Origin: an uncultured Clostridia bacterium
GTDB taxonomy: Bacteria > Bacillota > Clostridia > Oscillospirales > Oscillospiraceae
DNA: 46,406 nucleotides
NCBI GenBank assembly: GCA_945877515.1
Contig: CAMCSE010000011.1
Coordinates: 1 to 46,406 of the forward strand
Direction: 5' to 3'
In this document: positions 1-46,406 of the stretch, in pieces
How positions within the stretch are numbered: position 1 is the first letter of the stretch
Layout: each line of letters opens with the position of its first letter
Position numbers and translations under genes: made by a program
Notes under the pieces: generated by a model
The model's database searches: none
Seen by the model: the letters and a program-made list of their open reading frames with translations, nothing else
What the model was told of the DNA's origin: nothing

Positions 1-203
1 CCGCGGTTGATGATGCGGCTGACGCTGGAGCTGTCCATCTGCATAAAATCACCGTTGATGAGTCCCTGCCAGCCCCGGCGGATGCCCACCACCTCAATAC
101 CGCGGCTCAGGGCGCTGCGCACCACGGAACGGATGGCGGCGTTCATCCCCGGCGCGTCACCGCCGGAGGTCAAAACACCAATGCGTTTTACTGCGTTTTC
201 CAT
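1..203 (-). CDS. pfkA: 6-phosphofructokinase, N-terminal part (cut by window edge)
   Basis: The first 67 residues of ATP-dependent 6-phosphofructokinase, which phosphorylates fructose 6-phosphate in glycolysis in the cytoplasm. The protein opens with the family's phosphate-binding stretch, [18 protein letters not shown], directly after a short MENAVKR start, and continues with the [10 protein letters not shown] element typical of bacterial PfkA. The ATG at 203 has a GAGAGGTG ribosome binding site about 9 bases upstream. The gene runs off the left edge, so the active-site aspartate and the allosteric residues cannot be checked. A pyrophosphate-dependent relative is possible, but the GGDAPGMN sequence is the ordinary ATP-PfkA form. 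Confidence 0.93.
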
Positions 204-262
204 ATTGAGTACACCTCTCATATCTTGAGTTTTGCGTTTTCCTCAAAATCATTCCATGGTAG

Positions 263-291
263 AGTATACCACAGTGCCCCCGGTAAGGCAA
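263..291 (-). promoter_or_regulatory. Sigma-A type promoter for pfkA
   Basis: On the minus strand, TTGCCT and TATACT are separated by exactly 17 bases, with TGG just before the -10 (extended -10 form). It points at pfkA, whose ATG is about 60 bases downstream. It is back to back with the promoter at 295-323. Confidence 0.75.
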
Positions 292-294
292 CCG

Positions 295-323
295 TTGAAA
301 TACCAGAGAAACTATGCTAAAAT
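295..323 (+). promoter_or_regulatory. Sigma-A type promoter for the 356-1076 gene pair
   Basis: TTGAAA, 17 bases, TAAAAT, with TGC before the -10. The start site would be near 330, giving a leader of about 25 bases before the ATG at 356. Confidence 0.75.
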
Positions 324-355
324 GAGAAAAACTTGCGTCATAAGGAGAAATATCC

Positions 356-622
356 ATGCATCCGCAATTTGAAGAACTGACGCCGCATTGGTTCAAGCGG
401 GCCAATGTCTACACCGGTTCCATCGGAGATTTTCGGTATCGTTTTGCCTGTGATAAGAAGGAAAACGTCCTGCATGCGGCGGTATACACCGTATACTGCT
501 ATGAGGTCGCCACAGACGTGGTGGAGGAATGCTTTCCGTGGGGCGAAGACGGCGTGGCCGCACTGAAGGCGTGGCTGCAGGAAAAATATGAAGCGTTTTC
601 CCGGCATAAGGAGCATACTTAA
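356..622 (+). CDS. Small protein of unknown function
   Basis: An 88-residue soluble protein; I do not recognise the family. It has an AAGGAG ribosome binding site close upstream of the ATG. The sequence is mildly basic at the N-terminus (HWFKRANVYTGSIGDFRYRF), has a YTVYCYEVA stretch that could be a beta strand, and ends in a probable amphipathic helix (VAALKAWLQEKYEAF). No signal peptide, membrane segment or metal motif is visible. It is the first gene of a two-gene unit: its stop is one base before the ATG of the Nudix hydrolase, so the two are almost certainly co-translated. A link to the Nudix enzyme's substrate is possible but is only inference. Confidence 0.8.
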   Translation: MHPQFEELTPHWFKRANVYTGSIGDFRYRFACDKKENVLHAAVYTVYCYEVATDVVEECFPWGEDGVAALKAWLQEKYEAFSRHKEHT

Positions 623-623
623 T

Positions 624-1076
624 ATGGCACAGCATTTTCCTTGTTATTCGGCCGTCATTCCGCTGCTGCTGCGGCAGCGCGGCGGCAGACAGGAGATCCT
701 GCTGCACCGCCGGCATAACACCGGGTATATGGATGGCCAGTGGGATATCGCAGGTTCCGGACATGTGGAGGGAAATGAGACCGCACGGGAGGCCTTGGCC
801 CGGGAATGTGCCGAGGAGCTGGGCATCCATGTCCGGCCCGAGGACACGGAATTTGCCCATGTATGCCACCGTCTGGGCAGAGAGGGCGACCGCACTTACT
901 ATGACCTCTATTTTTTCGTTCACGCCTATACCGGGACGCCTGCCATTATGGAGCCGGAAAAATGTAACGGTCTGGCATGGTTTCCGCTGGACGCGCTGCC
1001 TGAGGACATGATTGGCTTCCGCCGGCTCCATCTTCATCAGGCGCTGAGCGGCGAATACTACGACGAATTATTCTAA
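624..1076 (+). CDS. Nudix hydrolase
   Basis: A 150-residue cytoplasmic Nudix-family pyrophosphohydrolase. The Nudix box is complete: G-H-V-E-G-N-E, seven residues, then RECAEELGI, which supplies the Mg2+-binding glutamates of the G-x5-E-x7-R-E-U-x-E-E-x-G-U pattern. The preceding DGQWDIAGSGHVE and the LLLRQRGGRQEILLHRR strand are typical of the fold. I chose the ATG at 624 because an AAGGAG lies 10 bases upstream and the reading frame before it overlaps the upstream gene. The substrate cannot be told from the sequence; nucleoside di/triphosphate or dinucleotide clean-up is usual in this family. A terminator follows 11 bases after the stop. Confidence 0.93.
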   Translation: MAQHFPCYSAVIPLLLRQRGGRQEILLHRRHNTGYMDGQWDIAGSGHVEGNETAREALARECAEELGIHVRPEDTEFAHVCHRLGREGDRTYYDLYFFVHAYTGTPAIMEPEKCNGLAWFPLDALPEDMIGFRRLHLHQALSGEYYDELF

Positions 1077-1086
1077 ACAGTAAGAA

Positions 1087-1106
1087 ACGCGCCCTCGCGG
1101 GCGCGT
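1087..1106. terminator. Bidirectional intrinsic terminator
   Basis: ACGCGCCC, a 4-base loop (TCGC), then GGGCGCGT, followed by CTTTT on the plus strand. It sits between the Nudix gene and the convergent iron-sulfur protein gene. It would serve the plus strand best, because the T-rich tail is on that side. Confidence 0.8.
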
Positions 1107-1109
1107 CTT

Positions 1110-1808
1110 TTATCGGCTCTGCTGCAGTGTACCGTCGATATTGACCGTGACCACCTGCCACGGGATAAACTTCCCGCTGGCCTGCAGGGCGTTTTTGGCC
1201 GCCATCTCCAAACCGCCGCAGCAGGGTACCTCCATCCGCACGATGGTCAGAGATCGGATGTCGTTCTGACGGATGATCTCTGTCAGTTTTTCCGCATAAT
1301 CCACGCCGTCCAGCTTGGGACAGCCGATGAGACATACCCGCCCCGCCAGCAGTCTGCTGTGGAACGCGGCATAGGTGAATGCGGAGCAGTCCGCCGCCAC
1401 CAGCAGAGAAGCCCCGTCAAAATACGGTGCGCTCACCGGAGCCAGCTTGATCTGGACCGGCCAGTTGGTCAGCTGGCTCTCCATTTCACCGGGCTCGGAC
1501 ACGGCGGGCTTTTCGTGCCGCATCTGACGCATGGCCGCGCCGGGACACCCGGTATGGGGACGGCTCTCCCGGGCCGCTTTTGCCGCCAGCACGGCGGCCT
1601 CGTCATAGGCGGGGGCTTCCCGCTCCTCAAAGGTGATGGCGCCTGTATGGCAGGCCGGCAGACAGTCACCCAGTCCATCACAATAATGCTCATGCATCAG
1701 CTTGGCCTTACCGTTCACCAGCGAGATAGCGCCTTCGTGACAGGCGTTGACACAGGCCCCGCAGCCGTCGCACTTTTCCTCGTCGATATGAATGATCTTG
1801 CGGATCAT
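1110..1808 (-). CDS. Ferredoxin-like 4Fe-4S protein with cysteine-rich C-terminal domain
   Basis: A 232-residue soluble iron-sulfur protein. Residues 13-23 are a classic cluster motif (CDGCGACVNAC). Residues 43-53 (CDGLGDCLPAC) keep three of the four cysteines; Leu46 replaces the second, so this site may hold a 3Fe cluster, an atypical cluster, or none. The C-terminal 100 residues carry further cysteines at 88, 141, 159, 163, 196 and 197, including IGCPKL and a VPCCGG pair, which suggests another metal or redox site. I chose the ATG at 1808 because GGAGGT is 7 bases upstream; the ATG six bases earlier is too close to it. Proteins of this shape in anaerobes are often found near hybrid-cluster protein or CRP/FNR regulators, though neither is in this window. 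The electron partner is unknown. Confidence 0.85.
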   Translation of the reverse strand: MIRKIIHIDEEKCDGCGACVNACHEGAISLVNGKAKLMHEHYCDGLGDCLPACHTGAITFEEREAPAYDEAAVLAAKAARESRPHTGCPGAAMRQMRHEKPAVSEPGEMESQLTNWPVQIKLAPVSAPYFDGASLLVAADCSAFTYAAFHSRLLAGRVCLIGCPKLDGVDYAEKLTEIIRQNDIRSLTIVRMEVPCCGGLEMAAKNALQASGKFIPWQVVTVNIDGTLQQSR

Positions 1809-1839
1809 GAACATGACCTCCTCGTTGTTTTCTGATGGC

Positions 1840-1882
1840 AGTATATCGCATCGCCCCTTTTTCGTCTGTTGCATATGTCACA
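1840..1882 (-). promoter_or_regulatory. Possible activator-dependent promoter with CRP/FNR-like site
   Basis: On the minus strand a TATACT -10 lies at 1845-1840 with no good -35 at the right distance. A 16-base imperfect palindrome (plus strand TGTTGCATATGTCACA, 1867-1882) is centred about 41.5 bases before the predicted start. That is the usual place for a class II CRP/FNR-family activator. One half-site (TGTGA) is perfect and the other is weak. Confidence 0.4.
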
Positions 1883-2035
1883 TACATCTAAACTTTTGCT
1901 GCCTTTCTCTGACATTGCTGGACAAAGCTTCTTTTTGTCCCTCACTACCATACAGCTACTGGCTTTTTTCAGAAAACGCCATTTTTCCTGTCTCTTTTTC
2001 ACAGTAAGAAAAAAGCCAAAATCCACGGTTTTTTG

Positions 2036-2064
2036 TTGCAATGTATGGGGCGCTATGATAGAAT
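2036..2064 (+). promoter_or_regulatory. Sigma-A type promoter for the Mrp/Mbh-like operon
   Basis: TTGCAA, 17 bases, TAGAAT with TGA before the -10. The start would be near 2071, leaving an untranslated leader of about 120 bases before mrpE. Confidence 0.65.
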
Positions 2065-2109
2065 AAATAATTAGTTAAAACTTTTCTTTCTACCGTTATA
2101 AAGAAGTAA

Positions 2110-2161
2110 AACCGCCGCCGGATACATCCCTGTCCTGTACAGACGCATGGATTTGGCGGTT
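2110..2161 (+). promoter_or_regulatory. Structured leader hairpin upstream of mrpE
   Basis: A 7-bp outer stem (AACCGCC at 2110-2116 with GGCGGTT at 2155-2161) encloses an ATCC/GGAT helix (2126-2129 with 2149-2152) and a GTC/GAC-closed apical loop (2132-2144). There is no T-run after it, so it does not look like a terminator. I could not match it to a riboswitch class I know. Confidence 0.45.
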
Positions 2162-2192
2162 ATTTGTAAGGACAGGAGTGGAGCGAGCGAAA

Positions 2193-2669
2193 ATGATCAT
2201 GTGCGTATTTCTGTTTGCCCTGTGGCTGCTGCTCAACGGCAGAGTTACCGTGGAAGTCTGCTTGTTCGGCGTGGTGATCGCCGGTGCGGTGTACGCTTTC
2301 TGCGTATACGCGCTGGGATACCATCCCAGCCATGAAAAGCGGCTTTTGAAGCGGCTGGGCGGCTATGTGGTGTATGTGGCAATGTTGATCTGGGAGATCA
2401 TCAAGGCCAATCTGGCGGTGATCCGGATCATTCTGGTGCCGTCTCACCGGTATCATCCCGCCATTGTGCGGCTGCGGATACCTTTTGAAAAAAATATTTC
2501 CCGGGTACTGCTGAGCAATTCCATTACACTGACGCCGGGCACCGTCACCATTGAGCAGTATGGTGACGAGTTTCTGGTGCTGTGTCTGGACAAGCCCAAC
2601 GCCGACAGCATCCCTGACTGGAAGCTGACCCGGATGCTGCACAAAATGGAGGGTAAAGAATGGAACTGA
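2193..2669 (+). CDS. mrpE: Mrp/Mbh antiporter small subunit MrpE (MbhA)
   Basis: A 158-residue membrane protein with the MrpE/MnhE layout: two N-terminal hydrophobic segments (about 1-45), a third around VVYVAMLIWEIIKANLAVIRII, then a soluble C-terminal domain. That domain carries the family signature VLLSNSITLTPGTVT, followed by the LCLDKP stretch. It is a structural subunit of multi-subunit cation/proton antiporters and of related Mbh complexes in the cytoplasmic membrane. The start is uncertain. I prefer the ATG at 2193; a GTG at 2178 overlaps the AGGAG sequence at 2174-2178, and another ATG lies at 2199. It overlaps the next gene by 10 bases and opens a ten-gene operon. Confidence 0.88.
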   Translation: MIMCVFLFALWLLLNGRVTVEVCLFGVVIAGAVYAFCVYALGYHPSHEKRLLKRLGGYVVYVAMLIWEIIKANLAVIRIILVPSHRYHPAIVRLRIPFEKNISRVLLSNSITLTPGTVTIEQYGDEFLVLCLDKPNADSIPDWKLTRMLHKMEGKEWN

Positions 2670-2974
2670 CCATCCAACAATGCTATGACTACCTGTTCTG
2701 GGGTGTGCTGGTGGCGCTGGCGCTGTGCGTCGTGGCGGTCCTGATCTACATTCTCAAGGCCCATTTGACGGTGGACCGCATCATCGGCATCAACCTGATC
2801 GGCACATTGGTGGTGATCATCATCTGTGTGCTGACCCATTTGCTGGGCGAGGATTATCTGGCGGACATCGCTATTATCTATGTGGTCATGTCCTTTATCG
2901 CCGTGATGATGCTGTGCCGTATCTACATTGATCTTTATGACCGCAGGCGAAAGGAGAAGCAGCATGATCGGTGA
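2660..2974 (+). CDS. mrpF: Mrp/Mbh antiporter subunit MrpF (MbhB)
   Basis: A 104-residue protein with three predicted membrane helices (about 13-33, 40-62 and 68-92). The middle carries the DRIIGINLIGT element characteristic of MrpF/MnhF, and the third helix the ADIAIIYVVMSFIA element. Its C-terminal tail is basic. GGAGGG lies 6 bases before the ATG. It is a small structural subunit of the antiporter membrane domain. It overlaps mrpE by 10 bases and mrpG by 11, so translation of the three is probably coupled. Confidence 0.9.
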   Translation: MELTIQQCYDYLFWGVLVALALCVVAVLIYILKAHLTVDRIIGINLIGTLVVIIICVLTHLLGEDYLADIAIIYVVMSFIAVMMLCRIYIDLYDRRRKEKQHDR

Positions 2975-3323
2975 ATGGATCCGTTTTGGCCTTTGCGCCG
3001 TGTTTATGTTAGCCGGTCTTTTTATCATGGTGGTCTCCATCATCGGCCTGTATCGTTTTGATTTCGCTCTGAACCGCATCCATGCCGCTGCGCTGGGCGA
3101 CACGCTGAGTCTGCTGCTGTTCACGGTGGGGCTCTTAATTGCCGTTGGGTTCCATGCCGTGGTCTGGAAGCTGATACTGGTGCTGGTGCTGCAGTGGCTG
3201 ACCTCACCGCTGAGCAGCCACATGCTCAGCCAGTTCGAGTACCGCGTTGACGAAAACCTTGCCGAGCATGTGGATCTCAGCGACGCGGAATACCGCACCG
3301 AAGGGGAGGTGGCAGACAAATGA
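2964..3323 (+). CDS. mrpG: Mrp/Mbh antiporter subunit MrpG (MbhC)
   Basis: A 119-residue protein of the MrpG/MnhG/PhaG family. The N-terminal helix (GLCAVFMLAGLFIMVVSIIG) is followed by LYRFDFALNRIHAAALGDTL, the family's most conserved stretch, then two more helices. The ATG at 2964 is supported by AAGGAG about 7 bases upstream. The hydrophilic acidic tail (residues 95-119) is slightly long for the family. It is a structural subunit of the complex. Confidence 0.9.
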   Translation: MIGEWIRFGLCAVFMLAGLFIMVVSIIGLYRFDFALNRIHAAALGDTLSLLLFTVGLLIAVGFHAVVWKLILVLVLQWLTSPLSSHMLSQFEYRVDENLAEHVDLSDAEYRTEGEVADK

Positions 3324-3646
3324 TGACGATATTTCGGCTGATCCTGCTGACGGGCCTGATCGTATGTGCCGCAGCCACGGCACTGACCAAAAAGCCCATG
3401 CAGGCAGTCATCATCTATATGGCCTACTCCGTGATCATGTCGGTGGTCTGGATCATGCTGGAATCCCCGGACCTCGCCATCACCGAGGCGGCTGTGGGCG
3501 CGGGCATCACCAGTCTGCTGCTGTTCCTGACGCTGCGTCGGCTGAACCTCATCGACCGGGACGAGGAACACCGTAAGCATGAGGAGGAATCTTTGCGGGA
3601 GCATGCTTCTCACGCGGAGCAGAAAGAGGAGGATGGCCATGCGTAA
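3320..3646 (+). CDS. MbhD-like (DUF4040) antiporter subunit
   Basis: A 108-residue protein matching the MbhD/DUF4040 domain, which in standard Mrp systems is fused inside MrpA. Three helices are visible, with AVIIYMAYSVIMSVVWIMLESPD and LAITEAAVGAGITSLLLF as the recognisable core. The conserved Pro-Asp-Leu-Ala-x-Thr-Glu segment is at 53-59. The last 30 residues are very polar (DEEHRKHEEESLREH). It overlaps mrpG by 4 bases and the next gene by 8. Having this domain as its own gene is the arrangement of Mbh-type hydrogenase complexes rather than of classical Mrp. Confidence 0.88.
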   Translation: MMTIFRLILLTGLIVCAAATALTKKPMQAVIIYMAYSVIMSVVWIMLESPDLAITEAAVGAGITSLLLFLTLRRLNLIDRDEEHRKHEEESLREHASHAEQKEEDGHA

Positions 3647-4541
3647 TGAAAAAGGCTTATTCCGGCGTTGGCTGAACGGTCAGGTAGACTGGTCCGCCAT
3701 GCTGGAGCAGGACACACCCGCAGCAGCAACAACAGCAGCAGCGGAGACCGTCCCCTATCATCCCCATCATGACATGGCCAGCGCCCGCCGTGCGATACGC
3801 TGCGGGCAAAAGGCCTACACCGTTTTGGCCATCGTGCTGTGCCTGATTTTTTCCGCCTTTATGCTGCTGACGGTGGCCAATCTGCCCTCCTACGGCAGTG
3901 ACAGCGCTCCTACGGTCAACGAAGTGGCGGAACGCTATGTGGAAAAAGGCACCGAGGAGACCGGTGCGGTGAATACCGTGGCAGGCATGATCCTGGACTA
4001 CCGTGCTTTCGATACACTGGGCGAGTCCTTTGTGCTGTTCACTGCCATGTGCGCCGTGACCATGCTGATGAATGTCCCCGGTAAGCGCCGGGTCCGCAAG
4101 CTGGATCAGGATACGATGGACTACTATCAGGATCCCATCATCCGCACCGTGTGCAAGCTGGTGATCCCCATTATCCTGATGTTTGGCATATACATTCTGC
4201 TCAACGGCCACCTGTCCCCCGGCGGCGGCTTCTCCGGCGGCGCCATCATGGCTTCGGCCCTGATCATCTACGCGCTGGTATGGGGCGGCGAGCGGGCTTC
4301 CCGTGCCATTCCCGCCAAGGCTCTGCGGATCATCGTGCTGTGCGCGCTGGGCTTCTACGCCTGCTCCAAGACCTACTCCTTCTTCACCGGCGCCAACCAT
4401 CTGCACTCCATCATTTCCCCGGGTACGCCGGGCCGCATCCTGTCTGCCGGACTGATCCTGCCGCTGAACGTGGCGGTGGGCTTTGTGGTATGCTGCACCA
4501 TGTATAGCTTTTACATGTACTTCAGAAGGGGGGAACTGTAA
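3639..4541 (+). CDS. MbhE-MrpB fusion subunit
   Basis: A 300-residue membrane protein that joins two normally separate subunits. The start is the ATG at 3639 (AGAGGAGG 6 bases upstream). Residues 1-55 are a hydrophilic extension with an alanine/threonine-rich stretch coded by CAG/CAA-like triplets (3717-3742). Residues about 60-150 are MbhE-like, ending in the diagnostic NTVAGMILDYRAFDTLGE. Residues about 165-300 are MrpB/MnhB-like, with LNGHLSPGGGFSGGAIMA and four helices. In Mbh operons these are the adjacent genes mbhE and mbhF, so the order is kept. It overlaps the next gene by one base (TAATG). Confidence 0.87.
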   Translation: MRNEKGLFRRWLNGQVDWSAMLEQDTPAAATTAAAETVPYHPHHDMASARRAIRCGQKAYTVLAIVLCLIFSAFMLLTVANLPSYGSDSAPTVNEVAERYVEKGTEETGAVNTVAGMILDYRAFDTLGESFVLFTAMCAVTMLMNVPGKRRVRKLDQDTMDYYQDPIIRTVCKLVIPIILMFGIYILLNGHLSPGGGFSGGAIMASALIIYALVWGGERASRAIPAKALRIIVLCALGFYACSKTYSFFTGANHLHSIISPGTPGRILSAGLILPLNVAVGFVVCCTMYSFYMYFRRGEL

Positions 4542-4936
4542 TGGAAAAGCTGTTCACTCACCTTTTGGAAAACTATGAGGCCTGCGTGGCGGTGGTGCTG
4601 TTTGTCATTGGCCTCTGCATGCTGCTGTTTGACCGGAACCTGCTGAAAAAGGTCATCGGCCTCGATATTATGGATACCGGCACGTTCCTGCTGCTGGCAG
4701 ACCGGGGTTATATCGCCGGTCGGTCGGTGCCTATTGTCACCGATGGCGTAACGGATATGGCCAATTACATCAACCCCATTCCCGCCGGTCTGGTGCTGAC
4801 GGGCATCGTGGTGTCTGTCAGCGTGTCGGCCCTGATGCTGAGCCTGACGGTGCGCATCTACAAAAAGTATCACACGCTGGATATGGACGCGCTGTATCTG
4901 ATGATGTCTGACCGTCGGAAGGGAGGCCGCGTATGA
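4541..4936 (+). CDS. mrpC: MrpC/NuoK-like antiporter subunit
   Basis: A 131-residue protein of the MrpC/MnhC/NuoK family. It has three helices (about 13-30, 33-55 and 82-107). The NYEACVAVVLFVIGLCMLL start and the NPIPAGLVLTGIVVSVSVSALMLSL segment are close to the family's NPLPQALVLTAIVI signature. It lies between the B-type and D-type subunits exactly as in Mbh and Mrp clusters, where it forms part of the lateral ion path of the membrane arm. The C-terminal 25 residues are soluble. Confidence 0.88.
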   Translation: MEKLFTHLLENYEACVAVVLFVIGLCMLLFDRNLLKKVIGLDIMDTGTFLLLADRGYIAGRSVPIVTDGVTDMANYINPIPAGLVLTGIVVSVSVSALMLSLTVRIYKKYHTLDMDALYLMMSDRRKGGRV

Positions 4937-6429
4937 GCTTCGTGCAAAACTTCCCCTTCTTTTCCATCATTCTGTGCCTGCTGTGCGCGGTGGCCACCTT
5001 CGTGGCCGGCGACAGGTGGGGCCGCCGGCTGACCATCGGCCTTCTCTCCGTGTCCATCGTGCTGCAATCCTGCGTGCTGTGGTTCTGCGCCAGCAACAAC
5101 ACCAGCTACGCCTACATGATGGGCCATTATCCCGCCCCGTGGGGCAACGAGATCGCCGCCGGGATCATCGAGCCGCTGATGGCGCTGCTGTTCTCGGTGG
5201 TGCTGCTGCTGAGTGTGCTGGGCGGCATGGATCACATCCTCAAGGATATTCCCGCCGACCGCCACCACCTTTACTGGAGCATGGTGGATCTGACGCTGGT
5301 GTCCCTGCTGGCGCTATCCTATACCAACGATATTTTCACCGGCTATGTGTTTATCGAGATCTGCACCATCGCCTCCTGCGCCTTGCTGTCCGCCAAGGAC
5401 ACAGGCCGCACCCTCATCGCGTCGGTGCGGTACATGGTGTTCGCGCTGGTGGGCTCCGGACTGTTCCTGATCGGTGTGATCTTCACCTATTCCATCACGG
5501 GCCATCTGCTGTTCCCCCAGCTGCATGAGACCATCGCCGCGCTGTGGGCCGAGGGCACCTACCGGTTCTCCATGACGGTGGCCATCGGGTTGATGACGGC
5601 GGGCCTGGCCATCAAGTCCGGTCTGTTCCCCTTCCACTTCTGGATGCCGGACACCTACGGACGGGCCACGCCCGCTTCCTCCGGTATCCTCTCCGGTGTG
5701 GTGTCCAAGGCTTACATCCTGCTGCTGATTAAGGTGATCTACCGCGCTGTGGGCATTGAGGTGTTCGCTGCCAGCGGCATCCAGTCGGTGCTGCTGATCT
5801 TCGGCATTGCCGGTATGATCGTAGGCTCCGTCTCCGCCATCCGTTCCAAACGGCTGACCACCATGGTGGCCTATTCCTCTGCCGCCCAGATCGGCTACAT
5901 CTACATGGGGCTTGGCATGGGAACCCAGGCGGCGCTTCTGGCGGCTTTCCTGCATATCTTCTCTCACGCGCTGACCAAGCCCATGCTGTTCCTGTCGGCT
6001 TCCCAGCTGGCGGACGCCTCCGGCGGCCATATGGATTTTCCCAGCCTGCAGGGTGCGGGACACCGCAATGTCACAGCCGGCGTGCTCTTTACCGCAGGTG
6101 CGCTGAGTATGGTGGGCGTTCCGCTGTTCATCGGCTTTATTCCCAAGCTGCAATTTGCCTCGGCAGCCTTTGAGCTGACGTGGCAGAAGTGGCCTGTACT
6201 ATTGGCTTTGGCCATTTCCACGCTGTTGAACGTGCTGTATTTTCTGTATACTGCCATGGTGCTGTGGCTGCCCCAGAAGGACAACGCAGCCTTCTGTCCG
6301 CAGGAACGGCGATGGATCGCATCGGCGCCTGCCATGGTGCTGCTGGCCATCGGGCTTGTGATCGGTATCCATTCCGCGCCGCTGACGGCGCTGCTGCAGC
6401 AGGGCTTCGCTCTGTTCTGCCAATATTGA
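4933..6429 (+). CDS. mrpD: MrpD-like ion-translocating antiporter subunit (first of four)
   Basis: A 498-residue, roughly 14-helix member of the NuoL/M/N-MrpA/D superfamily. The two charged residues expected for ion transport are present: Glu142 in the fifth helix (VFIEICTIAS) and Lys228 in the seventh (LAIKSGLFPFHFWMPD). The quinone/antiporter signature region around residues 225-265 also includes SGILSGVVSKAYILLLIK. It overlaps mrpC by 4 bases. By order it corresponds to MrpD/MbhH, the principal antiporter subunit of such complexes. Confidence 0.88.
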   Translation: MSFVQNFPFFSIILCLLCAVATFVAGDRWGRRLTIGLLSVSIVLQSCVLWFCASNNTSYAYMMGHYPAPWGNEIAAGIIEPLMALLFSVVLLLSVLGGMDHILKDIPADRHHLYWSMVDLTLVSLLALSYTNDIFTGYVFIEICTIASCALLSAKDTGRTLIASVRYMVFALVGSGLFLIGVIFTYSITGHLLFPQLHETIAALWAEGTYRFSMTVAIGLMTAGLAIKSGLFPFHFWMPDTYGRATPASSGILSGVVSKAYILLLIKVIYRAVGIEVFAASGIQSVLLIFGIAGMIVGSVSAIRSKRLTTMVAYSSAAQIGYIYMGLGMGTQAALLAAFLHIFSHALTKPMLFLSASQLADASGGHMDFPSLQGAGHRNVTAGVLFTAGALSMVGVPLFIGFIPKLQFASAAFELTWQKWPVLLALAISTLLNVLYFLYTAMVLWLPQKDNAAFCPQERRWIASAPAMVLLAIGLVIGIHSAPLTALLQQGFALFCQY

Positions 6430-6451
6430 TGGGAAAGGAGAGCCAAACAAC

Positions 6452-7900
6452 ATGATACTGTACGCTGTGATTCTCCTTCCCACTCTGCTGGGTCTGATCT
6501 GCGCTTTCTTTCCACCCGGCGGCAGCAAAAAGCAAACCGCCTTTATGCTGCTGGCGCAGGCCGTGATTACCGGTGTGGTTCTCTTTGCGGTCTGCAAAGG
6601 AGGCGCACCGTCCACACCGCCGATCTATTTCACTGAAACGCTGACATTTTCCCTGATGATGGATCCGCTGGCCGCCTTCTTCTGTCTGCTGACGGCGGCA
6701 TGCTGGCTGCTGACCATTCTGTACGCCTATGTGTATATGAAGCACGAGGGAAAAGAGCCCCGTTTCTATGCGTTTCTCTTTCTGACCGAGGGCATGGTGT
6801 TCGGTTCGGCGCTGGCCGCCGATCTGATGACGCTGTACCTCTTTTATGAGTTGACCTCGCTGCTCTCTTTCCCGCTGGTGCTTCATTCCCAGAATTTCAA
6901 AGCGTTGCTGGGCGCATCCAAGTACCTGTACTACTCTGTGGGCGGCGCGTTTCTGGCGCTGTTCGGCATGGCTGTCCTGTCCGGCAGCACCTCCCTCTCT
7001 TTCTGCAGCGGCGGCCATCTCACCGCCGGAGAGTTGACCCCCACGCTGATGCTGGCCATCTTCCTGACCGTGCTGGGCTTCAGCGCAAAGGCCGGTCTTT
7101 TCCCCCTGCACAACTGGCTTCCGTCTGCCCATCCTGTGGCCCCGGCACCGGCTCACGCCCTGCTCAGCGGCATTATCGCCAAGGTGGGCGCTATCGCCGT
7201 AATCCGCACCATCTACTGCGTGGTGGGCGCCGAAATTCTGCAAGGCACCTGGCTGCAAACGGTCTGCCTCTGCCTGGCCCTTGTCACCATCTTCATGGGT
7301 TCGTTTATGGGCTGCACGGAAAACGGGCTGAAAAAGCGCCTGGCATATTCCAGTATTTCTCAGATCTCCTATGTGCTCCTGGGGATTTTCATTCTGTCGC
7401 CGCTGGGGCTGACCGGCGCGCTGCTGCAAATCTTTTTCCACGCCGCCGCCAAGATCGGTGTGTTCCAGTCCGCCGGTGCCATCATCTATCTGACAGATGT
7501 AAGCACCATTGACCGCTTCCCCGGTCTGGGAAAGCGGCTCCCGGTCACCATGGTCTGCTTTACCATGCTGGCTCTGTCCCTGGTGGGGATTCCCCCCTTC
7601 GGCGGATTCCACAGCAAGTGGTATCTGGCCACAGCGGCACTGGAGGCGCTGCCGGGCGCCATGGGATATGTGGTGCCTGCCATTCTGCTGGCCTCGGCGC
7701 TGTTTACGGCGGCCTACCTGTTTTCCCCCATTGTTCACAGCTTCTTCCCCGGGAAGGATTTTCCTGCCCAGACAAGGGTCCACGAACCGGCGGCCATGAT
7801 GCTGTCGCTGGTGGTCTTTTCCGTATCCGTGCTTTTGCTGGGCCTGTTCCCCAACGGTGTTATCTCGGTGATGCAGTCCATTGCCGGGACACTGATGTAA
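6452..7900 (+). CDS. NuoL/M-like antiporter subunit (second of four)
   Basis: A 482-residue polytopic protein of the proton-conducting NuoL/NuoM/MrpA family. Glu133 (YLFYELTSLLSF) and Lys213 (FSAKAGLFPLHNWLP) match the conserved helix-5 glutamate and helix-7 lysine. Residues 222-250 (AHPVAPAPAHALLSGIIAK) are the classical NuoL/M signature. GGAAAGGAG precedes the ATG. It follows the MrpD-like gene after 22 bases. Clear divergence from its neighbours argues against a recent duplication. Its exact counterpart (MrpA N-domain or a hydrogenase-4 subunit) cannot be set without alignment. Confidence 0.85.
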   Translation: MILYAVILLPTLLGLICAFFPPGGSKKQTAFMLLAQAVITGVVLFAVCKGGAPSTPPIYFTETLTFSLMMDPLAAFFCLLTAACWLLTILYAYVYMKHEGKEPRFYAFLFLTEGMVFGSALAADLMTLYLFYELTSLLSFPLVLHSQNFKALLGASKYLYYSVGGAFLALFGMAVLSGSTSLSFCSGGHLTAGELTPTLMLAIFLTVLGFSAKAGLFPLHNWLPSAHPVAPAPAHALLSGIIAKVGAIAVIRTIYCVVGAEILQGTWLQTVCLCLALVTIFMGSFMGCTENGLKKRLAYSSISQISYVLLGIFILSPLGLTGALLQIFFHAAAKIGVFQSAGAIIYLTDVSTIDRFPGLGKRLPVTMVCFTMLALSLVGIPPFGGFHSKWYLATAALEALPGAMGYVVPAILLASALFTAAYLFSPIVHSFFPGKDFPAQTRVHEPAAMMLSLVVFSVSVLLLGLFPNGVISVMQSIAGTLM

Positions 7901-7913
7901 GGGAGGTGCTGAC

Positions 7914-9374
7914 ATGAACGGAATTTTACTGTGCCTGCCGGTGTTCCTGCCCATCGTGGCGGGTCTGGCAGCCTACTTCCTCCCCTTCCGCACCGACCGG
8001 GCGCGGCATACACTGTACGCGGTCATCATCGGTCTGACCACTGTGCTGGCGTGGGCGGCCATCCTGCAATGCGACGGCAGCGCCTTTACCTTCCTGCGGT
8101 TCACCGATACGCTGCACTTCACCCTCCGCATGGACGGCGCCGCCAAGCTGTTTGCGGGTCTGTCCGCCTCCCTGTGGCCCTTCACCATGGTGTACGCATG
8201 GGACTACATGAAGCATGAGGGACACAAGCCCATGTTCTGGGCCTTCTTCACCGCATCCTTTGGCGTGACGCTGGGCATCGCCTTCGCCGCCAACATGATG
8301 ACCATGTACCTGTTCTATGAGCTGCTGACGCTGGCCACCATCCCGCTGGTGATGCACGCCATGACCAAGCAGGCCATTCACGCAGGCGTGAAATACGCCG
8401 CCTACTCCATCGCGGGCGCGGCGCTGGCCTTCATCGGCATGGTGTTCCTGATCGTCAACGATGCCCAGGAGTTTGTGCCCGGCGGCCATCTGGCAAACTA
8501 TTCCGGCAGTATGACGCTGCTGCTGGCGGTGTTCGTGCTGGCCTTTGTGGGCTGCGGCGTAAAAGCCGCCATCTGGCCCATGCACAGCTGGCTCATCAGC
8601 GCCGCCGTGGCTCCCACGCCGGTAACGGCGCTGCTGCACGCGGTAGCGGTGGTCAAGGCAGGCGCTTTCGCCTGTATCAGGCTGGTGTATTACAGCTTCG
8701 GTACGGATATTCTCCACGGAACATGGGGCCAGTACACGGTGATGGCGCTGGCCATGATCACGCTGGTGTTTGGCTCCGCCATGGCGCTGAAGCAGCGCCA
8801 CTTCAAGCGGCGGCTTGCTTACTCCACCGTGTCCAACCTCAGCTATATTCTCTTTGCCGCTGCCATCATGACGGCGGAGGGTCTTCTGGCCGCATTCCTG
8901 CACCTGATCGTCCACTCCGTGGTGAAGATCATGGCTTTCTTCTGTGCCGGCAGCGTGCTGCACTACGCCCATCGGGAGTATGTGTCAGAGCTGGAGGGAC
9001 TGGGCAGGCGGATGCCCCTGACCTTCGCCTGCTTCACGGCCGGCGCCTGCGCCCTGACGGGTATTCCACCCTTCAACGGGTTCGTCAGCAAGTGGTATAT
9101 CGGCCTTGCCGCCGTGGGGGAGGGCAGCGTCGCCTCCTGTCTGGGCTTTGCCGCCATTCTCATTTCCGCGCTGCTGACAGCCATCTATATGTTCCAGGTG
9201 GTCATTAAGGCGTGGTTCCCCACCGAGGGCATACGGCTGCCCTCCGAGCAGGACGCCCATGAAGCCGGCGGCTTCATGACGGTGCCCATGCTGATCCTGG
9301 CAGCCTTGTGCCTGTTGATGGGCCTGTTCCCCGATGTACTGCTGAGCGCTATCAGAGAGGCGGTGATCCTGTGA
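7914..9374 (+). CDS. NuoL/M-like antiporter subunit (third of four)
   Basis: A 486-residue polytopic member of the same family. Glu136 (YLFYELLTLATIPL) and Lys217 (GCGVKAAIWPMHSWL) are retained. The signature segment departs from the usual form: AAVAPTPVTALLHAVAVVKAGAF, with VAPTPV in place of VAPAPA and a His-Ala-Val run, resembling the NuoL-type H-A-A-T-M-V-x-A-G region. GGAGGTG stands before the ATG. The upstream gene ends 13 bases earlier, and the next gene overlaps its stop codon (TGATG). Confidence 0.85.
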   Translation: MNGILLCLPVFLPIVAGLAAYFLPFRTDRARHTLYAVIIGLTTVLAWAAILQCDGSAFTFLRFTDTLHFTLRMDGAAKLFAGLSASLWPFTMVYAWDYMKHEGHKPMFWAFFTASFGVTLGIAFAANMMTMYLFYELLTLATIPLVMHAMTKQAIHAGVKYAAYSIAGAALAFIGMVFLIVNDAQEFVPGGHLANYSGSMTLLLAVFVLAFVGCGVKAAIWPMHSWLISAAVAPTPVTALLHAVAVVKAGAFACIRLVYYSFGTDILHGTWGQYTVMALAMITLVFGSAMALKQRHFKRRLAYSTVSNLSYILFAAAIMTAEGLLAAFLHLIVHSVVKIMAFFCAGSVLHYAHREYVSELEGLGRRMPLTFACFTAGACALTGIPPFNGFVSKWYIGLAAVGEGSVASCLGFAAILISALLTAIYMFQVVIKAWFPTEGIRLPSEQDAHEAGGFMTVPMLILAALCLLMGLFPDVLLSAIREAVIL

Positions 9375-11338
9375 TGACAACAATTGCATTGCTTCTGGTG
9401 GTTTTACTGCCGATGCTGTCCGCCATCGTGATTGCTGTCCTGCCGGACCGCCACGATAATGGCAAGCAGTTGGGCACACTGTCCATCGTCTTTACGCTGC
9501 TGACACTGCTGGCTATGGTCTGTGCAGCCGCCACCGGCGACGGCGCCACCGTTACCATACCGGTAATGCGCCTGAGCTTCTGGACCGGCGGTTTCCAGAA
9601 GCTGTACGGCCTTGTGGTGTGCTTCATGTGGTTCGTCTCGGCTCTGCTGAGTCCCCAGTACTTCCATGGGCACCACCAGCTCAAGCGGTATTACTTCTTC
9701 TTCCTGATTTGCTTGGGCTTTACGGCAGGCGTGTTTCTGTCCGCCGACCTGTACACCACCTTCCTGTTCTTTGAACTGATGTCCCTCAGCTCCTATGTCT
9801 GGGTGGTGCAGGAGGAGACTCCCGACGCCATGGACGCCGGCAAAACCTACCTTACCATTGCAGTGCTGGGCGGTCTGGTGACGCTGATGGGCCTGTTCCT
9901 TCTGTACCACATCACCGGCACGCTGGTGATCGCGGAGCTGCACGAGGCCTGCGCCGCTGCGGAGCCCGGCCGTCTGTGGGCCGCTGCGGTGTGCATCCTG
10001 TTTGGCTTCGCCGCCAAGGCCGGTCTGTTCTCCCTGCATATCTGGCTGCCCAAAGCCCATCCGGTAGCGCCTGCTCCGGCATCGGCCCTCCTCAGCGGTG
10101 TGCTGACCAAAGCCGGTATCTTCGGCGTCCTTCTGCTGACCGGGCAAATTCTCACCGGCGACCACACATGGGGCATGCTGCTGTTGGTGCTGGGCGCCAT
10201 TACCATGGTGCTGGGTGCGGTGCTGGCGGTGTTTTCCACCAATCTCAAGTATATTCTGGCCTGCTCCTCCCTGTCCCAGATCGGCTTTATCACCGTGGGC
10301 GTCTCCATGATCTGCCTGCTGGGTGAACACAACGCACTGGCCGCCAACGGTACGGTGCTGTATATGCTGAACCATTCTCTGGTAAAGCTGACGCTGTTCC
10401 TGTTCGCCGGTGTGGTCTATTACAATACCCATGCGCTGGATCTCAATGAGATCAAGGGCTTCGGACGGGGCAAGCCGCTGCTGCATGTACTGTTTTTGTG
10501 CGGCGCCTGCTCGCTGGCCGGTATTCCGGGCTTCCTGGGATATCTCAGCAAGACGCTGATCCACGAATCGCTGGTGGAATACGCCCACATGAGCGGCATG
10601 ACCCTTATCACCGTGGTGGAGTGGCTGTTCCTGTTCTCCGGCGGCCTGACGACGGCGTATCTCACCAAGATCTATGTGGCCATCTTCTGTCAAAAGGGCC
10701 GGGAAACCGGCAAAAAGTGGGGCACTCCCCTGTCGGTGCTTACCCTGTGTCTGGCCGCTGTCGCCCTGCCCCTGCTGGGGCTGACGCCCCATGTGTTGGC
10801 GGAAAAGATCAGCGGCACAACGCTGGACTTCACCGGCGGACACGCCTTCGGCCACGCTATCCACTACTTCTCCTGGACAAACCTGAAGGGTGTGGTGATC
10901 TCGCTGGCCATCGGCATGATCGTGTACTTCCTGTTGATCCGTACGGTGCTGATGACCAAGGACGGGCGGTATCTCAACCGTTGGCCCAAGTGGCTCAACA
11001 TGGAGGAATACCTTTACAAGCCCTTCTTCCGTGGACTGTTTGCTGTGCTGGATGTGGTGTGCCGTGCCGTCTGCGACGTTCTCGACGTGATCGTACTGCT
11101 GATCCGGCGGACGCTGCTGCGGGACAGCCGGGATGAGAAGCCTGTGCGCTCCTATTCCCCACTGGTGCAGGCCATTGCCCGGCAAAGCGGCGACAAGGCC
11201 GCTCAGTCGGCAGCCGACCGTCTGGATACCGACCTGGATGTACTGGGCCGCATGACGGGAAGCCTGTCCTTCGGTCTGCTGATGACCTGTCTGGGTCTGT
11301 GCGTGGTCTTAACCGTGGTCATTGTATCCATATTCTGA
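9374..11338 (+). CDS. NuoL-like antiporter subunit with C-terminal extension (fourth of four)
   Basis: A 654-residue polytopic protein. The first 500 residues are a NuoL/MrpA-type core with Glu134 (LFFELMSLSSYVW), Lys215 (GFAAKAGLFSLHIWLP) and the VAPAPASALLSGVLTK signature. A further 150 residues hold helices near 520-545, a polar stretch (LLRDSRDEKPVRSYSPL) and a last helix (SLSFGLLMTCLGLCVVL) at the C-terminus. NuoL-type subunits use such an extension as a lateral helix that clamps the antiporter subunits together; that role here is inference. It is the last gene of the operon, with a terminator directly after the stop. Confidence 0.85.
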   Translation: MTTIALLLVVLLPMLSAIVIAVLPDRHDNGKQLGTLSIVFTLLTLLAMVCAAATGDGATVTIPVMRLSFWTGGFQKLYGLVVCFMWFVSALLSPQYFHGHHQLKRYYFFFLICLGFTAGVFLSADLYTTFLFFELMSLSSYVWVVQEETPDAMDAGKTYLTIAVLGGLVTLMGLFLLYHITGTLVIAELHEACAAAEPGRLWAAAVCILFGFAAKAGLFSLHIWLPKAHPVAPAPASALLSGVLTKAGIFGVLLLTGQILTGDHTWGMLLLVLGAITMVLGAVLAVFSTNLKYILACSSLSQIGFITVGVSMICLLGEHNALAANGTVLYMLNHSLVKLTLFLFAGVVYYNTHALDLNEIKGFGRGKPLLHVLFLCGACSLAGIPGFLGYLSKTLIHESLVEYAHMSGMTLITVVEWLFLFSGGLTTAYLTKIYVAIFCQKGRETGKKWGTPLSVLTLCLAAVALPLLGLTPHVLAEKISGTTLDFTGGHAFGHAIHYFSWTNLKGVVISLAIGMIVYFLLIRTVLMTKDGRYLNRWPKWLNMEEYLYKPFFRGLFAVLDVVCRAVCDVLDVIVLLIRRTLLRDSRDEKPVRSYSPLVQAIARQSGDKAAQSAADRLDTDLDVLGRMTGSLSFGLLMTCLGLCVVLTVVIVSIF

Positions 11339-11339
11339 A

Positions 11340-11370
11340 AAAGAGGGTGCTGTTCAAAAGCACCCTCTTT
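11340..11370. terminator. Terminator at the end of the Mrp/Mbh-like operon
   Basis: A 12-bp perfect stem, AAAGAGGGTGCT with AGCACCCTCTTT, around a 7-base loop, starting 2 bases after the last stop. The T-run is short (TTT then GATTTG). Confidence 0.75.
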
Positions 11371-11430
11371 GATTTGTGTCCTCTTTCACAAGAACTATCG
11401 TTTTACACCTGTTTGTTTCCTGAAAATCGA

Positions 11431-11459
11431 TTGTGAAAAAAGGAAAAAATTGGTATACT
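11431..11459 (+). promoter_or_regulatory. Sigma-A type promoter for ackA
   Basis: TTGTGA, 17 bases, TATACT, with TGG before the -10. The start would be near 11466, leaving a leader of about 70 bases. Confidence 0.75.
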
Positions 11460-11537
11460 GGTAGCATTCTATCGTTCTTCTCAGGAAATAATATTTCCGT
11501 AAAGGATACCGTCAGTAAAAGAAAGGAGACACAATGC

Positions 11538-12731
11538 ATGAAAGTTCTGGTAATCAACTGCGGCAGCAGTTCACTGAAGTATCAGCTGATTGATTCCCGG
11601 TCAGAAGAAGTGCTGGCCGCCGGCCTGTGTGAACGCATCGGTATTGACGGCCGCATGACACACACGCCGTCGAGCGGCAATACTGTGGTGAAAAACGATC
11701 CACTGCCGGATCACGGTGCGGCTATTCAGGCGGTGCTCTCGGCCCTGACAGACAAGGCGCACGGCGTGATCAGTTCTCTCGGCGAGATCGGTGCGGTGGG
11801 ACACCGGCTGGTGCACGGCGGTGAAAAATTTGCCGCCTCGGTGATCATCAACGATGAGGTCATCGCCGAAGTAGAGGCCTGCAACGATCTGGCACCTCTT
11901 CACAATCCCGCCAACCTTATCGGCGTGCGTGCCTGCCGGCAGATCATGCCGGATGTGCCTATGGTGGGCGTGTTTGACACCGCCTTTCACCAGACTATGC
12001 CTCCCAAGGCGTATCTCTACGGTATTCCCCATCAATACTATCAGGAGCACAAGGTACGGCGCTATGGCTTCCACGGTACCTCCCACAATTATGTTGCCAA
12101 GCGGGTCCATCATCTTGCGGAACTGGATCCTGACAACTCCCGGGTCATCGTGTGCCATCTGGGTAATGGCGCCAGCGTCACCGCCGTAAAAAACGGCAAA
12201 TCGGTGGATACCTCCATGGGGTTGACACCGCTGGAGGGTCTCATCATGGGCACCCGCAGCGGTGATCTGGACCCGGGCGTCATCGAGTACATCGCCAAAA
12301 AGGAGCATCTGACGCTGGAAGAAGTCCTTAAGGTGCTGAACAAGGAGTCCGGCGTGCTGGGCCTGTCCGGTGTCTCCAGTGACTTCCGTGATCTTACCGA
12401 GGCCATGGAACAGGGCAATGAGCAGGCAGCCGTCGCCGTGGAAGCCTTCTGCTATCGTGTGGCCAAGCATATCGGCGCCTATACGGCGGCTCTGAACGGC
12501 GTGGACGCCATTGTGTTCACCGCCGGTATCGGCGAGAATGCCGCCCATATCCGCAGTATGATATGCGACTATCTGGGCTTTTTGGGCATCACCATCGACG
12601 AGGAGAAGAATGCCGTCCGCGGTAAAGAGGCGGAGATCTCCACGCCTGATTCCAAGGTGTCGGTGTTCGTCATCCCCACAAATGAGGAACTGGCCATCGC
12701 CCGGGAGACGGCAGCGCTGCTGGGTGAGTAA
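11538..12731 (+). CDS. ackA: Acetate kinase
   Basis: A 397-residue cytoplasmic acetate kinase, which makes ATP and acetate from acetyl phosphate and ADP in fermentation. Diagnostic parts are the N-terminal VINCGSSSLKYQL, the substrate region VGHRLVHGGEKF, RYGFHGTSHNYV, the adenosine-binding CHLGNGASVTAV, TSMGLTPLEGLIMGTRSGD, and FTAGIGENAAHIR near the C-terminus. Length is normal (about 400). The ATG at 11538 follows AAAGGAG by 9 bases; the upstream in-frame ATG lies before the promoter. It stands alone, without the phosphotransacetylase gene that is often adjacent, between its own promoter and a strong terminator. Confidence 0.97.
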   Translation: MKVLVINCGSSSLKYQLIDSRSEEVLAAGLCERIGIDGRMTHTPSSGNTVVKNDPLPDHGAAIQAVLSALTDKAHGVISSLGEIGAVGHRLVHGGEKFAASVIINDEVIAEVEACNDLAPLHNPANLIGVRACRQIMPDVPMVGVFDTAFHQTMPPKAYLYGIPHQYYQEHKVRRYGFHGTSHNYVAKRVHHLAELDPDNSRVIVCHLGNGASVTAVKNGKSVDTSMGLTPLEGLIMGTRSGDLDPGVIEYIAKKEHLTLEEVLKVLNKESGVLGLSGVSSDFRDLTEAMEQGNEQAAVAVEAFCYRVAKHIGAYTAALNGVDAIVFTAGIGENAAHIRSMICDYLGFLGITIDEEKNAVRGKEAEISTPDSKVSVFVIPTNEELAIARETAALLGE

Positions 12732-12763
12732 CACGCCTGTTTCCCCAGCGAATGATGCATAGA

Positions 12764-12793
12764 AAAGGAGAGAGCCGCGAGGCTCTCTCCTTT
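12764..12793. terminator. Bidirectional terminator between ackA and ygfK
   Basis: A 13-bp perfect stem, AAAGGAGAGAGCC with GGCTCTCTCCTTT, around a GCGA tetraloop. It has A-rich and T-rich flanks and serves the two convergent genes. Confidence 0.85.
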
Positions 12794-12811
12794 GACTATA
12801 CATACAGCAGC

Positions 12812-15763
12812 TTACGCAAACAGGTAGCCATACTTGTCACGAATGGTGACGATCAGCGTCTCCAGCTCGGCAGGCAGATTGTTCTTTCCGCTCAGGTCGT
12901 AGTCCTTCGGCTCGCCGAAAGTGCGGACACGCACCTTATCGCCGCCCAGGAACAGCACGCCGGCGTTGGTGGAATCCATCATGTCCTCCGCCGTCTGGAA
13001 CACCGTGAACTTGTCATGGCAGGGCTCGGAAGCGTAGGGGCAGAACTGGGTGCAGTTGCCGCACTCGTTGCACATCTTGTCCACATGGACGATCTGATGC
13101 TTTCCATCAGCCATGGCAATGGCTATGTTGGAACGGTTGGGGCAGGAATCCACACAATTCTCACATACCGTCTGGCACTGCAGGCAGCGCTCACCCTCAC
13201 GGCAGGGATACTCCGCCATTTTCAGCACGCCCTTCTTGGCGGCGGCGTCAGCAATGGTGACGTAAGCCTGCGCGGGGATCTCATAAGTATGCGGCGCACC
13301 GATGACCTCTTCGGCAAAGCGGGCGGCGTCGGCGATTCCCTCGACAACGGTAGCGGGGCCGCGGGTCGCATCACCGGCGGCGTATACGCCCTCAATATTG
13401 GTCTTGAAGGCGGGGCGGCCCTTCTTGTCCAGTTCAATGCCGTTGGCGGTCATGAGGGCGTCGTCCACCTGCTCGCCCACGGCGGAGACCACCAGATCGC
13501 AAGGGATGTCGAAGAACTCGCCGCTTCCCACGGGACTGCGGCGGCCGGAGGCGTCCGCCTCGCCCAGTACCATCTTCTCACACGTCAGCACGCCATCTGC
13601 CTGCTTGACAGGAGCCGCCAGTTCGGCAAACGTCACGCCGTCCGCCAGCGCCAGTGCCAACTCATGCTCGTCGGCGGGCATATACTTGCGGGTACGGCGA
13701 TATACCAGCGTCACATGCTCCGCGCCGCTGCGCTTGGCGAGACGTGCCGCGTCCATAGCGGTATTGCCGCCGCCGATCACGGCCACGTTGCCGGCCACGG
13801 CAATATTGCCGGCCTTGACGCCCTTCATCCACTGGATGGCGCCTGCCACATCGCCGGGGATATCCAGCTTACCGGGCTTCCATGCGCCTACGGCAAAGAG
13901 GATATGGGTATAGCCCTGCTGTTTCAGCTCCGCCACGGAGGGGGCAGGTGCGCCGCACTTCACCTCGACGCCGTACTTCTCCATCATGGCGATATCCTTG
14001 GCGATCGTCTCGTCGGCAATGCGGAAGCTGGGGATCACATGGCGGGGTACGCCGCCCAGTTCCTTTTCCCGCTCAAAGATGGTCACTGCCACACCGGAGC
14101 GGGCCAGGAAATTGGCCGCCGCAATACCGGTGGGACCGCCGCCGATGATGGCAGCCTTTTTACCGGCCACCTTTTCGGTGGGGCGGATATCGGCCATAAC
14201 AGCGCAATACCCCTTCTTGGCCGCCACCAGCTTGGCGTCACGGATATGGACGGACTCCTCATAGAAGTTACGGGAGCACTTGTTCTGACAGCGGTGGGTG
14301 CAGATGGTGCCGGTGATAAAGGGCAGCGGGTTCTTCTCAATGATCAGCTTCAGCGCCGGGCCGTACAGGCCCTTGTTCACCAGCTCGATGTACTCGGGGA
14401 TATCCTGTGCAATGGGGCAGCCGCCCTTGCAGGGTGCGGAGAAGCAGTCGATCCAGGGCACGCCCTTGTCGCTCTTGCGGCTGGGCAGCGGCTTGATGGG
14501 CTTGACGTGATGCACATCGGTGTGGCTGGCGGCGGACATTTCGCAGATGGCCTCGGTGTCGGTGCCGTCGAAGGGTTGATAAGCCATAGGCTCCACCTTC
14601 TCCACCATCTGCCGCAGGCGGTTGTAGCCGCCGGGTTTGAGGATGGTAGTGGCCACGGTAATGGGCCAGATACCGGCAGCGAACAGCTTGTCGCAGTTGA
14701 AATACTCCGCACCGCCGGCGAAGGAAATGCGCATCTTGCCCTTGAACTGGCGGGAGATCCGGTGGCACATCTCGATGGTCAGGGGGAACAGACTGCGGCC
14801 GGACATGTACATCTCGTTGTTGGGCAGCTCGCCCCGGGTGGTGTCCACAGGGAAGGTATTGGACAGCTTCAGGCCGAACTCCAGGCCCTTGCTGTCGGCC
14901 AGTGCCTGCAAACGCTCGAACATGGGCACGGCGTCGGCCCACTGGAGATCCTCGTTGAAGTGATGCTCATCGAACACGATGTAGTCGTAGCCCATGGAAT
15001 CCAGCGTGCGCCGTGCGGTCTCGTAGCCCAGAATGGTGGGGTTGCACTTGACAAAGGTATGCAGGTGCTTCTCCGTGATCAGATAGCTGGCAATACGCTC
15101 GATCTCATCGGGAGGACAGCCGTGGAGGGTGGAGACGGTGACGGAGCGGCTGACACGGGGATCGATGGTGTCGATGTAGGCGCTCTCCTCCGGGAACAGC
15201 TCCTTCAGAACGCCCTTGCACTCGCCGAAGATGGCGGTCTTGTTGGCGTCCATCATGCCGTCAATATAGGTGTTGACCTTATCGCCCTTGATGCCCTCCA
15301 GATCGTAGCCCACGGACATGTTGAACACGAAGCCGTTGGGATCACCGAAGCCATAGACCTTGGAAAGCACTTTCAGGGCGCACCACGCCTTGATATACTC
15401 ATCCATGGCCTGGGGCACGGTCAGCTCGGTGGACCACTCCTGGTTATAGCCCTCGTCATTGGCCAGGATGCAGGGACGGGGCACACAGGCGGCCAGCTCG
15501 GCGCCGTCCATCTTCTGGACGGTCTTGACCTCGAAGAAACGGGCGCCGGCCATGTAGGCGGCGATAATGTTCTGAGCCAGCTGGCTGTTGGGGCCGGCAG
15601 CAGGGCCAAAGGGTGTTTCGATACGCTCGCCGAAAATGGGCAGGCTCTTGCCGGTGGCGTGATACGCCTTGCGGACACCGAAGATCTCGCCGGAGTTGGC
15701 GTATTCGGTAACCACCCAGTTCATCAGCGACTTAAAGGGAATCGGATACATTTTTTCAGACAT
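12812..15763 (-). CDS. ygfK: YgfK-type flavin/iron-sulfur oxidoreductase (putative selenate reductase subunit)
   Basis: A 983-residue multidomain cytoplasmic redox protein matching the YgfK family. Residues 1-420 resemble a dihydroorotate-dehydrogenase/glutamate-synthase-like barrel. Residues 435-500 hold cysteines (CFSAPCKGGCP, CTHRCQNKC) like the GltD-type cluster domain. Residues 536-830 are an FAD/NAD(P)H module with IIGGGPTGIAAA and VIGGGNTAMDAARLAKRSG. Residues 854-875 and 898-915 are ferredoxin-like (CNECGNCTQFCPYASEPC). 'Selenate reductase' is an inherited name; the gene is now mainly linked to anaerobic purine-type degradation together with ssnA. It lies 15 bases after ssnA and shares its transcript. 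The substrate is unknown here. Confidence 0.92.
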   Translation of the reverse strand: MSEKMYPIPFKSLMNWVVTEYANSGEIFGVRKAYHATGKSLPIFGERIETPFGPAAGPNSQLAQNIIAAYMAGARFFEVKTVQKMDGAELAACVPRPCILANDEGYNQEWSTELTVPQAMDEYIKAWCALKVLSKVYGFGDPNGFVFNMSVGYDLEGIKGDKVNTYIDGMMDANKTAIFGECKGVLKELFPEESAYIDTIDPRVSRSVTVSTLHGCPPDEIERIASYLITEKHLHTFVKCNPTILGYETARRTLDSMGYDYIVFDEHHFNEDLQWADAVPMFERLQALADSKGLEFGLKLSNTFPVDTTRGELPNNEMYMSGRSLFPLTIEMCHRISRQFKGKMRISFAGGAEYFNCDKLFAAGIWPITVATTILKPGGYNRLRQMVEKVEPMAYQPFDGTDTEAICEMSAASHTDVHHVKPIKPLPSRKSDKGVPWIDCFSAPCKGGCPIAQDIPEYIELVNKGLYGPALKLIIEKNPLPFITGTICTHRCQNKCSRNFYEESVHIRDAKLVAAKKGYCAVMADIRPTEKVAGKKAAIIGGGPTGIAAANFLARSGVAVTIFEREKELGGVPRHVIPSFRIADETIAKDIAMMEKYGVEVKCGAPAPSVAELKQQGYTHILFAVGAWKPGKLDIPGDVAGAIQWMKGVKAGNIAVAGNVAVIGGGNTAMDAARLAKRSGAEHVTLVYRRTRKYMPADEHELALALADGVTFAELAAPVKQADGVLTCEKMVLGEADASGRRSPVGSGEFFDIPCDLVVSAVGEQVDDALMTANGIELDKKGRPAFKTNIEGVYAAGDATRGPATVVEGIADAARFAEEVIGAPHTYEIPAQAYVTIADAAAKKGVLKMAEYPCREGERCLQCQTVCENCVDSCPNRSNIAIAMADGKHQIVHVDKMCNECGNCTQFCPYASEPCHDKFTVFQTAEDMMDSTNAGVLFLGGDKVRVRTFGEPKDYDLSGKNNLPAELETLIVTIRDKYGYLFA

Positions 15764-15778
15764 GGTTTATCTCCTCTC

Positions 15779-17122
15779 TTAGTACACGCGATGGTTCAGG
15801 TCGCCCCACAGCTTCTTGGCGGCCTCCAGAATGTGGGCATTCTCCGCTTCCTCGTCGATACCCACCAGCACGCGGTCCTTCATCAGCAGCTTGCCGGCGG
15901 CGATGGTGGTCTGGCACTGACGGCCGGTCATGCCGAAGATCATGTGGCCGTCGATGTTCTCATCGGAGAAGGGGGTGTAGGGCTTGTAGTCCATGACGAT
16001 GATATCCGCCGCAGCGCCGGCTTTCAGCGCGCCCAGCTGCTGGGGGAAGTACCGTGCGCCGATCCTGGCATTATTCTTGAACAGCATGTCGGTGACCTCA
16101 CACCATGCCACATTGGGCAGGCAGTTCTGGCTCCGCTGGGAGCACAGGGCCACCTTCAGGGATTCCAGCATATCGTTGGTATAGGCGTCGGTGCCCATGC
16201 CCAGCAGGATGCCCCGCTTGTGCAGCTGCAGCACCGGGCAGATGCCGATGGCGTTGCCCATATTGGACTCAGGGTTGTTGACCACCATGGTGCCGGTCTC
16301 CTTGATAATGTCCATCTCGGCGGTATTTACATGGATGCAGTGGCCCAGAATGGTCTTTTCGCCCAGAATACCGTGATCCTGCAAACGCTGCACCGGACGG
16401 CGGCCGTAATTCTGCAGGCTGTCGTACACATCGTTCATGCCCTCGGACACATGGATGTGGTAGCCAGTGCGGCCGTTGTTGGCCTCCACCATGCGGTCAA
16501 AGGTCTTGTCAGAGATGGTGAACAGGGCGTGACCGCCGAACATGGCCGCCAGCATAGGATCGTTCTCCTTCTGGCAATAGGTGATGAAGTCGGCGTTCTC
16601 CTTGATGGCCTGCAGGCACTTCTCCTCGCCGTCCCGGTCGGACACCTCATAGCACAGGCAAGAGCGCAGGCCCAGACGGCGTGACTCCTCGCTGATGGTA
16701 AACAGCGTACCGGGGATCTCGCCATAGCTGGCGTGGTGGTCGAAAATGGTGGTAACGCCCTGCTTGATGGAGTCGATGTACAGCGCCGTGGCGGAGGCGC
16801 GGGTGCCGTCCATCATCAGGTGGCGGTCGATGGCCCACCATGTGCCATCCAGCACCTCATAGAAATTGGTAGGATTGTTGCCCACGATGCTCAGGCCCCG
16901 GGCCAGCGCGGAATAGATGTGGGTGTGGGCATTGATGAACGCCGGCATGATCACGCCGCCCTTGGCGTCAAGGATCTCCGCTTCGGGATATTTGGCCCGC
17001 AGCGCGGCCTCCTCACCTACCTCCACGATGTTGGCGCCCTCATAGGCCACCGCACCATGCTCATAATAGCCCTTACCCTCGCCATCACGGGTAATCAGTC
17101 TGCCGTTGGTCAGCAAAGTCAT
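15779..17122 (-). CDS. ssnA: SsnA-type amidohydrolase
   Basis: A 447-residue cytoplasmic metal-dependent hydrolase of the chlorohydrolase/guanine-deaminase branch. Metal ligands are visible: His66 and His68 (NAHTHIYS), His224 (GYHIHVSEG), His261 (LGHCIHV) and Asp312 (GMGTDAYTND). The C-terminal beta-sandwich (GAAADIIVMDYKPYTPF, then the GRQCQTTIAAGKLLMKD strand) closes the fold. The family is annotated as a putative aminohydrolase and travels with ygfK and other purine-catabolic genes. The ATG at 17122 has AGGAGG upstream. It is the first gene of a two-gene operon with a long structured leader and its own promoter. The true substrate (a purine or a ring-opened derivative) is inference. Confidence 0.92.
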   Translation of the reverse strand: MTLLTNGRLITRDGEGKGYYEHGAVAYEGANIVEVGEEAALRAKYPEAEILDAKGGVIMPAFINAHTHIYSALARGLSIVGNNPTNFYEVLDGTWWAIDRHLMMDGTRASATALYIDSIKQGVTTIFDHHASYGEIPGTLFTISEESRRLGLRSCLCYEVSDRDGEEKCLQAIKENADFITYCQKENDPMLAAMFGGHALFTISDKTFDRMVEANNGRTGYHIHVSEGMNDVYDSLQNYGRRPVQRLQDHGILGEKTILGHCIHVNTAEMDIIKETGTMVVNNPESNMGNAIGICPVLQLHKRGILLGMGTDAYTNDMLESLKVALCSQRSQNCLPNVAWCEVTDMLFKNNARIGARYFPQQLGALKAGAAADIIVMDYKPYTPFSDENIDGHMIFGMTGRQCQTTIAAGKLLMKDRVLVGIDEEAENAHILEAAKKLWGDLNHRVY

Positions 17123-17285
17123 AGTTCTTTCCTCCTGTAAAAAAGTTCCAATGAGCCATCACCACGGCCAAATGCAAAAAATGTTCCAAACTCCCATGGA
17201 GTCTGAAACACTCAAGCCATGCGCCGAGTGATAGTTGCAGCCCGTGCGCGAAGCACTTCCTTACAGCTACCAATCTTGGATTGTT
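17123..17285 (-). ncRNA. Structured leader RNA of the ssnA-ygfK operon, candidate riboswitch
   Basis: About 160 untranslated bases lie between the promoter and ssnA, and they fold locally in series on the minus strand. There is a GGTAG/CTATC-closed helix (17271-17230) around a GTGC-TTCGC-GCAC hairpin (17256-17244). A CACTC...GAGTG hairpin follows (17230-17209), then ACTCC-ATG-GGAGT (17202-17190) ahead of TTGGAAC and a T-run (17179-17174). A second TTGGAAC plus T-run lies just before the ribosome binding site. The layout suggests attenuation. I recall that a computationally predicted 'ssnA' RNA motif exists, but I cannot verify a match. Confidence 0.5.
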
Positions 17286-17291
17286 GTTTCT

Positions 17292-17320
17292 ATTTTACCA
17301 GAAAACACTGTCGGATGCAA
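17292..17320 (-). promoter_or_regulatory. Sigma-A type promoter for ssnA-ygfK
   Basis: On the minus strand, TTGCAT, 17 bases, TAAAAT with TGG before the -10. The predicted start, about 17285, coincides with the beginning of the structured leader. Confidence 0.7.
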
Positions 17321-17385
17321 GTCCCAATTGTATCCTTTGCATGAAACTTCTCTTCTTTTTTAGTGCCTGCATTGCAAGCTGTGTG

Positions 17386-17414
17386 TTGACTTATATTACC
17401 TTGTGTGTTATATT
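17386..17414 (+). promoter_or_regulatory. Strong sigma-A type promoter for the SGNH hydrolase gene
   Basis: TTGACT, 17 bases, TATATT with TGT before the -10. The AT-rich surroundings and a short leader of about 20 bases lead to AAGGAGG and the ATG at 17442. Confidence 0.75.
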
Positions 17415-17441
17415 ATATGTTATGATAAGGAGGTGCGTGTT

Positions 17442-18122
17442 ATGTGCAATGTATATATTTACGGAGATTCTCTGCTGAAAGCCACCGTACCGGACAAAGA
17501 ATTGAAGTATCATTTTCATCTGCCGGAGATCATGGCCCGTTACCCTTCTGACCGGGTACAGATCACCAACCGGGCTAAGATGGGCGCCACTGTGTCCAAA
17601 GGGCTGTCTCTGGTGGAGCATGACGCTGCCCGCGGCCTGACTGCCGACTATGCCCTGGTCTGCTATGGCGGCAACGACAGCGACTATGATTGGGCGGCCA
17701 TCGCTGCTGATCCTGAAGGAGAACATCAGCCTCATACCAAGCGGGAAACCTTCCACAGGACGCTTGGCAATATTTTGTCACTGCTGCGCCGGCAAGGGGT
17801 ACAGCCGGTGTTGATGAGTCTGCCTCCCATCGATCCGAGACGGTATCTCAGCTTCATTTGCCGCAACGGGCTGGACAGAAGCGCTATCATGCGCTGGCTG
17901 GGGGATGAGGATATGATCTACCGCCATCAGGAACTGTACAGCGACACGGTAACGGAACTGGCCTATGAAAGCGGTGTGCCGCTGATCCATGTGCGGCAAG
18001 CGTTTTTGGCGGATCACCACATGAACTCTCTGCTGTCCGCTGATGGTATCCATCTGACTATGGACGGCTACGGAAAGCTGTTCGACACGCTGGCCGACTG
18101 GCTGCGCCCGAAGCTGAGCTGA
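17442..18122 (+). CDS. SGNH/GDSL-type hydrolase
   Basis: A 226-residue protein with the SGNH-hydrolase blocks. Block I is YIYGDSLLKAT at residues 5-15 (nucleophile Ser10). Block III is VCYGGNDSDYDW, with the Asn of GGND. Block V is ADGIHLTMDGY, with the catalytic Asp and His. No signal peptide is visible, so a cytoplasmic esterase or acyl/acetyl hydrolase is likely; the substrate is unknown. I chose the ATG at 17442, after AAGGAGG with 8 bases of spacing, instead of the upstream ATG at 17403, which lies inside the promoter. It is a single-gene unit with its own promoter and a strong terminator. Confidence 0.85.
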   Translation: MCNVYIYGDSLLKATVPDKELKYHFHLPEIMARYPSDRVQITNRAKMGATVSKGLSLVEHDAARGLTADYALVCYGGNDSDYDWAAIAADPEGEHQPHTKRETFHRTLGNILSLLRRQGVQPVLMSLPPIDPRRYLSFICRNGLDRSAIMRWLGDEDMIYRHQELYSDTVTELAYESGVPLIHVRQAFLADHHMNSLLSADGIHLTMDGYGKLFDTLADWLRPKLS

Positions 18123-18126
18123 AACA

Positions 18127-18170
18127 AAAACAGGAAGCCCTGCCTTTGAAAGCAGGGCTTCCTGTTTTTT
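18127..18170. terminator. Strong bidirectional terminator
   Basis: A long perfect stem, AACAGGAAGCCCTGC with GCAGGGCTTCCTGTT, an 8-base loop and a TTTTTT tail on the plus strand. A-runs on the other side would also serve thiT. Confidence 0.9.
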
Positions 18171-18205
18171 GAATCGCATGCGGGAAACAAAGTGATTTGG
18201 GGAAA

Positions 18206-18766
18206 TTACTTCGCAGCCAGCAGATCCTCACCGGTAAAATACTTCTTCAGGGGCTTATACAGCACCGCGAAGATCACAAGACAGATGACCATGTCAATGG
18301 CCACATAGCTGCCGTTATAGGCGGCGGAGTAGAGATACGGATTCAGCCAAGTGACGTTGAACAGCTCCGTAGGCTCAAAGATACGGTAGATGGTGATGCC
18401 GCTGATGAAATGTACAATGAAGCGCAGAACGCAGCCCACCACAGTACCGATGAAGATGCCGCCCTTCTTCCGGGCAAACAGGCCGGCAAAGCCCAGCATG
18501 GTAAAGGCCACCAGATAGTCCAGCAGCATGCTGGCCCAGCCCCATGCATAGGCGCCGTCGAAGATCAGCTGCAGCAGGCCATAGGCAAAGGATGCCAGCA
18601 GGCCGTCCTTCAGGCCCCAGCGGACGCAGTACAGGAAGATAGGCAGCATACCGATGCACACGCTGCCGCCTTGAGGCAGTTCAAAGAACTTCAGGTAGCT
18701 CAATGCGGTGGCTGCCGCCACCATGATGGCGCCCTCGCACAGGGCACGGAGTTTCATGTGATTCAT
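18206..18766 (-). CDS. thiT: Thiamine ECF-transporter substrate-binding subunit ThiT
   Basis: A 186-residue membrane protein with six predicted helices: the S-component that binds thiamine for an energy-coupling-factor transporter. ThiT-type features include LPIFLYCVRWGLKDGLL in the second helix region, LRFIVHFISGITIY with the helix-5 histidine, and the C-terminal YNGSYVAIDMV, where the Tyr and Asn contact thiamine in known ThiT structures. The ATG at 18766 follows AGGAGG by 8 bases. The TPP riboswitch directly upstream gives strong independent support. The energising EcfA/EcfT genes are not in this window, so it presumably uses a shared module. Confidence 0.93.
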   Translation of the reverse strand: MNHMKLRALCEGAIMVAAATALSYLKFFELPQGGSVCIGMLPIFLYCVRWGLKDGLLASFAYGLLQLIFDGAYAWGWASMLLDYLVAFTMLGFAGLFARKKGGIFIGTVVGCVLRFIVHFISGITIYRIFEPTELFNVTWLNPYLYSAAYNGSYVAIDMVICLVIFAVLYKPLKKYFTGEDLLAAK

Positions 18767-18830
18767 ATGTATTACCTCCTAAAAAACATAGCCTGTCCGC
18801 TGCGGTTTCTTCGGAGACACCCCTCACATA

Positions 18831-18865
18831 AAACACCGCATTGCGGCGACGCAATGCGGTGAAAA
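18831..18865 (-). terminator. Riboswitch-controlled terminator before thiT
   Basis: On the minus strand CACCGCATTGC pairs perfectly with GCAATGCGGTG around GTCGCC and runs into TTTTATG. It lies between the TPP aptamer and the thiT ribosome binding site, the expected place for the expression platform. Confidence 0.8.
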
Positions 18866-18883
18866 AGTACGTTCACTATGACC

Positions 18884-18975
18884 ACATTCCTACGCCGGCA
18901 TTATCCGGATCAGGTTCGAGGGATCACAGCGGCGATACGCTGTATCTCAGCCGGTTTGCACCAGCACCCCTTGTA
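18884..18975 (-). ncRNA. TPP riboswitch (THI element)
   Basis: The minus strand carries the conserved thi-box parts in order: GGGGTGC, GGCTGAGATAC, a variable hairpin (CAGCG/CGCTG), ATCCCTCGAACCTGATC, then CGGATAATGCCGGCGTAGGAA. It senses thiamine pyrophosphate and should reduce thiT expression when thiamine is plentiful. Confidence 0.96.
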
Positions 18976-18985
18976 TTGTGAAGCT

Positions 18986-19014
18986 ATCATAGCACACAGG
19001 GAGGATTCTGTCAA
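18986..19014 (-). promoter_or_regulatory. Sigma-A type promoter for the TPP riboswitch-thiT unit
   Basis: On the minus strand, TTGACA, 17 bases, TATGAT with TGC before the -10. The predicted start, about 18979, is just before the aptamer. Confidence 0.8.
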
Positions 19015-19041
19015 GATGCTGTTATGGTTTTTCGCTTTCGG

Positions 19042-19638
19042 TCAGGCCTGGCCCAGATGTCCCGTGGCCTCCAGCGTAGCGAAGCGGTCCAGTGCGATGT
19101 ATCCGGCAGCAAAAATCAGATACAGCGCCGCCAACATCAGCAGCGGCTTGAGAACGTTGGCCCACGCCGGTTCGCTGTACAGCACCGTGCCGTCATCCGA
19201 AATCACCTGCGACGCCAGCACCTCGTGCCGCAGGGTGTATACCGTGCCGTCAGCGGCGGTAAAACTTCGGCGCTGGGGTTTCAGCTCCTGATAAAGCGCA
19301 CCGCCCTCATCAGTCTGTTCGTCGATACCGTTTCCCTGCAAGTCCAGCGTAACAGCGGTCTTTCCGGTGGATAGCAGCAGCTCTCCGTCCCGGACGGTAA
19401 ACACATAGCTCTTATCCACATGCGGCTGGATGGTATCCACCTTTTCCCCTGCCTGATATACCTCGATTTTGCTGCCCCTGCCCAGATACAGTCTCCCTGC
19501 CTCGTCAACCGCCACACCGCTGTAGGAAAGCGCCATAGCGCCTGTGGCGATCGCGATTACGGACAGCACAAAAATCAGGGCGGCGGCAACGGCCAGCACC
19601 CGCATCAATTTGCGGTATTTGGGTCCCAACAGCTTCAT
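19042..19638 (-). CDS. Membrane protein of unknown function, two helices
   Basis: A 198-residue protein; I do not recognise the family. It has a basic N-terminus, one helix at about 14-36 (LAVAAALIFVLSVIAIATGAM), a 115-residue region rich in beta strands that probably faces outside (LYLGRGSKIEVYQAGEKV and similar, repeat-like), and a second helix near 163-185. The outer region reads like short propeller or sandwich strands (DEAGRLYLGRG, RDGELLLSTG, ADGTVYTLRHE). It lies 24 bases after the cardiolipin synthase gene and is probably its co-transcribed partner. The ribosome binding site (GAGGTTGACTG) is modest. No terminator is seen before the thiT promoter. Confidence 0.75.
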   Translation of the reverse strand: MKLLGPKYRKLMRVLAVAAALIFVLSVIAIATGAMALSYSGVAVDEAGRLYLGRGSKIEVYQAGEKVDTIQPHVDKSYVFTVRDGELLLSTGKTAVTLDLQGNGIDEQTDEGGALYQELKPQRRSFTAADGTVYTLRHEVLASQVISDDGTVLYSEPAWANVLKPLLMLAALYLIFAAGYIALDRFATLEATGHLGQA

Positions 19639-19662
19639 CAGTCAACCTCGTTTTCCGAAAAA

Positions 19663-21216
19663 TCACATCCACATAGCAAACAGCCGCAGTAACGTGCCCA
19701 GCGCCTTACGATACCACGGCCGGCTCTTCCAGCGCCCCATAGTCACCCTCTCACCGGCGTCTATGATCCGGGCCATGTCCGCCGCCAACGGCTGAGACAC
19801 TGCCGTTCCGTACAGCAGCGTACCACACTCGAAATGCAGCTGGAAACTGCGATAGTCCATGTTTACCGAGCCCACAAAGGCCATCTTGCCGTCCACCAGC
19901 ACGCTCTTGCCGTGAAGCAGGCCCGGCGTGAAGGTGTAGATCTTCACCCCGTGGCGGAGCAGTTCGCCCCAGTAGCTTTCTGCCACCAGATAGGCAAACT
20001 TATGATCGGGGATACCGGGCATCAGCAGCTGCGTTTTCACGCCGCAGTCCGCCGCCATGCACAAGGCACGCATCATTGGCTCGTCAATTGCCAGATACGG
20101 CGTGGTAACGGTCAGCGTCTCCCGTGCGCCGGCGATCATCTGCAAAAAGGCGTCCTCAGCGGTGTTGATGGGGTTGTTATCCGGTCCGTCCACAAAGGGC
20201 TGGACAAAGCCTTCCCCCTCCACACCAAAACGCGGCCGGTACTGGTCATATTCCTTGTCCAGCGTGCCGCCCATTCGCTCCCACAGGTTGATAAACTCAC
20301 GGGTCAGTCCCCATGCGCCCTGTCCGGTCAGCCGCACGCCGCAATCCTTCCAATAGCCGAAACGCTCCATAATATTGGCGTATTCGTCTGCCAGATTGGC
20401 GCCTCCGGTATACGCCACCTCGCCGTCGATACAGGCGATCTTCCGGTGGTCACGGTAATTGAAGTACAGCCGGTTCACATACTGATGCACCGGATTGAAG
20501 ATCTTGATCTTGACCCCGATCTCCTTTAACGCGGCGATCTCCTCGCCGCCAAAACGCATCATGCTGCCAAAGTCATCAAAGAGGAAACATATCTCCACGC
20601 CCTCTGCCCGTTTACGGCGGAAAACCGCCAGCATCCGGTCAAAGATATCGCCCCGGGCCACAATATAGTATTCCAGAAAAATAAACCGCTTCGCCTGTTC
20701 CATATAGGCCAGCAGATCATTGAGATATACCTCACCGGTCTCCAGATATACCGCCTCAGTGCCGCCGTACAGCGGAAAACCCCTCCGGGTCATGTACTCC
20801 GCCAAACGGCTCCACTCCGGTAACTGCTGCTGCAGCGCCGTCATAGCGGCGGCACACTGTTGCCTCTGGACTGCACTCTCCGCCGGAACCGGCACCTTTT
20901 TCAGCGACAGCCGCTTGGCACTGCTTTCGCCGTTCCACAGCACATAGAGGATCAGTCCCGCCACCGGCACTGCCAGGATCAGCAGGATCCAGCCGATCTT
21001 ATAGCTGCTGCTGCCGGGTCTGTTATACACCCGGATGGCGCAGATCAACGCCAGCACCTCCAGCAGTCCATAAGCCAGCGCCATCTTTTGCTGAAGCAGC
21101 ACAGACAACCCCACCACCAGCGCGATCTGCGCCAGCAGCAGCACAGCCACCAAAGCCAAACGCAGTCCCGCGCCGATACGGCGTTCTGTTTTCTGTTGTA
21201 CCCGGTACTTCTTCAT
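19663..21216 (-). CDS. cls: Cardiolipin synthase
   Basis: A 517-residue membrane-bound phospholipase-D-family enzyme that makes cardiolipin from phosphatidylglycerol. It has an N-terminal hydrophobic region with three helices (about 18-43, 46-64 and 73-95). Two HKD catalytic motifs follow: His257-Lys259-Asp264 (RDHRKIACIDG, then GGANLADEY) and His435-Lys437-Asp442 (LLHGKSVLVDG, then GSVNMDYRS). Length is normal for Firmicutes Cls. The ATG at 21216 has GAAAGGAGATAT upstream. It lies 26 bases after pncB and 24 before a membrane protein gene, so the three are probably one transcript. Confidence 0.95.
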   Translation of the reverse strand: MKKYRVQQKTERRIGAGLRLALVAVLLLAQIALVVGLSVLLQQKMALAYGLLEVLALICAIRVYNRPGSSSYKIGWILLILAVPVAGLILYVLWNGESSAKRLSLKKVPVPAESAVQRQQCAAAMTALQQQLPEWSRLAEYMTRRGFPLYGGTEAVYLETGEVYLNDLLAYMEQAKRFIFLEYYIVARGDIFDRMLAVFRRKRAEGVEICFLFDDFGSMMRFGGEEIAALKEIGVKIKIFNPVHQYVNRLYFNYRDHRKIACIDGEVAYTGGANLADEYANIMERFGYWKDCGVRLTGQGAWGLTREFINLWERMGGTLDKEYDQYRPRFGVEGEGFVQPFVDGPDNNPINTAEDAFLQMIAGARETLTVTTPYLAIDEPMMRALCMAADCGVKTQLLMPGIPDHKFAYLVAESYWGELLRHGVKIYTFTPGLLHGKSVLVDGKMAFVGSVNMDYRSFQLHFECGTLLYGTAVSQPLAADMARIIDAGERVTMGRWKSRPWYRKALGTLLRLFAMWM

Positions 21217-21242
21217 ATATCTCCTTTCGGAAAACTGTGATC

Positions 21243-22694
21243 TCAGTTGCGGTTCTTACGCAGCAGTTCCTGCTGGATATCCCACAGCTTCTGGCTCAGA
21301 TCCACATAGTAGGTCTGGGGATTGTCAAAACGCTTGATCTCGTCCCACAAGGTATCCACCTGCTGCTTGCAGTAGCTCTTGATCTCCTTCAGCGGCGGGG
21401 ACTGATACACCCGTTTCCCCTTCAGGAACACGGGCACCAGCAGCTCTCTGGCCTCGAAATTACATACATTCTTGGTTTTCCATGTGGCATAGGGATCAAA
21501 CAGCATCAGCGGCTCGTTTTCGTTCACCGTCTCGTCATAGACGGTCATATAGTCCGCAATGGCCTTGCCGTTGTCCCGGTTATACAGGCGGTATACCTTC
21601 TTGAAGTGAGGAATGGTGATCTTCTCCACATTTTCACTGCACTTGATCTTGGGGATGATCTCGCCCTTCTCGTTCTCCACGGCGGTCAGCTTGTACACGC
21701 CGCCGAACACCGGCTCGCTCTTGGCGGTAATCAACCGCTCACCCACGCCGAACATATCGATCTGGGCGCCCTGCAAAAACAGATTCTGGATCAGCCGCTC
21801 ATCCAGCGAATTGGACACACTGATCTGGCACTCCGGCCAGCCGGCCTCGTCCAGCATCCTGCGGGCCTCCTGGCTGAGATAGGCCATATCGCCGCTGTCC
21901 AGGCGAATACCGCACTTCGTAATGCCCATGGGCCGCAGCACCTCATTGAAGGCCCGGATAGCGTTGGGCACACCGGATTTCAAGGTGTTGTAGGTGTCCA
22001 CCAGCAGCGTGGCATTAGTGGGATAGGTCTCGCAATAGGTCTTGAAGGCCTCGTACTCGCTGTCGAACATCTGCACCCACGCATGGGCCATGGTGCCGCC
22101 AGCGGGCACGCCGTACAGCTGGTCGGAAATGGTGCAGGCGGTACCGGCACAGCCGCCGATATAGGCGGCACGGGCTCCTACAATAGCCGCGTCCGCGCCC
22201 TGCGCCCGGCGGGAACCGAACTCCAGCACCGTGCGTCCCATGGCAGCACGGCAGATGCGGTTGGCCTTGGTGGCGATCAGGCTCTGGTGATTGATGGTCA
22301 GCAGCGTGAAGGTCTCGATCAGCTGCGCCTCGATGGACGGCGCGCGTACCACCACCATCGGCTCCCGGGGGAACACAGGCGTACCCTCCGGGATGGCGTA
22401 GATATCGCCGGTAAAGCGGAAGTCACGCAGATAGTCCAAAAACTCCTCGCAGAACAGGTTCCGCCCACGGAGATAGGCGATATCCTCCTCGCTGAAATGC
22501 AGATTTTCGATATAGTCGATCAGCTGCTCCAGACCGGCTGCGATGACATAGCCGCCTTCATCGGGCACTCTGCGGAAAAACACATCGAAATAGGTGATGC
22601 GGTCCTTGTATCCGTTGCGGAAGTATCCGTTGCCCATGGTCAACTCATAAAAGTCGCACAGCATGGTCATGTTCAGCTTTTCAGCAGTATTCAT
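21243..22694 (-). CDS. pncB: Nicotinate phosphoribosyltransferase
   Basis: A 483-residue cytoplasmic enzyme that joins nicotinate to PRPP in NAD salvage (Preiss-Handler pathway). Family features are the opening MLCDFYELTMGNGYF, TVLEFGSRRAQGADAA, AGTACTISDQLYGVPAGGTMAHAWVQMF with the active-site histidine, LLVDTYNTLKSG, GIRLDSGDMAYLS and DMFGVGERLIT. Length is usual for the long bacterial form. The substrate route is linked with nadD at 33242-34438, which acts on the product nicotinate mononucleotide. It starts at the ATG 22694, about 50 bases downstream of its promoter. Confidence 0.96.
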   Translation of the reverse strand: MNTAEKLNMTMLCDFYELTMGNGYFRNGYKDRITYFDVFFRRVPDEGGYVIAAGLEQLIDYIENLHFSEEDIAYLRGRNLFCEEFLDYLRDFRFTGDIYAIPEGTPVFPREPMVVVRAPSIEAQLIETFTLLTINHQSLIATKANRICRAAMGRTVLEFGSRRAQGADAAIVGARAAYIGGCAGTACTISDQLYGVPAGGTMAHAWVQMFDSEYEAFKTYCETYPTNATLLVDTYNTLKSGVPNAIRAFNEVLRPMGITKCGIRLDSGDMAYLSQEARRMLDEAGWPECQISVSNSLDERLIQNLFLQGAQIDMFGVGERLITAKSEPVFGGVYKLTAVENEKGEIIPKIKCSENVEKITIPHFKKVYRLYNRDNGKAIADYMTVYDETVNENEPLMLFDPYATWKTKNVCNFEARELLVPVFLKGKRVYQSPPLKEIKSYCKQQVDTLWDEIKRFDNPQTYYVDLSQKLWDIQQELLRKNRN

Positions 22695-22751
22695 TTCCTG
22701 TTAAACCTCAAATTCTCAATAATTCCCGCTCGGGGTGTAAAGTATCATATT

Positions 22752-22779
22752 ATTATAGCACAATTATAACAATTGGCAA
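22752..22779 (-). promoter_or_regulatory. Sigma-A type promoter for pncB-cls
   Basis: On the minus strand, TTGCCA, 16 bases, TATAAT with TGC before the -10. Confidence 0.7.
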
Positions 22780-22837
22780 CCATTTCCGCCATCTTTTCGC
22801 TTTCCTGCTGTCAAAAAGGGCCTCAACCACCGGTCGG

Positions 22838-22865
22838 TTGCTTTTCCCGGCGCTTCTGGTACAAT
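22838..22865 (+). promoter_or_regulatory. Sigma-A type promoter for the XRE regulator gene
   Basis: TTGCTT, 16 bases, TACAAT with TGG before the -10. The start would be near 22872, immediately before the ribosome binding site, so the leader is only about 13 bases. Confidence 0.65.
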
Positions 22866-22884
22866 ACAGGGCGAGGTGATCACT

Positions 22885-23907
22885 TTGGATAAACAGCTTC
22901 TCGGCGCTTTCATCGCCGAAAACCGAAAGCGACAGGGCATGACACAGCAACAGCTGGCGCAGGTGCTGCATGTGACGGACAAAGCCGTCAGCAAGTGGGA
23001 ACGAGGGCTTAGCTACCCCGACGTGACCCTTCTGCAGCCGCTGGCGGCGGCGTTCCGCCTCCGTGTGGACGATCTGCTGACCTGCCGCGCCGGAGAAAGT
23101 GAGGAATATGTGAAATCTGATATGACCCCGGTATCCGAGCCGATCCCACCTGAACCCGCCGCGCCGGAGATCTCCCCCGCCGTTCAGGCAGTACTGGAGA
23201 TCACGGCGGAGAATCGCAGCCGCCATCTGAGCCGCCGCCGGTATATTGCCGCCATTGCTGCGCTGGCGCTGATACTGGCAGCTGTGCTGACCATCCTTCA
23301 GAGCAGCGGACGGCTGCTGAAGAAACACACCACATCGCCGGACGGTGCCATCACCCTGACCGTATATCGTGACCTTCTGGACAGAGGTACCTTCCGGATA
23401 CAGGCCGACCAAACTTTTTTTATGGAGGGTGCACGCTGTGAATTCTGTGGACGCGGCCCCGCCCTGCCGGTAACACGGCAGACGCTGACAGGTAGCCCCA
23501 CCGCCGTAGACAGTCTGCAATGGTCAGCGGACGGGCGGTATTTGCTGCTCTGTGGCCGTACCGGAAGCCGCGTGGCTCCGGCCTATATCCACCTGTGGGA
23601 TTTCACGTCCTACGATGAGAACGATCCCGCCCGCGAAACAGACCTTGCCACAGAAATTCTGGTAGCACTGGCAGGGTACGGTGATCCATCCGCCCCCACA
23701 GCACCGCTGCTGCCGTCGCTGCCCGGCGTAACAAAGAACACCTTCCTGCCCCATGTGACGCTGTCCAACGTCCACTGGCTGGAGAATGGGCAGCGGCTGG
23801 GCATGGCATATGGCTATAACGGCACCGACAGTACACGGCACAGCGGCACACTGACCTATGATGTCAGATCCGGCAGCATCACGTCTCTAACCGAGACACG
23901 GGAATAG
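22885..23907 (+). CDS. XRE-family regulator with membrane anchor and outer domain
   Basis: A 340-residue protein in three parts. Residues 5-66 are an XRE/Cro helix-turn-helix (MTQQQLAQVLHVTDKAVSKW), so it should bind DNA. Residues 67-118 are a Pro/Glu-rich linker and residues 119-138 one membrane helix (YIAAIAALALILAAVLTIL). The remaining 200 residues would lie outside the cell; they hold a CEFC pair (185-188) and strands such as LQWSADGRYLLLCG and VHWLENGQRLGM that resemble beta-propeller blades. I chose the TTG at 22885: the upstream GAGGTGATC is a near-perfect complement to the 16S tail with 6 bases of spacing, whereas the GTG at 22876 lies inside it. Target genes and signal are unknown. 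Confidence 0.85.
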   Translation: MDKQLLGAFIAENRKRQGMTQQQLAQVLHVTDKAVSKWERGLSYPDVTLLQPLAAAFRLRVDDLLTCRAGESEEYVKSDMTPVSEPIPPEPAAPEISPAVQAVLEITAENRSRHLSRRRYIAAIAALALILAAVLTILQSSGRLLKKHTTSPDGAITLTVYRDLLDRGTFRIQADQTFFMEGARCEFCGRGPALPVTRQTLTGSPTAVDSLQWSADGRYLLLCGRTGSRVAPAYIHLWDFTSYDENDPARETDLATEILVALAGYGDPSAPTAPLLPSLPGVTKNTFLPHVTLSNVHWLENGQRLGMAYGYNGTDSTRHSGTLTYDVRSGSITSLTETRE

Positions 23908-23952
23908 CGCTGTGAATACCGGTTCTATCTCTGCCGCTCGTATCCATACAAA

Positions 23953-23989
23953 AAGGCACCGTATGGCTGTTGAAGCCATACGGTGCCTT
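23953..23989. terminator. Strong bidirectional terminator
   Basis: A 16-bp perfect stem, AAGGCACCGTATGGCT with AGCCATACGGTGCCTT, around GTTGA, followed by CTCTGTTTTTT on the plus strand. It lies between the XRE gene and the convergent zinc-ribbon gene. Confidence 0.9.
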
Positions 23990-24012
23990 CTCTGTTTTTT
24001 GAAGCGAGTCGC

Positions 24013-24441
24013 TTACTCCTCGTCCTCATCGGCGTCATTCAGTGCGTTGGCCAGATCGCTCAGATCGAACTCCAGCTTTGTGCCGCAGTTGGGACACACC
24101 ACCTCGCCGTCCTCCAGAACGGACTCGTCGAAGTAGACTTCCTCCTCGCATTCGGGGCAAGTGGTCATGAAGCAGTCCTCTTCCTCGTCTTCATCGTCAT
24201 CCCACTCATCCTCGTCTTCCATCTCGTAGAGAGTCTCCTCCACGTCGGACAGGTCATCGCTGACGGCGTCCAGACCGTCCTCGATATCCACCATCTCGTC
24301 CTGCATGTCGGCAATTTCCTCCGCCATGTCGTCCAACACGTCGATGATGGCAGCAATCAGCTTGCCTTCCTTGCTCTCCGTGTCCAGTGTCAGGCCCTCG
24401 GCCAGACCCTTCAGATACGCTACCTTTTCAGAAATACCCAT
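24013..24441 (-). CDS. CD1247-like acidic protein with C-terminal zinc ribbon
   Basis: A 142-residue protein conserved in Clostridia. The N-terminal GISEKVAYLKGLAEGL, followed by SKEGKLIAAIIDVLDDMAEEI, is the CD1247-type domain. Residues 45-90 are a very acidic coiled-coil-like stretch with a DEDEWDDDEDEEED run. Residues 94-120 carry two CxxC pairs (CPEC and CPNC), a zinc ribbon. The ATG at 24441 is chosen because AAAGGAG is 7 bases upstream; the ATG six bases earlier is too close. It lies 64 bases after efp and probably shares its transcript. Function is unknown; the acidic rod plus zinc ribbon suggests a binding or scaffold role. Confidence 0.85.
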   Translation of the reverse strand: MGISEKVAYLKGLAEGLTLDTESKEGKLIAAIIDVLDDMAEEIADMQDEMVDIEDGLDAVSDDLSDVEETLYEMEDEDEWDDDEDEEEDCFMTTCPECEEEVYFDESVLEDGEVVCPNCGTKLEFDLSDLANALNDADEDEE

Positions 24442-24504
24442 GTGCATACTCCTTTCCTGAACAGTACGTCTCGGTTATGTCAAATGGTTTTATGAAAACA
24501 GCTT

Positions 24505-25071
24505 TTACTTGCAGCGGCCGATATATTCGCCGGTACGGGTGTCGATGGTGATCTTGTCGCCGATGTTGATGAACAGAGGCACCTTCACCTCGGCGCCGGT
24601 CTCCACGGTGGCGGGCTTCAGGGTGTTGGTGGCGGTGTTGCCGGCCAGACCCGGCTCCGTCTCGGTGACCTCCAGATCCATGAAGTTGGGGCACTCCAGA
24701 CCGAACACATTGCCCTTATAGCTCAGCACCTTGCACACGGTGTTCTCGGTGATGAAGCGGAAGGCGTCGCCCAGCAGATCCTTGCCCAGAGGCACCATGT
24801 CGAAGGTCTCCTGGTCCATGAAGTAATACAGGTCGCCGTCATTGTAGCTGTACGCCATGTCCTTGCGCTCCACGAACGCTTCCTCAAACTTGGCGGTGGG
24901 GTTGAAAGAGGTCTCGGTCACAGCGCCGGTCACGATGTTCTTCATCTTGGTACGGACGAAGGCCGCGCCCTTGCCGGGCTTGACGTGCTGGAACTCCACG
25001 ACCTGCATGACCTTGCCGTCCATCTCGAAGGTCTTGCCGTTTCTGAAATCACCGGCGGTAATAGTTGCCAT
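24505..25071 (-). CDS. efp: Elongation factor P
   Basis: A 188-residue EF-P, which rescues ribosomes stalled at polyproline. It has the three-domain form: an N-terminal KOW-like domain with the exposed loop VKPGKGAAF (Lys34, the usual modification site), an OB domain ([15 protein letters not shown]) and a C-terminal OB domain ending [20 protein letters not shown]. The upstream in-frame sequence to 25137 has no ribosome binding site, while the ATG at 25071 follows GGAGG by 7 bases. It has its own promoter downstream of the Xaa-Pro peptidase gene, a pairing frequent in Firmicutes. Confidence 0.97.
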
Positions 25072-25151
25072 ATTGATATTCCTCCCATATAATGAGGGAA
25101 CATCACGATTCCCTCGAATAAAATAAATTTCGGCCATAAAAAGCCTTATCT

Positions 25152-25180
25152 ATTTTACATGATGCTGTATTATTTGGCAA
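25152..25180 (-). promoter_or_regulatory. Sigma-A type promoter for efp
   Basis: On the minus strand, TTGCCA, 17 bases, TAAAAT. It lies between the peptidase stop and efp. Confidence 0.65.
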
Positions 25181-25222
25181 GTGCTTTACCGTATTTTTTG
25201 CCAAAAAAGCGAAATTATTTAT

Positions 25223-26284
25223 TCACAGCACCAGCAGCGCCTTGGGCGCTTTGGTGATGACCTGGGCGCCGTCCGGCCGCAGGATCATCACGTCCTCGAT
25301 CCGGACGCCGAATTTGCCGGGAAGATAGATGCCCGGCTCGGCGCTGACCACCGCGCCGTCCGGCATAGGCTTGTCATTGCCGGGAGCGGCGTTGGGGGCT
25401 TCGTGGATATCGATACCCAGGCTGTGGCCAAAGCTGTGGCCGAAATAGACGCCGTAGCCTGCGTCCTGAATGACCTTGCGGGCCGCGCCGTCAATCACCG
25501 CGCCGGTAACACCGGCCTTGGCGGCGGCGATCCCTGCCAGCTGGGCCTGCAATACGATATCGTAGACGTTCCGCATCTCGTCACTAGGCCGGCCCAGCGC
25601 CACGGTGCGGGTCATATCGCTGCAATATCCCTTATAGACGCAGCCGAAATCCATGGTGATAAAGTCCCCCTCCCGCACCTTTCGCATACCGGGCACGGCG
25701 TGGGGCATGGAGCCGTTGGGGCCGGAGGCCACAATGGTATCAAAGGCGGTCTTTTCCGCACCGGCGGACACCATCAGATAGTTGAGCCGGGCGGCAATCT
25801 CCTTCTCCGTCATGCCGGGGCGGATCTCTTTGAGGATCTGCTCCAGCGCGCCCTCGGCGATCCGCTGGGCGGCGGTCATGCAGGACAGCTCCTCCTCGTC
25901 CTTGCTGCCCCGCAGCTCCGTCATCAGCGACGAGGCGGGCGTCAGGGTACAGTGGAGCTTTTCGCTGTATACGGCGTGCTCCGCCACGGTCATGCGCTGC
26001 TCCTCAAAGCCTGCCTTTTCCGCGCCGGCCTCCGCCAGCGCCTCGTTGATCAGGGCGGAAAACGGCTTTTCCCGGCTGACCTCCCGGATCACGGCAGCGT
26101 CGCCGATGGCCTTGTCCGCCGCCTCGGTATAGCGGCTGTCGGTAAAATACCAGCTTCCCCTGCGGGTCACCAGCGCTATGCCCTCGCCCATAAAGCCGGT
26201 GGCGTAATAGCAGTTGGCCTCGCTGGTCAGCAGTATGGCGTCCAATCCGTCCAGATGGGCGGCAATATGTTCCAGATGGTTCAA
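25223..26284 (-). CDS. Xaa-Pro peptidase, M24 family
   Basis: A 353-residue cytoplasmic metallopeptidase that removes N-terminal residues next to proline. The M24 dinuclear metal ligands are all present: Asp212 (TMDFG), Asp223 (YCSDMTRT), His287 (GHSFGHSLGIDIHE), Glu316 (SAEPGIY) and Glu330 (GVRIEDV). I assign the TTG start at 26284. It overlaps the yqeG stop as TTGA, has GGAGGGG 5-6 bases upstream, and yields the normal family N-terminus and length. The frame continues further upstream but is only the antisense of yqeG coding. Translation is probably coupled to yqeG. Next to efp the usual name is pepP or ypdF/yqhT. Confidence 0.92.
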   Translation of the reverse strand: MNHLEHIAAHLDGLDAILLTSEANCYYATGFMGEGIALVTRRGSWYFTDSRYTEAADKAIGDAAVIREVSREKPFSALINEALAEAGAEKAGFEEQRMTVAEHAVYSEKLHCTLTPASSLMTELRGSKDEEELSCMTAAQRIAEGALEQILKEIRPGMTEKEIAARLNYLMVSAGAEKTAFDTIVASGPNGSMPHAVPGMRKVREGDFITMDFGCVYKGYCSDMTRTVALGRPSDEMRNVYDIVLQAQLAGIAAAKAGVTGAVIDGAARKVIQDAGYGVYFGHSFGHSLGIDIHEAPNAAPGNDKPMPDGAVVSAEPGIYLPGKFGVRIEDVMILRPDGAQVITKAPKALLVL

Positions 26285-26796
26285 GCGATCCCCTCCCCGT
26301 CTTTTTCCCGTGCCATAGCCTTGAAGGGAGCCTGCATGGCGTGCAGCACCTTCTGCCACGGCGTTACCGCGCCGCCTGCCGGCTCCACCATCAACGCGGT
26401 GACGCCGGACAGATTGGCCGCCAGCACGTCCGTCAGCAGCTTGTCGCCCAGCATGGCCGTTTCGCCGACGGTCACGCCCGCCTTGTCCATGGCCCGGCGC
26501 AGCCCCTTTGGCAGCGGTTTTTGAGCGTGGCCCACATAGTCGATACCCAGTTGACGGCAAAACTCGTTCACCCGCTTGCCGCTGCGGTTGTTAGAGAGGA
26601 TCATCACCGTGATCCCCGCCGCTTTCAGCCGGTCGATCCACGGCTTTACGCCCTCCGGCGGCGTTTTCACGGACTTGGGCGCCAGCGTATAGTCCAGATC
26701 GCACAGCAGCAGCCGAATACCCTTTTTTTGCAACAGCTCCGGCGTTACGTTGTCATAGGCCGCCAGCAAGCGGTCAGGCCGCAGGGAAACACGCAT
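26281..26796 (-). CDS. yqeG: YqeG-family HAD phosphatase
   Basis: A 171-residue cytoplasmic HAD-superfamily phosphatase. Motif I is DLDYT (nucleophile Asp in LLLCDLDYTLAP), motif II is ILSNN, motif III is the lysine of AQKPLPKG, and motif IV is GDKLLTDVLAAN. These match the YqeG/HAD-IIIA group of Firmicutes; B. subtilis yqeG also lies in an operon with yqeH and similar genes. The substrate is not established. I chose the ATG at 26796 after GGAGAGGAG, because the ATG 14 codons earlier lies beside the promoter. It overlaps the TTG start of the peptidase gene by 4 bases. Confidence 0.92.
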   Translation of the reverse strand: MRVSLRPDRLLAAYDNVTPELLQKKGIRLLLCDLDYTLAPKSVKTPPEGVKPWIDRLKAAGITVMILSNNRSGKRVNEFCRQLGIDYVGHAQKPLPKGLRRAMDKAGVTVGETAMLGDKLLTDVLAANLSGVTALMVEPAGGAVTPWQKVLHAMQAPFKAMAREKDGEGIA

Positions 26797-26828
26797 ATCT
26801 CCTCTCCCTTTCTCATAGGATTTTGTGT

Positions 26829-26857
26829 AGTATACCATTTTTCACCTGAAAAAACAA
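26829..26857 (-). promoter_or_regulatory. Sigma-A type promoter for yqeG-peptidase
   Basis: On the minus strand, TTGTTT, 17 bases, TATACT with TGG before the -10. It starts in the gap shared with the divergent gene at 26870. Confidence 0.7.
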
Positions 26858-26869
26858 GGGGGCGGGGTC

Positions 26870-27604
26870 ATGCAGTTCTATCTGGCGGCGGGCATAGGCG
26901 ACACGCTGCCCCGGGGCCGGTTTCGACCGGTGCGGGCGGCCTACCGGCTGGGACCGCGGCTGCTGTCGGCCGTGGGAAACGCACCGGTACAGGGCGGGCT
27001 GATGCTGGTGGGCGACAGCCGGGAGTGCGGCAGTTCCGACGTGCTGGCCCGGGACATCATGCGGGAGTGTCTGCGGCGAAAATATGACGGTGTGGTGCTG
27101 GATTGGTACCATAACGGGGCTGATCGGGGTACATTAACGGCCCGAATCGGGCAATTATGCGCCCAATACGGCTGCCGCCTTTTCGTTCCGGAGCCGTACG
27201 CCGCCTATGCGGCTCACGCTACGGTACTCATCAACACGGCTGTGACAAACGGAACGCTGAAAGGCTATCTCCACGATGCAGTACGGCGCTTCGGCGCATC
27301 CCGCATCGCGCTGGATCTGGAGCGGCTGCGGCTGGATTTCACGCTGCCCCACTCCTCCAATATCCGCCGCCCGCTGTCCGCGCCGGAGCTGCGGCGGCTG
27401 AAGGAGGGAAAACCGGTGTATGATTCTCAGGAGTTATGTGCCCGGTACTTCAACTACCGTTCGGGAAACGACAACCACTATGTGCTGTTTGACGATGCCC
27501 GTACCCTGCGGGCCAAAGCCTCCATCGCGGAAAACATGGGGATCCGGGAGGGGTTTTTCATGCTGCCGGAGGTGGTGGACATCGCCGGGGAACTGCTGGG
27601 ATAG
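26870..27604 (+). CDS. Protein of unknown function, possible TIM-barrel fold
   Basis: A 244-residue soluble protein; I do not recognise the family with certainty. GGGGGCGGGG precedes the ATG by a few bases. Alternating strand/helix periodicity (GLMLVGD, DGVVLDWYHNG, CRLFVPEPYA, ATVLINTAVTNG, RIALDLERLRLDF, HYVLFDDAR, GFFMLPEV) is what a beta/alpha barrel looks like. The VVLDWYH and ALDLERL strands loosely recall the catalytic strands of GH18-like proteins, although no DxxDxDxE motif is present. There is no signal peptide. The gene is alone, divergent from yqeG, with its own terminator. An enzyme-like or degenerate glycosidase-like role is only a guess. Confidence 0.75.
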   Translation: MQFYLAAGIGDTLPRGRFRPVRAAYRLGPRLLSAVGNAPVQGGLMLVGDSRECGSSDVLARDIMRECLRRKYDGVVLDWYHNGADRGTLTARIGQLCAQYGCRLFVPEPYAAYAAHATVLINTAVTNGTLKGYLHDAVRRFGASRIALDLERLRLDFTLPHSSNIRRPLSAPELRRLKEGKPVYDSQELCARYFNYRSGNDNHYVLFDDARTLRAKASIAENMGIREGFFMLPEVVDIAGELLG

Positions 27605-27623
27605 CGGCAAAGCAGGTGCGGCC

Positions 27624-27650
27624 CCTTTCTGCTGCCAAGCAGCAGAAAGG
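27624..27650 (+). terminator. Terminator after the 26870-27604 gene
   Basis: A 10-bp perfect stem, CCTTTCTGCT with AGCAGAAAGG, extendable by a GC/GC pair inside, followed by TTTGCTTT. Confidence 0.75.
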
Positions 27651-27677
27651 TTTGCTTTCCTCTATCTGCAAAAAAAT

Positions 27678-27697
27678 CGCCACCCGATCGGGTGGCG
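27678..27697 (-). terminator. Terminator after rpsU
   Basis: CGCCACCC-GATC-GGGTGGCG, followed on the minus strand by a run of Ts (plus-strand A-run at 27670-27676). GTTTCTTT on the other side could act as a weaker tail in the plus direction. Confidence 0.85.
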
Positions 27698-27708
27698 GTT
27701 TCTTTACA

Positions 27709-27894
27709 TTAATAGTAACGCTTATTACGGTTCTTGCGGGCAGCCTCGGACTTCTTGCGGCGCTTGACACTGGGGCTTTCATAGCACTCTCTGCGACGCA
27801 CCTCGGCAACAATACCGGCCTTAGCGCAGCTTCTCTTGAAACGCTTCAGCGCGCTATCCAGAGATTCGCCTTCCTTGACATGAATTTCGGACAT
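27709..27894 (-). CDS. rpsU: Ribosomal protein S21
   Basis: A 61-residue very basic small-subunit protein. [20 protein letters not shown] is the S21 opening, followed by [22 protein letters not shown] as the basic tail. Length is normal. The ATG follows GGAGGGAGGG. It is a single-gene unit with a consensus promoter and its own terminator. S21 helps the 30S subunit in translation initiation. Confidence 0.97.
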
Positions 27895-27974
27895 CTATTT
27901 TCCCTCCCTCCGATGCACCCGGCTTGATCCAGAGTGCTCTTTAAGAGTCATACAGGCATGACTTAACGAATGAT

Positions 27975-28003
27975 ATTATACTGACTCCCCTGTATCTTGT
28001 CAA
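27975..28003 (-). promoter_or_regulatory. Consensus sigma-A promoter for rpsU
   Basis: On the minus strand, perfect TTGACA, 17 bases, perfect TATAAT. The leader before rpsU is about 75 bases. Confidence 0.9.
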
Positions 28004-28035
28004 GGGATTTTTTCACAAATTCCCGCAAAAGGGCG

Positions 28036-28065
28036 AAAAAGAGGGACGGTAAACGCCCCTCTTTT
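28036..28065 (-). terminator. Terminator after leuS
   Basis: On the minus strand AAAAGAGGG pairs with CCCTCTTTT around an 11-base loop and is followed by Ts. It begins 8 bases after the leuS stop. Confidence 0.75.
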
Positions 28066-28073
28066 CGGAATCA

Positions 28074-30581
28074 TTACTTGGCGGGCTTGACGATCAGGTT
28101 AATGAGCTTGTTCTTCACCAGAATGGTCTTGACAATAGCCATACCGTCAATGGCCTTGCGTACCTTCTCCACCGCCTTGACGGCCTCCATAACGGTCTGC
28201 TCGTCGCTGTCCACAGGCACATTGATGGTGCCCTTCAGCTTACCGTTGACCTGAACCGCCATCTCCACGTTGGCGTCGATGGTCTTGGCTTCATCATAAG
28301 CAGGCCAGGACATCTGCATGGCCATCTTGCCGTTCTTGGCGGCAAAGCCGGTCAGCTCCCACATCTCCTCCACCATATGGGGCGCGAAGGGGGACAGCAT
28401 CAGCATCAGCATGGACAGGTCGCCCTTGGTCAGGCCGTTGGCGTAGAAGGCGTTGACCATCGCCATCAGGGCCGCAATGGCGGTGTTCATCTTCAGCTCG
28501 TCGATATCGCTTGTGACCTTCTTGATGGTCTTGTGGATAATGGACTCGTTCTTGGCGGAGATCTCGTCACTGTCGGCGGCCAGCTCCATCAGGTTCCAGC
28601 AGCGGTCCAGGAACTTCTTGCAGCCGCGGACGGCGTTGGTGGACCAGGTGGCGGTTTTTTCAAAGTCGCCGATGAACATGATATACAGGCGCAGCGTATC
28701 GGCGCCGAACTCCTTCACCACGTCGTCGGGGTTCACCACGTTGCCCAGAGACTTGGACATCTTCACGGAGGGGCGCAGGGCCAGGCTGCCGTGGAGCCGG
28801 ACCAGCTCCTCCTTCTCGGCCTCGGTCTTGGCGTTGCCCACATAGTAGGGATTCTCGCCCAGGATCATGCCGTGGCTGGTACGTTTGGCGTACGGCTCCT
28901 TGGTGTGTACCACGCCGATATCGTACAGGAACTTATGCCAGAAGCGGGAGTACAGCAGATGCAGGGTGGTGTGCTCCATGCCGCCGTTGTACCAATCCAC
29001 GGGGCCCCAGTATTCCTCGGCTTCCTTGGACACCAGTTCCTTGTCGTTGTCGGGATCCATATAGCGCAGGAAGTACCAGCTGGAACCGGCCCAGTTGGGC
29101 ATGGTGTCCGTCTCGCGCTTGGCCGGTCCGCCGCAGCAGGGGCAGGTGGTGTTGACCCAATCGGTCATGCGGGCCAGCGGGCTCTCGCCGTCGTCGGTAG
29201 GCTCATAGGCCTCCACCTCAGGCAGCACCAGCGGCAGCTGATCCTCGGGGATGGGCACCCAGCCGCACTTCTCGCAGTTGACCAGAGGGATCGGCTCACC
29301 CCAATAGCGCTGGCGGGAGAACACCCAGTCACGCAGCTTGTAGTTGACCTTCTCCTTGCCGAAGCCCTGTTCCACCACATACTTCTTCATGGCGGGGATG
29401 GCCTCGCGGACGGTCATGCCGTTGAGGAAGCCGGAGTTGACCATAACGGCGCTGTCGTCCTTGGCCACAAAGGCCTCCTTGGTCACGTCGCCGCCGGCCA
29501 CCACCTCGATGATGGGCAGGCCGAACTTGGTGGCGAACTCCCAGTCGCGCTGGTCGTGGCCGGGCACGCCCATGACGATACCGGTACCGTAGCCCATCAG
29601 GACGTAGTCGGACACGAACATAGGCAGCGGCTTATGGGTGACGGGATTGATGACCTCCACGCCCTCCAGACGGACGCCGGTCTTGTCCTTGTTCAGCTCG
29701 CCGCGCTCGAAATCGGACTTGCGGGCGGCCTCGGCCTGATAGGCCTCCACCTCCGCCCGGTTGGGGATCTGGGGCAGCCACTTCTTCAACAGGGGATGCT
29801 CCGGAGAGATGACCATATAGGTGGTACCGAACAGGGTGTCGGCACGGGTGGTGTAAACGGTGACGTCATCGCCCATGTTGGTCTTGAAGGTGATGTCCGC
29901 ACCGGTGGAGCGGCCGATCCAGTTCTTCTGCTGGGTCTTGACGCGCTCGATATAGTCCAGATCGTCCAGATCGTCGATCAGGCGCTGGGCATACTTGGTG
30001 ATGCGCAGCATCCACTGGCTCTTTTCCTTCTGCACCACTTCGCCGCCGCAGCGCTCGCACACGCCGTTGACGACCTCCTCGTTGGCCAGCACCACCTTGC
30101 AGCTGGTGCACCAGTTGACGGCCATAGTGGCCTTATAGGCCATGTCGTGCTTGAACAGCTGCAGGAAGATCCACTGGGTCCACTTGTAGTATTCCGGGTC
30201 GGAGGTATTGACGCAGCGGTCCCAGTCAAAGCCGTAGCCCAGCATTTTCAGCTGACGGGTGAAATTGGCGATGTTATCGCGGGTAACAATGGCAGGATGA
30301 ATGTGGTTCTTGATGGCGTAGTTCTCCGTGGGCAGACCGAAGGCGTCGTAGCCGATGGGGAACAGAACATTATAGCCTTCCATGCGCTTTTTGCGGGTCA
30401 CGATGTCGATGGCCGTGAAGGGGCGGGGATGGCCCACATGCAAGCCCTGCGCGGAGGGGTAGGGGAACTCGATCAGGCCGTAGAACTTCGGCCGAGGATC
30501 GCCGGTGACGGCGCGGTAGGGCTTGGTTTTTTCCCAATTGTCCTGCCATTTCTTTTCAATGGCCGCAAAATCGTAATTCAT
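28074..30581 (-). CDS. leuS: Leucyl-tRNA synthetase
   Basis: An 835-residue class I aminoacyl-tRNA synthetase that charges tRNA-Leu. The N-terminal catalytic HIGH-type motif is HVGH (YPSAQGLHVGHPRPFT). The KMSKS loop is intact (KMSKSLGNVVNPDD). The CP1 editing region (about 220-420) holds GTGIVMGVPGHDQRDWEFA, the hydrolysis signature. A zinc-ribbon-like CTSCKVVLANEEVVNGVCERC and a second CEKCGW...CPCC group are present, as in many LeuRS. Anticodon-binding and C-terminal domains complete it. I chose the ATG at 30581 after AAAGGAG. The upstream T-box RNA gives independent support. Confidence 0.98.
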   Translation of the reverse strand: MNYDFAAIEKKWQDNWEKTKPYRAVTGDPRPKFYGLIEFPYPSAQGLHVGHPRPFTAIDIVTRKKRMEGYNVLFPIGYDAFGLPTENYAIKNHIHPAIVTRDNIANFTRQLKMLGYGFDWDRCVNTSDPEYYKWTQWIFLQLFKHDMAYKATMAVNWCTSCKVVLANEEVVNGVCERCGGEVVQKEKSQWMLRITKYAQRLIDDLDDLDYIERVKTQQKNWIGRSTGADITFKTNMGDDVTVYTTRADTLFGTTYMVISPEHPLLKKWLPQIPNRAEVEAYQAEAARKSDFERGELNKDKTGVRLEGVEVINPVTHKPLPMFVSDYVLMGYGTGIVMGVPGHDQRDWEFATKFGLPIIEVVAGGDVTKEAFVAKDDSAVMVNSGFLNGMTVREAIPAMKKYVVEQGFGKEKVNYKLRDWVFSRQRYWGEPIPLVNCEKCGWVPIPEDQLPLVLPEVEAYEPTDDGESPLARMTDWVNTTCPCCGGPAKRETDTMPNWAGSSWYFLRYMDPDNDKELVSKEAEEYWGPVDWYNGGMEHTTLHLLYSRFWHKFLYDIGVVHTKEPYAKRTSHGMILGENPYYVGNAKTEAEKEELVRLHGSLALRPSVKMSKSLGNVVNPDDVVKEFGADTLRLYIMFIGDFEKTATWSTNAVRGCKKFLDRCWNLMELAADSDEISAKNESIIHKTIKKVTSDIDELKMNTAIAALMAMVNAFYANGLTKGDLSMLMLMLSPFAPHMVEEMWELTGFAAKNGKMAMQMSWPAYDEAKTIDANVEMAVQVNGKLKGTINVPVDSDEQTVMEAVKAVEKVRKAIDGMAIVKTILVKNKLINLIVKPAK

Positions 30582-30622
30582 GATTGCTTCTCCTTTGTAT
30601 CGTCCATAAAATTTTTTCAAAA

Positions 30623-30927
30623 CAAAAGCCCCTGACCTCTTCTGAGGTCAGGGGCGCAAATGCGCGGTACCACCCTGTGCATGGCCGCGCGTTGCCGCGT
30701 CGGCCCTCACCAGCCCTTCACAATCAAAGGGCTTCGCCGGTAACGGGGCGCGTCCGTCCCGCCCTGTTCAGGCGGAAAGCTCCGGGGCCAGTATCACGGA
30801 ACGCTCCCACCGGCTCGCACCACAACCGCCGGCTCTCTTCAGGTGAACGGATCTCCGCTTTTTTCCCATCATTGCTGTGTTTCTGGTATCTTCTCGTTTG
30901 CTGTGCTTTTTTACTTTGCAAAACATT
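30623..30927 (-). ncRNA. T-box leader of leuS
   Basis: A roughly 300-base leader between a consensus promoter and leuS. The minus strand carries the T-box core GGGTGGTACCGCGC (30676-30663), where uncharged tRNA's CCA end binds. It also has an upstream GAAGAGAGCC...GGTGCGAGCC block typical of the linker before stem III, and the downstream terminator hairpin. When tRNA-Leu is uncharged, the antiterminator should form and leuS be transcribed. I could not place the specifier codon with confidence. Confidence 0.93.
30628..30655 (-). terminator. T-box terminator hairpin
   Basis: On the minus strand a 12-bp perfect stem, GCCCCTGACCTC with GAGGTCAGGGGC, around AGAA, then TTTTGTTTT. It is the regulated terminator of the T-box. 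Confidence 0.92.
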
Positions 30928-30933
30928 GCTCAC

Positions 30934-30962
30934 ATTGTACCCACTTTCCCGCCGTTTGTCAA
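30934..30962 (-). promoter_or_regulatory. Sigma-A promoter for leuS
   Basis: On the minus strand, perfect TTGACA, 17 bases, TACAAT. The start, about 30927, is the beginning of the T-box leader. Confidence 0.85.
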
Positions 30963-30970
30963 GGGATTTT

Positions 30971-30998
30971 CACCCCGGAAGTACATCTTTCATACAAT
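30971..30998 (+). promoter_or_regulatory. Possible sporulation (mother-cell sigma) promoter
   Basis: CATACAAT at 30991-30998 with CACC 16 bases upstream resembles the sigma-K pattern (AC, 16-17 bases, CATA). The -10 also fits sigma-E. No sigma-A -35 is present at the right spacing. The genes downstream look like spore-cortex genes, which fits. It overlaps nothing coding. Confidence 0.35.
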
Positions 30999-31056
30999 GG
31001 AGCGTACCAATATCAACGGCGGCGCAGTCCGCGCCGTCAGACAGGAGGTCTTTTTC

Positions 31057-31443
31057 ATGGCGACACACGAATTTTCCCTGCAGCAGCTGCAGCCTTTTCT
31101 GGACGGGAATCCGGGGCGCGGCGTACTGCGGGTGCAGGTATCCACCGCGTCGGGATCGTTCCCCGTACCACGGGCGCTGGTGGAGGTGGCGGTGATGCTG
31201 GGCAACGCCCGGGTACTGCTGTACCGCAAGCGCACTGACAGCAGCGGCATCGCCGACGGCTTTGTCCTGCCGGCAAAGCCCTTTGACGAATCCCAAAGTC
31301 CCCGCACTGCCGGCAGCAGCATGGCCAACTATGTGGTGTCGGTCAGCCATCCCGGCTACGAGAGCGTTACCGATCTGCCTGCCGGGGTGTTCATCAACAC
31401 CAAAACCATTCTGCCGGTGACCCTGACGCCGGTCACCATGTAA
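31057..31443 (+). CDS. Beta-sandwich protein paired with spore-cortex hydrolase
   Basis: A 128-residue protein with no signal peptide. After FSLQQLQPFLDGNPGRGVLRVQV come alternating strands (FPVPRALVEVAVMLGNARVLLYRKRTDSSG, then FVLPAKPF), then NYVVSVSHPGYESVTDLP and TILPVTLTPV. This is the shape of a carboxypeptidase-regulatory-like or prealbumin-like sandwich, and it recalls the N-terminal pro-region of SleC-type cortex enzymes. The ATG at 31057 follows GGAGG by 8 bases. The gene is 11 bases before the hydrolase gene and must be co-transcribed. A chaperone or inhibitor role for the enzyme is inference. Confidence 0.75.
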   Translation: MATHEFSLQQLQPFLDGNPGRGVLRVQVSTASGSFPVPRALVEVAVMLGNARVLLYRKRTDSSGIADGFVLPAKPFDESQSPRTAGSSMANYVVSVSHPGYESVTDLPAGVFINTKTILPVTLTPVTM

Positions 31444-31454
31444 GGAGGGCCGTC

Positions 31455-32798
31455 ATGCCGACACTTCCGGTGGTCCCCACCACCATCACCGTCCATCTGG
31501 GGATGCCTGACAGCAACGCCCCCAATGTGACCATTCCCTTCACCAGCTATATCAAGAACGTAGCCTCCCATGAGCTGTACCCTACCTGGCCGGAGTCGGC
31601 GCTGCGGGCCAATATCATGGCCCAGATCTCCTTCGCCCTCAACCGGATCTACACGGAGTATTACCGCAGCCGGGGCTATGACTTTGACATCACCAGCACC
31701 ACGCAGCGGGATCAGGCCTATGTCTCCGGCGGCAATGTATTTGAGAACATCAGTCAGATCGTGGACGATATTTTCAACAACTACATCGTGCGGCAGGGCT
31801 ATGTGGAGCCGCTGTTCGCCTCTTTCTGCGACGGAGTGCGCACCCAGTGCAGCGGGCTGAGCCAATGGGGCAGCGTGGATCTGGCGGAGGAGGGCTACAT
31901 CCCCTATGAGATCCTGCAGTACTACTATGGCGACGATATCAACATCGTCTTTGACGCTCCGGTCAGCGACAACATTCCCTCCTATCCGGGGCGGCCGCTG
32001 GAGCGGGGCTCCTACGGCCAGAGCGTGCGTACCATTCAGCAGCAGCTCAATCGCATCCACGAAAACTATCCCGGCATCCCCGTCATCTCGCCGGTGTCCA
32101 ACGTATTCGACCGGAACACGGAGGATGCGGTGCGGGAGTTTCAGCGGGTGTTCAACCTGGACGCCGACGGCATCGTGGGCAAGGCCACATGGTACAAGAT
32201 CAAGGAGATATGGACGGGCGTCAAGCAGCTGTCCGAGCTGGCCAGCGAGGGGCTGACGCTCACTGAGGTACAGCCCGTTTTTCCGGCGGTGCTGCGCTTT
32301 GGCGACAAGGGCGTGGCCGTCAGCAGCATACAATACTATCTTGCGTTTCTGGGGTACTTCCTGCCGGAGCTGCCGCACATCGCCATTACCGGCACCTTCG
32401 ATGAAGCGACCCGCGATGCGGTGTTCACCTTTCAGCGCATCTACGGCCTGCCGGTGGACGGCGTGGTGGGCCGTGACACTTGGAACAAGCTGCTGAACGT
32501 GTACGACCAGCTGCTGCGGGATCTGCCGCAAGACTATCAGAACTTCATCGGGCAGATCTATCCGGGACGGTTTCTGTCGCTGGGCGACGAGGGCGCCGCC
32601 GTGCGGCAATTGCAGCAGAATCTGCGGAAGATCGCGGCGCAGGACCCTGCCATTCCCTCAGTAGAGGTGGACGGGATATTCGGCGAAGCCACCCGACAGG
32701 CTGTGCTGGCCCTGCAGCGTCAGCTGGGCATCGACGAAAGCGGCGCGGTGGGGCCGGTGCTATGGACCAGAGCCGCGGAGTTGGCGTCGGGGCTGTGA
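31455..32798 (+). CDS. SleC-like spore-cortex lytic protein with peptidoglycan-binding repeats
   Basis: A 447-residue protein. Residues about 25-110 resemble the SpoIID/LytB lytic-transglycosylase domain: FTSYIKNVASHELYPTWPES, where Glu40 matches the catalytic glutamate of SpoIID, then ALRANIMAQISFALNRIYTE. Three PG_binding_1 repeats follow, at about 185-255, 270-345 and 360-440. Each has a LERGSYGQSVRTIQQQL-like start and a DADGIVGKATWYKI-like end. C. perfringens SleC has one such binding domain, so three is many. No signal peptide is seen, in line with mother-cell-made cortex proteins. GGAGG lies before the ATG. The match to SleC is by domain order; detailed similarity was not tested. Confidence 0.82.
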   Translation: MPTLPVVPTTITVHLGMPDSNAPNVTIPFTSYIKNVASHELYPTWPESALRANIMAQISFALNRIYTEYYRSRGYDFDITSTTQRDQAYVSGGNVFENISQIVDDIFNNYIVRQGYVEPLFASFCDGVRTQCSGLSQWGSVDLAEEGYIPYEILQYYYGDDINIVFDAPVSDNIPSYPGRPLERGSYGQSVRTIQQQLNRIHENYPGIPVISPVSNVFDRNTEDAVREFQRVFNLDADGIVGKATWYKIKEIWTGVKQLSELASEGLTLTEVQPVFPAVLRFGDKGVAVSSIQYYLAFLGYFLPELPHIAITGTFDEATRDAVFTFQRIYGLPVDGVVGRDTWNKLLNVYDQLLRDLPQDYQNFIGQIYPGRFLSLGDEGAAVRQLQQNLRKIAAQDPAIPSVEVDGIFGEATRQAVLALQRQLGIDESGAVGPVLWTRAAELASGL

Positions 32799-32833
32799 AA
32801 GTCCGCGAAAGGGCTGCCGTCGCTATCCATCAG

Positions 32834-32863
32834 AAAAGCACCGTCATGCCTGACGGTGCTTTT
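32834..32863. terminator. Bidirectional terminator between cortex gene pair and rsfS
   Basis: A 13-bp perfect stem, AAAAGCACCGTCA with TGACGGTGCTTTT, around TGCC. It serves both the plus-strand pair and the large minus-strand operon. Confidence 0.9.
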
Positions 32864-32876
32864 TGCGGCGTTTCCC

Positions 32877-33245
32877 TTATTCGTTGGGCGTGATCACGCC
32901 GGTCAGATCCAGCGGTTTACCGTCCCGCCACAGGCGCTCCAGGCCGTAGAACTCCCGGGCCTCGGCGTTGAACATATGGACGGCAATGCAGCCGTAGTCC
33001 AGCAGCACCCATGTACCGCCGCGGTAGCCCTCACGGTGCAGCGGCTGCTCCCCCGCTTCCTCCAGCATCACCTTTTCCACGTTATCCACCAGCGCGTTGA
33101 TCTGGGTATTGCTGGCGCCGGTGGCGATGACGAAGTAATCCGCCAGCGTGGTCAGCTCGCCGATCTCCAGCACCTGAATTTCACGGCCCTTCTTGTCGGA
33201 CAGGGCGCGGGCCGCCAGCAATGCCATTTCTTTCGGTGTTTTCAT
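32877..33245 (-). CDS. rsfS: Ribosome silencing factor RsfS
   Basis: A 122-residue protein of the RsfS/Iojap family, which binds ribosomal protein L14 and blocks subunit joining in slow growth. The family core is LADYFVIATGASNTQINALVDNV, then GTWVLLDYGCIAVHMFN and the REFYGLERLW terminal element. It overlaps the stop of nadD-yqeK by 4 bases (ATGA-type). It is the last gene of the operon that starts at smc. In B. subtilis the order nadD-yqeK-rsfS (yqeL) is the same. Confidence 0.96.
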   Translation of the reverse strand: MKTPKEMALLAARALSDKKGREIQVLEIGELTTLADYFVIATGASNTQINALVDNVEKVMLEEAGEQPLHREGYRGGTWVLLDYGCIAVHMFNAEAREFYGLERLWRDGKPLDLTGVITPNE

Positions 33246-34438
33246 ACTTGTTTCACTCCCTGTTCTATCAGATATCGTTGTGCGTCCAATGTCAGATGGT
33301 GGATGGGGTTACCCATCTCCCGCATCTCCTCAATGGTCATGGTCAGGCCCAGCAGCAGTCCCCGGTCAATGTCCTGCCGGACAACCTCCCGCAGGCGCTC
33401 CACGCCGTCAAAGTCACGGGTCGGCTCCATGTAGTCCGCCAGATAGAGGATCTTCTCCAGCAGCGTCATATGGGGTTTTCCGGTGGTATGAAACCGGATG
33501 GCGCTGTACACCGCGTCGTTGACGCCGAATACATCCCGGGCAATGGCCGCGCCGGTGCGGCTGTGGAGCAGCTTCAGCGCCTGCTGCTCCAACTCATCCA
33601 GCTCCAGCCCATACTGTCTGCACAGCGCCAGCTGCTGGTCCATGTCCAGCTTCTTGGTGCAGTCGTGCAGCAGCGCCGCCACACGAGCCTCCGTTTCATC
33701 CGCGCCGTACTGCTTCGCCAGTTTCACCGCCGTGGCCTCTGTCCCCAGCACATGGGTCATTCGCTTGGGCTTGAGATAGCTCATGGCGATGGGCCGCAGC
33801 GCATCCGGCGTCAGATGTTTCAGGTCGGTGGCCGTGCCGTAAAGATGCTCCCGCTGGATGTAGCCCCACACGGCGGCAGGGACGAGACCGCTACCCCGTC
33901 CTTCCGCCAGCGCGGCACGGACATCGGTGGAGGACAGCTCGATCAGCTCCGGGTTCTCCAGAAGGGTGACCTGTGCCTGATACCGCTGCTCCAATCGCTG
34001 CTTCTGCCGCTCCATGGCGGCGCGGATATCCTCCTCCACCCGGCGGAACGCCGCAATACGTGCAATGCGGCAAATGACCTCCGGTTCATGCCATGTGTGA
34101 AGGGACAGGAACATATCCGATCCCATCAGCAGCCACAGTTCTGCATCGGGATACTCCTGCTGCAGCTGCACAAGAGTATCGCTGGTATAGCTTTTGCCGG
34201 TGCGGTGCAGCTCCATGTCGCTGGCCTCGGCGCAGCGGCCCACCGGGGCGGCCATCAGCGCCGCCATATCGTACCGCTGCCCGGCCGTTACGCCGGAGGG
34301 CAGCGGCTTATGGGGCGGCACACAGGCCGGAACGATCAGCAGCTTGTCCAGTCCCAGCTGCGCCACGGCGGCACGGGCCATGGTTACATGTCCGTTGTGG
34401 GGCGGGTTGAAGGTTCCGCCGAATATGCCGATCCTCAT
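33242..34438 (-). CDS. nadD: Fused nicotinate-nucleotide adenylyltransferase / YqeK HD hydrolase
   Basis: A 398-residue fusion of two proteins that are neighbours in B. subtilis. Residues 1-205 are Nad[15 protein letters not shown] nucleotide-binding motif, [15 protein letters not shown] and the SSTDVR motif; it makes nicotinate adenine dinucleotide in NAD synthesis. Residues 210-398 are the YqeK HD domain: [21 protein letters not shown] (HD pair), then [11 protein letters not shown] and [24 protein letters not shown]. YqeK homologues hydrolyse diadenosine tetraphosphate. No stop or frameshift separates them. The start ATG overlaps the yhbY stop. Either activity may be independent; coupling is inference. 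Confidence 0.94.
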
Positions 34439-34743
34439 TTCGCCTTCACCAGCTGTATTTTGCGTTTTTCCTTGTTGTGCTGATAGCGGTAGAGGACGAA
34501 TTTACTGCCGATGACCTGCACCACCTCGCTGCGGGTGGCCACGGCCAGCTCCTCTGCCGCCTCACGGGCAGTATACATGCTGTTTTCCAGCACCCGGCCC
34601 TTGATCAGCTCCCTGGCCTCCAGTGCGTCGTCCGCCTGTTTTACCAGATTGTCGCCGATACCGTCCTTGCCCACATGGAGAATGGTATCCATGGTGGCGG
34701 CCATGCCCCGCAGCTGGGCACGCTGTTTGCTTGTCAGTTCCAT
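34435..34743 (-). CDS. yhbY: YhbY-type ribosome-assembly RNA-binding protein
   Basis: A 102-residue protein with a single CRM domain, acting in 50S assembly. Recognisable are [17 protein letters not shown], the conserved [10 protein letters not shown] loop (GxxG), and the C-terminal [14 protein letters not shown]. It is part of the tight operon, 1 base after rdgB and overlapping nadD-yqeK. Confidence 0.93.
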
Positions 34744-34744
34744 A

Positions 34745-35335
34745 TCAGTGTTTCTCCAAATACTCTTTTAATACTACGGCAAAGGCACGCAGGGCGTTGC
34801 CGCGGTGCGATATTTCGTTTTTCTCCTCCGCCGTCAGCTGGGCAAAGGTGCGGCGCTTGTCCGGCACAAAAAACACCGGATCATAACCGAAGCCATTCTC
34901 CCCCATGGGAGCAAAGGCGATGGTGCCGTAACAGTCGCCGCTGGCCGTCAGCATATCCCCGTTGGGAAAGGCGCAGCAGATGGCGGTATGAAAATGGGCG
35001 GCGCGGTTGGTGGCGCCCCGCATGTTTTGCAGCAGCAGCGCGCAGCGGGCCGGGTCGCTGTCCAGACCGCCGTACCGGGCGGAGTAGATGCCCGGTGCGC
35101 CCTGCAGCCAGTCCACGCACAGGCCGCTGTCATCACCGATGGCCGGCAGGCCGCTGGCCTCCATCACGGCTCTGGCTTTCAGCGCGGCGTTCTCCGCGAA
35201 TGTCGTTCCCGTCTCCTCCACATCCAGCGCAAGACCCAGGTCGGATTCCAGCACCACTTCCACACACAGTCGGTTCAGGATCTCCTGCATCTCCTTCAGT
35301 TTTCCGCGGTTATGGGACGCCAATACAAATTTCAT
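34745..35335 (-). CDS. rdgB: XTP/dITP pyrophosphatase (RdgB/HAM1)
   Basis: A 196-residue cytoplasmic house-cleaning enzyme that hydrolyses non-canonical purine nucleoside triphosphates to prevent their use in nucleic acids. The N-terminus [15 protein letters not shown] is the SxNxxK-type motif. Next come [13 protein letters not shown] and [24 protein letters not shown], then [19 protein letters not shown] and [10 protein letters not shown]. The ATG at 35335 follows GGGGGAGAT and overlaps the rph stop. Pairing of rph and rdgB is common in Firmicutes. Confidence 0.95.
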
Positions 35336-36057
35336 CGCAGTATCTCCCCCAAAATCTCTTTCTGCTTCCGGATCAATTCCCGGTTGCCCTTGGCGCACAG
35401 GGCCACCAGCTCCTGCTGCTCGGTCACCGAGAAGGAACGGCCCTCGCCGGTACCCTGGATCTCAATGATCTCGCCAAGCTCGTTCATGACGCAGTTGAGA
35501 TCCACCTGCGCCCGGCTGTCCTCATTGTAAGGCAGATCCAGCACCGCAGTATCGTCCACGATACCGGCGCTGACGCCCGCCACATAGTGCCGGATGGGCA
35601 TCCGGCCGATGTAGCCCTCCTCCACCAGCCACCGGCAGGCCAATGCCAGCGCCACAAAGCCGCCGGTGACAGAGGCGGTACGGGTACCGCCGTCCCCCTG
35701 CAGCACGTCGCAGTCGATGGTGATGGTGCGCTCGCCCAGCAGCTTCATATCCACCGCGGCGCGGAGACTGCGGCCGATGAGCCGCTGGATCTCAGCGCTG
35801 CGGGAGGACAGCTTCAGCTTGTCCACGTCACGGCGGCTGCGCTGCCGGTTGGCACGGGGCAGCATGGAGTACTCCGCCGTGACCCAGCCGTGGCCGGGGC
35901 GCACATGGGGCGGCACCCGCTCCTCCACGGAGGCGGTACACAGCACCACAGTGTCGCCGCAGCGGATCAGCACGCTGCCCTCGGCAAATTTGTTGAAATC
36001 AGGCGTGATGGTCACTTCACGCAGTTCATTGTATTTTCTTCCGTCGGCTCTCGTCAC
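35332..36057 (-). CDS. rph: Ribonuclease PH
   Basis: A 241-residue phosphorolytic 3'-5' exonuclease that trims tRNA precursors. Family features are [11 protein letters not shown] at the start, [57 protein letters not shown] (active-site phosphate loop), NCVMNE and GTGEGRSFS. The start is uncertain. TTG at 36081 has no ribosome binding site. GTG at 36066 is only 2 bases after AAAGGA. GTG at 36057 has better spacing and gives the usual M-x-R-x-D-G-R opening, so I prefer it. Confidence 0.95.
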
Positions 36058-36089
36058 GGCTTTCACTTTCCTTTCGCTCAAATATCAGA

Positions 36090-36959
36090 TCAGAACAGGT
36101 CGCTGACAAACTCCTGGGCGTCGAAGGGCTTCAGGTCGTCGATGCCCTCGCCCAAGCCCACGAATTTCACCGGCACCTGCAGCTCCTGGGCAATGGCAAT
36201 GACGATGCCGCCCTTGGCAGTGCCGTCCAGCTTGGTAAGGATAATGCCGGTCAGACCGGCGGTTTCCTTGAACTGCCGGGCCTGAATGAGTCCGTTCTGA
36301 CCGGTGGTGGCGTCCAGCACCAGCAGCGTCTCGCAGGCGGAATCCGGGCATTCCCGGCTGATGATCTTGCGCAGCTTGGCCAGCTCGTTCATCAGATTCT
36401 GCTTGTTGTGCAGGCGCCCCGCCGTATCGCACAGCACCACATCCACATGGCGGGCCTTGGCAGCCTGCAGGGCGTCGAACAGCACCGCGCCGGGATCGGC
36501 GCCCTCGTGCTGGCGGATGATGTCCACTCCGGCACGGTTTGCCCAGATCTCCAGCTGGTCGGCGGCGGCAGCGCGGAAGGTATCGCCGGCACACAGCAGC
36601 ACCTTCTTGCCCTCCGCCTTGAAGCGGGCGGCCAGCTTGCCGATTGATGTGGTTTTGCCCACGCCGTTGACGCCGATGAACAGCAGGATGGACGGTGTGG
36701 TGGACACGTTCAGCGACGAGTCGCCCACGGTCAGATACTTGGCCAGAATCTCACGCAGCGCGTCTTTCACCTGATCGGCAGTGGTGAACCGGCCATCATA
36801 AGCGCGGCGGCGCAGCTCCTCTACGGCGCCCGCGGCCACGGTGGTGCCCACATCGCCCAGGATCAGGTTTTCCTCCAGCTGGTCGTAAAACTCCTCACCC
36901 AGCGATTCAAAGGACATGGGAGCCAGCCATGCCGCCTTCAACTTGCTGAAAATACCCAT
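36090..36959 (-). CDS. ftsY: Signal recognition particle receptor FtsY
   Basis: A 289-residue SRP-receptor GTPase of the co-translational membrane targeting pathway. N-domain helices occupy residues 1-80. The G-domain has [15 protein letters not shown] (G1, Lys102), [27 protein letters not shown] (G3) and [10 protein letters not shown] (G4). It lacks the long acidic A-domain of E. coli FtsY, which is usual in Firmicutes. The ATG follows GGAGA and lies 11 bases after smc, as in B. subtilis, where smc and ftsY are also adjacent. Confidence 0.97.
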
Positions 36960-36969
36960 AGTGTTCTCC

Positions 36970-39900
36970 TTACTTGATGTTCAATTCCTTGGCCATATCG
37001 TTCATATTGATGGTCAGGATGCGGCTGACGCCCCGTTCCTGCATGGTGACGCCGTACAGCACGTCGGCCTCCTCCATGGTACCGCGCCGGTGGGTGATAA
37101 CGATGAACTGGGTCTTGCCGGCGATGCGCCGCATATAGCGGGCATACCGCACCACGTTGGCCTCGTCCAGCGCCGCCTCGATCTCGTCCATGACGCAGAA
37201 CGGCGTGGGATGTACTTTTAATATGGCGAAATACAGGGCGATGGCAACGAAAGCCTTTTCGCCGCCGGACAGCAGCGTAATGGTTTTCAGCTGCTTTCCG
37301 GGGGGCTGCACCCGTATTTCGATGCCGCAGTTGAGGATATCCTTTTCGTCCTCCAGCTCCAGCTGGGCCTTGCCGCCGCCGAACAGCTCCAGAAACGTCT
37401 CCTGAAAGCTCTCGTTGAGCAGCTGGAACTGTCGGGCAAAGATGTCCGTCATCTGCCGGGTCAATTCCTCGATGACCCCCAGCAGCTCCTCCCGCGCCTT
37501 CTCCACGTCGGTGCGCTGCTCCGACAGGTAGGTATAGCGGGTGTTGACACGGTCATATTCCTCGATGGCGCCGATATTGGGGGTACCCAGACCCTTGATC
37601 TCTCTGGTCAGCTCCGCGATGCGGCGTGTGGCCTTGGGGACGCTCTCCAGTTCAATACGCTGCTCCAGCGCGGCGCTGTGGCTCAGCTCATAGCGCTCCC
37701 ACAGCTTGTCCAGCAGGGCTTTCTCCTCCATGGCGTTGCCCTGCAGCTTCTGCTCCATACGGGAGAGCTCCTGCGTGGTGGCGATGACCGCGTCGTTGCA
37801 GGCGCGGCTCTCACGGTTTTTGGCGTCCCGCTGGCCTTCCATCTGCAGCTTGGCCTCAGACAGGCCGTTCAGCTGCGTCCGCAGTTGATCACCCTGACGG
37901 TGCAGCTCGTCCAACTGGGCCTGATGGACGGCGATATCGTTCTCCGCCTGTTGGTTGGCGGCGGCAAACTGCCCGATCAGCGCCTGACGCTGATCCCGGT
38001 CCGTGACCATGTCCAGCCGCAGCCGTTTGAGTTCCTCGATGCTGCGCATTCCGGCGTCCCGCTCGGCGCTCAGCGCCGCCTGCGCCGCTTTCTTCTCGCT
38101 GACCTGCGCCGACAGTGCGTTGGTCTTTTCCAGCAGATCGCTTTGGCCGCTTTGGCTCTCCTCCGCCTGACGGCGCAGCCGGGCCGCACCGGCCTCTTTC
38201 TCCGCGATATCCGCCTCCACAGCGGAGCAGCGCTGCTGATCGTCCCGGGTGCGGGCGGCAAAGGACGCCAGATCTGCCTGCAGATCCTCGCAGCTTTGCC
38301 GCAGCGTCTCCGTGAGAATATCGTAATGATCCTGCTTGCCCTGATACTGCAGCACCAGATCCTCCGCCTTGCGCTGCTGGGCGGAAGCCACCTCCAGCTC
38401 GTACTGGGCCTTTTGCAGCTCCCGCGCCGTTTCCTCCGCCTTGGTCTTGGCGGCGGTCAGCTTTTCCTGCATACCGCCCAGCTTTCCGGTGAGCTGCTCC
38501 AGCTCATTGGCACGGCTGAGCACACCGGCGCTGCGGCTGACGCTGCCGCCGGTCATGGAGCCGCCCCGGTTCATCACCTGTCCGTCCAGCGTGACGATGC
38601 GGAAGGCATTGCGGTACTTGCGGGCCATGGCGATACCGCAGTCCAGATCCTCCACCACCACGGTGCGGCCCAGCAGGTTCCTGAAAATGCCGTCATACTG
38701 CTTGTCATAGGTGATCAGATCGGCGGCAATGCCCACAAAGCCGTATTCACCGGACACATCCTCCCGCAGCGTCTCGCCGCGGATGGCCGTCATGGGCAGG
38801 AAGGTGGCCCGGCCGCCGGAGCGCTGCTTCAGGTAACCGATGGCGGCTTTGCCGTCCTCCTCGCGCTCCACCACGATATTCTGCATTCCGCCGCCCAGCG
38901 CGATCTCCAGCGCCACGGTGTACTTCTGCTGCGTTTTCATCAGGCTGGCCACCGGGCCGCGAACGCCCCGCAGGCTCTTTTTCTCCGCCGCCTGCATCAC
39001 CAGCTTGACGGCGTTGGAGAAGCCCTCGTACTCCTTCTCCATTTCCGTCAGCAGCCGGATGCGGTTGTCCAGCGCCGCCACGTCCATGGTCAGCTGCAAT
39101 TTCTCCGCCTCCGCGTCAGCGGCGCGCTTTTTGCGGCCCTCCATCTTCAGGCTGTGGCCCTGAATGATATTGCTGACCGCCTGCGCTTCCTCCTTCGCCT
39201 CGTTCAGAAGGCGGCGGTTTTCTTTGGATTCCTTTTCGCCCTGCGCCAGCTTTTCCTGCGCGGCGGACAGCTCCGCTTCCGCCCGCTCCCGGCGTTCTTC
39301 GATCTCCCGAAGCCCGGAACGCAGCGCCGACAGTTCCTCCTTGCCATCAGCGGCGGCAGACAGCAGCAGCGTCTCCTCCGCCCGCAGGGATTCCGCCGTG
39401 CGGCCGGCGCCGGCGGCACTGTCGGTCAGTGCCTGCACCTGCCCCAACAGCTCCTGCAATTGCCGCTCCAATGCGGCGCTCTCCGCGTCGATCTGCTCGA
39501 TGCGCTGCATCTGCGCGTCCACCCGGGACTGCAAACTCCCGGCGCGGCTGGCCGTATCCTCCATCTCTCGGCGCACACGGTCCATATTCTCCTGATTATG
39601 CTCTATGGACGTGTGCAGAACAGCAATGGCGCTGTCGTGCTCGCCGGAAGCGGACTCCAACTGTCCCAGCCGGGTGCGGAGCGTCTCCGCCTCCAGATCG
39701 TTTTGCCGCACCTGCTCGCTCAGTTCCTCCACGGCGGCATAGGCAGCTTCCAGTTCCGCCTCCGCCCGCTCCTTGTCGGCCCGGGCCGTCTCCACATCGG
39801 TCTGCAGCTTGAACTTGGCGGTCTTGAGGTTCTGCAGCTGCTCCAGCCACAGGCTGATCTCCAGCACACGCAGCTCATCCCGCAGCACCAGATACTTCTT

Positions 39901-40536
39901 GGCCACCTCCGCCTGCTGGCGCAGAGGCTCCACCTGCAGCTCCAGCTCCGCGATCTTGTCATTGATGCGCACCAGATTCTCCTGAGTGCGCTCCAGCTTG
40001 CGCTCGGCCTCTTCCTTGCGGTGACGGTACTTGCTGATGCCTGCCGCCTCCTCAAACACCTCCCGGCGCTCGCCGCTCTTGACGGACAGTATCTCGTCGA
40101 TCTTGCCCTGTCCGATAATGGAGTAGCCCTCCCGGCCCATGCCGGTGTCCATAAACAGCTCGTTCACGTCCTTGAGCCGTACCGACTGCTTATTGATATA
40201 GTACTCCGACTCGCCGCTGCGGTAATAGCGCCGGGTAACGGCCACCTCGGTCTCGTCCCGGGGGAAGATATGCTCGGTGTTGTCGATCACCAGCGTCACC
40301 TGCGCAAAGCCCATCTGGCTGCGCTTTTCCGTGCCGCCGAAGATCACATCCTCCATCTTGGCACCGCGAAGCTGACGGCTGTTCTGTTCGCCCATGACCC
40401 AGCGGATCGCGTCGGAAATGTTGGACTTGCCGGAGCCGTTGGGGCCTACGATGGCGGTGATATCCTCTCCGAAATTCAGAACCGTCTTATCGGGAAACGA
40501 TTTGAAGCCCTGGATTTCAAGTGCTTTCAGGTACAA
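36970..40536 (-). CDS. smc: Chromosome partition/condensation protein SMC
   Basis: A 1188-residue SMC ATPase that organises and helps segregate chromosomes with ScpA/ScpB. The N-terminal Walker A is GPNGSGKSN (Lys37). Long coiled coils flank a hinge at about 505-690 (RGVRGPVASLM, ALEIALGGGMQNIVVE, GGSMTGGS). The C-terminal signature is LLSGGEKAFVAIALYFA, with Walker B CVMDEIEAALDEANV. I place the start at the TTG 40536: GAGGTGGAG precedes it by a few bases, and the resulting M-YLKALEIQGFKSF is the normal family start; the GTG three codons earlier lies within that Shine-Dalgarno sequence. It is the first gene of the seven-gene operon. Confidence 0.97.
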   Translation of the reverse strand: MYLKALEIQGFKSFPDKTVLNFGEDITAIVGPNGSGKSNISDAIRWVMGEQNSRQLRGAKMEDVIFGGTEKRSQMGFAQVTLVIDNTEHIFPRDETEVAVTRRYYRSGESEYYINKQSVRLKDVNELFMDTGMGREGYSIIGQGKIDEILSVKSGERREVFEEAAGISKYRHRKEEAERKLERTQENLVRINDKIAELELQVEPLRQQAEVAKKYLVLRDELRVLEISLWLEQLQNLKTAKFKLQTDVETARADKERAEAELEAAYAAVEELSEQVRQNDLEAETLRTRLGQLESASGEHDSAIAVLHTSIEHNQENMDRVRREMEDTASRAGSLQSRVDAQMQRIEQIDAESAALERQLQELLGQVQALTDSAAGAGRTAESLRAEETLLLSAAADGKEELSALRSGLREIEERRERAEAELSAAQEKLAQGEKESKENRRLLNEAKEEAQAVSNIIQGHSLKMEGRKKRAADAEAEKLQLTMDVAALDNRIRLLTEMEKEYEGFSNAVKLVMQAAEKKSLRGVRGPVASLMKTQQKYTVALEIALGGGMQNIVVEREEDGKAAIGYLKQRSGGRATFLPMTAIRGETLREDVSGEYGFVGIAADLITYDKQYDGIFRNLLGRTVVVEDLDCGIAMARKYRNAFRIVTLDGQVMNRGGSMTGGSVSRSAGVLSRANELEQLTGKLGGMQEKLTAAKTKAEETARELQKAQYELEVASAQQRKAEDLVLQYQGKQDHYDILTETLRQSCEDLQADLASFAARTRDDQQRCSAVEADIAEKEAGAARLRRQAEESQSGQSDLLEKTNALSAQVSEKKAAQAALSAERDAGMRSIEELKRLRLDMVTDRDQRQALIGQFAAANQQAENDIAVHQAQLDELHRQGDQLRTQLNGLSEAKLQMEGQRDAKNRESRACNDAVIATTQELSRMEQKLQGNAMEEKALLDKLWERYELSHSAALEQRIELESVPKATRRIAELTREIKGLGTPNIGAIEEYDRVNTRYTYLSEQRTDVEKAREELLGVIEELTRQMTDIFARQFQLLNESFQETFLELFGGGKAQLELEDEKDILNCGIEIRVQPPGKQLKTITLLSGGEKAFVAIALYFAILKVHPTPFCVMDEIEAALDEANVVRYARYMRRIAGKTQFIVITHRRGTMEEADVLYGVTMQERGVSRILTINMNDMAKELNIK

Positions 40537-40577
40537 ATACTCCACCTCATTTTACATTGGCATACTTTAACTAGAAT

Positions 40578-40606
40578 AGTGTATCAGAAAAGCACCGCCT
40601 TTTCAA
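40578..40606 (-). promoter_or_regulatory. Sigma-A type promoter for the smc operon
   Basis: On the minus strand, TTGAAA, 17 bases, TACACT with TGA before the -10. It follows the tepA terminator directly. Confidence 0.75.
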
Positions 40607-40610
40607 GATA

Positions 40611-40650
40611 AAAAAGCGAAAGGCCGCGGATCTCCGCAGCCTTTGCGCTT
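40611..40650 (-). terminator. Terminator after the tepA-like gene
   Basis: On the minus strand a long, nearly perfect hairpin: GCGCAAAGGCTGCGGA pairs with TCCGCGGCCTTTCGC, with two mismatched or bulged positions, followed by TTTTTT. It lies 50 bases after the stop and just before the smc promoter. Confidence 0.85.
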
Positions 40651-40699
40651 CTGTCAAAAGCCCCGCTTCGCTTCACGGTGCCCATGGCATGAAGCATGC

Positions 40700-41395
40700 T
40701 CAGTCTTTTGCGATCATCTTATACAGTGCCTCCAGCGCGTCGCCCAGTGAGCCGATCCGGTCGATGATGCCAAGTGCCACCGCCTCCTGCCCATAGACTA
40801 CGCTGCCCACATCGTTGGCCATATCCCCCACCGACAGCATTAGCTCCCGGAACTTCTCGGCACTGATGCGGGAGTTGCGGGCCACAAAATCGATGATCCG
40901 CTCCTGGATCCGTTCAAAATAGCGATAGGTGGCGGGGGCGGCGATGACCTGCCCCGACATGCGGACAGGATGAATGGTCATGGAGGCGCTGGGGACAATG
41001 AAGGTAGCCTTGCCGCACACCGCCAGCGGCACGCCGATGGAGTGGCCGCCGCCCAGCACCAGTGTGGCGGTAGGTTTGGTCATCCCTGCCACCAGCTCCG
41101 CGATGCCGAGTCCCGCCTCAATATCGCCGCCTACGGTGTTCAGCAGCAGCAGCAGGCCGTCCACATCGTCCTTCTCCTCCACCGATGTCAACAGCGGCAG
41201 AACGTGTTCATATTTCGTGGTCTTCACGTTGGACGGCAGGGTGGTGTGGCCCTCGATCTGACCGATGATGGTCAGGCAATGGATTGTACCCCGCTTGTTC
41301 TTGACCACCGTGGAGCCCATTTCGATGATCTGCTGCTGAGGTGTGTCGCGGTTCTCATTCTCGTCGCCGTCGCAGCTGTTCACAGTATAATTCAT
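40700..41395 (-). CDS. ClpP-family serine protease, TepA-like
   Basis: A 231-residue protein of the ClpP/crotonase fold, matching the TepA/YmfB group. The probable nucleophile is Ser119 (LGGGHSIGVPLAV) and the histidine is His142 (MTIHPVRMSGQV). LLLLNTVGGDIEAGLGIAE forms the oxyanion-type glycine loop. The GHSIG form, in place of the standard ClpP sequence, is the TepA variant. Residues 1-35 are a polar extension without signal peptide. B. subtilis TepA was named translocation-enhancing protein; its role is linked to sporulation or signal-peptide processing and is not firm. GGAGGG lies about 11 bases upstream. It is single-gene, with no convincing promoter. Confidence 0.88.
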   Translation of the reverse strand: MNYTVNSCDGDENENRDTPQQQIIEMGSTVVKNKRGTIHCLTIIGQIEGHTTLPSNVKTTKYEHVLPLLTSVEEKDDVDGLLLLLNTVGGDIEAGLGIAELVAGMTKPTATLVLGGGHSIGVPLAVCGKATFIVPSASMTIHPVRMSGQVIAAPATYRYFERIQERIIDFVARNSRISAEKFRELMLSVGDMANDVGSVVYGQEAVALGIIDRIGSLGDALEALYKMIAKD

Positions 41396-41471
41396 GGGTT
41401 CGCTCCCTCCTTTTTGCCATAGTGTTATCCAAAGTAAGGGAAACTATGCAGCCATCCATTTTTGCCATGTC

Positions 41472-41500
41472 TTGACAATTGGCCGTCATTTTACTACAAT
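41472..41500 (+). promoter_or_regulatory. Sigma-A promoter for the solute-binding lipoprotein gene
   Basis: Perfect TTGACA, 17 bases, TACAAT. The leader is about 75 bases. Confidence 0.85.
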
Positions 41501-41580
41501 ACATAAAGTCATTCTTATGACGATTCGGCTGTTTTTTCGCAAAAAGTGTGAAAAAACGAGAAATATAAGGAGGAAATCAA

Positions 41581-42921
41581 ATGAAAAAACTGCTGGCTAT
41601 TCTGCTGGCCTTCACGCTGGTCCTGTCTCTGGCCGGATGCAGCGGGAACGCGGCGGAGGGCGACAGTCAGGACGTGATTGAGCTGACGCTGTGGACCTAC
41701 CCTGCCGGAGACTGGGGCGATAAGGCCGCTGTGGAAACGCTGCTGACGCAGTTCAACAGTGTCTATCCCAACATTCACGTAACGGTACAGTGCTTGGACC
41801 AGACCGCTGCCGATGATACGGTGAGCACCGCCGTGGACGGCGGATTGGCGCCCGATCTGTTGCTGGCTGGGCCGGAACAGCTGATGAAAGTCTGGGGCGC
41901 TCAGGGACTGCTGGCCGACCTTTCCGACATGTGGGACGACACGGATAAGGCCGAGATCAACGACGTCTGTCAAAGCGCCTGCTTCACCACAGACGGCAAA
42001 TGCTACATGTATCCGCTGGCCATGAATGTGCAGTGTATGGCCATCAACTATGACGCCTTTGTCACGGCCGGAGCCGACCAGTACATCGACCTGACCACCC
42101 GCACATGGACCACCGAACAGTTTATCCAGGCCGTCAAGGCGCTGTACAGCAAGTACGGCGAGCCGGCGGCCGCCGTGTACTGCTCCGGCCAAAACGGCGA
42201 TCAGGGCACCCGTGCACTGGTGACGAACCTGTACGGCGGCGAATTTACCAATGCCGCCCACACCGCCTATACGGTAAATTCCGAAGCCAACCGGCAGGCG
42301 CTGGAACTGCTGCGCAGCATGGACGGCGTATCGTTTGACGACGCCATCAACGGCGAAGAGGAGGCCACACTGTTTTACCACGAGGCGCTGAAAATCTCCT
42401 TCTGCTGGAGCCTTTCCCAGCAGCTGACGCCGGTGGTGGACGAGCCTGAAGAGGAAGGAGCCGATCCGGTGATCCACGACGCGGGAAAGACCGTCAACGG
42501 TCAGACCATCGAGTTCATGTCCTTCCCCTCCGAGACTGGTGAGAGCCGCTTGCCGGGGGATATCTGGGGCTTTGGTGTGTTCGATAACGGCGATCAGACG
42601 AAGATCGACGCCGCCAAGCTGCTGATCCGCTTCTTCGCCGACGGGCAAGGTACCTCCGCCGCTGTCAGGGCCACAGGAGAGTTTCCCATCCGTTCTGCTG
42701 CCGATGGTGTCAATCTGGCGAATCTGTGGGCCGGCAATGACACCATGACGGAATATGGCAAGCTGACGGCCTATATGGGCGACTTTTACCAGTTGACGCC
42801 CGGCTGGGCCACCGCCCGTACGGAGTGGTGGAGTCTGCTTCAGCGTATTGCCGACGGCGGCGACGTGGCTATTGAAACCGATACCTTTGTGGCCAACGCC
42901 AACGCCGCGGCAAGGGGATAG
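41581..42921 (+). CDS. Extracellular solute-binding lipoprotein, ABC sugar-transporter type
   Basis: A 446-residue secreted lipoprotein. The signal peptide ends in the lipobox LSLAGC, with Cys20 for lipid attachment. The mature part has the family-1 substrate-binding layout: IELTLWTYPAGDWGDKAAVETLLTQF, then GLAPDLLLAGPEQLMKVWGAQGLLADLSDMW, and YMYPLAMNVQCMAINYDAFVTAG. This fold binds sugars or oligosaccharides in ABC importers. AAGGAGG lies 8 bases before the ATG. No permease or ATPase gene is adjacent: rplL is on one side (convergent) and tepA on the other (divergent). It must therefore use components elsewhere or act on its own. Confidence 0.9.
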   Translation: MKKLLAILLAFTLVLSLAGCSGNAAEGDSQDVIELTLWTYPAGDWGDKAAVETLLTQFNSVYPNIHVTVQCLDQTAADDTVSTAVDGGLAPDLLLAGPEQLMKVWGAQGLLADLSDMWDDTDKAEINDVCQSACFTTDGKCYMYPLAMNVQCMAINYDAFVTAGADQYIDLTTRTWTTEQFIQAVKALYSKYGEPAAAVYCSGQNGDQGTRALVTNLYGGEFTNAAHTAYTVNSEANRQALELLRSMDGVSFDDAINGEEEATLFYHEALKISFCWSLSQQLTPVVDEPEEEGADPVIHDAGKTVNGQTIEFMSFPSETGESRLPGDIWGFGVFDNGDQTKIDAAKLLIRFFADGQGTSAAVRATGEFPIRSAADGVNLANLWAGNDTMTEYGKLTAYMGDFYQLTPGWATARTEWWSLLQRIADGGDVAIETDTFVANANAAARG

Positions 42922-42961
42922 CTCTCCGGAAATTGCCGGTTTAACCACAGATAACATCACA

Positions 42962-42989
42962 AAAAATCCCTCCGTGCGGAGGGATTTTT
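42962..42989. terminator. Bidirectional terminator between the lipoprotein gene and rplL
   Basis: AAAAATCCCTCC, GTGC loop region, GGAGGGATTTTT. A near-symmetric stem with A and T runs on both sides closes both the plus-strand gene and the minus-strand ribosomal operon. Confidence 0.88.
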
Positions 42990-43042
42990 CTGTATAAAAA
43001 CAGGAGATGCATCGCATCTCCTGCTTTTTGCGAAATAGAAAC

Positions 43043-43414
43043 TTACTTCAGCTCGACCTTGCCGCCGACTTCCTCGACCTGCTTCTTCAGAGCCTCGGCG
43101 TCTTCCTTGGACAGGCCTTCCTTCATGGTGGTGGGGGCGCCTTCGACAGCAGCCTTGGCCTCGGCCAGACCCAGACCCATGACCTCGCGGATGACCTTGA
43201 TGACCTTGATCTTCTGAGCGGCGTCGAAACCGGTCAGGACTACGTCGAACTCGGTCTTCTCCTCAGCAGCGGGAGCAGCAGCGCCAGCAGCGGGAGCGGC
43301 CATAGCGGCAGCGGAAACACCGAAAACTTCCTCCAGAGCGTGAACCAGCTCGCTGAGCTCCAGAACAGTCAGACCCTTGATCTCTTCGATCATAGCAGTA
43401 ACTTTCTCAGACAT
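43043..43414 (-). CDS. rplL: Ribosomal protein L7/L12
   Basis: A 123-residue ribosomal stalk protein. The N-terminal dimerisation domain ([21 protein letters not shown]), an alanine-rich hinge ([14 protein letters not shown]) and the C-terminal domain ([17 protein letters not shown], then [12 protein letters not shown]) are all visible. It recruits translation factors to the ribosome. It follows rplJ by 52 bases and is the last gene of its operon. A terminator lies about 53 bases after its stop and no rpoB follows. Confidence 0.98.
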
Positions 43415-43466
43415 TGTAATAGCCTCCTGTTATTAGAATAATGTTTGTTTTTGTGTAGGGATGTGC

Positions 43467-44003
43467 TTACTCGGCAGCGGCTTCTTCAGCAGCAGCCTCG
43501 GCGGGCGCGCCCTGCTTCTCGGCGATCTGCTTGATGACGCAGGCCAGAGCAGAGATGGGAGCCAGCATGGTACCCAGCACCTGAGCCTGCAGGACAGGCA
43601 GTGCGGGGATGGCAGCCAGAGCATTGACGGTGTCCATGGAAACGACCTTGCCGTCCATGAAGCCGCCCTTGATCTCGAACTTGCCGTTGAGCTTCTTTGC
43701 AAACTCAGCAATGACGCGGGCGGGAGCCACAGGATCGCCGGCGCAGATGGCCAGAGACGTGGTGCCGTTGAGCTGATCGTCCAGCTCGTTCAGACCGCAG
43801 TTGTTGAATGCAAAGCGCAGCAGGGTGTTCTTGACGACGGTGTACTCGATGTCGTTTTCACGGCACTTGGCACGCAGCGCGGTATCCTCCGCCACGGTGA
43901 TGCCCTTGTAATCCACAAGGACGCCGGCAGCCGCGTTCTGCAGCTTATCGGTCAGAGCCGCCACGATCGCCTGCTTTTCAGACAGTACTTTTGCGTTGGG
44001 CAT
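43467..44003 (-). CDS. rplJ: Ribosomal protein L10
   Basis: A 178-residue large-subunit stalk-base protein. The start VLSEKQAIVAALTDKLQNA, then VLVDYKGITVAEDTALRAKCRE, VKNTLLRFAFNN and the AIPALPVLQAQVLGTMLAPIS region with an Ala/Glu-rich tail (AAAEEAAAE) are typical. The tail binds L7/L12 dimers. GGAGGTGAAC precedes the ATG. It is controlled by the L10 leader directly upstream. Confidence 0.98.
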   Translation of the reverse strand: MPNAKVLSEKQAIVAALTDKLQNAAAGVLVDYKGITVAEDTALRAKCRENDIEYTVVKNTLLRFAFNNCGLNELDDQLNGTTSLAICAGDPVAPARVIAEFAKKLNGKFEIKGGFMDGKVVSMDTVNALAAIPALPVLQAQVLGTMLAPISALACVIKQIAEKQGAPAEAAAEEAAAE

Positions 44004-44076
44004 TCTTCTTGTTCACCTCCATGAGATTTTGCGGTACACCTCCGTGTACCAAGGGGTCGAGGTGCGTTCTTGTGAG

Positions 44077-44113
44077 AAAAAACCATCCCCATGCCGGAAA
44101 GACATGAGGATGG
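44077..44113 (-). terminator. Attenuator hairpin in the rplJ leader
   Basis: On the minus strand CCATCCTCAT pairs with ATGGGGATGG, allowing one mismatch, followed by TTTTTT. It lies between the L10-binding leader and the rplJ ribosome binding site, about 75 bases before the ATG, so read-through is probably regulated. Confidence 0.75.
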
Positions 44114-44134
44114 TGTCAGCAATCATGTAGTATT

Positions 44135-44190
44135 GCCATCCTCGGCAGGATTTACGGCCTTGCGGCCACCTGCTGTCTTTGGAACGCATC
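44135..44190 (-). ncRNA. L10 ribosomal-protein leader
   Basis: The minus strand has the conserved L10-leader sequence: CCAAAGACAGCAGGTGG, a GCCGCAAGGC hairpin, then GTAAATCCTGCCGAGG. The CAGCAGG and CCTGCCG parts pair. L10 (with L7/L12) binds it to repress its own operon. It lies directly after the promoter. Confidence 0.9.
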
Positions 44191-44194
44191 TTTG

Positions 44195-44223
44195 ATTATA
44201 TCCATTGCCTGACAGCTTGTCAA
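44195..44223 (-). promoter_or_regulatory. Consensus sigma-A promoter for rplJ-rplL
   Basis: On the minus strand, perfect TTGACA, 17 bases, perfect TATAAT, positioned between rplA and the L10 leader. No terminator is seen between rplA and it. Confidence 0.92.
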
Positions 44224-44266
44224 GCAAAAGATACCGGAAATTTGCAGTTTTCGACCTTTTGCGGCC

Positions 44267-44959
44267 TTACAGCTGCTTGGCGGCGTTCATCTTCACGCCG
44301 GGGCCCATGGTGGAAGCGGCCACGCAGGACTTGATATACTGGCCCTTGGCAGCGGCAGGCTTGGCCTTGATGATGGCGCCGATGAGAGCGGAATAGTTCT
44401 CAAACAGCTTGTCAGCACCGAAGGAGACCTTGCCGATGGGGCAGTGGATGATGTTGGTCTTGTCCAGACGATACTCCACCTTACCGGCCTTGACTTCCTT
44501 GACGGCCTTGGCCACGTCGGGCGTGACGGTGCCGGCCTTGGGGGAGGGCATCAGGCCCTTGGGGCCCAGGATCTTACCGAGGCGGCCCACAACGCCCATC
44601 ATGTCGGGAGAAGCGACGACCACATCGAAATCGAACCAGTTTTCCTTCTGGATCTTTTCCACCATATCCATATCGCCCACATAGTCGGCGCCGGCCTCAC
44701 GGGCAGCGTCAGCCTTGTCGCCCTTGGCAAACACCAGGACGCGGGCGGTCTTACCGGTACCGTTGGGCAGCACGATGGCGCCGCGGACCTGCTGGTCAGC
44801 GTGACGGGAGTCGACGCCCAGCTTGACGTGCAGCTCGACGGTCTCGTCGAACTTGGCGCTGGCGGTCTTGCAGATCAGCTCCAGACCCTCTTTGGGATCA
44901 TACAGGGTGGCCTTGTCGATCTGCTTGGCGATCTCTTTATACTTCTTACCTCTAAACAT
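44267..44959 (-). CDS. rplA: Ribosomal protein L1
   Basis: A 230-residue large-subunit protein of the L1 stalk. It begins [15 protein letters not shown], then [39 protein letters not shown], and the central [19 protein letters not shown] signature, unmistakable for L1. The ATG at 44959 follows AAGGAGG; the upstream in-frame codons lie in the spacer after rplK. It overlaps no neighbour and is 13 bases after rplK. Confidence 0.98.
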
Positions 44960-44972
44960 CGTTACACCCTCC

Positions 44973-45398
44973 TTACTCGCCAACGACGACGCCCATGGAA
45001 CGGGCGGTACCGGCGATCATGCTCATGGCAGCTTCCAGAGAAGCAGCGTTCAGATCGCGCATCTTCAGCTCGGCGATCTTCTGGATAGAAGCCTTGGAGA
45101 TGGTGGCGACCTTTTCCTTGTTGGGCACGCCGGAACCGGACTCGATGTTGCACTCCTTCTTGATCAGGACCGCAGCGGGGGGCGTCTTGGTGATGAAAGA
45201 GAAAGAACGGTCAGCATAGACGGTGATCACCACGGGGATGATCAGGCCCATGTCATTCTTGGTACGCTCGTTGAATTCCTTGGTAAAAGCGGCAATGTTG
45301 ATGCCGTGCTGACCCAGAGCGGGGCCAACGGGGGGTGCGGGAGTTGCTTTGCCTGCAGGGATCTGCAGCTTCACATAACCAACGACTTTCTGTGCCAT
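44973..45398 (-). CDS. rplK: Ribosomal protein L11
   Basis: A 141-residue large-subunit protein at the GTPase-associated centre. Typical parts are [42 protein letters not shown] and the C-terminal [42 protein letters not shown] is the ribosome binding site. It lies downstream of a 114-base structured spacer after nusG. Confidence 0.98.
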
Positions 45399-45512
45399 TT
45401 TAAGGCACCTCCTTTAATAAAATGTGGTAGCGGCCGGCCGTGTACCGGACCCGCTCTTGGCGAGACGCACGCTTTCGGCGTCTCTCCCACTTGCACGGAA
45501 ACCTGCCGCGCG
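45399..45512 (-). promoter_or_regulatory. Structured spacer between nusG and rplK
   Basis: Two hairpins: AGCGG...CCGCT with an inner CCGG/CCGG pair (45429-45455), and GAGACGC...GCGTCTC (45462-45484). There is no T-run, so they are not classical terminators. The position, before rplK-rplA, is where L1 autoregulates translation in many bacteria; a link here is inference. No promoter was found in it. Confidence 0.4.
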
Positions 45513-46037
45513 TCAGGACAGAACTTCCACCTGGTCGAGCTCCAGCTCCACCGGGGTCTCTCTGCCGAACATGGAGACCACCACCCGCACCTTGTTCTTG
45601 TCCGGGTCGATCTCCTCCACGATACCGGTAAAGCTGGCCAGCGGGCCGTCCGTGATCTTCACGGTCTCGCCCACGTTGTACTTCACCACGATCTCGTGCT
45701 TTTCCAGCGACATCTGGCGCACCTCTTCCTCCGTCAGAGGAATGGCCTTGTTGGCCTCGCCCACAAAGCCGGTGACGCCGCGGATATTGCGGATCAAATG
45801 CCACGTTTCATCGGTCAGCACCATCTTGATAAGCACATAACCGGGGAACACCTTGCGTTCCACTTCCTTCATGACGCCCGCTTCGGTCACTTCCGTCACG
45901 GTCTCCATGGGGATCTCCATACGCAGGACCATGTCCTCGCAATGGCGATTGGTCACAGACTTCTCGATGGCGGCTTTCACCGCGTTTTCGTAGCCGGAAT
46001 AGGTATGGATCACATACCACTTCGCATTGTCAGCCAT
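45513..46037 (-). CDS. nusG: Transcription termination/antitermination factor NusG
   Basis: A 174-residue protein. The N-terminal NGN domain (AKWYVIHTYSGYENAVKAAIEK, then FPGYVLIKMVLTDETWHLIRNIRGVTGFVG) binds RNA polymerase. The C-terminal KOW domain (VGETVKITDGPLASFTGIVEEID) contacts Rho or S10. Length is normal for Firmicutes. It lies 10 bases after secE, in the standard secE-nusG order. Confidence 0.98.
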   Translation of the reverse strand: MADNAKWYVIHTYSGYENAVKAAIEKSVTNRHCEDMVLRMEIPMETVTEVTEAGVMKEVERKVFPGYVLIKMVLTDETWHLIRNIRGVTGFVGEANKAIPLTEEEVRQMSLEKHEIVVKYNVGETVKITDGPLASFTGIVEEIDPDKNKVRVVVSMFGRETPVELELDQVEVLS

Positions 46038-46047
46038 AGCCCGCTCC

Positions 46048-46257
46048 TTATGCGAACAAGCCGATCAATGTGTTGACTGCCAGAACGGCCACTGCGTCGA
46101 AGATCCAGATGAACGCACCCACGATCAGGGAGCACAGAAGCACCGTACCGGTGTTCTTCATGGTCTCCTTGCCGGATGGCCATACGACCTTCTTCAGTTC
46201 GCTTTTCATTTCGCGGAACCAACGGCCGCGATCCTTGACTTTCTTTTCTTCAGCCAT
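46048..46257 (-). CDS. secE: Preprotein translocase subunit SecE
   Basis: A 69-residue membrane protein of the SecYEG channel. The short Gram-positive form has one helix (TVLLCSLIVGAFIWIFDAVAVL), preceded by the amphipathic WFREMKSELKKVVWPSGKET, the SecE signature. The ATG follows AAGGAG. It lies between rpmG and nusG. Confidence 0.96.
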   Translation of the reverse strand: MAEEKKVKDRGRWFREMKSELKKVVWPSGKETMKNTGTVLLCSLIVGAFIWIFDAVAVLAVNTLIGLFA

Positions 46258-46275
46258 CGTTATTTCTCCTTCCGA

Positions 46276-46406
46276 TTACTTCGTCTCGGTGTGGACGGTG
46301 TGCTTTCTGCAGAAGGGGCAATACTTGTTCAGCTCAAGCTTGTCAGGGGTATTCTTCTTGTTCTTCATCGTGTTGTAGTTTCTCTGCTTGCACTCGTTGC
46401 ATCTGA
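46276..46406 (-). CDS. rpmG: Ribosomal protein L33, C-terminal part (cut by window edge)
   Basis: The last 43 residues of L33: [18 protein letters not shown], then [20 protein letters not shown] and the stop. Two CxxC pairs (CNEC and CPFC) mark the zinc-binding form of L33. The gene continues beyond the right edge. It opens the cluster as in other Firmicutes (rpmG-secE-nusG). Confidence 0.97.

Follow-up and report, generated by a model that had tools for sequence, protein, structure and literature searches.

The window, a stretch of 46,406 nucleotides from an uncultured Clostridia bacterium, holds an operon that joins an Mrp- or Mbh-like set of small subunits to four antiporter-like ones, and the question is what such a machine would do. 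A preliminary description of this DNA had left two readings, namely, an enlarged Na+/H+ antiporter and the membrane arm of a redox complex. Judging by gene content and conserved residues, we consider it likely that the operon codes for a stand-alone Mrp-type (CPA3, group 3) cation/H+ antiporter with four antiporter-like subunits.

Composition and conservation of the operon

The ten genes lie on the same strand (positions 2178 to 11338), and neighbors either overlap or are separated by gaps of at most 22 nt (Table 1). Their order, E-F-G-MbhD-(MbhE+MrpB)-C followed by four NuoL/M/N-like subunits, here called D1 to D4, agrees almost exactly with the preliminary description. In a Pfam profile search, the matches of all ten proteins exceeded their gathering scores, while none of the NCBIfam families listed reached its cut-off for any of them (for the antiporters, among the best 25 families). 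The terminator previously placed after the last gene was found as the hairpin at the end of Table 1; the stretch scanned holds 19 terminator-like sites, with 8.6 expected. Promoter-like matches were close to chance (7 found versus 4.5 expected; standard deviation, 2.4). No leader RNA or riboswitch was detected directly at the 5' end of the operon, either in the window or in the loci of 20 relatives. The window has a hairpin-rich leader, which is common to the near-identical genome G005 and, by eye, absent from nine other members of the genus. Further upstream, a divergent 4Fe-4S protein is coded (1110 to 1874).

Table 1. Features of the operon and its boundaries in the window
Feature	Position	Strand	Evidence
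Weak sigma-70-like promoter match	2036..2064	+	9/12 consensus; TG before second hexamer
MrpE/MbhA (MNHE)	2178..2669	+	Pfam PF01899, 99.8 bits
MrpF/MbhB	2660..2974	+	Pfam PF04066 (MrpF_PhaF), 38.4 bits
MrpG/MbhC	2964..3323	+	Pfam PF03334 (PhaG_MnhG), 68 bits
MbhD	3320..3646	+	Pfam PF13244, 69.7 bits; 6cfw_D alignment, E56 = MBH E69
MbhE + MrpB fusion	3639..4541	+	Pfam PF20501 + PF04039 (MbhE+MnhB); 6u8y_E, 6cfw_E/F, 7d3u_A
MrpC/MbhG/NuoK	4541..4936	+	Pfam PF00420 (Oxidored_q2), 68.7 bits; best PDB match 6u8y_G
D1, antiporter-like, adjoins MrpC (MrpD/MbhH position)	4933..6429	+	PF00361 (Proton_antipo_M), 139.7 bits
D2, antiporter-like, middle type	6452..7900	+	PF00361, 177.5 bits
D3, antiporter-like, middle type	7914..9374	+	PF00361, 173.7 bits
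D4, antiporter-like with C-terminal extension	9374..11338	+	PF00361, 184.7 bits
Intrinsic terminator-like hairpin at operon end	11340..11370	+	12 pairs, loop of 7

The ten-gene order was found in 14 of the 60 genomes searched, including the window's own, and all ten genes stood in order in 68 of 80 named loci, the remaining 12 being cut by a contig end. This recurrence excludes chance. The operon is thus conserved in Clostridia, and its carriers are mostly gut metagenome-assembled genomes; Anaerotignum neopropionicum and Parablautia muri (L109 and L117) are among those in culture.

Group 3 Mrp systems are defined as those without mrpA, having only mrpD-like genes, sometimes in several copies (PMC8415708). 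The operon holds homologs of mrpE, F, G, B, C, and D but no mrpA gene, and none of its antiporter subunits is joined to MbhD or MbhE; the fusion of an antiporter domain to MbhD/MbhE domains that marks groups 1 and 2 is missing. The class itself is already known, with a one-antiporter example in the stand-alone mrpEFGBB'CD of Pyrococcus furiosus, which belongs to group 3 and for which there is evidence of coupling to Na+ (PMC8415708). The two operons share the order of the front genes and lack both an MrpA gene and a redox module. However, P. furiosus has one antiporter-like subunit instead of four, and the fusion there joins MbhD to MbhE rather than MbhE to MrpB. Searches of the open-access literature listed no paper that describes a stand-alone Mrp with four antiporters.

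Another relative is the operon of Peptoclostridium acidaminophilum DSM 3953, which shows the order E-F-G-MbhD-MbhE-MrpB-C-antiporters, an Asn in MrpF, and counterparts of D1 and D4, but has three antiporters and codes for MbhE and MrpB separately. Group 1 and 2 Mrp complexes (Bacillus, Anoxybacillus, and Dietzia; 7qru, 6z16, and 7d3u) share with the operon the cation module E, F, G, and B, as well as MrpC and MrpD; unlike it, they have two antiporter units, one long MrpA, an Asp in MrpF, and a different gene order.

Search for a redox partner

In the second reading, the operon supplies the membrane arm of a redox-driven pump (Mbh/Mbs/complex I-like), and the genes for the peripheral arm lie somewhere else; it is suggested by the first seven genes, which follow the order mbhA-mbhH. 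The gene order and the type of MbhD, MbhE, and MrpC are indeed those of MBH and MBS (6cfw and 6u8y), and in the PDB, MbhD, MbhE+MrpB, and MrpC are each matched best by a chain of MBH or MBS. MBH, MBS, and complex I also share with the operon antiporter subunits with Glu-5 and Lys-7. However, MBH and MBS combine one or two antiporters with hydrogenase/NuoB/NuoH-like modules, and neither such a module nor NuoB, NuoD, or NuoH was found here. The earlier statement that extra antiporter subunits replace the hydrogenase genes fits the gene order, but a stand-alone Mrp is the closer comparison.

In known complexes of the complex I/Mbh/Mbs kind, NuoH anchors the peripheral arm. The search of the 60 genomes turned up no NuoB, NuoH, or NuoD in 13 of the 14 that bear the operon, among them the window's own (80.6% complete) and G008, which is 100% complete in two contigs. 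The fourteenth, G015, carries all three on another contig, in a separate one-antiporter cluster (NuoD-E-F-G-MbhD-MbhE-B-C-antiporter-NuoH-NuoB-NuoI). In the redox-linked clusters of the same family (L038 to L040 and L149), a single antiporter is combined with an MrpF that has the Asp. At the level of the loci, NuoB, NuoD, and NuoH profiles had no match in 94 operon loci of up to about 20 kb each, the whole window included.

We then considered the neighboring genes. Even the most widespread gene families reached no more than 10 of 86 loci on the downstream side and 7 of 86 on the upstream side, a survey that rarer partners could escape, as the greedy ORF caller took antisense frames in G+C-rich loci (MrpE was called in 51 of 86). 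This lack of conserved neighbors also speaks against a redox arm. In its favor, a PRK12771-type flavoprotein is coded downstream in one sub-clade, 4Fe-4S proteins adjoin some clusters, and rnfC and rnfD stand divergently beside mrpE in L045 and L046. The last arrangement occurs in only these 2 of 94 loci, and RnfC is present in 58 of the 60 genomes (57 above the cut-off; in the window's own draft there is a subthreshold match only, of 19.7 bits). Since RnfC is nearly universal among the relatives, it has no specificity for operon holders, and a specific link to Rnf was rejected. The 4Fe-4S proteins include the one at 1110 to 1874 in the window and NuoI-profile matches that precede mrpE in L161, L170, and L175 and, on the other strand, in L180. 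Overall, the redox-arm reading is largely refuted already, contradicting the suggestion of a peripheral arm coded elsewhere, and we regard it as very improbable.

Four antiporter-like subunits

All four subunits have the helix-5 glutamate (E142, E133, E136, and E134 in D1 to D4) and the helix-7 lysine (K228, K213, K217, and K215) at the positions given in the preliminary description. They also keep a helix-8 lysine (K259, K244, K248, and K246) and a helix-12 lysine (K405, K389, K393, and K393), the helix numbers being carried over from NuoL/M/N, which we take to apply here. We followed these 16 positions in the 81 loci whose antiporter genes number exactly four, where subunits were assigned by gene order. 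Every letter read was E or K with one exception, Lys-8 of D3 (73 K and 8 N); Glu-5 of D1 had a single gap.

This conservation bears on a more modest reading, in which a stand-alone Mrp would run on two pumps as usual, namely, D1 and D4, while D2 and D3 would be spacers, regulators, or alternative subunits that leave the stoichiometry unchanged. It would accord with the ratio near 2 H+ per Na+ at which Mrp is thought to run (PMC7419157), and with the stretch of the D4 lateral helix, which is unlengthened in 74 of 94 D4 proteins and so gives no indication of an arm braced from end to end. However, the Glu/Lys/Lys/Lys set is kept in all four subunits, unlike what a relaxed spacer would show, and Lys-8 of D3 alone varies. 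We judge the two-pump reading unlikely.

Three-antiporter versions are common within the class: stand-alone operons of this kind with the same front were present in 14 of 20 regions fetched, which were chosen for their D4 likeness. In trees, D1 paired with the first and D4 with the last subunit of most three-antiporter operons, and D2 and D3 fell into one clade with the single middle subunit. On the age of the D2/D3 duplication the trees differ: the 70-row tree joined D2 to D3 (support, 99/100), in the 23-row tree D3 fell beside the three-antiporter middle subunit (88/94), and a placement of D2 outside was not rejected by the AU test (P = 0.247).

The AlphaFold model of D4 (pLDDT, 85.9; pTM, 0.83) predicts a fold like that of the N-terminal half of MrpA. 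MrpA chains were its best Foldseek matches, with 7qru_A first, and the C-terminal extension is predicted to form a lateral-type helix (residues 543 to 580) and a last helix (608 to 653). D4 is thus probably the distal, MrpA-N/NuoL-like subunit. By descent it stands apart, since a grouping of D4 with MrpA was rejected (p-AU, 0.0007, on 23 chosen rows picked after an earlier tree). The possibility raised beforehand, that the extra subunits are an MrpA split in two, would accordingly hold for one of the three, and for its role only, while D2 and D3 remain extra.

Surplus antiporter subunits, including an extra middle one, also occur in the 2M complex I and Complex_I_3 of "Ca. Manganitrophaceae," which, unlike the operon here, are quinone oxidoreductases with a peripheral arm (PMC9040806). 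The lateral-helix inserts of these complexes measure about 26 residues, and a fifth of the D4 proteins have one of similar size. A longer lateral helix in four- than in three-antiporter operons was considered as well, but the D4 survey showed that this is not general.

Cation path and proposed mechanism

MrpF N45 falls in the column of the cation-path aspartate (D35 of Anoxybacillus flavithermus MrpF) in alignments to 6z16_F, 6u8y_B, and 6cfw_B, while D39 is retained. D35 is reported to be important for activity and to lie on the Na+ path (PMC7419157), and the literature describes this aspartate as invariant. The asparagine at this position is new here, and all 82 of the 82 four-antiporter operons have it. 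Of 34 stand-alone clusters lacking MrpA in a sample across the phylum, 30 had a nonacidic residue (Asn, Gly, or Ser) at this position, and all 20 MrpA-type and both redox-linked clusters had an acidic one. Thus, the Asp goes with MrpA-type and redox-linked clusters, a distinction outside the group 3 definition, and its presence or absence could serve as a simple sequence mark for annotating Mrp-like clusters.

Because of this replacement, the cation route or the cation itself may differ. A stand-alone antiporter for a cation other than Na+ (K+, NH4+, Ca2+, or another), or one with another cation route, would explain both the invariant Asn and its distribution over the phylum, and a TrkH gene adjoins the operon in L034. 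On the other hand, most of the remaining path is kept. MbhD E56 is present in 82/82, MbhE D127 in 81/83 and E131 in 83/83, and MrpB H193 in 80/83 and F200 in 83/83, a correspondence assigned by motif against group 1 Mrp and MBH. Moreover, Na+ appears to be the cation of the group 3 Mrp from P. furiosus (PMC8415708). We consider this reading rather unlikely. Two further columns vary: the MbhE DYRxxD motif keeps its first Asp in 66/83, and Asn occupies the MrpB Asp121 column in 73/83, the window included, as it does in MBH. These two columns, the MrpF Asn, the unlengthened lateral helix, the adjoining 4Fe-4S proteins, the near-universal RnfC, and the incompleteness of the window's own genome all count against the stand-alone cation/H+ antiporter that we nevertheless favor.

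In the favored model, E, F, G, and MrpB would make up the cation module, and MbhD, MbhE, and MrpC the junction. D1 would sit beside MrpC, as MrpD does, and D4 at the far end with its lateral helix, in the manner of the N-terminal half of MrpA; D2 and D3 would be two versions of the middle subunit present once in the related three-antiporter operons. Protons that come in along the subunit row would push the cation out, or the reverse, without electron transfer, and coupling would be electrostatic, as proposed for Mrp. We infer that the ten proteins form one complex in this spatial order and that this complex works as a cation/H+ exchanger. The enlarged Na+/H+ antiporter of the preliminary description is thereby upheld in the form of an enlarged group 3 Mrp that stands alone, with Na+ as the presumed cation. 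The two additional pump units might possibly increase the number of H+ moved per cation or allow a steeper gradient to be reached. Since the host lineage has Rnf, a cation circuit to be balanced is plausible.

The Mrp ion ratio is not fully established (PMC7419157), and stand-alone clusters of the phylum sample carry 1 to 4 antiporter subunits. We tentatively suggest, while leaning against it for now, that stand-alone group 3 Mrps form a gear series in which one cation module is combined with 1 to 4 proton units whose number sets the protons per cation. The four-unit form would have become fixed in many gut Clostridia, and the MrpF Asp-to-Asn change would mark an altered cation entry separating most of the class from the redox-linked and MrpA-type systems. 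A family varying mainly in subunit number, without redox chemistry, would make the ions moved per subunit testable by a simple vesicle assay, and would tell how fermenting gut bacteria balance cation and proton gradients. As for current annotation, the P. acidaminophilum genes are labeled as Na+/H+ antiporter and proton-conducting subunits.

Composition and distribution of the four-antiporter operon

The ten genes are tightly packed on the forward strand, with several overlaps and gaps of at most 22 nt. All scored above the Pfam gathering thresholds, as MrpE, MrpF, MrpG, MbhD, an MbhE+MrpB fusion, MrpC/NuoK and four Proton_antipo_M proteins (the antiporter-like subunits D1 to D4). Among the NCBIfam families listed, no cut-off was reached by any of them. 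Features of the window and of compared loci in other genomes (L numbers) are collected in the table.

Coordinates of features in the window and in compared loci
Feature	Position	Remark
Promoter-like match	window 2036	weak, near chance
254-aa protein, two 4Fe-4S motifs plus a C-terminal part	window 1110-1874	divergent from the operon
Ten-gene operon	window 2178-11338	+ strand
Terminator-like hairpin	window 11340-11370	12 pairs, 3' of the operon
Acetate kinase	window ~11535-12731	beside ygfK/ssnA; named from its own sequence
ygfK and ssnA	window 12812-17276	selenium-metabolism pair
ssnA RNA motif	window 17229-17276	precedes ygfK/ssnA
TPP riboswitch	window 18870-18981	
Ribosomal protein L10 leader	window 44071-44200	
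TrkH cation transporter gene and ygfK/PRK12771-like flavoprotein	L034:3359-6893	downstream of the operon
rnfD and rnfC	L045:324-2563; L046:306-2611	divergent, adjoining mrpE; two related Clostridia
c-di-AMP riboswitch and SulP-like transporter (named by eye)	L144:4918-6750	upstream of a three-antiporter operon

Group 3 Mrp systems are defined in PMC8415708 as lacking mrpA and having only mrpD, sometimes in several copies; by this definition, the operon is a stand-alone group 3 Mrp. The class is already known. No report of a form with four units, of its broad conservation among gut Clostridia or of the MrpF signature described below was found in the literature covered by our search.

The ten-gene run was present in 14 of the 60 genomes searched, namely, its own, 10 of 31 others of the same genus, one from a different genus of the family, and two from other families in the order. 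When named genomes were scanned, at least 515 relatives of D4 were obtained, of which the best 80 were kept; judged by record title, most of these 80 were gut MAGs from animals, labeled Lachnospiraceae, Oscillospiraceae, Clostridia or Clostridiales, and a few were isolates (e.g., Anaerotignum neopropionicum and Parablautia muri). All ten genes were found in order in 68 of these best 80 loci when tblastn (65/80) and profiles (64/80) were combined; either method alone overlooked a gene or counted one twice at a few loci. In the remaining 12, the contig ended at most 6.1 kb upstream of D4. Reading frames in two pieces, reflecting a frameshift or an assembly error, were seen for the third antiporter of L066 and L116 (both split over two frames) and of L137 and for the first of L131. 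Of 393 genomes drawn across the class, 38 matched the D4 profile at E <= 1e-60, with two candidates scored per genome and at least one match (in genome G125) being a redox-linked antiporter.

Peptoclostridium acidaminophilum harbors the same front genes followed by three antiporters, with no redox gene in the stretch, as do 14 of 20 regions from other families of the class. Four antiporters were found in four of these regions (L137, L141, L148, and L147 up to its contig end); of the other two, L143 is cut and L149 is redox linked. A haloarchaeal plasmid encodes three antiporters, two of them fused. We also drew a phylum sample independently of likeness to the window operon, taking approximately every second MrpF-family match in 299 genomes (60 loci, four genomes being represented twice). 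Its stand-alone clusters carry one (3 clusters), two (5), three (21) or four (5) antiporters after MbhD/MbhE, the count including a short piece in two of the last five. Extra antiporters precede mrpE in L162, L186, L187 and L199; in L187, five antiporter genes form a single run (B-C-ant-E-F-G-MbhD-MbhE-ant x4), and the four of L193 include two short ones.

Search for an electron-transfer partner

The preliminary description saw no electron-transfer partner in the operon, and this holds well beyond the window. NuoB (PF01058), NuoH (PF00146) and NuoD (PF00346), sought in the genomes of the host and 59 relatives, were not found in 13 of the 14 operon-bearing genomes, and none of the 94 operon loci contained a profile match. 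Ten of the 14 holders are at least 90% complete, and among these only G015 encodes the three families; G008, 100% complete in two contigs, does not. In G015 they lie on another contig, in a separate cluster (NuoD-E-F-G-MbhD-MbhE-B-C-antiporter-NuoH-NuoB-NuoI). This genome, with its four-antiporter operon and its redox-linked one-antiporter cluster (L028, L040), would be useful for comparing the two within one cell.

It had also been proposed that the operon might be the membrane arm of a redox complex whose peripheral arm is coded elsewhere. Proteins of the 4Fe-4S type do adjoin some clusters, as in the window and in four otherwise stand-alone clusters of the phylum sample with a NuoI-profile match before mrpE (L161, L170, L175, L180). 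However, the most frequent neighboring gene family is shared by no more than 10 of 86 loci, and NuoB, NuoH and NuoD were not found in 13 holders, G008 included; a peripheral arm of the known kind encoded elsewhere is very unlikely. Among 13 relatives compared, a homologue of the window 4Fe-4S protein adjoins the operon in G005 only. The rnfD and rnfC genes found beside mrpE in two loci occur there in none of the other 92.

Descent and predicted fold of D1 to D4

The subunit phylogeny suggested in the preliminary description was computed. In a 70-row tree, D1 grouped with the first subunit of three-antiporter operons, both D2 and D3 with their middle subunit, and D4 with the last one of most such operons; the last subunits of L138, L139, L144 and L145 formed a separate clade. 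D2 and D3 were sister clades (99/100), a grouping that is not robust: an AU test placing D2 outside gave a p-AU of 0.247, and a 23-row tree branches differently. Because the fourth subunit of L141 branches away from both D2 and D3, the four-antiporter state may have had more than one origin.

The predicted structure of D4 (pLDDT, 85.9; pTM, 0.83) contains a lateral-type helix at residues 543 to 580. The possibility that the extra subunits are pieces of a split MrpA was borne out only in part: MrpA chains were the best matches of the D4 model, over 600 to 662 columns, but a grouping of D4 with MrpA was rejected (p-AU, 0.0007; 23 rows). From the tree and this predicted fold, D1 and D4 correspond to the MrpD and MrpA-N of ordinary Mrp systems, with D2 and D3 being extra.

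The pump residues had been correctly placed in all four subunits, and two more lysines are kept in each. With subunits assigned by gene order in the 81 loci that carry exactly four such genes, Glu-5, Lys-7, Lys-8 and Lys-12 are kept in D1 to D4, the sole other letter being Asn at Lys-8 of D3 (8 loci). The lateral-helix stretch of D4 equals that of three-antiporter operons or exceeds it by one residue in 74 of 94 proteins and is longer by 21 to 28 residues in 13 and by 44 to 56 in 7. The longer stretches, seen in L050, L061, L095, L148 and others, recall the 26-residue inserts that PMC9040806 describes in complex I forms with extra subunits; those of L050 and L095 appear to be repeats of an LE..xYxP unit.

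MrpF, the cation path and a possible mechanism

MrpF D35 of Anoxybacillus is described in PMC7419157 as invariably conserved and important for activity. The aligned residue in the window is Asn45, and Asn occupies this position in 82/82 four-antiporter operons (window included, three records counted twice), as well as in Peptoclostridium and Halobaculum. A second set gave Asn in 22/22 stand-alone clusters (17 new) and Asp in 4/4 redox-linked ones. In the phylum sample, where loci share ancestry and the counts are therefore not independent events, MrpA-type clusters had 19 Asp and 1 Glu (one of these 20, its MrpA cut off, being classed by gene order alone), redox-linked clusters had Asp in 2/2, and the 34 stand-alone clusters without MrpA had 24 Asn, 5 Gly, 1 Ser and 4 Asp. 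Four loci too short to class had 3 Asn and 1 Asp. The four clusters with Asp (L186, L201, L202, L204) are stand-alone within the stretch covered and are true exceptions. Their last antiporter has approximately 500 to 520 residues and lacks the long C-terminal extension seen in D4.

The other cation-path residues were matched, by reading of motifs, to MrpA/MrpB residues of PMC9568556. MbhD Asp51 and Glu56, MbhE Asp127 and Glu131, and MrpB Phe200 are kept. Among 83 loci, MrpB His193 is kept in 80 and the first Asp of the MbhE DYRxxD motif in 66, and Asn occupies the column of MrpB Asp121 in 73.

By analogy with Mrp, protons would travel through the series of antiporter units, with the charge movement being passed on to the cation module. 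Presuming that all subunits form one putative complex, the presence of four complete units suggests that more H+ would be moved per cation or that a steeper gradient could be reached. The setting would be that of fermenters with an Rnf pump: RnfC scored above the cut-off in 57 of the 60 genomes and only below it in the operon's own draft genome.

Flavoproteins similar to that of L034 lie downstream, on the strand of the operon, in seven loci of close relatives, one of which was identified (L033).
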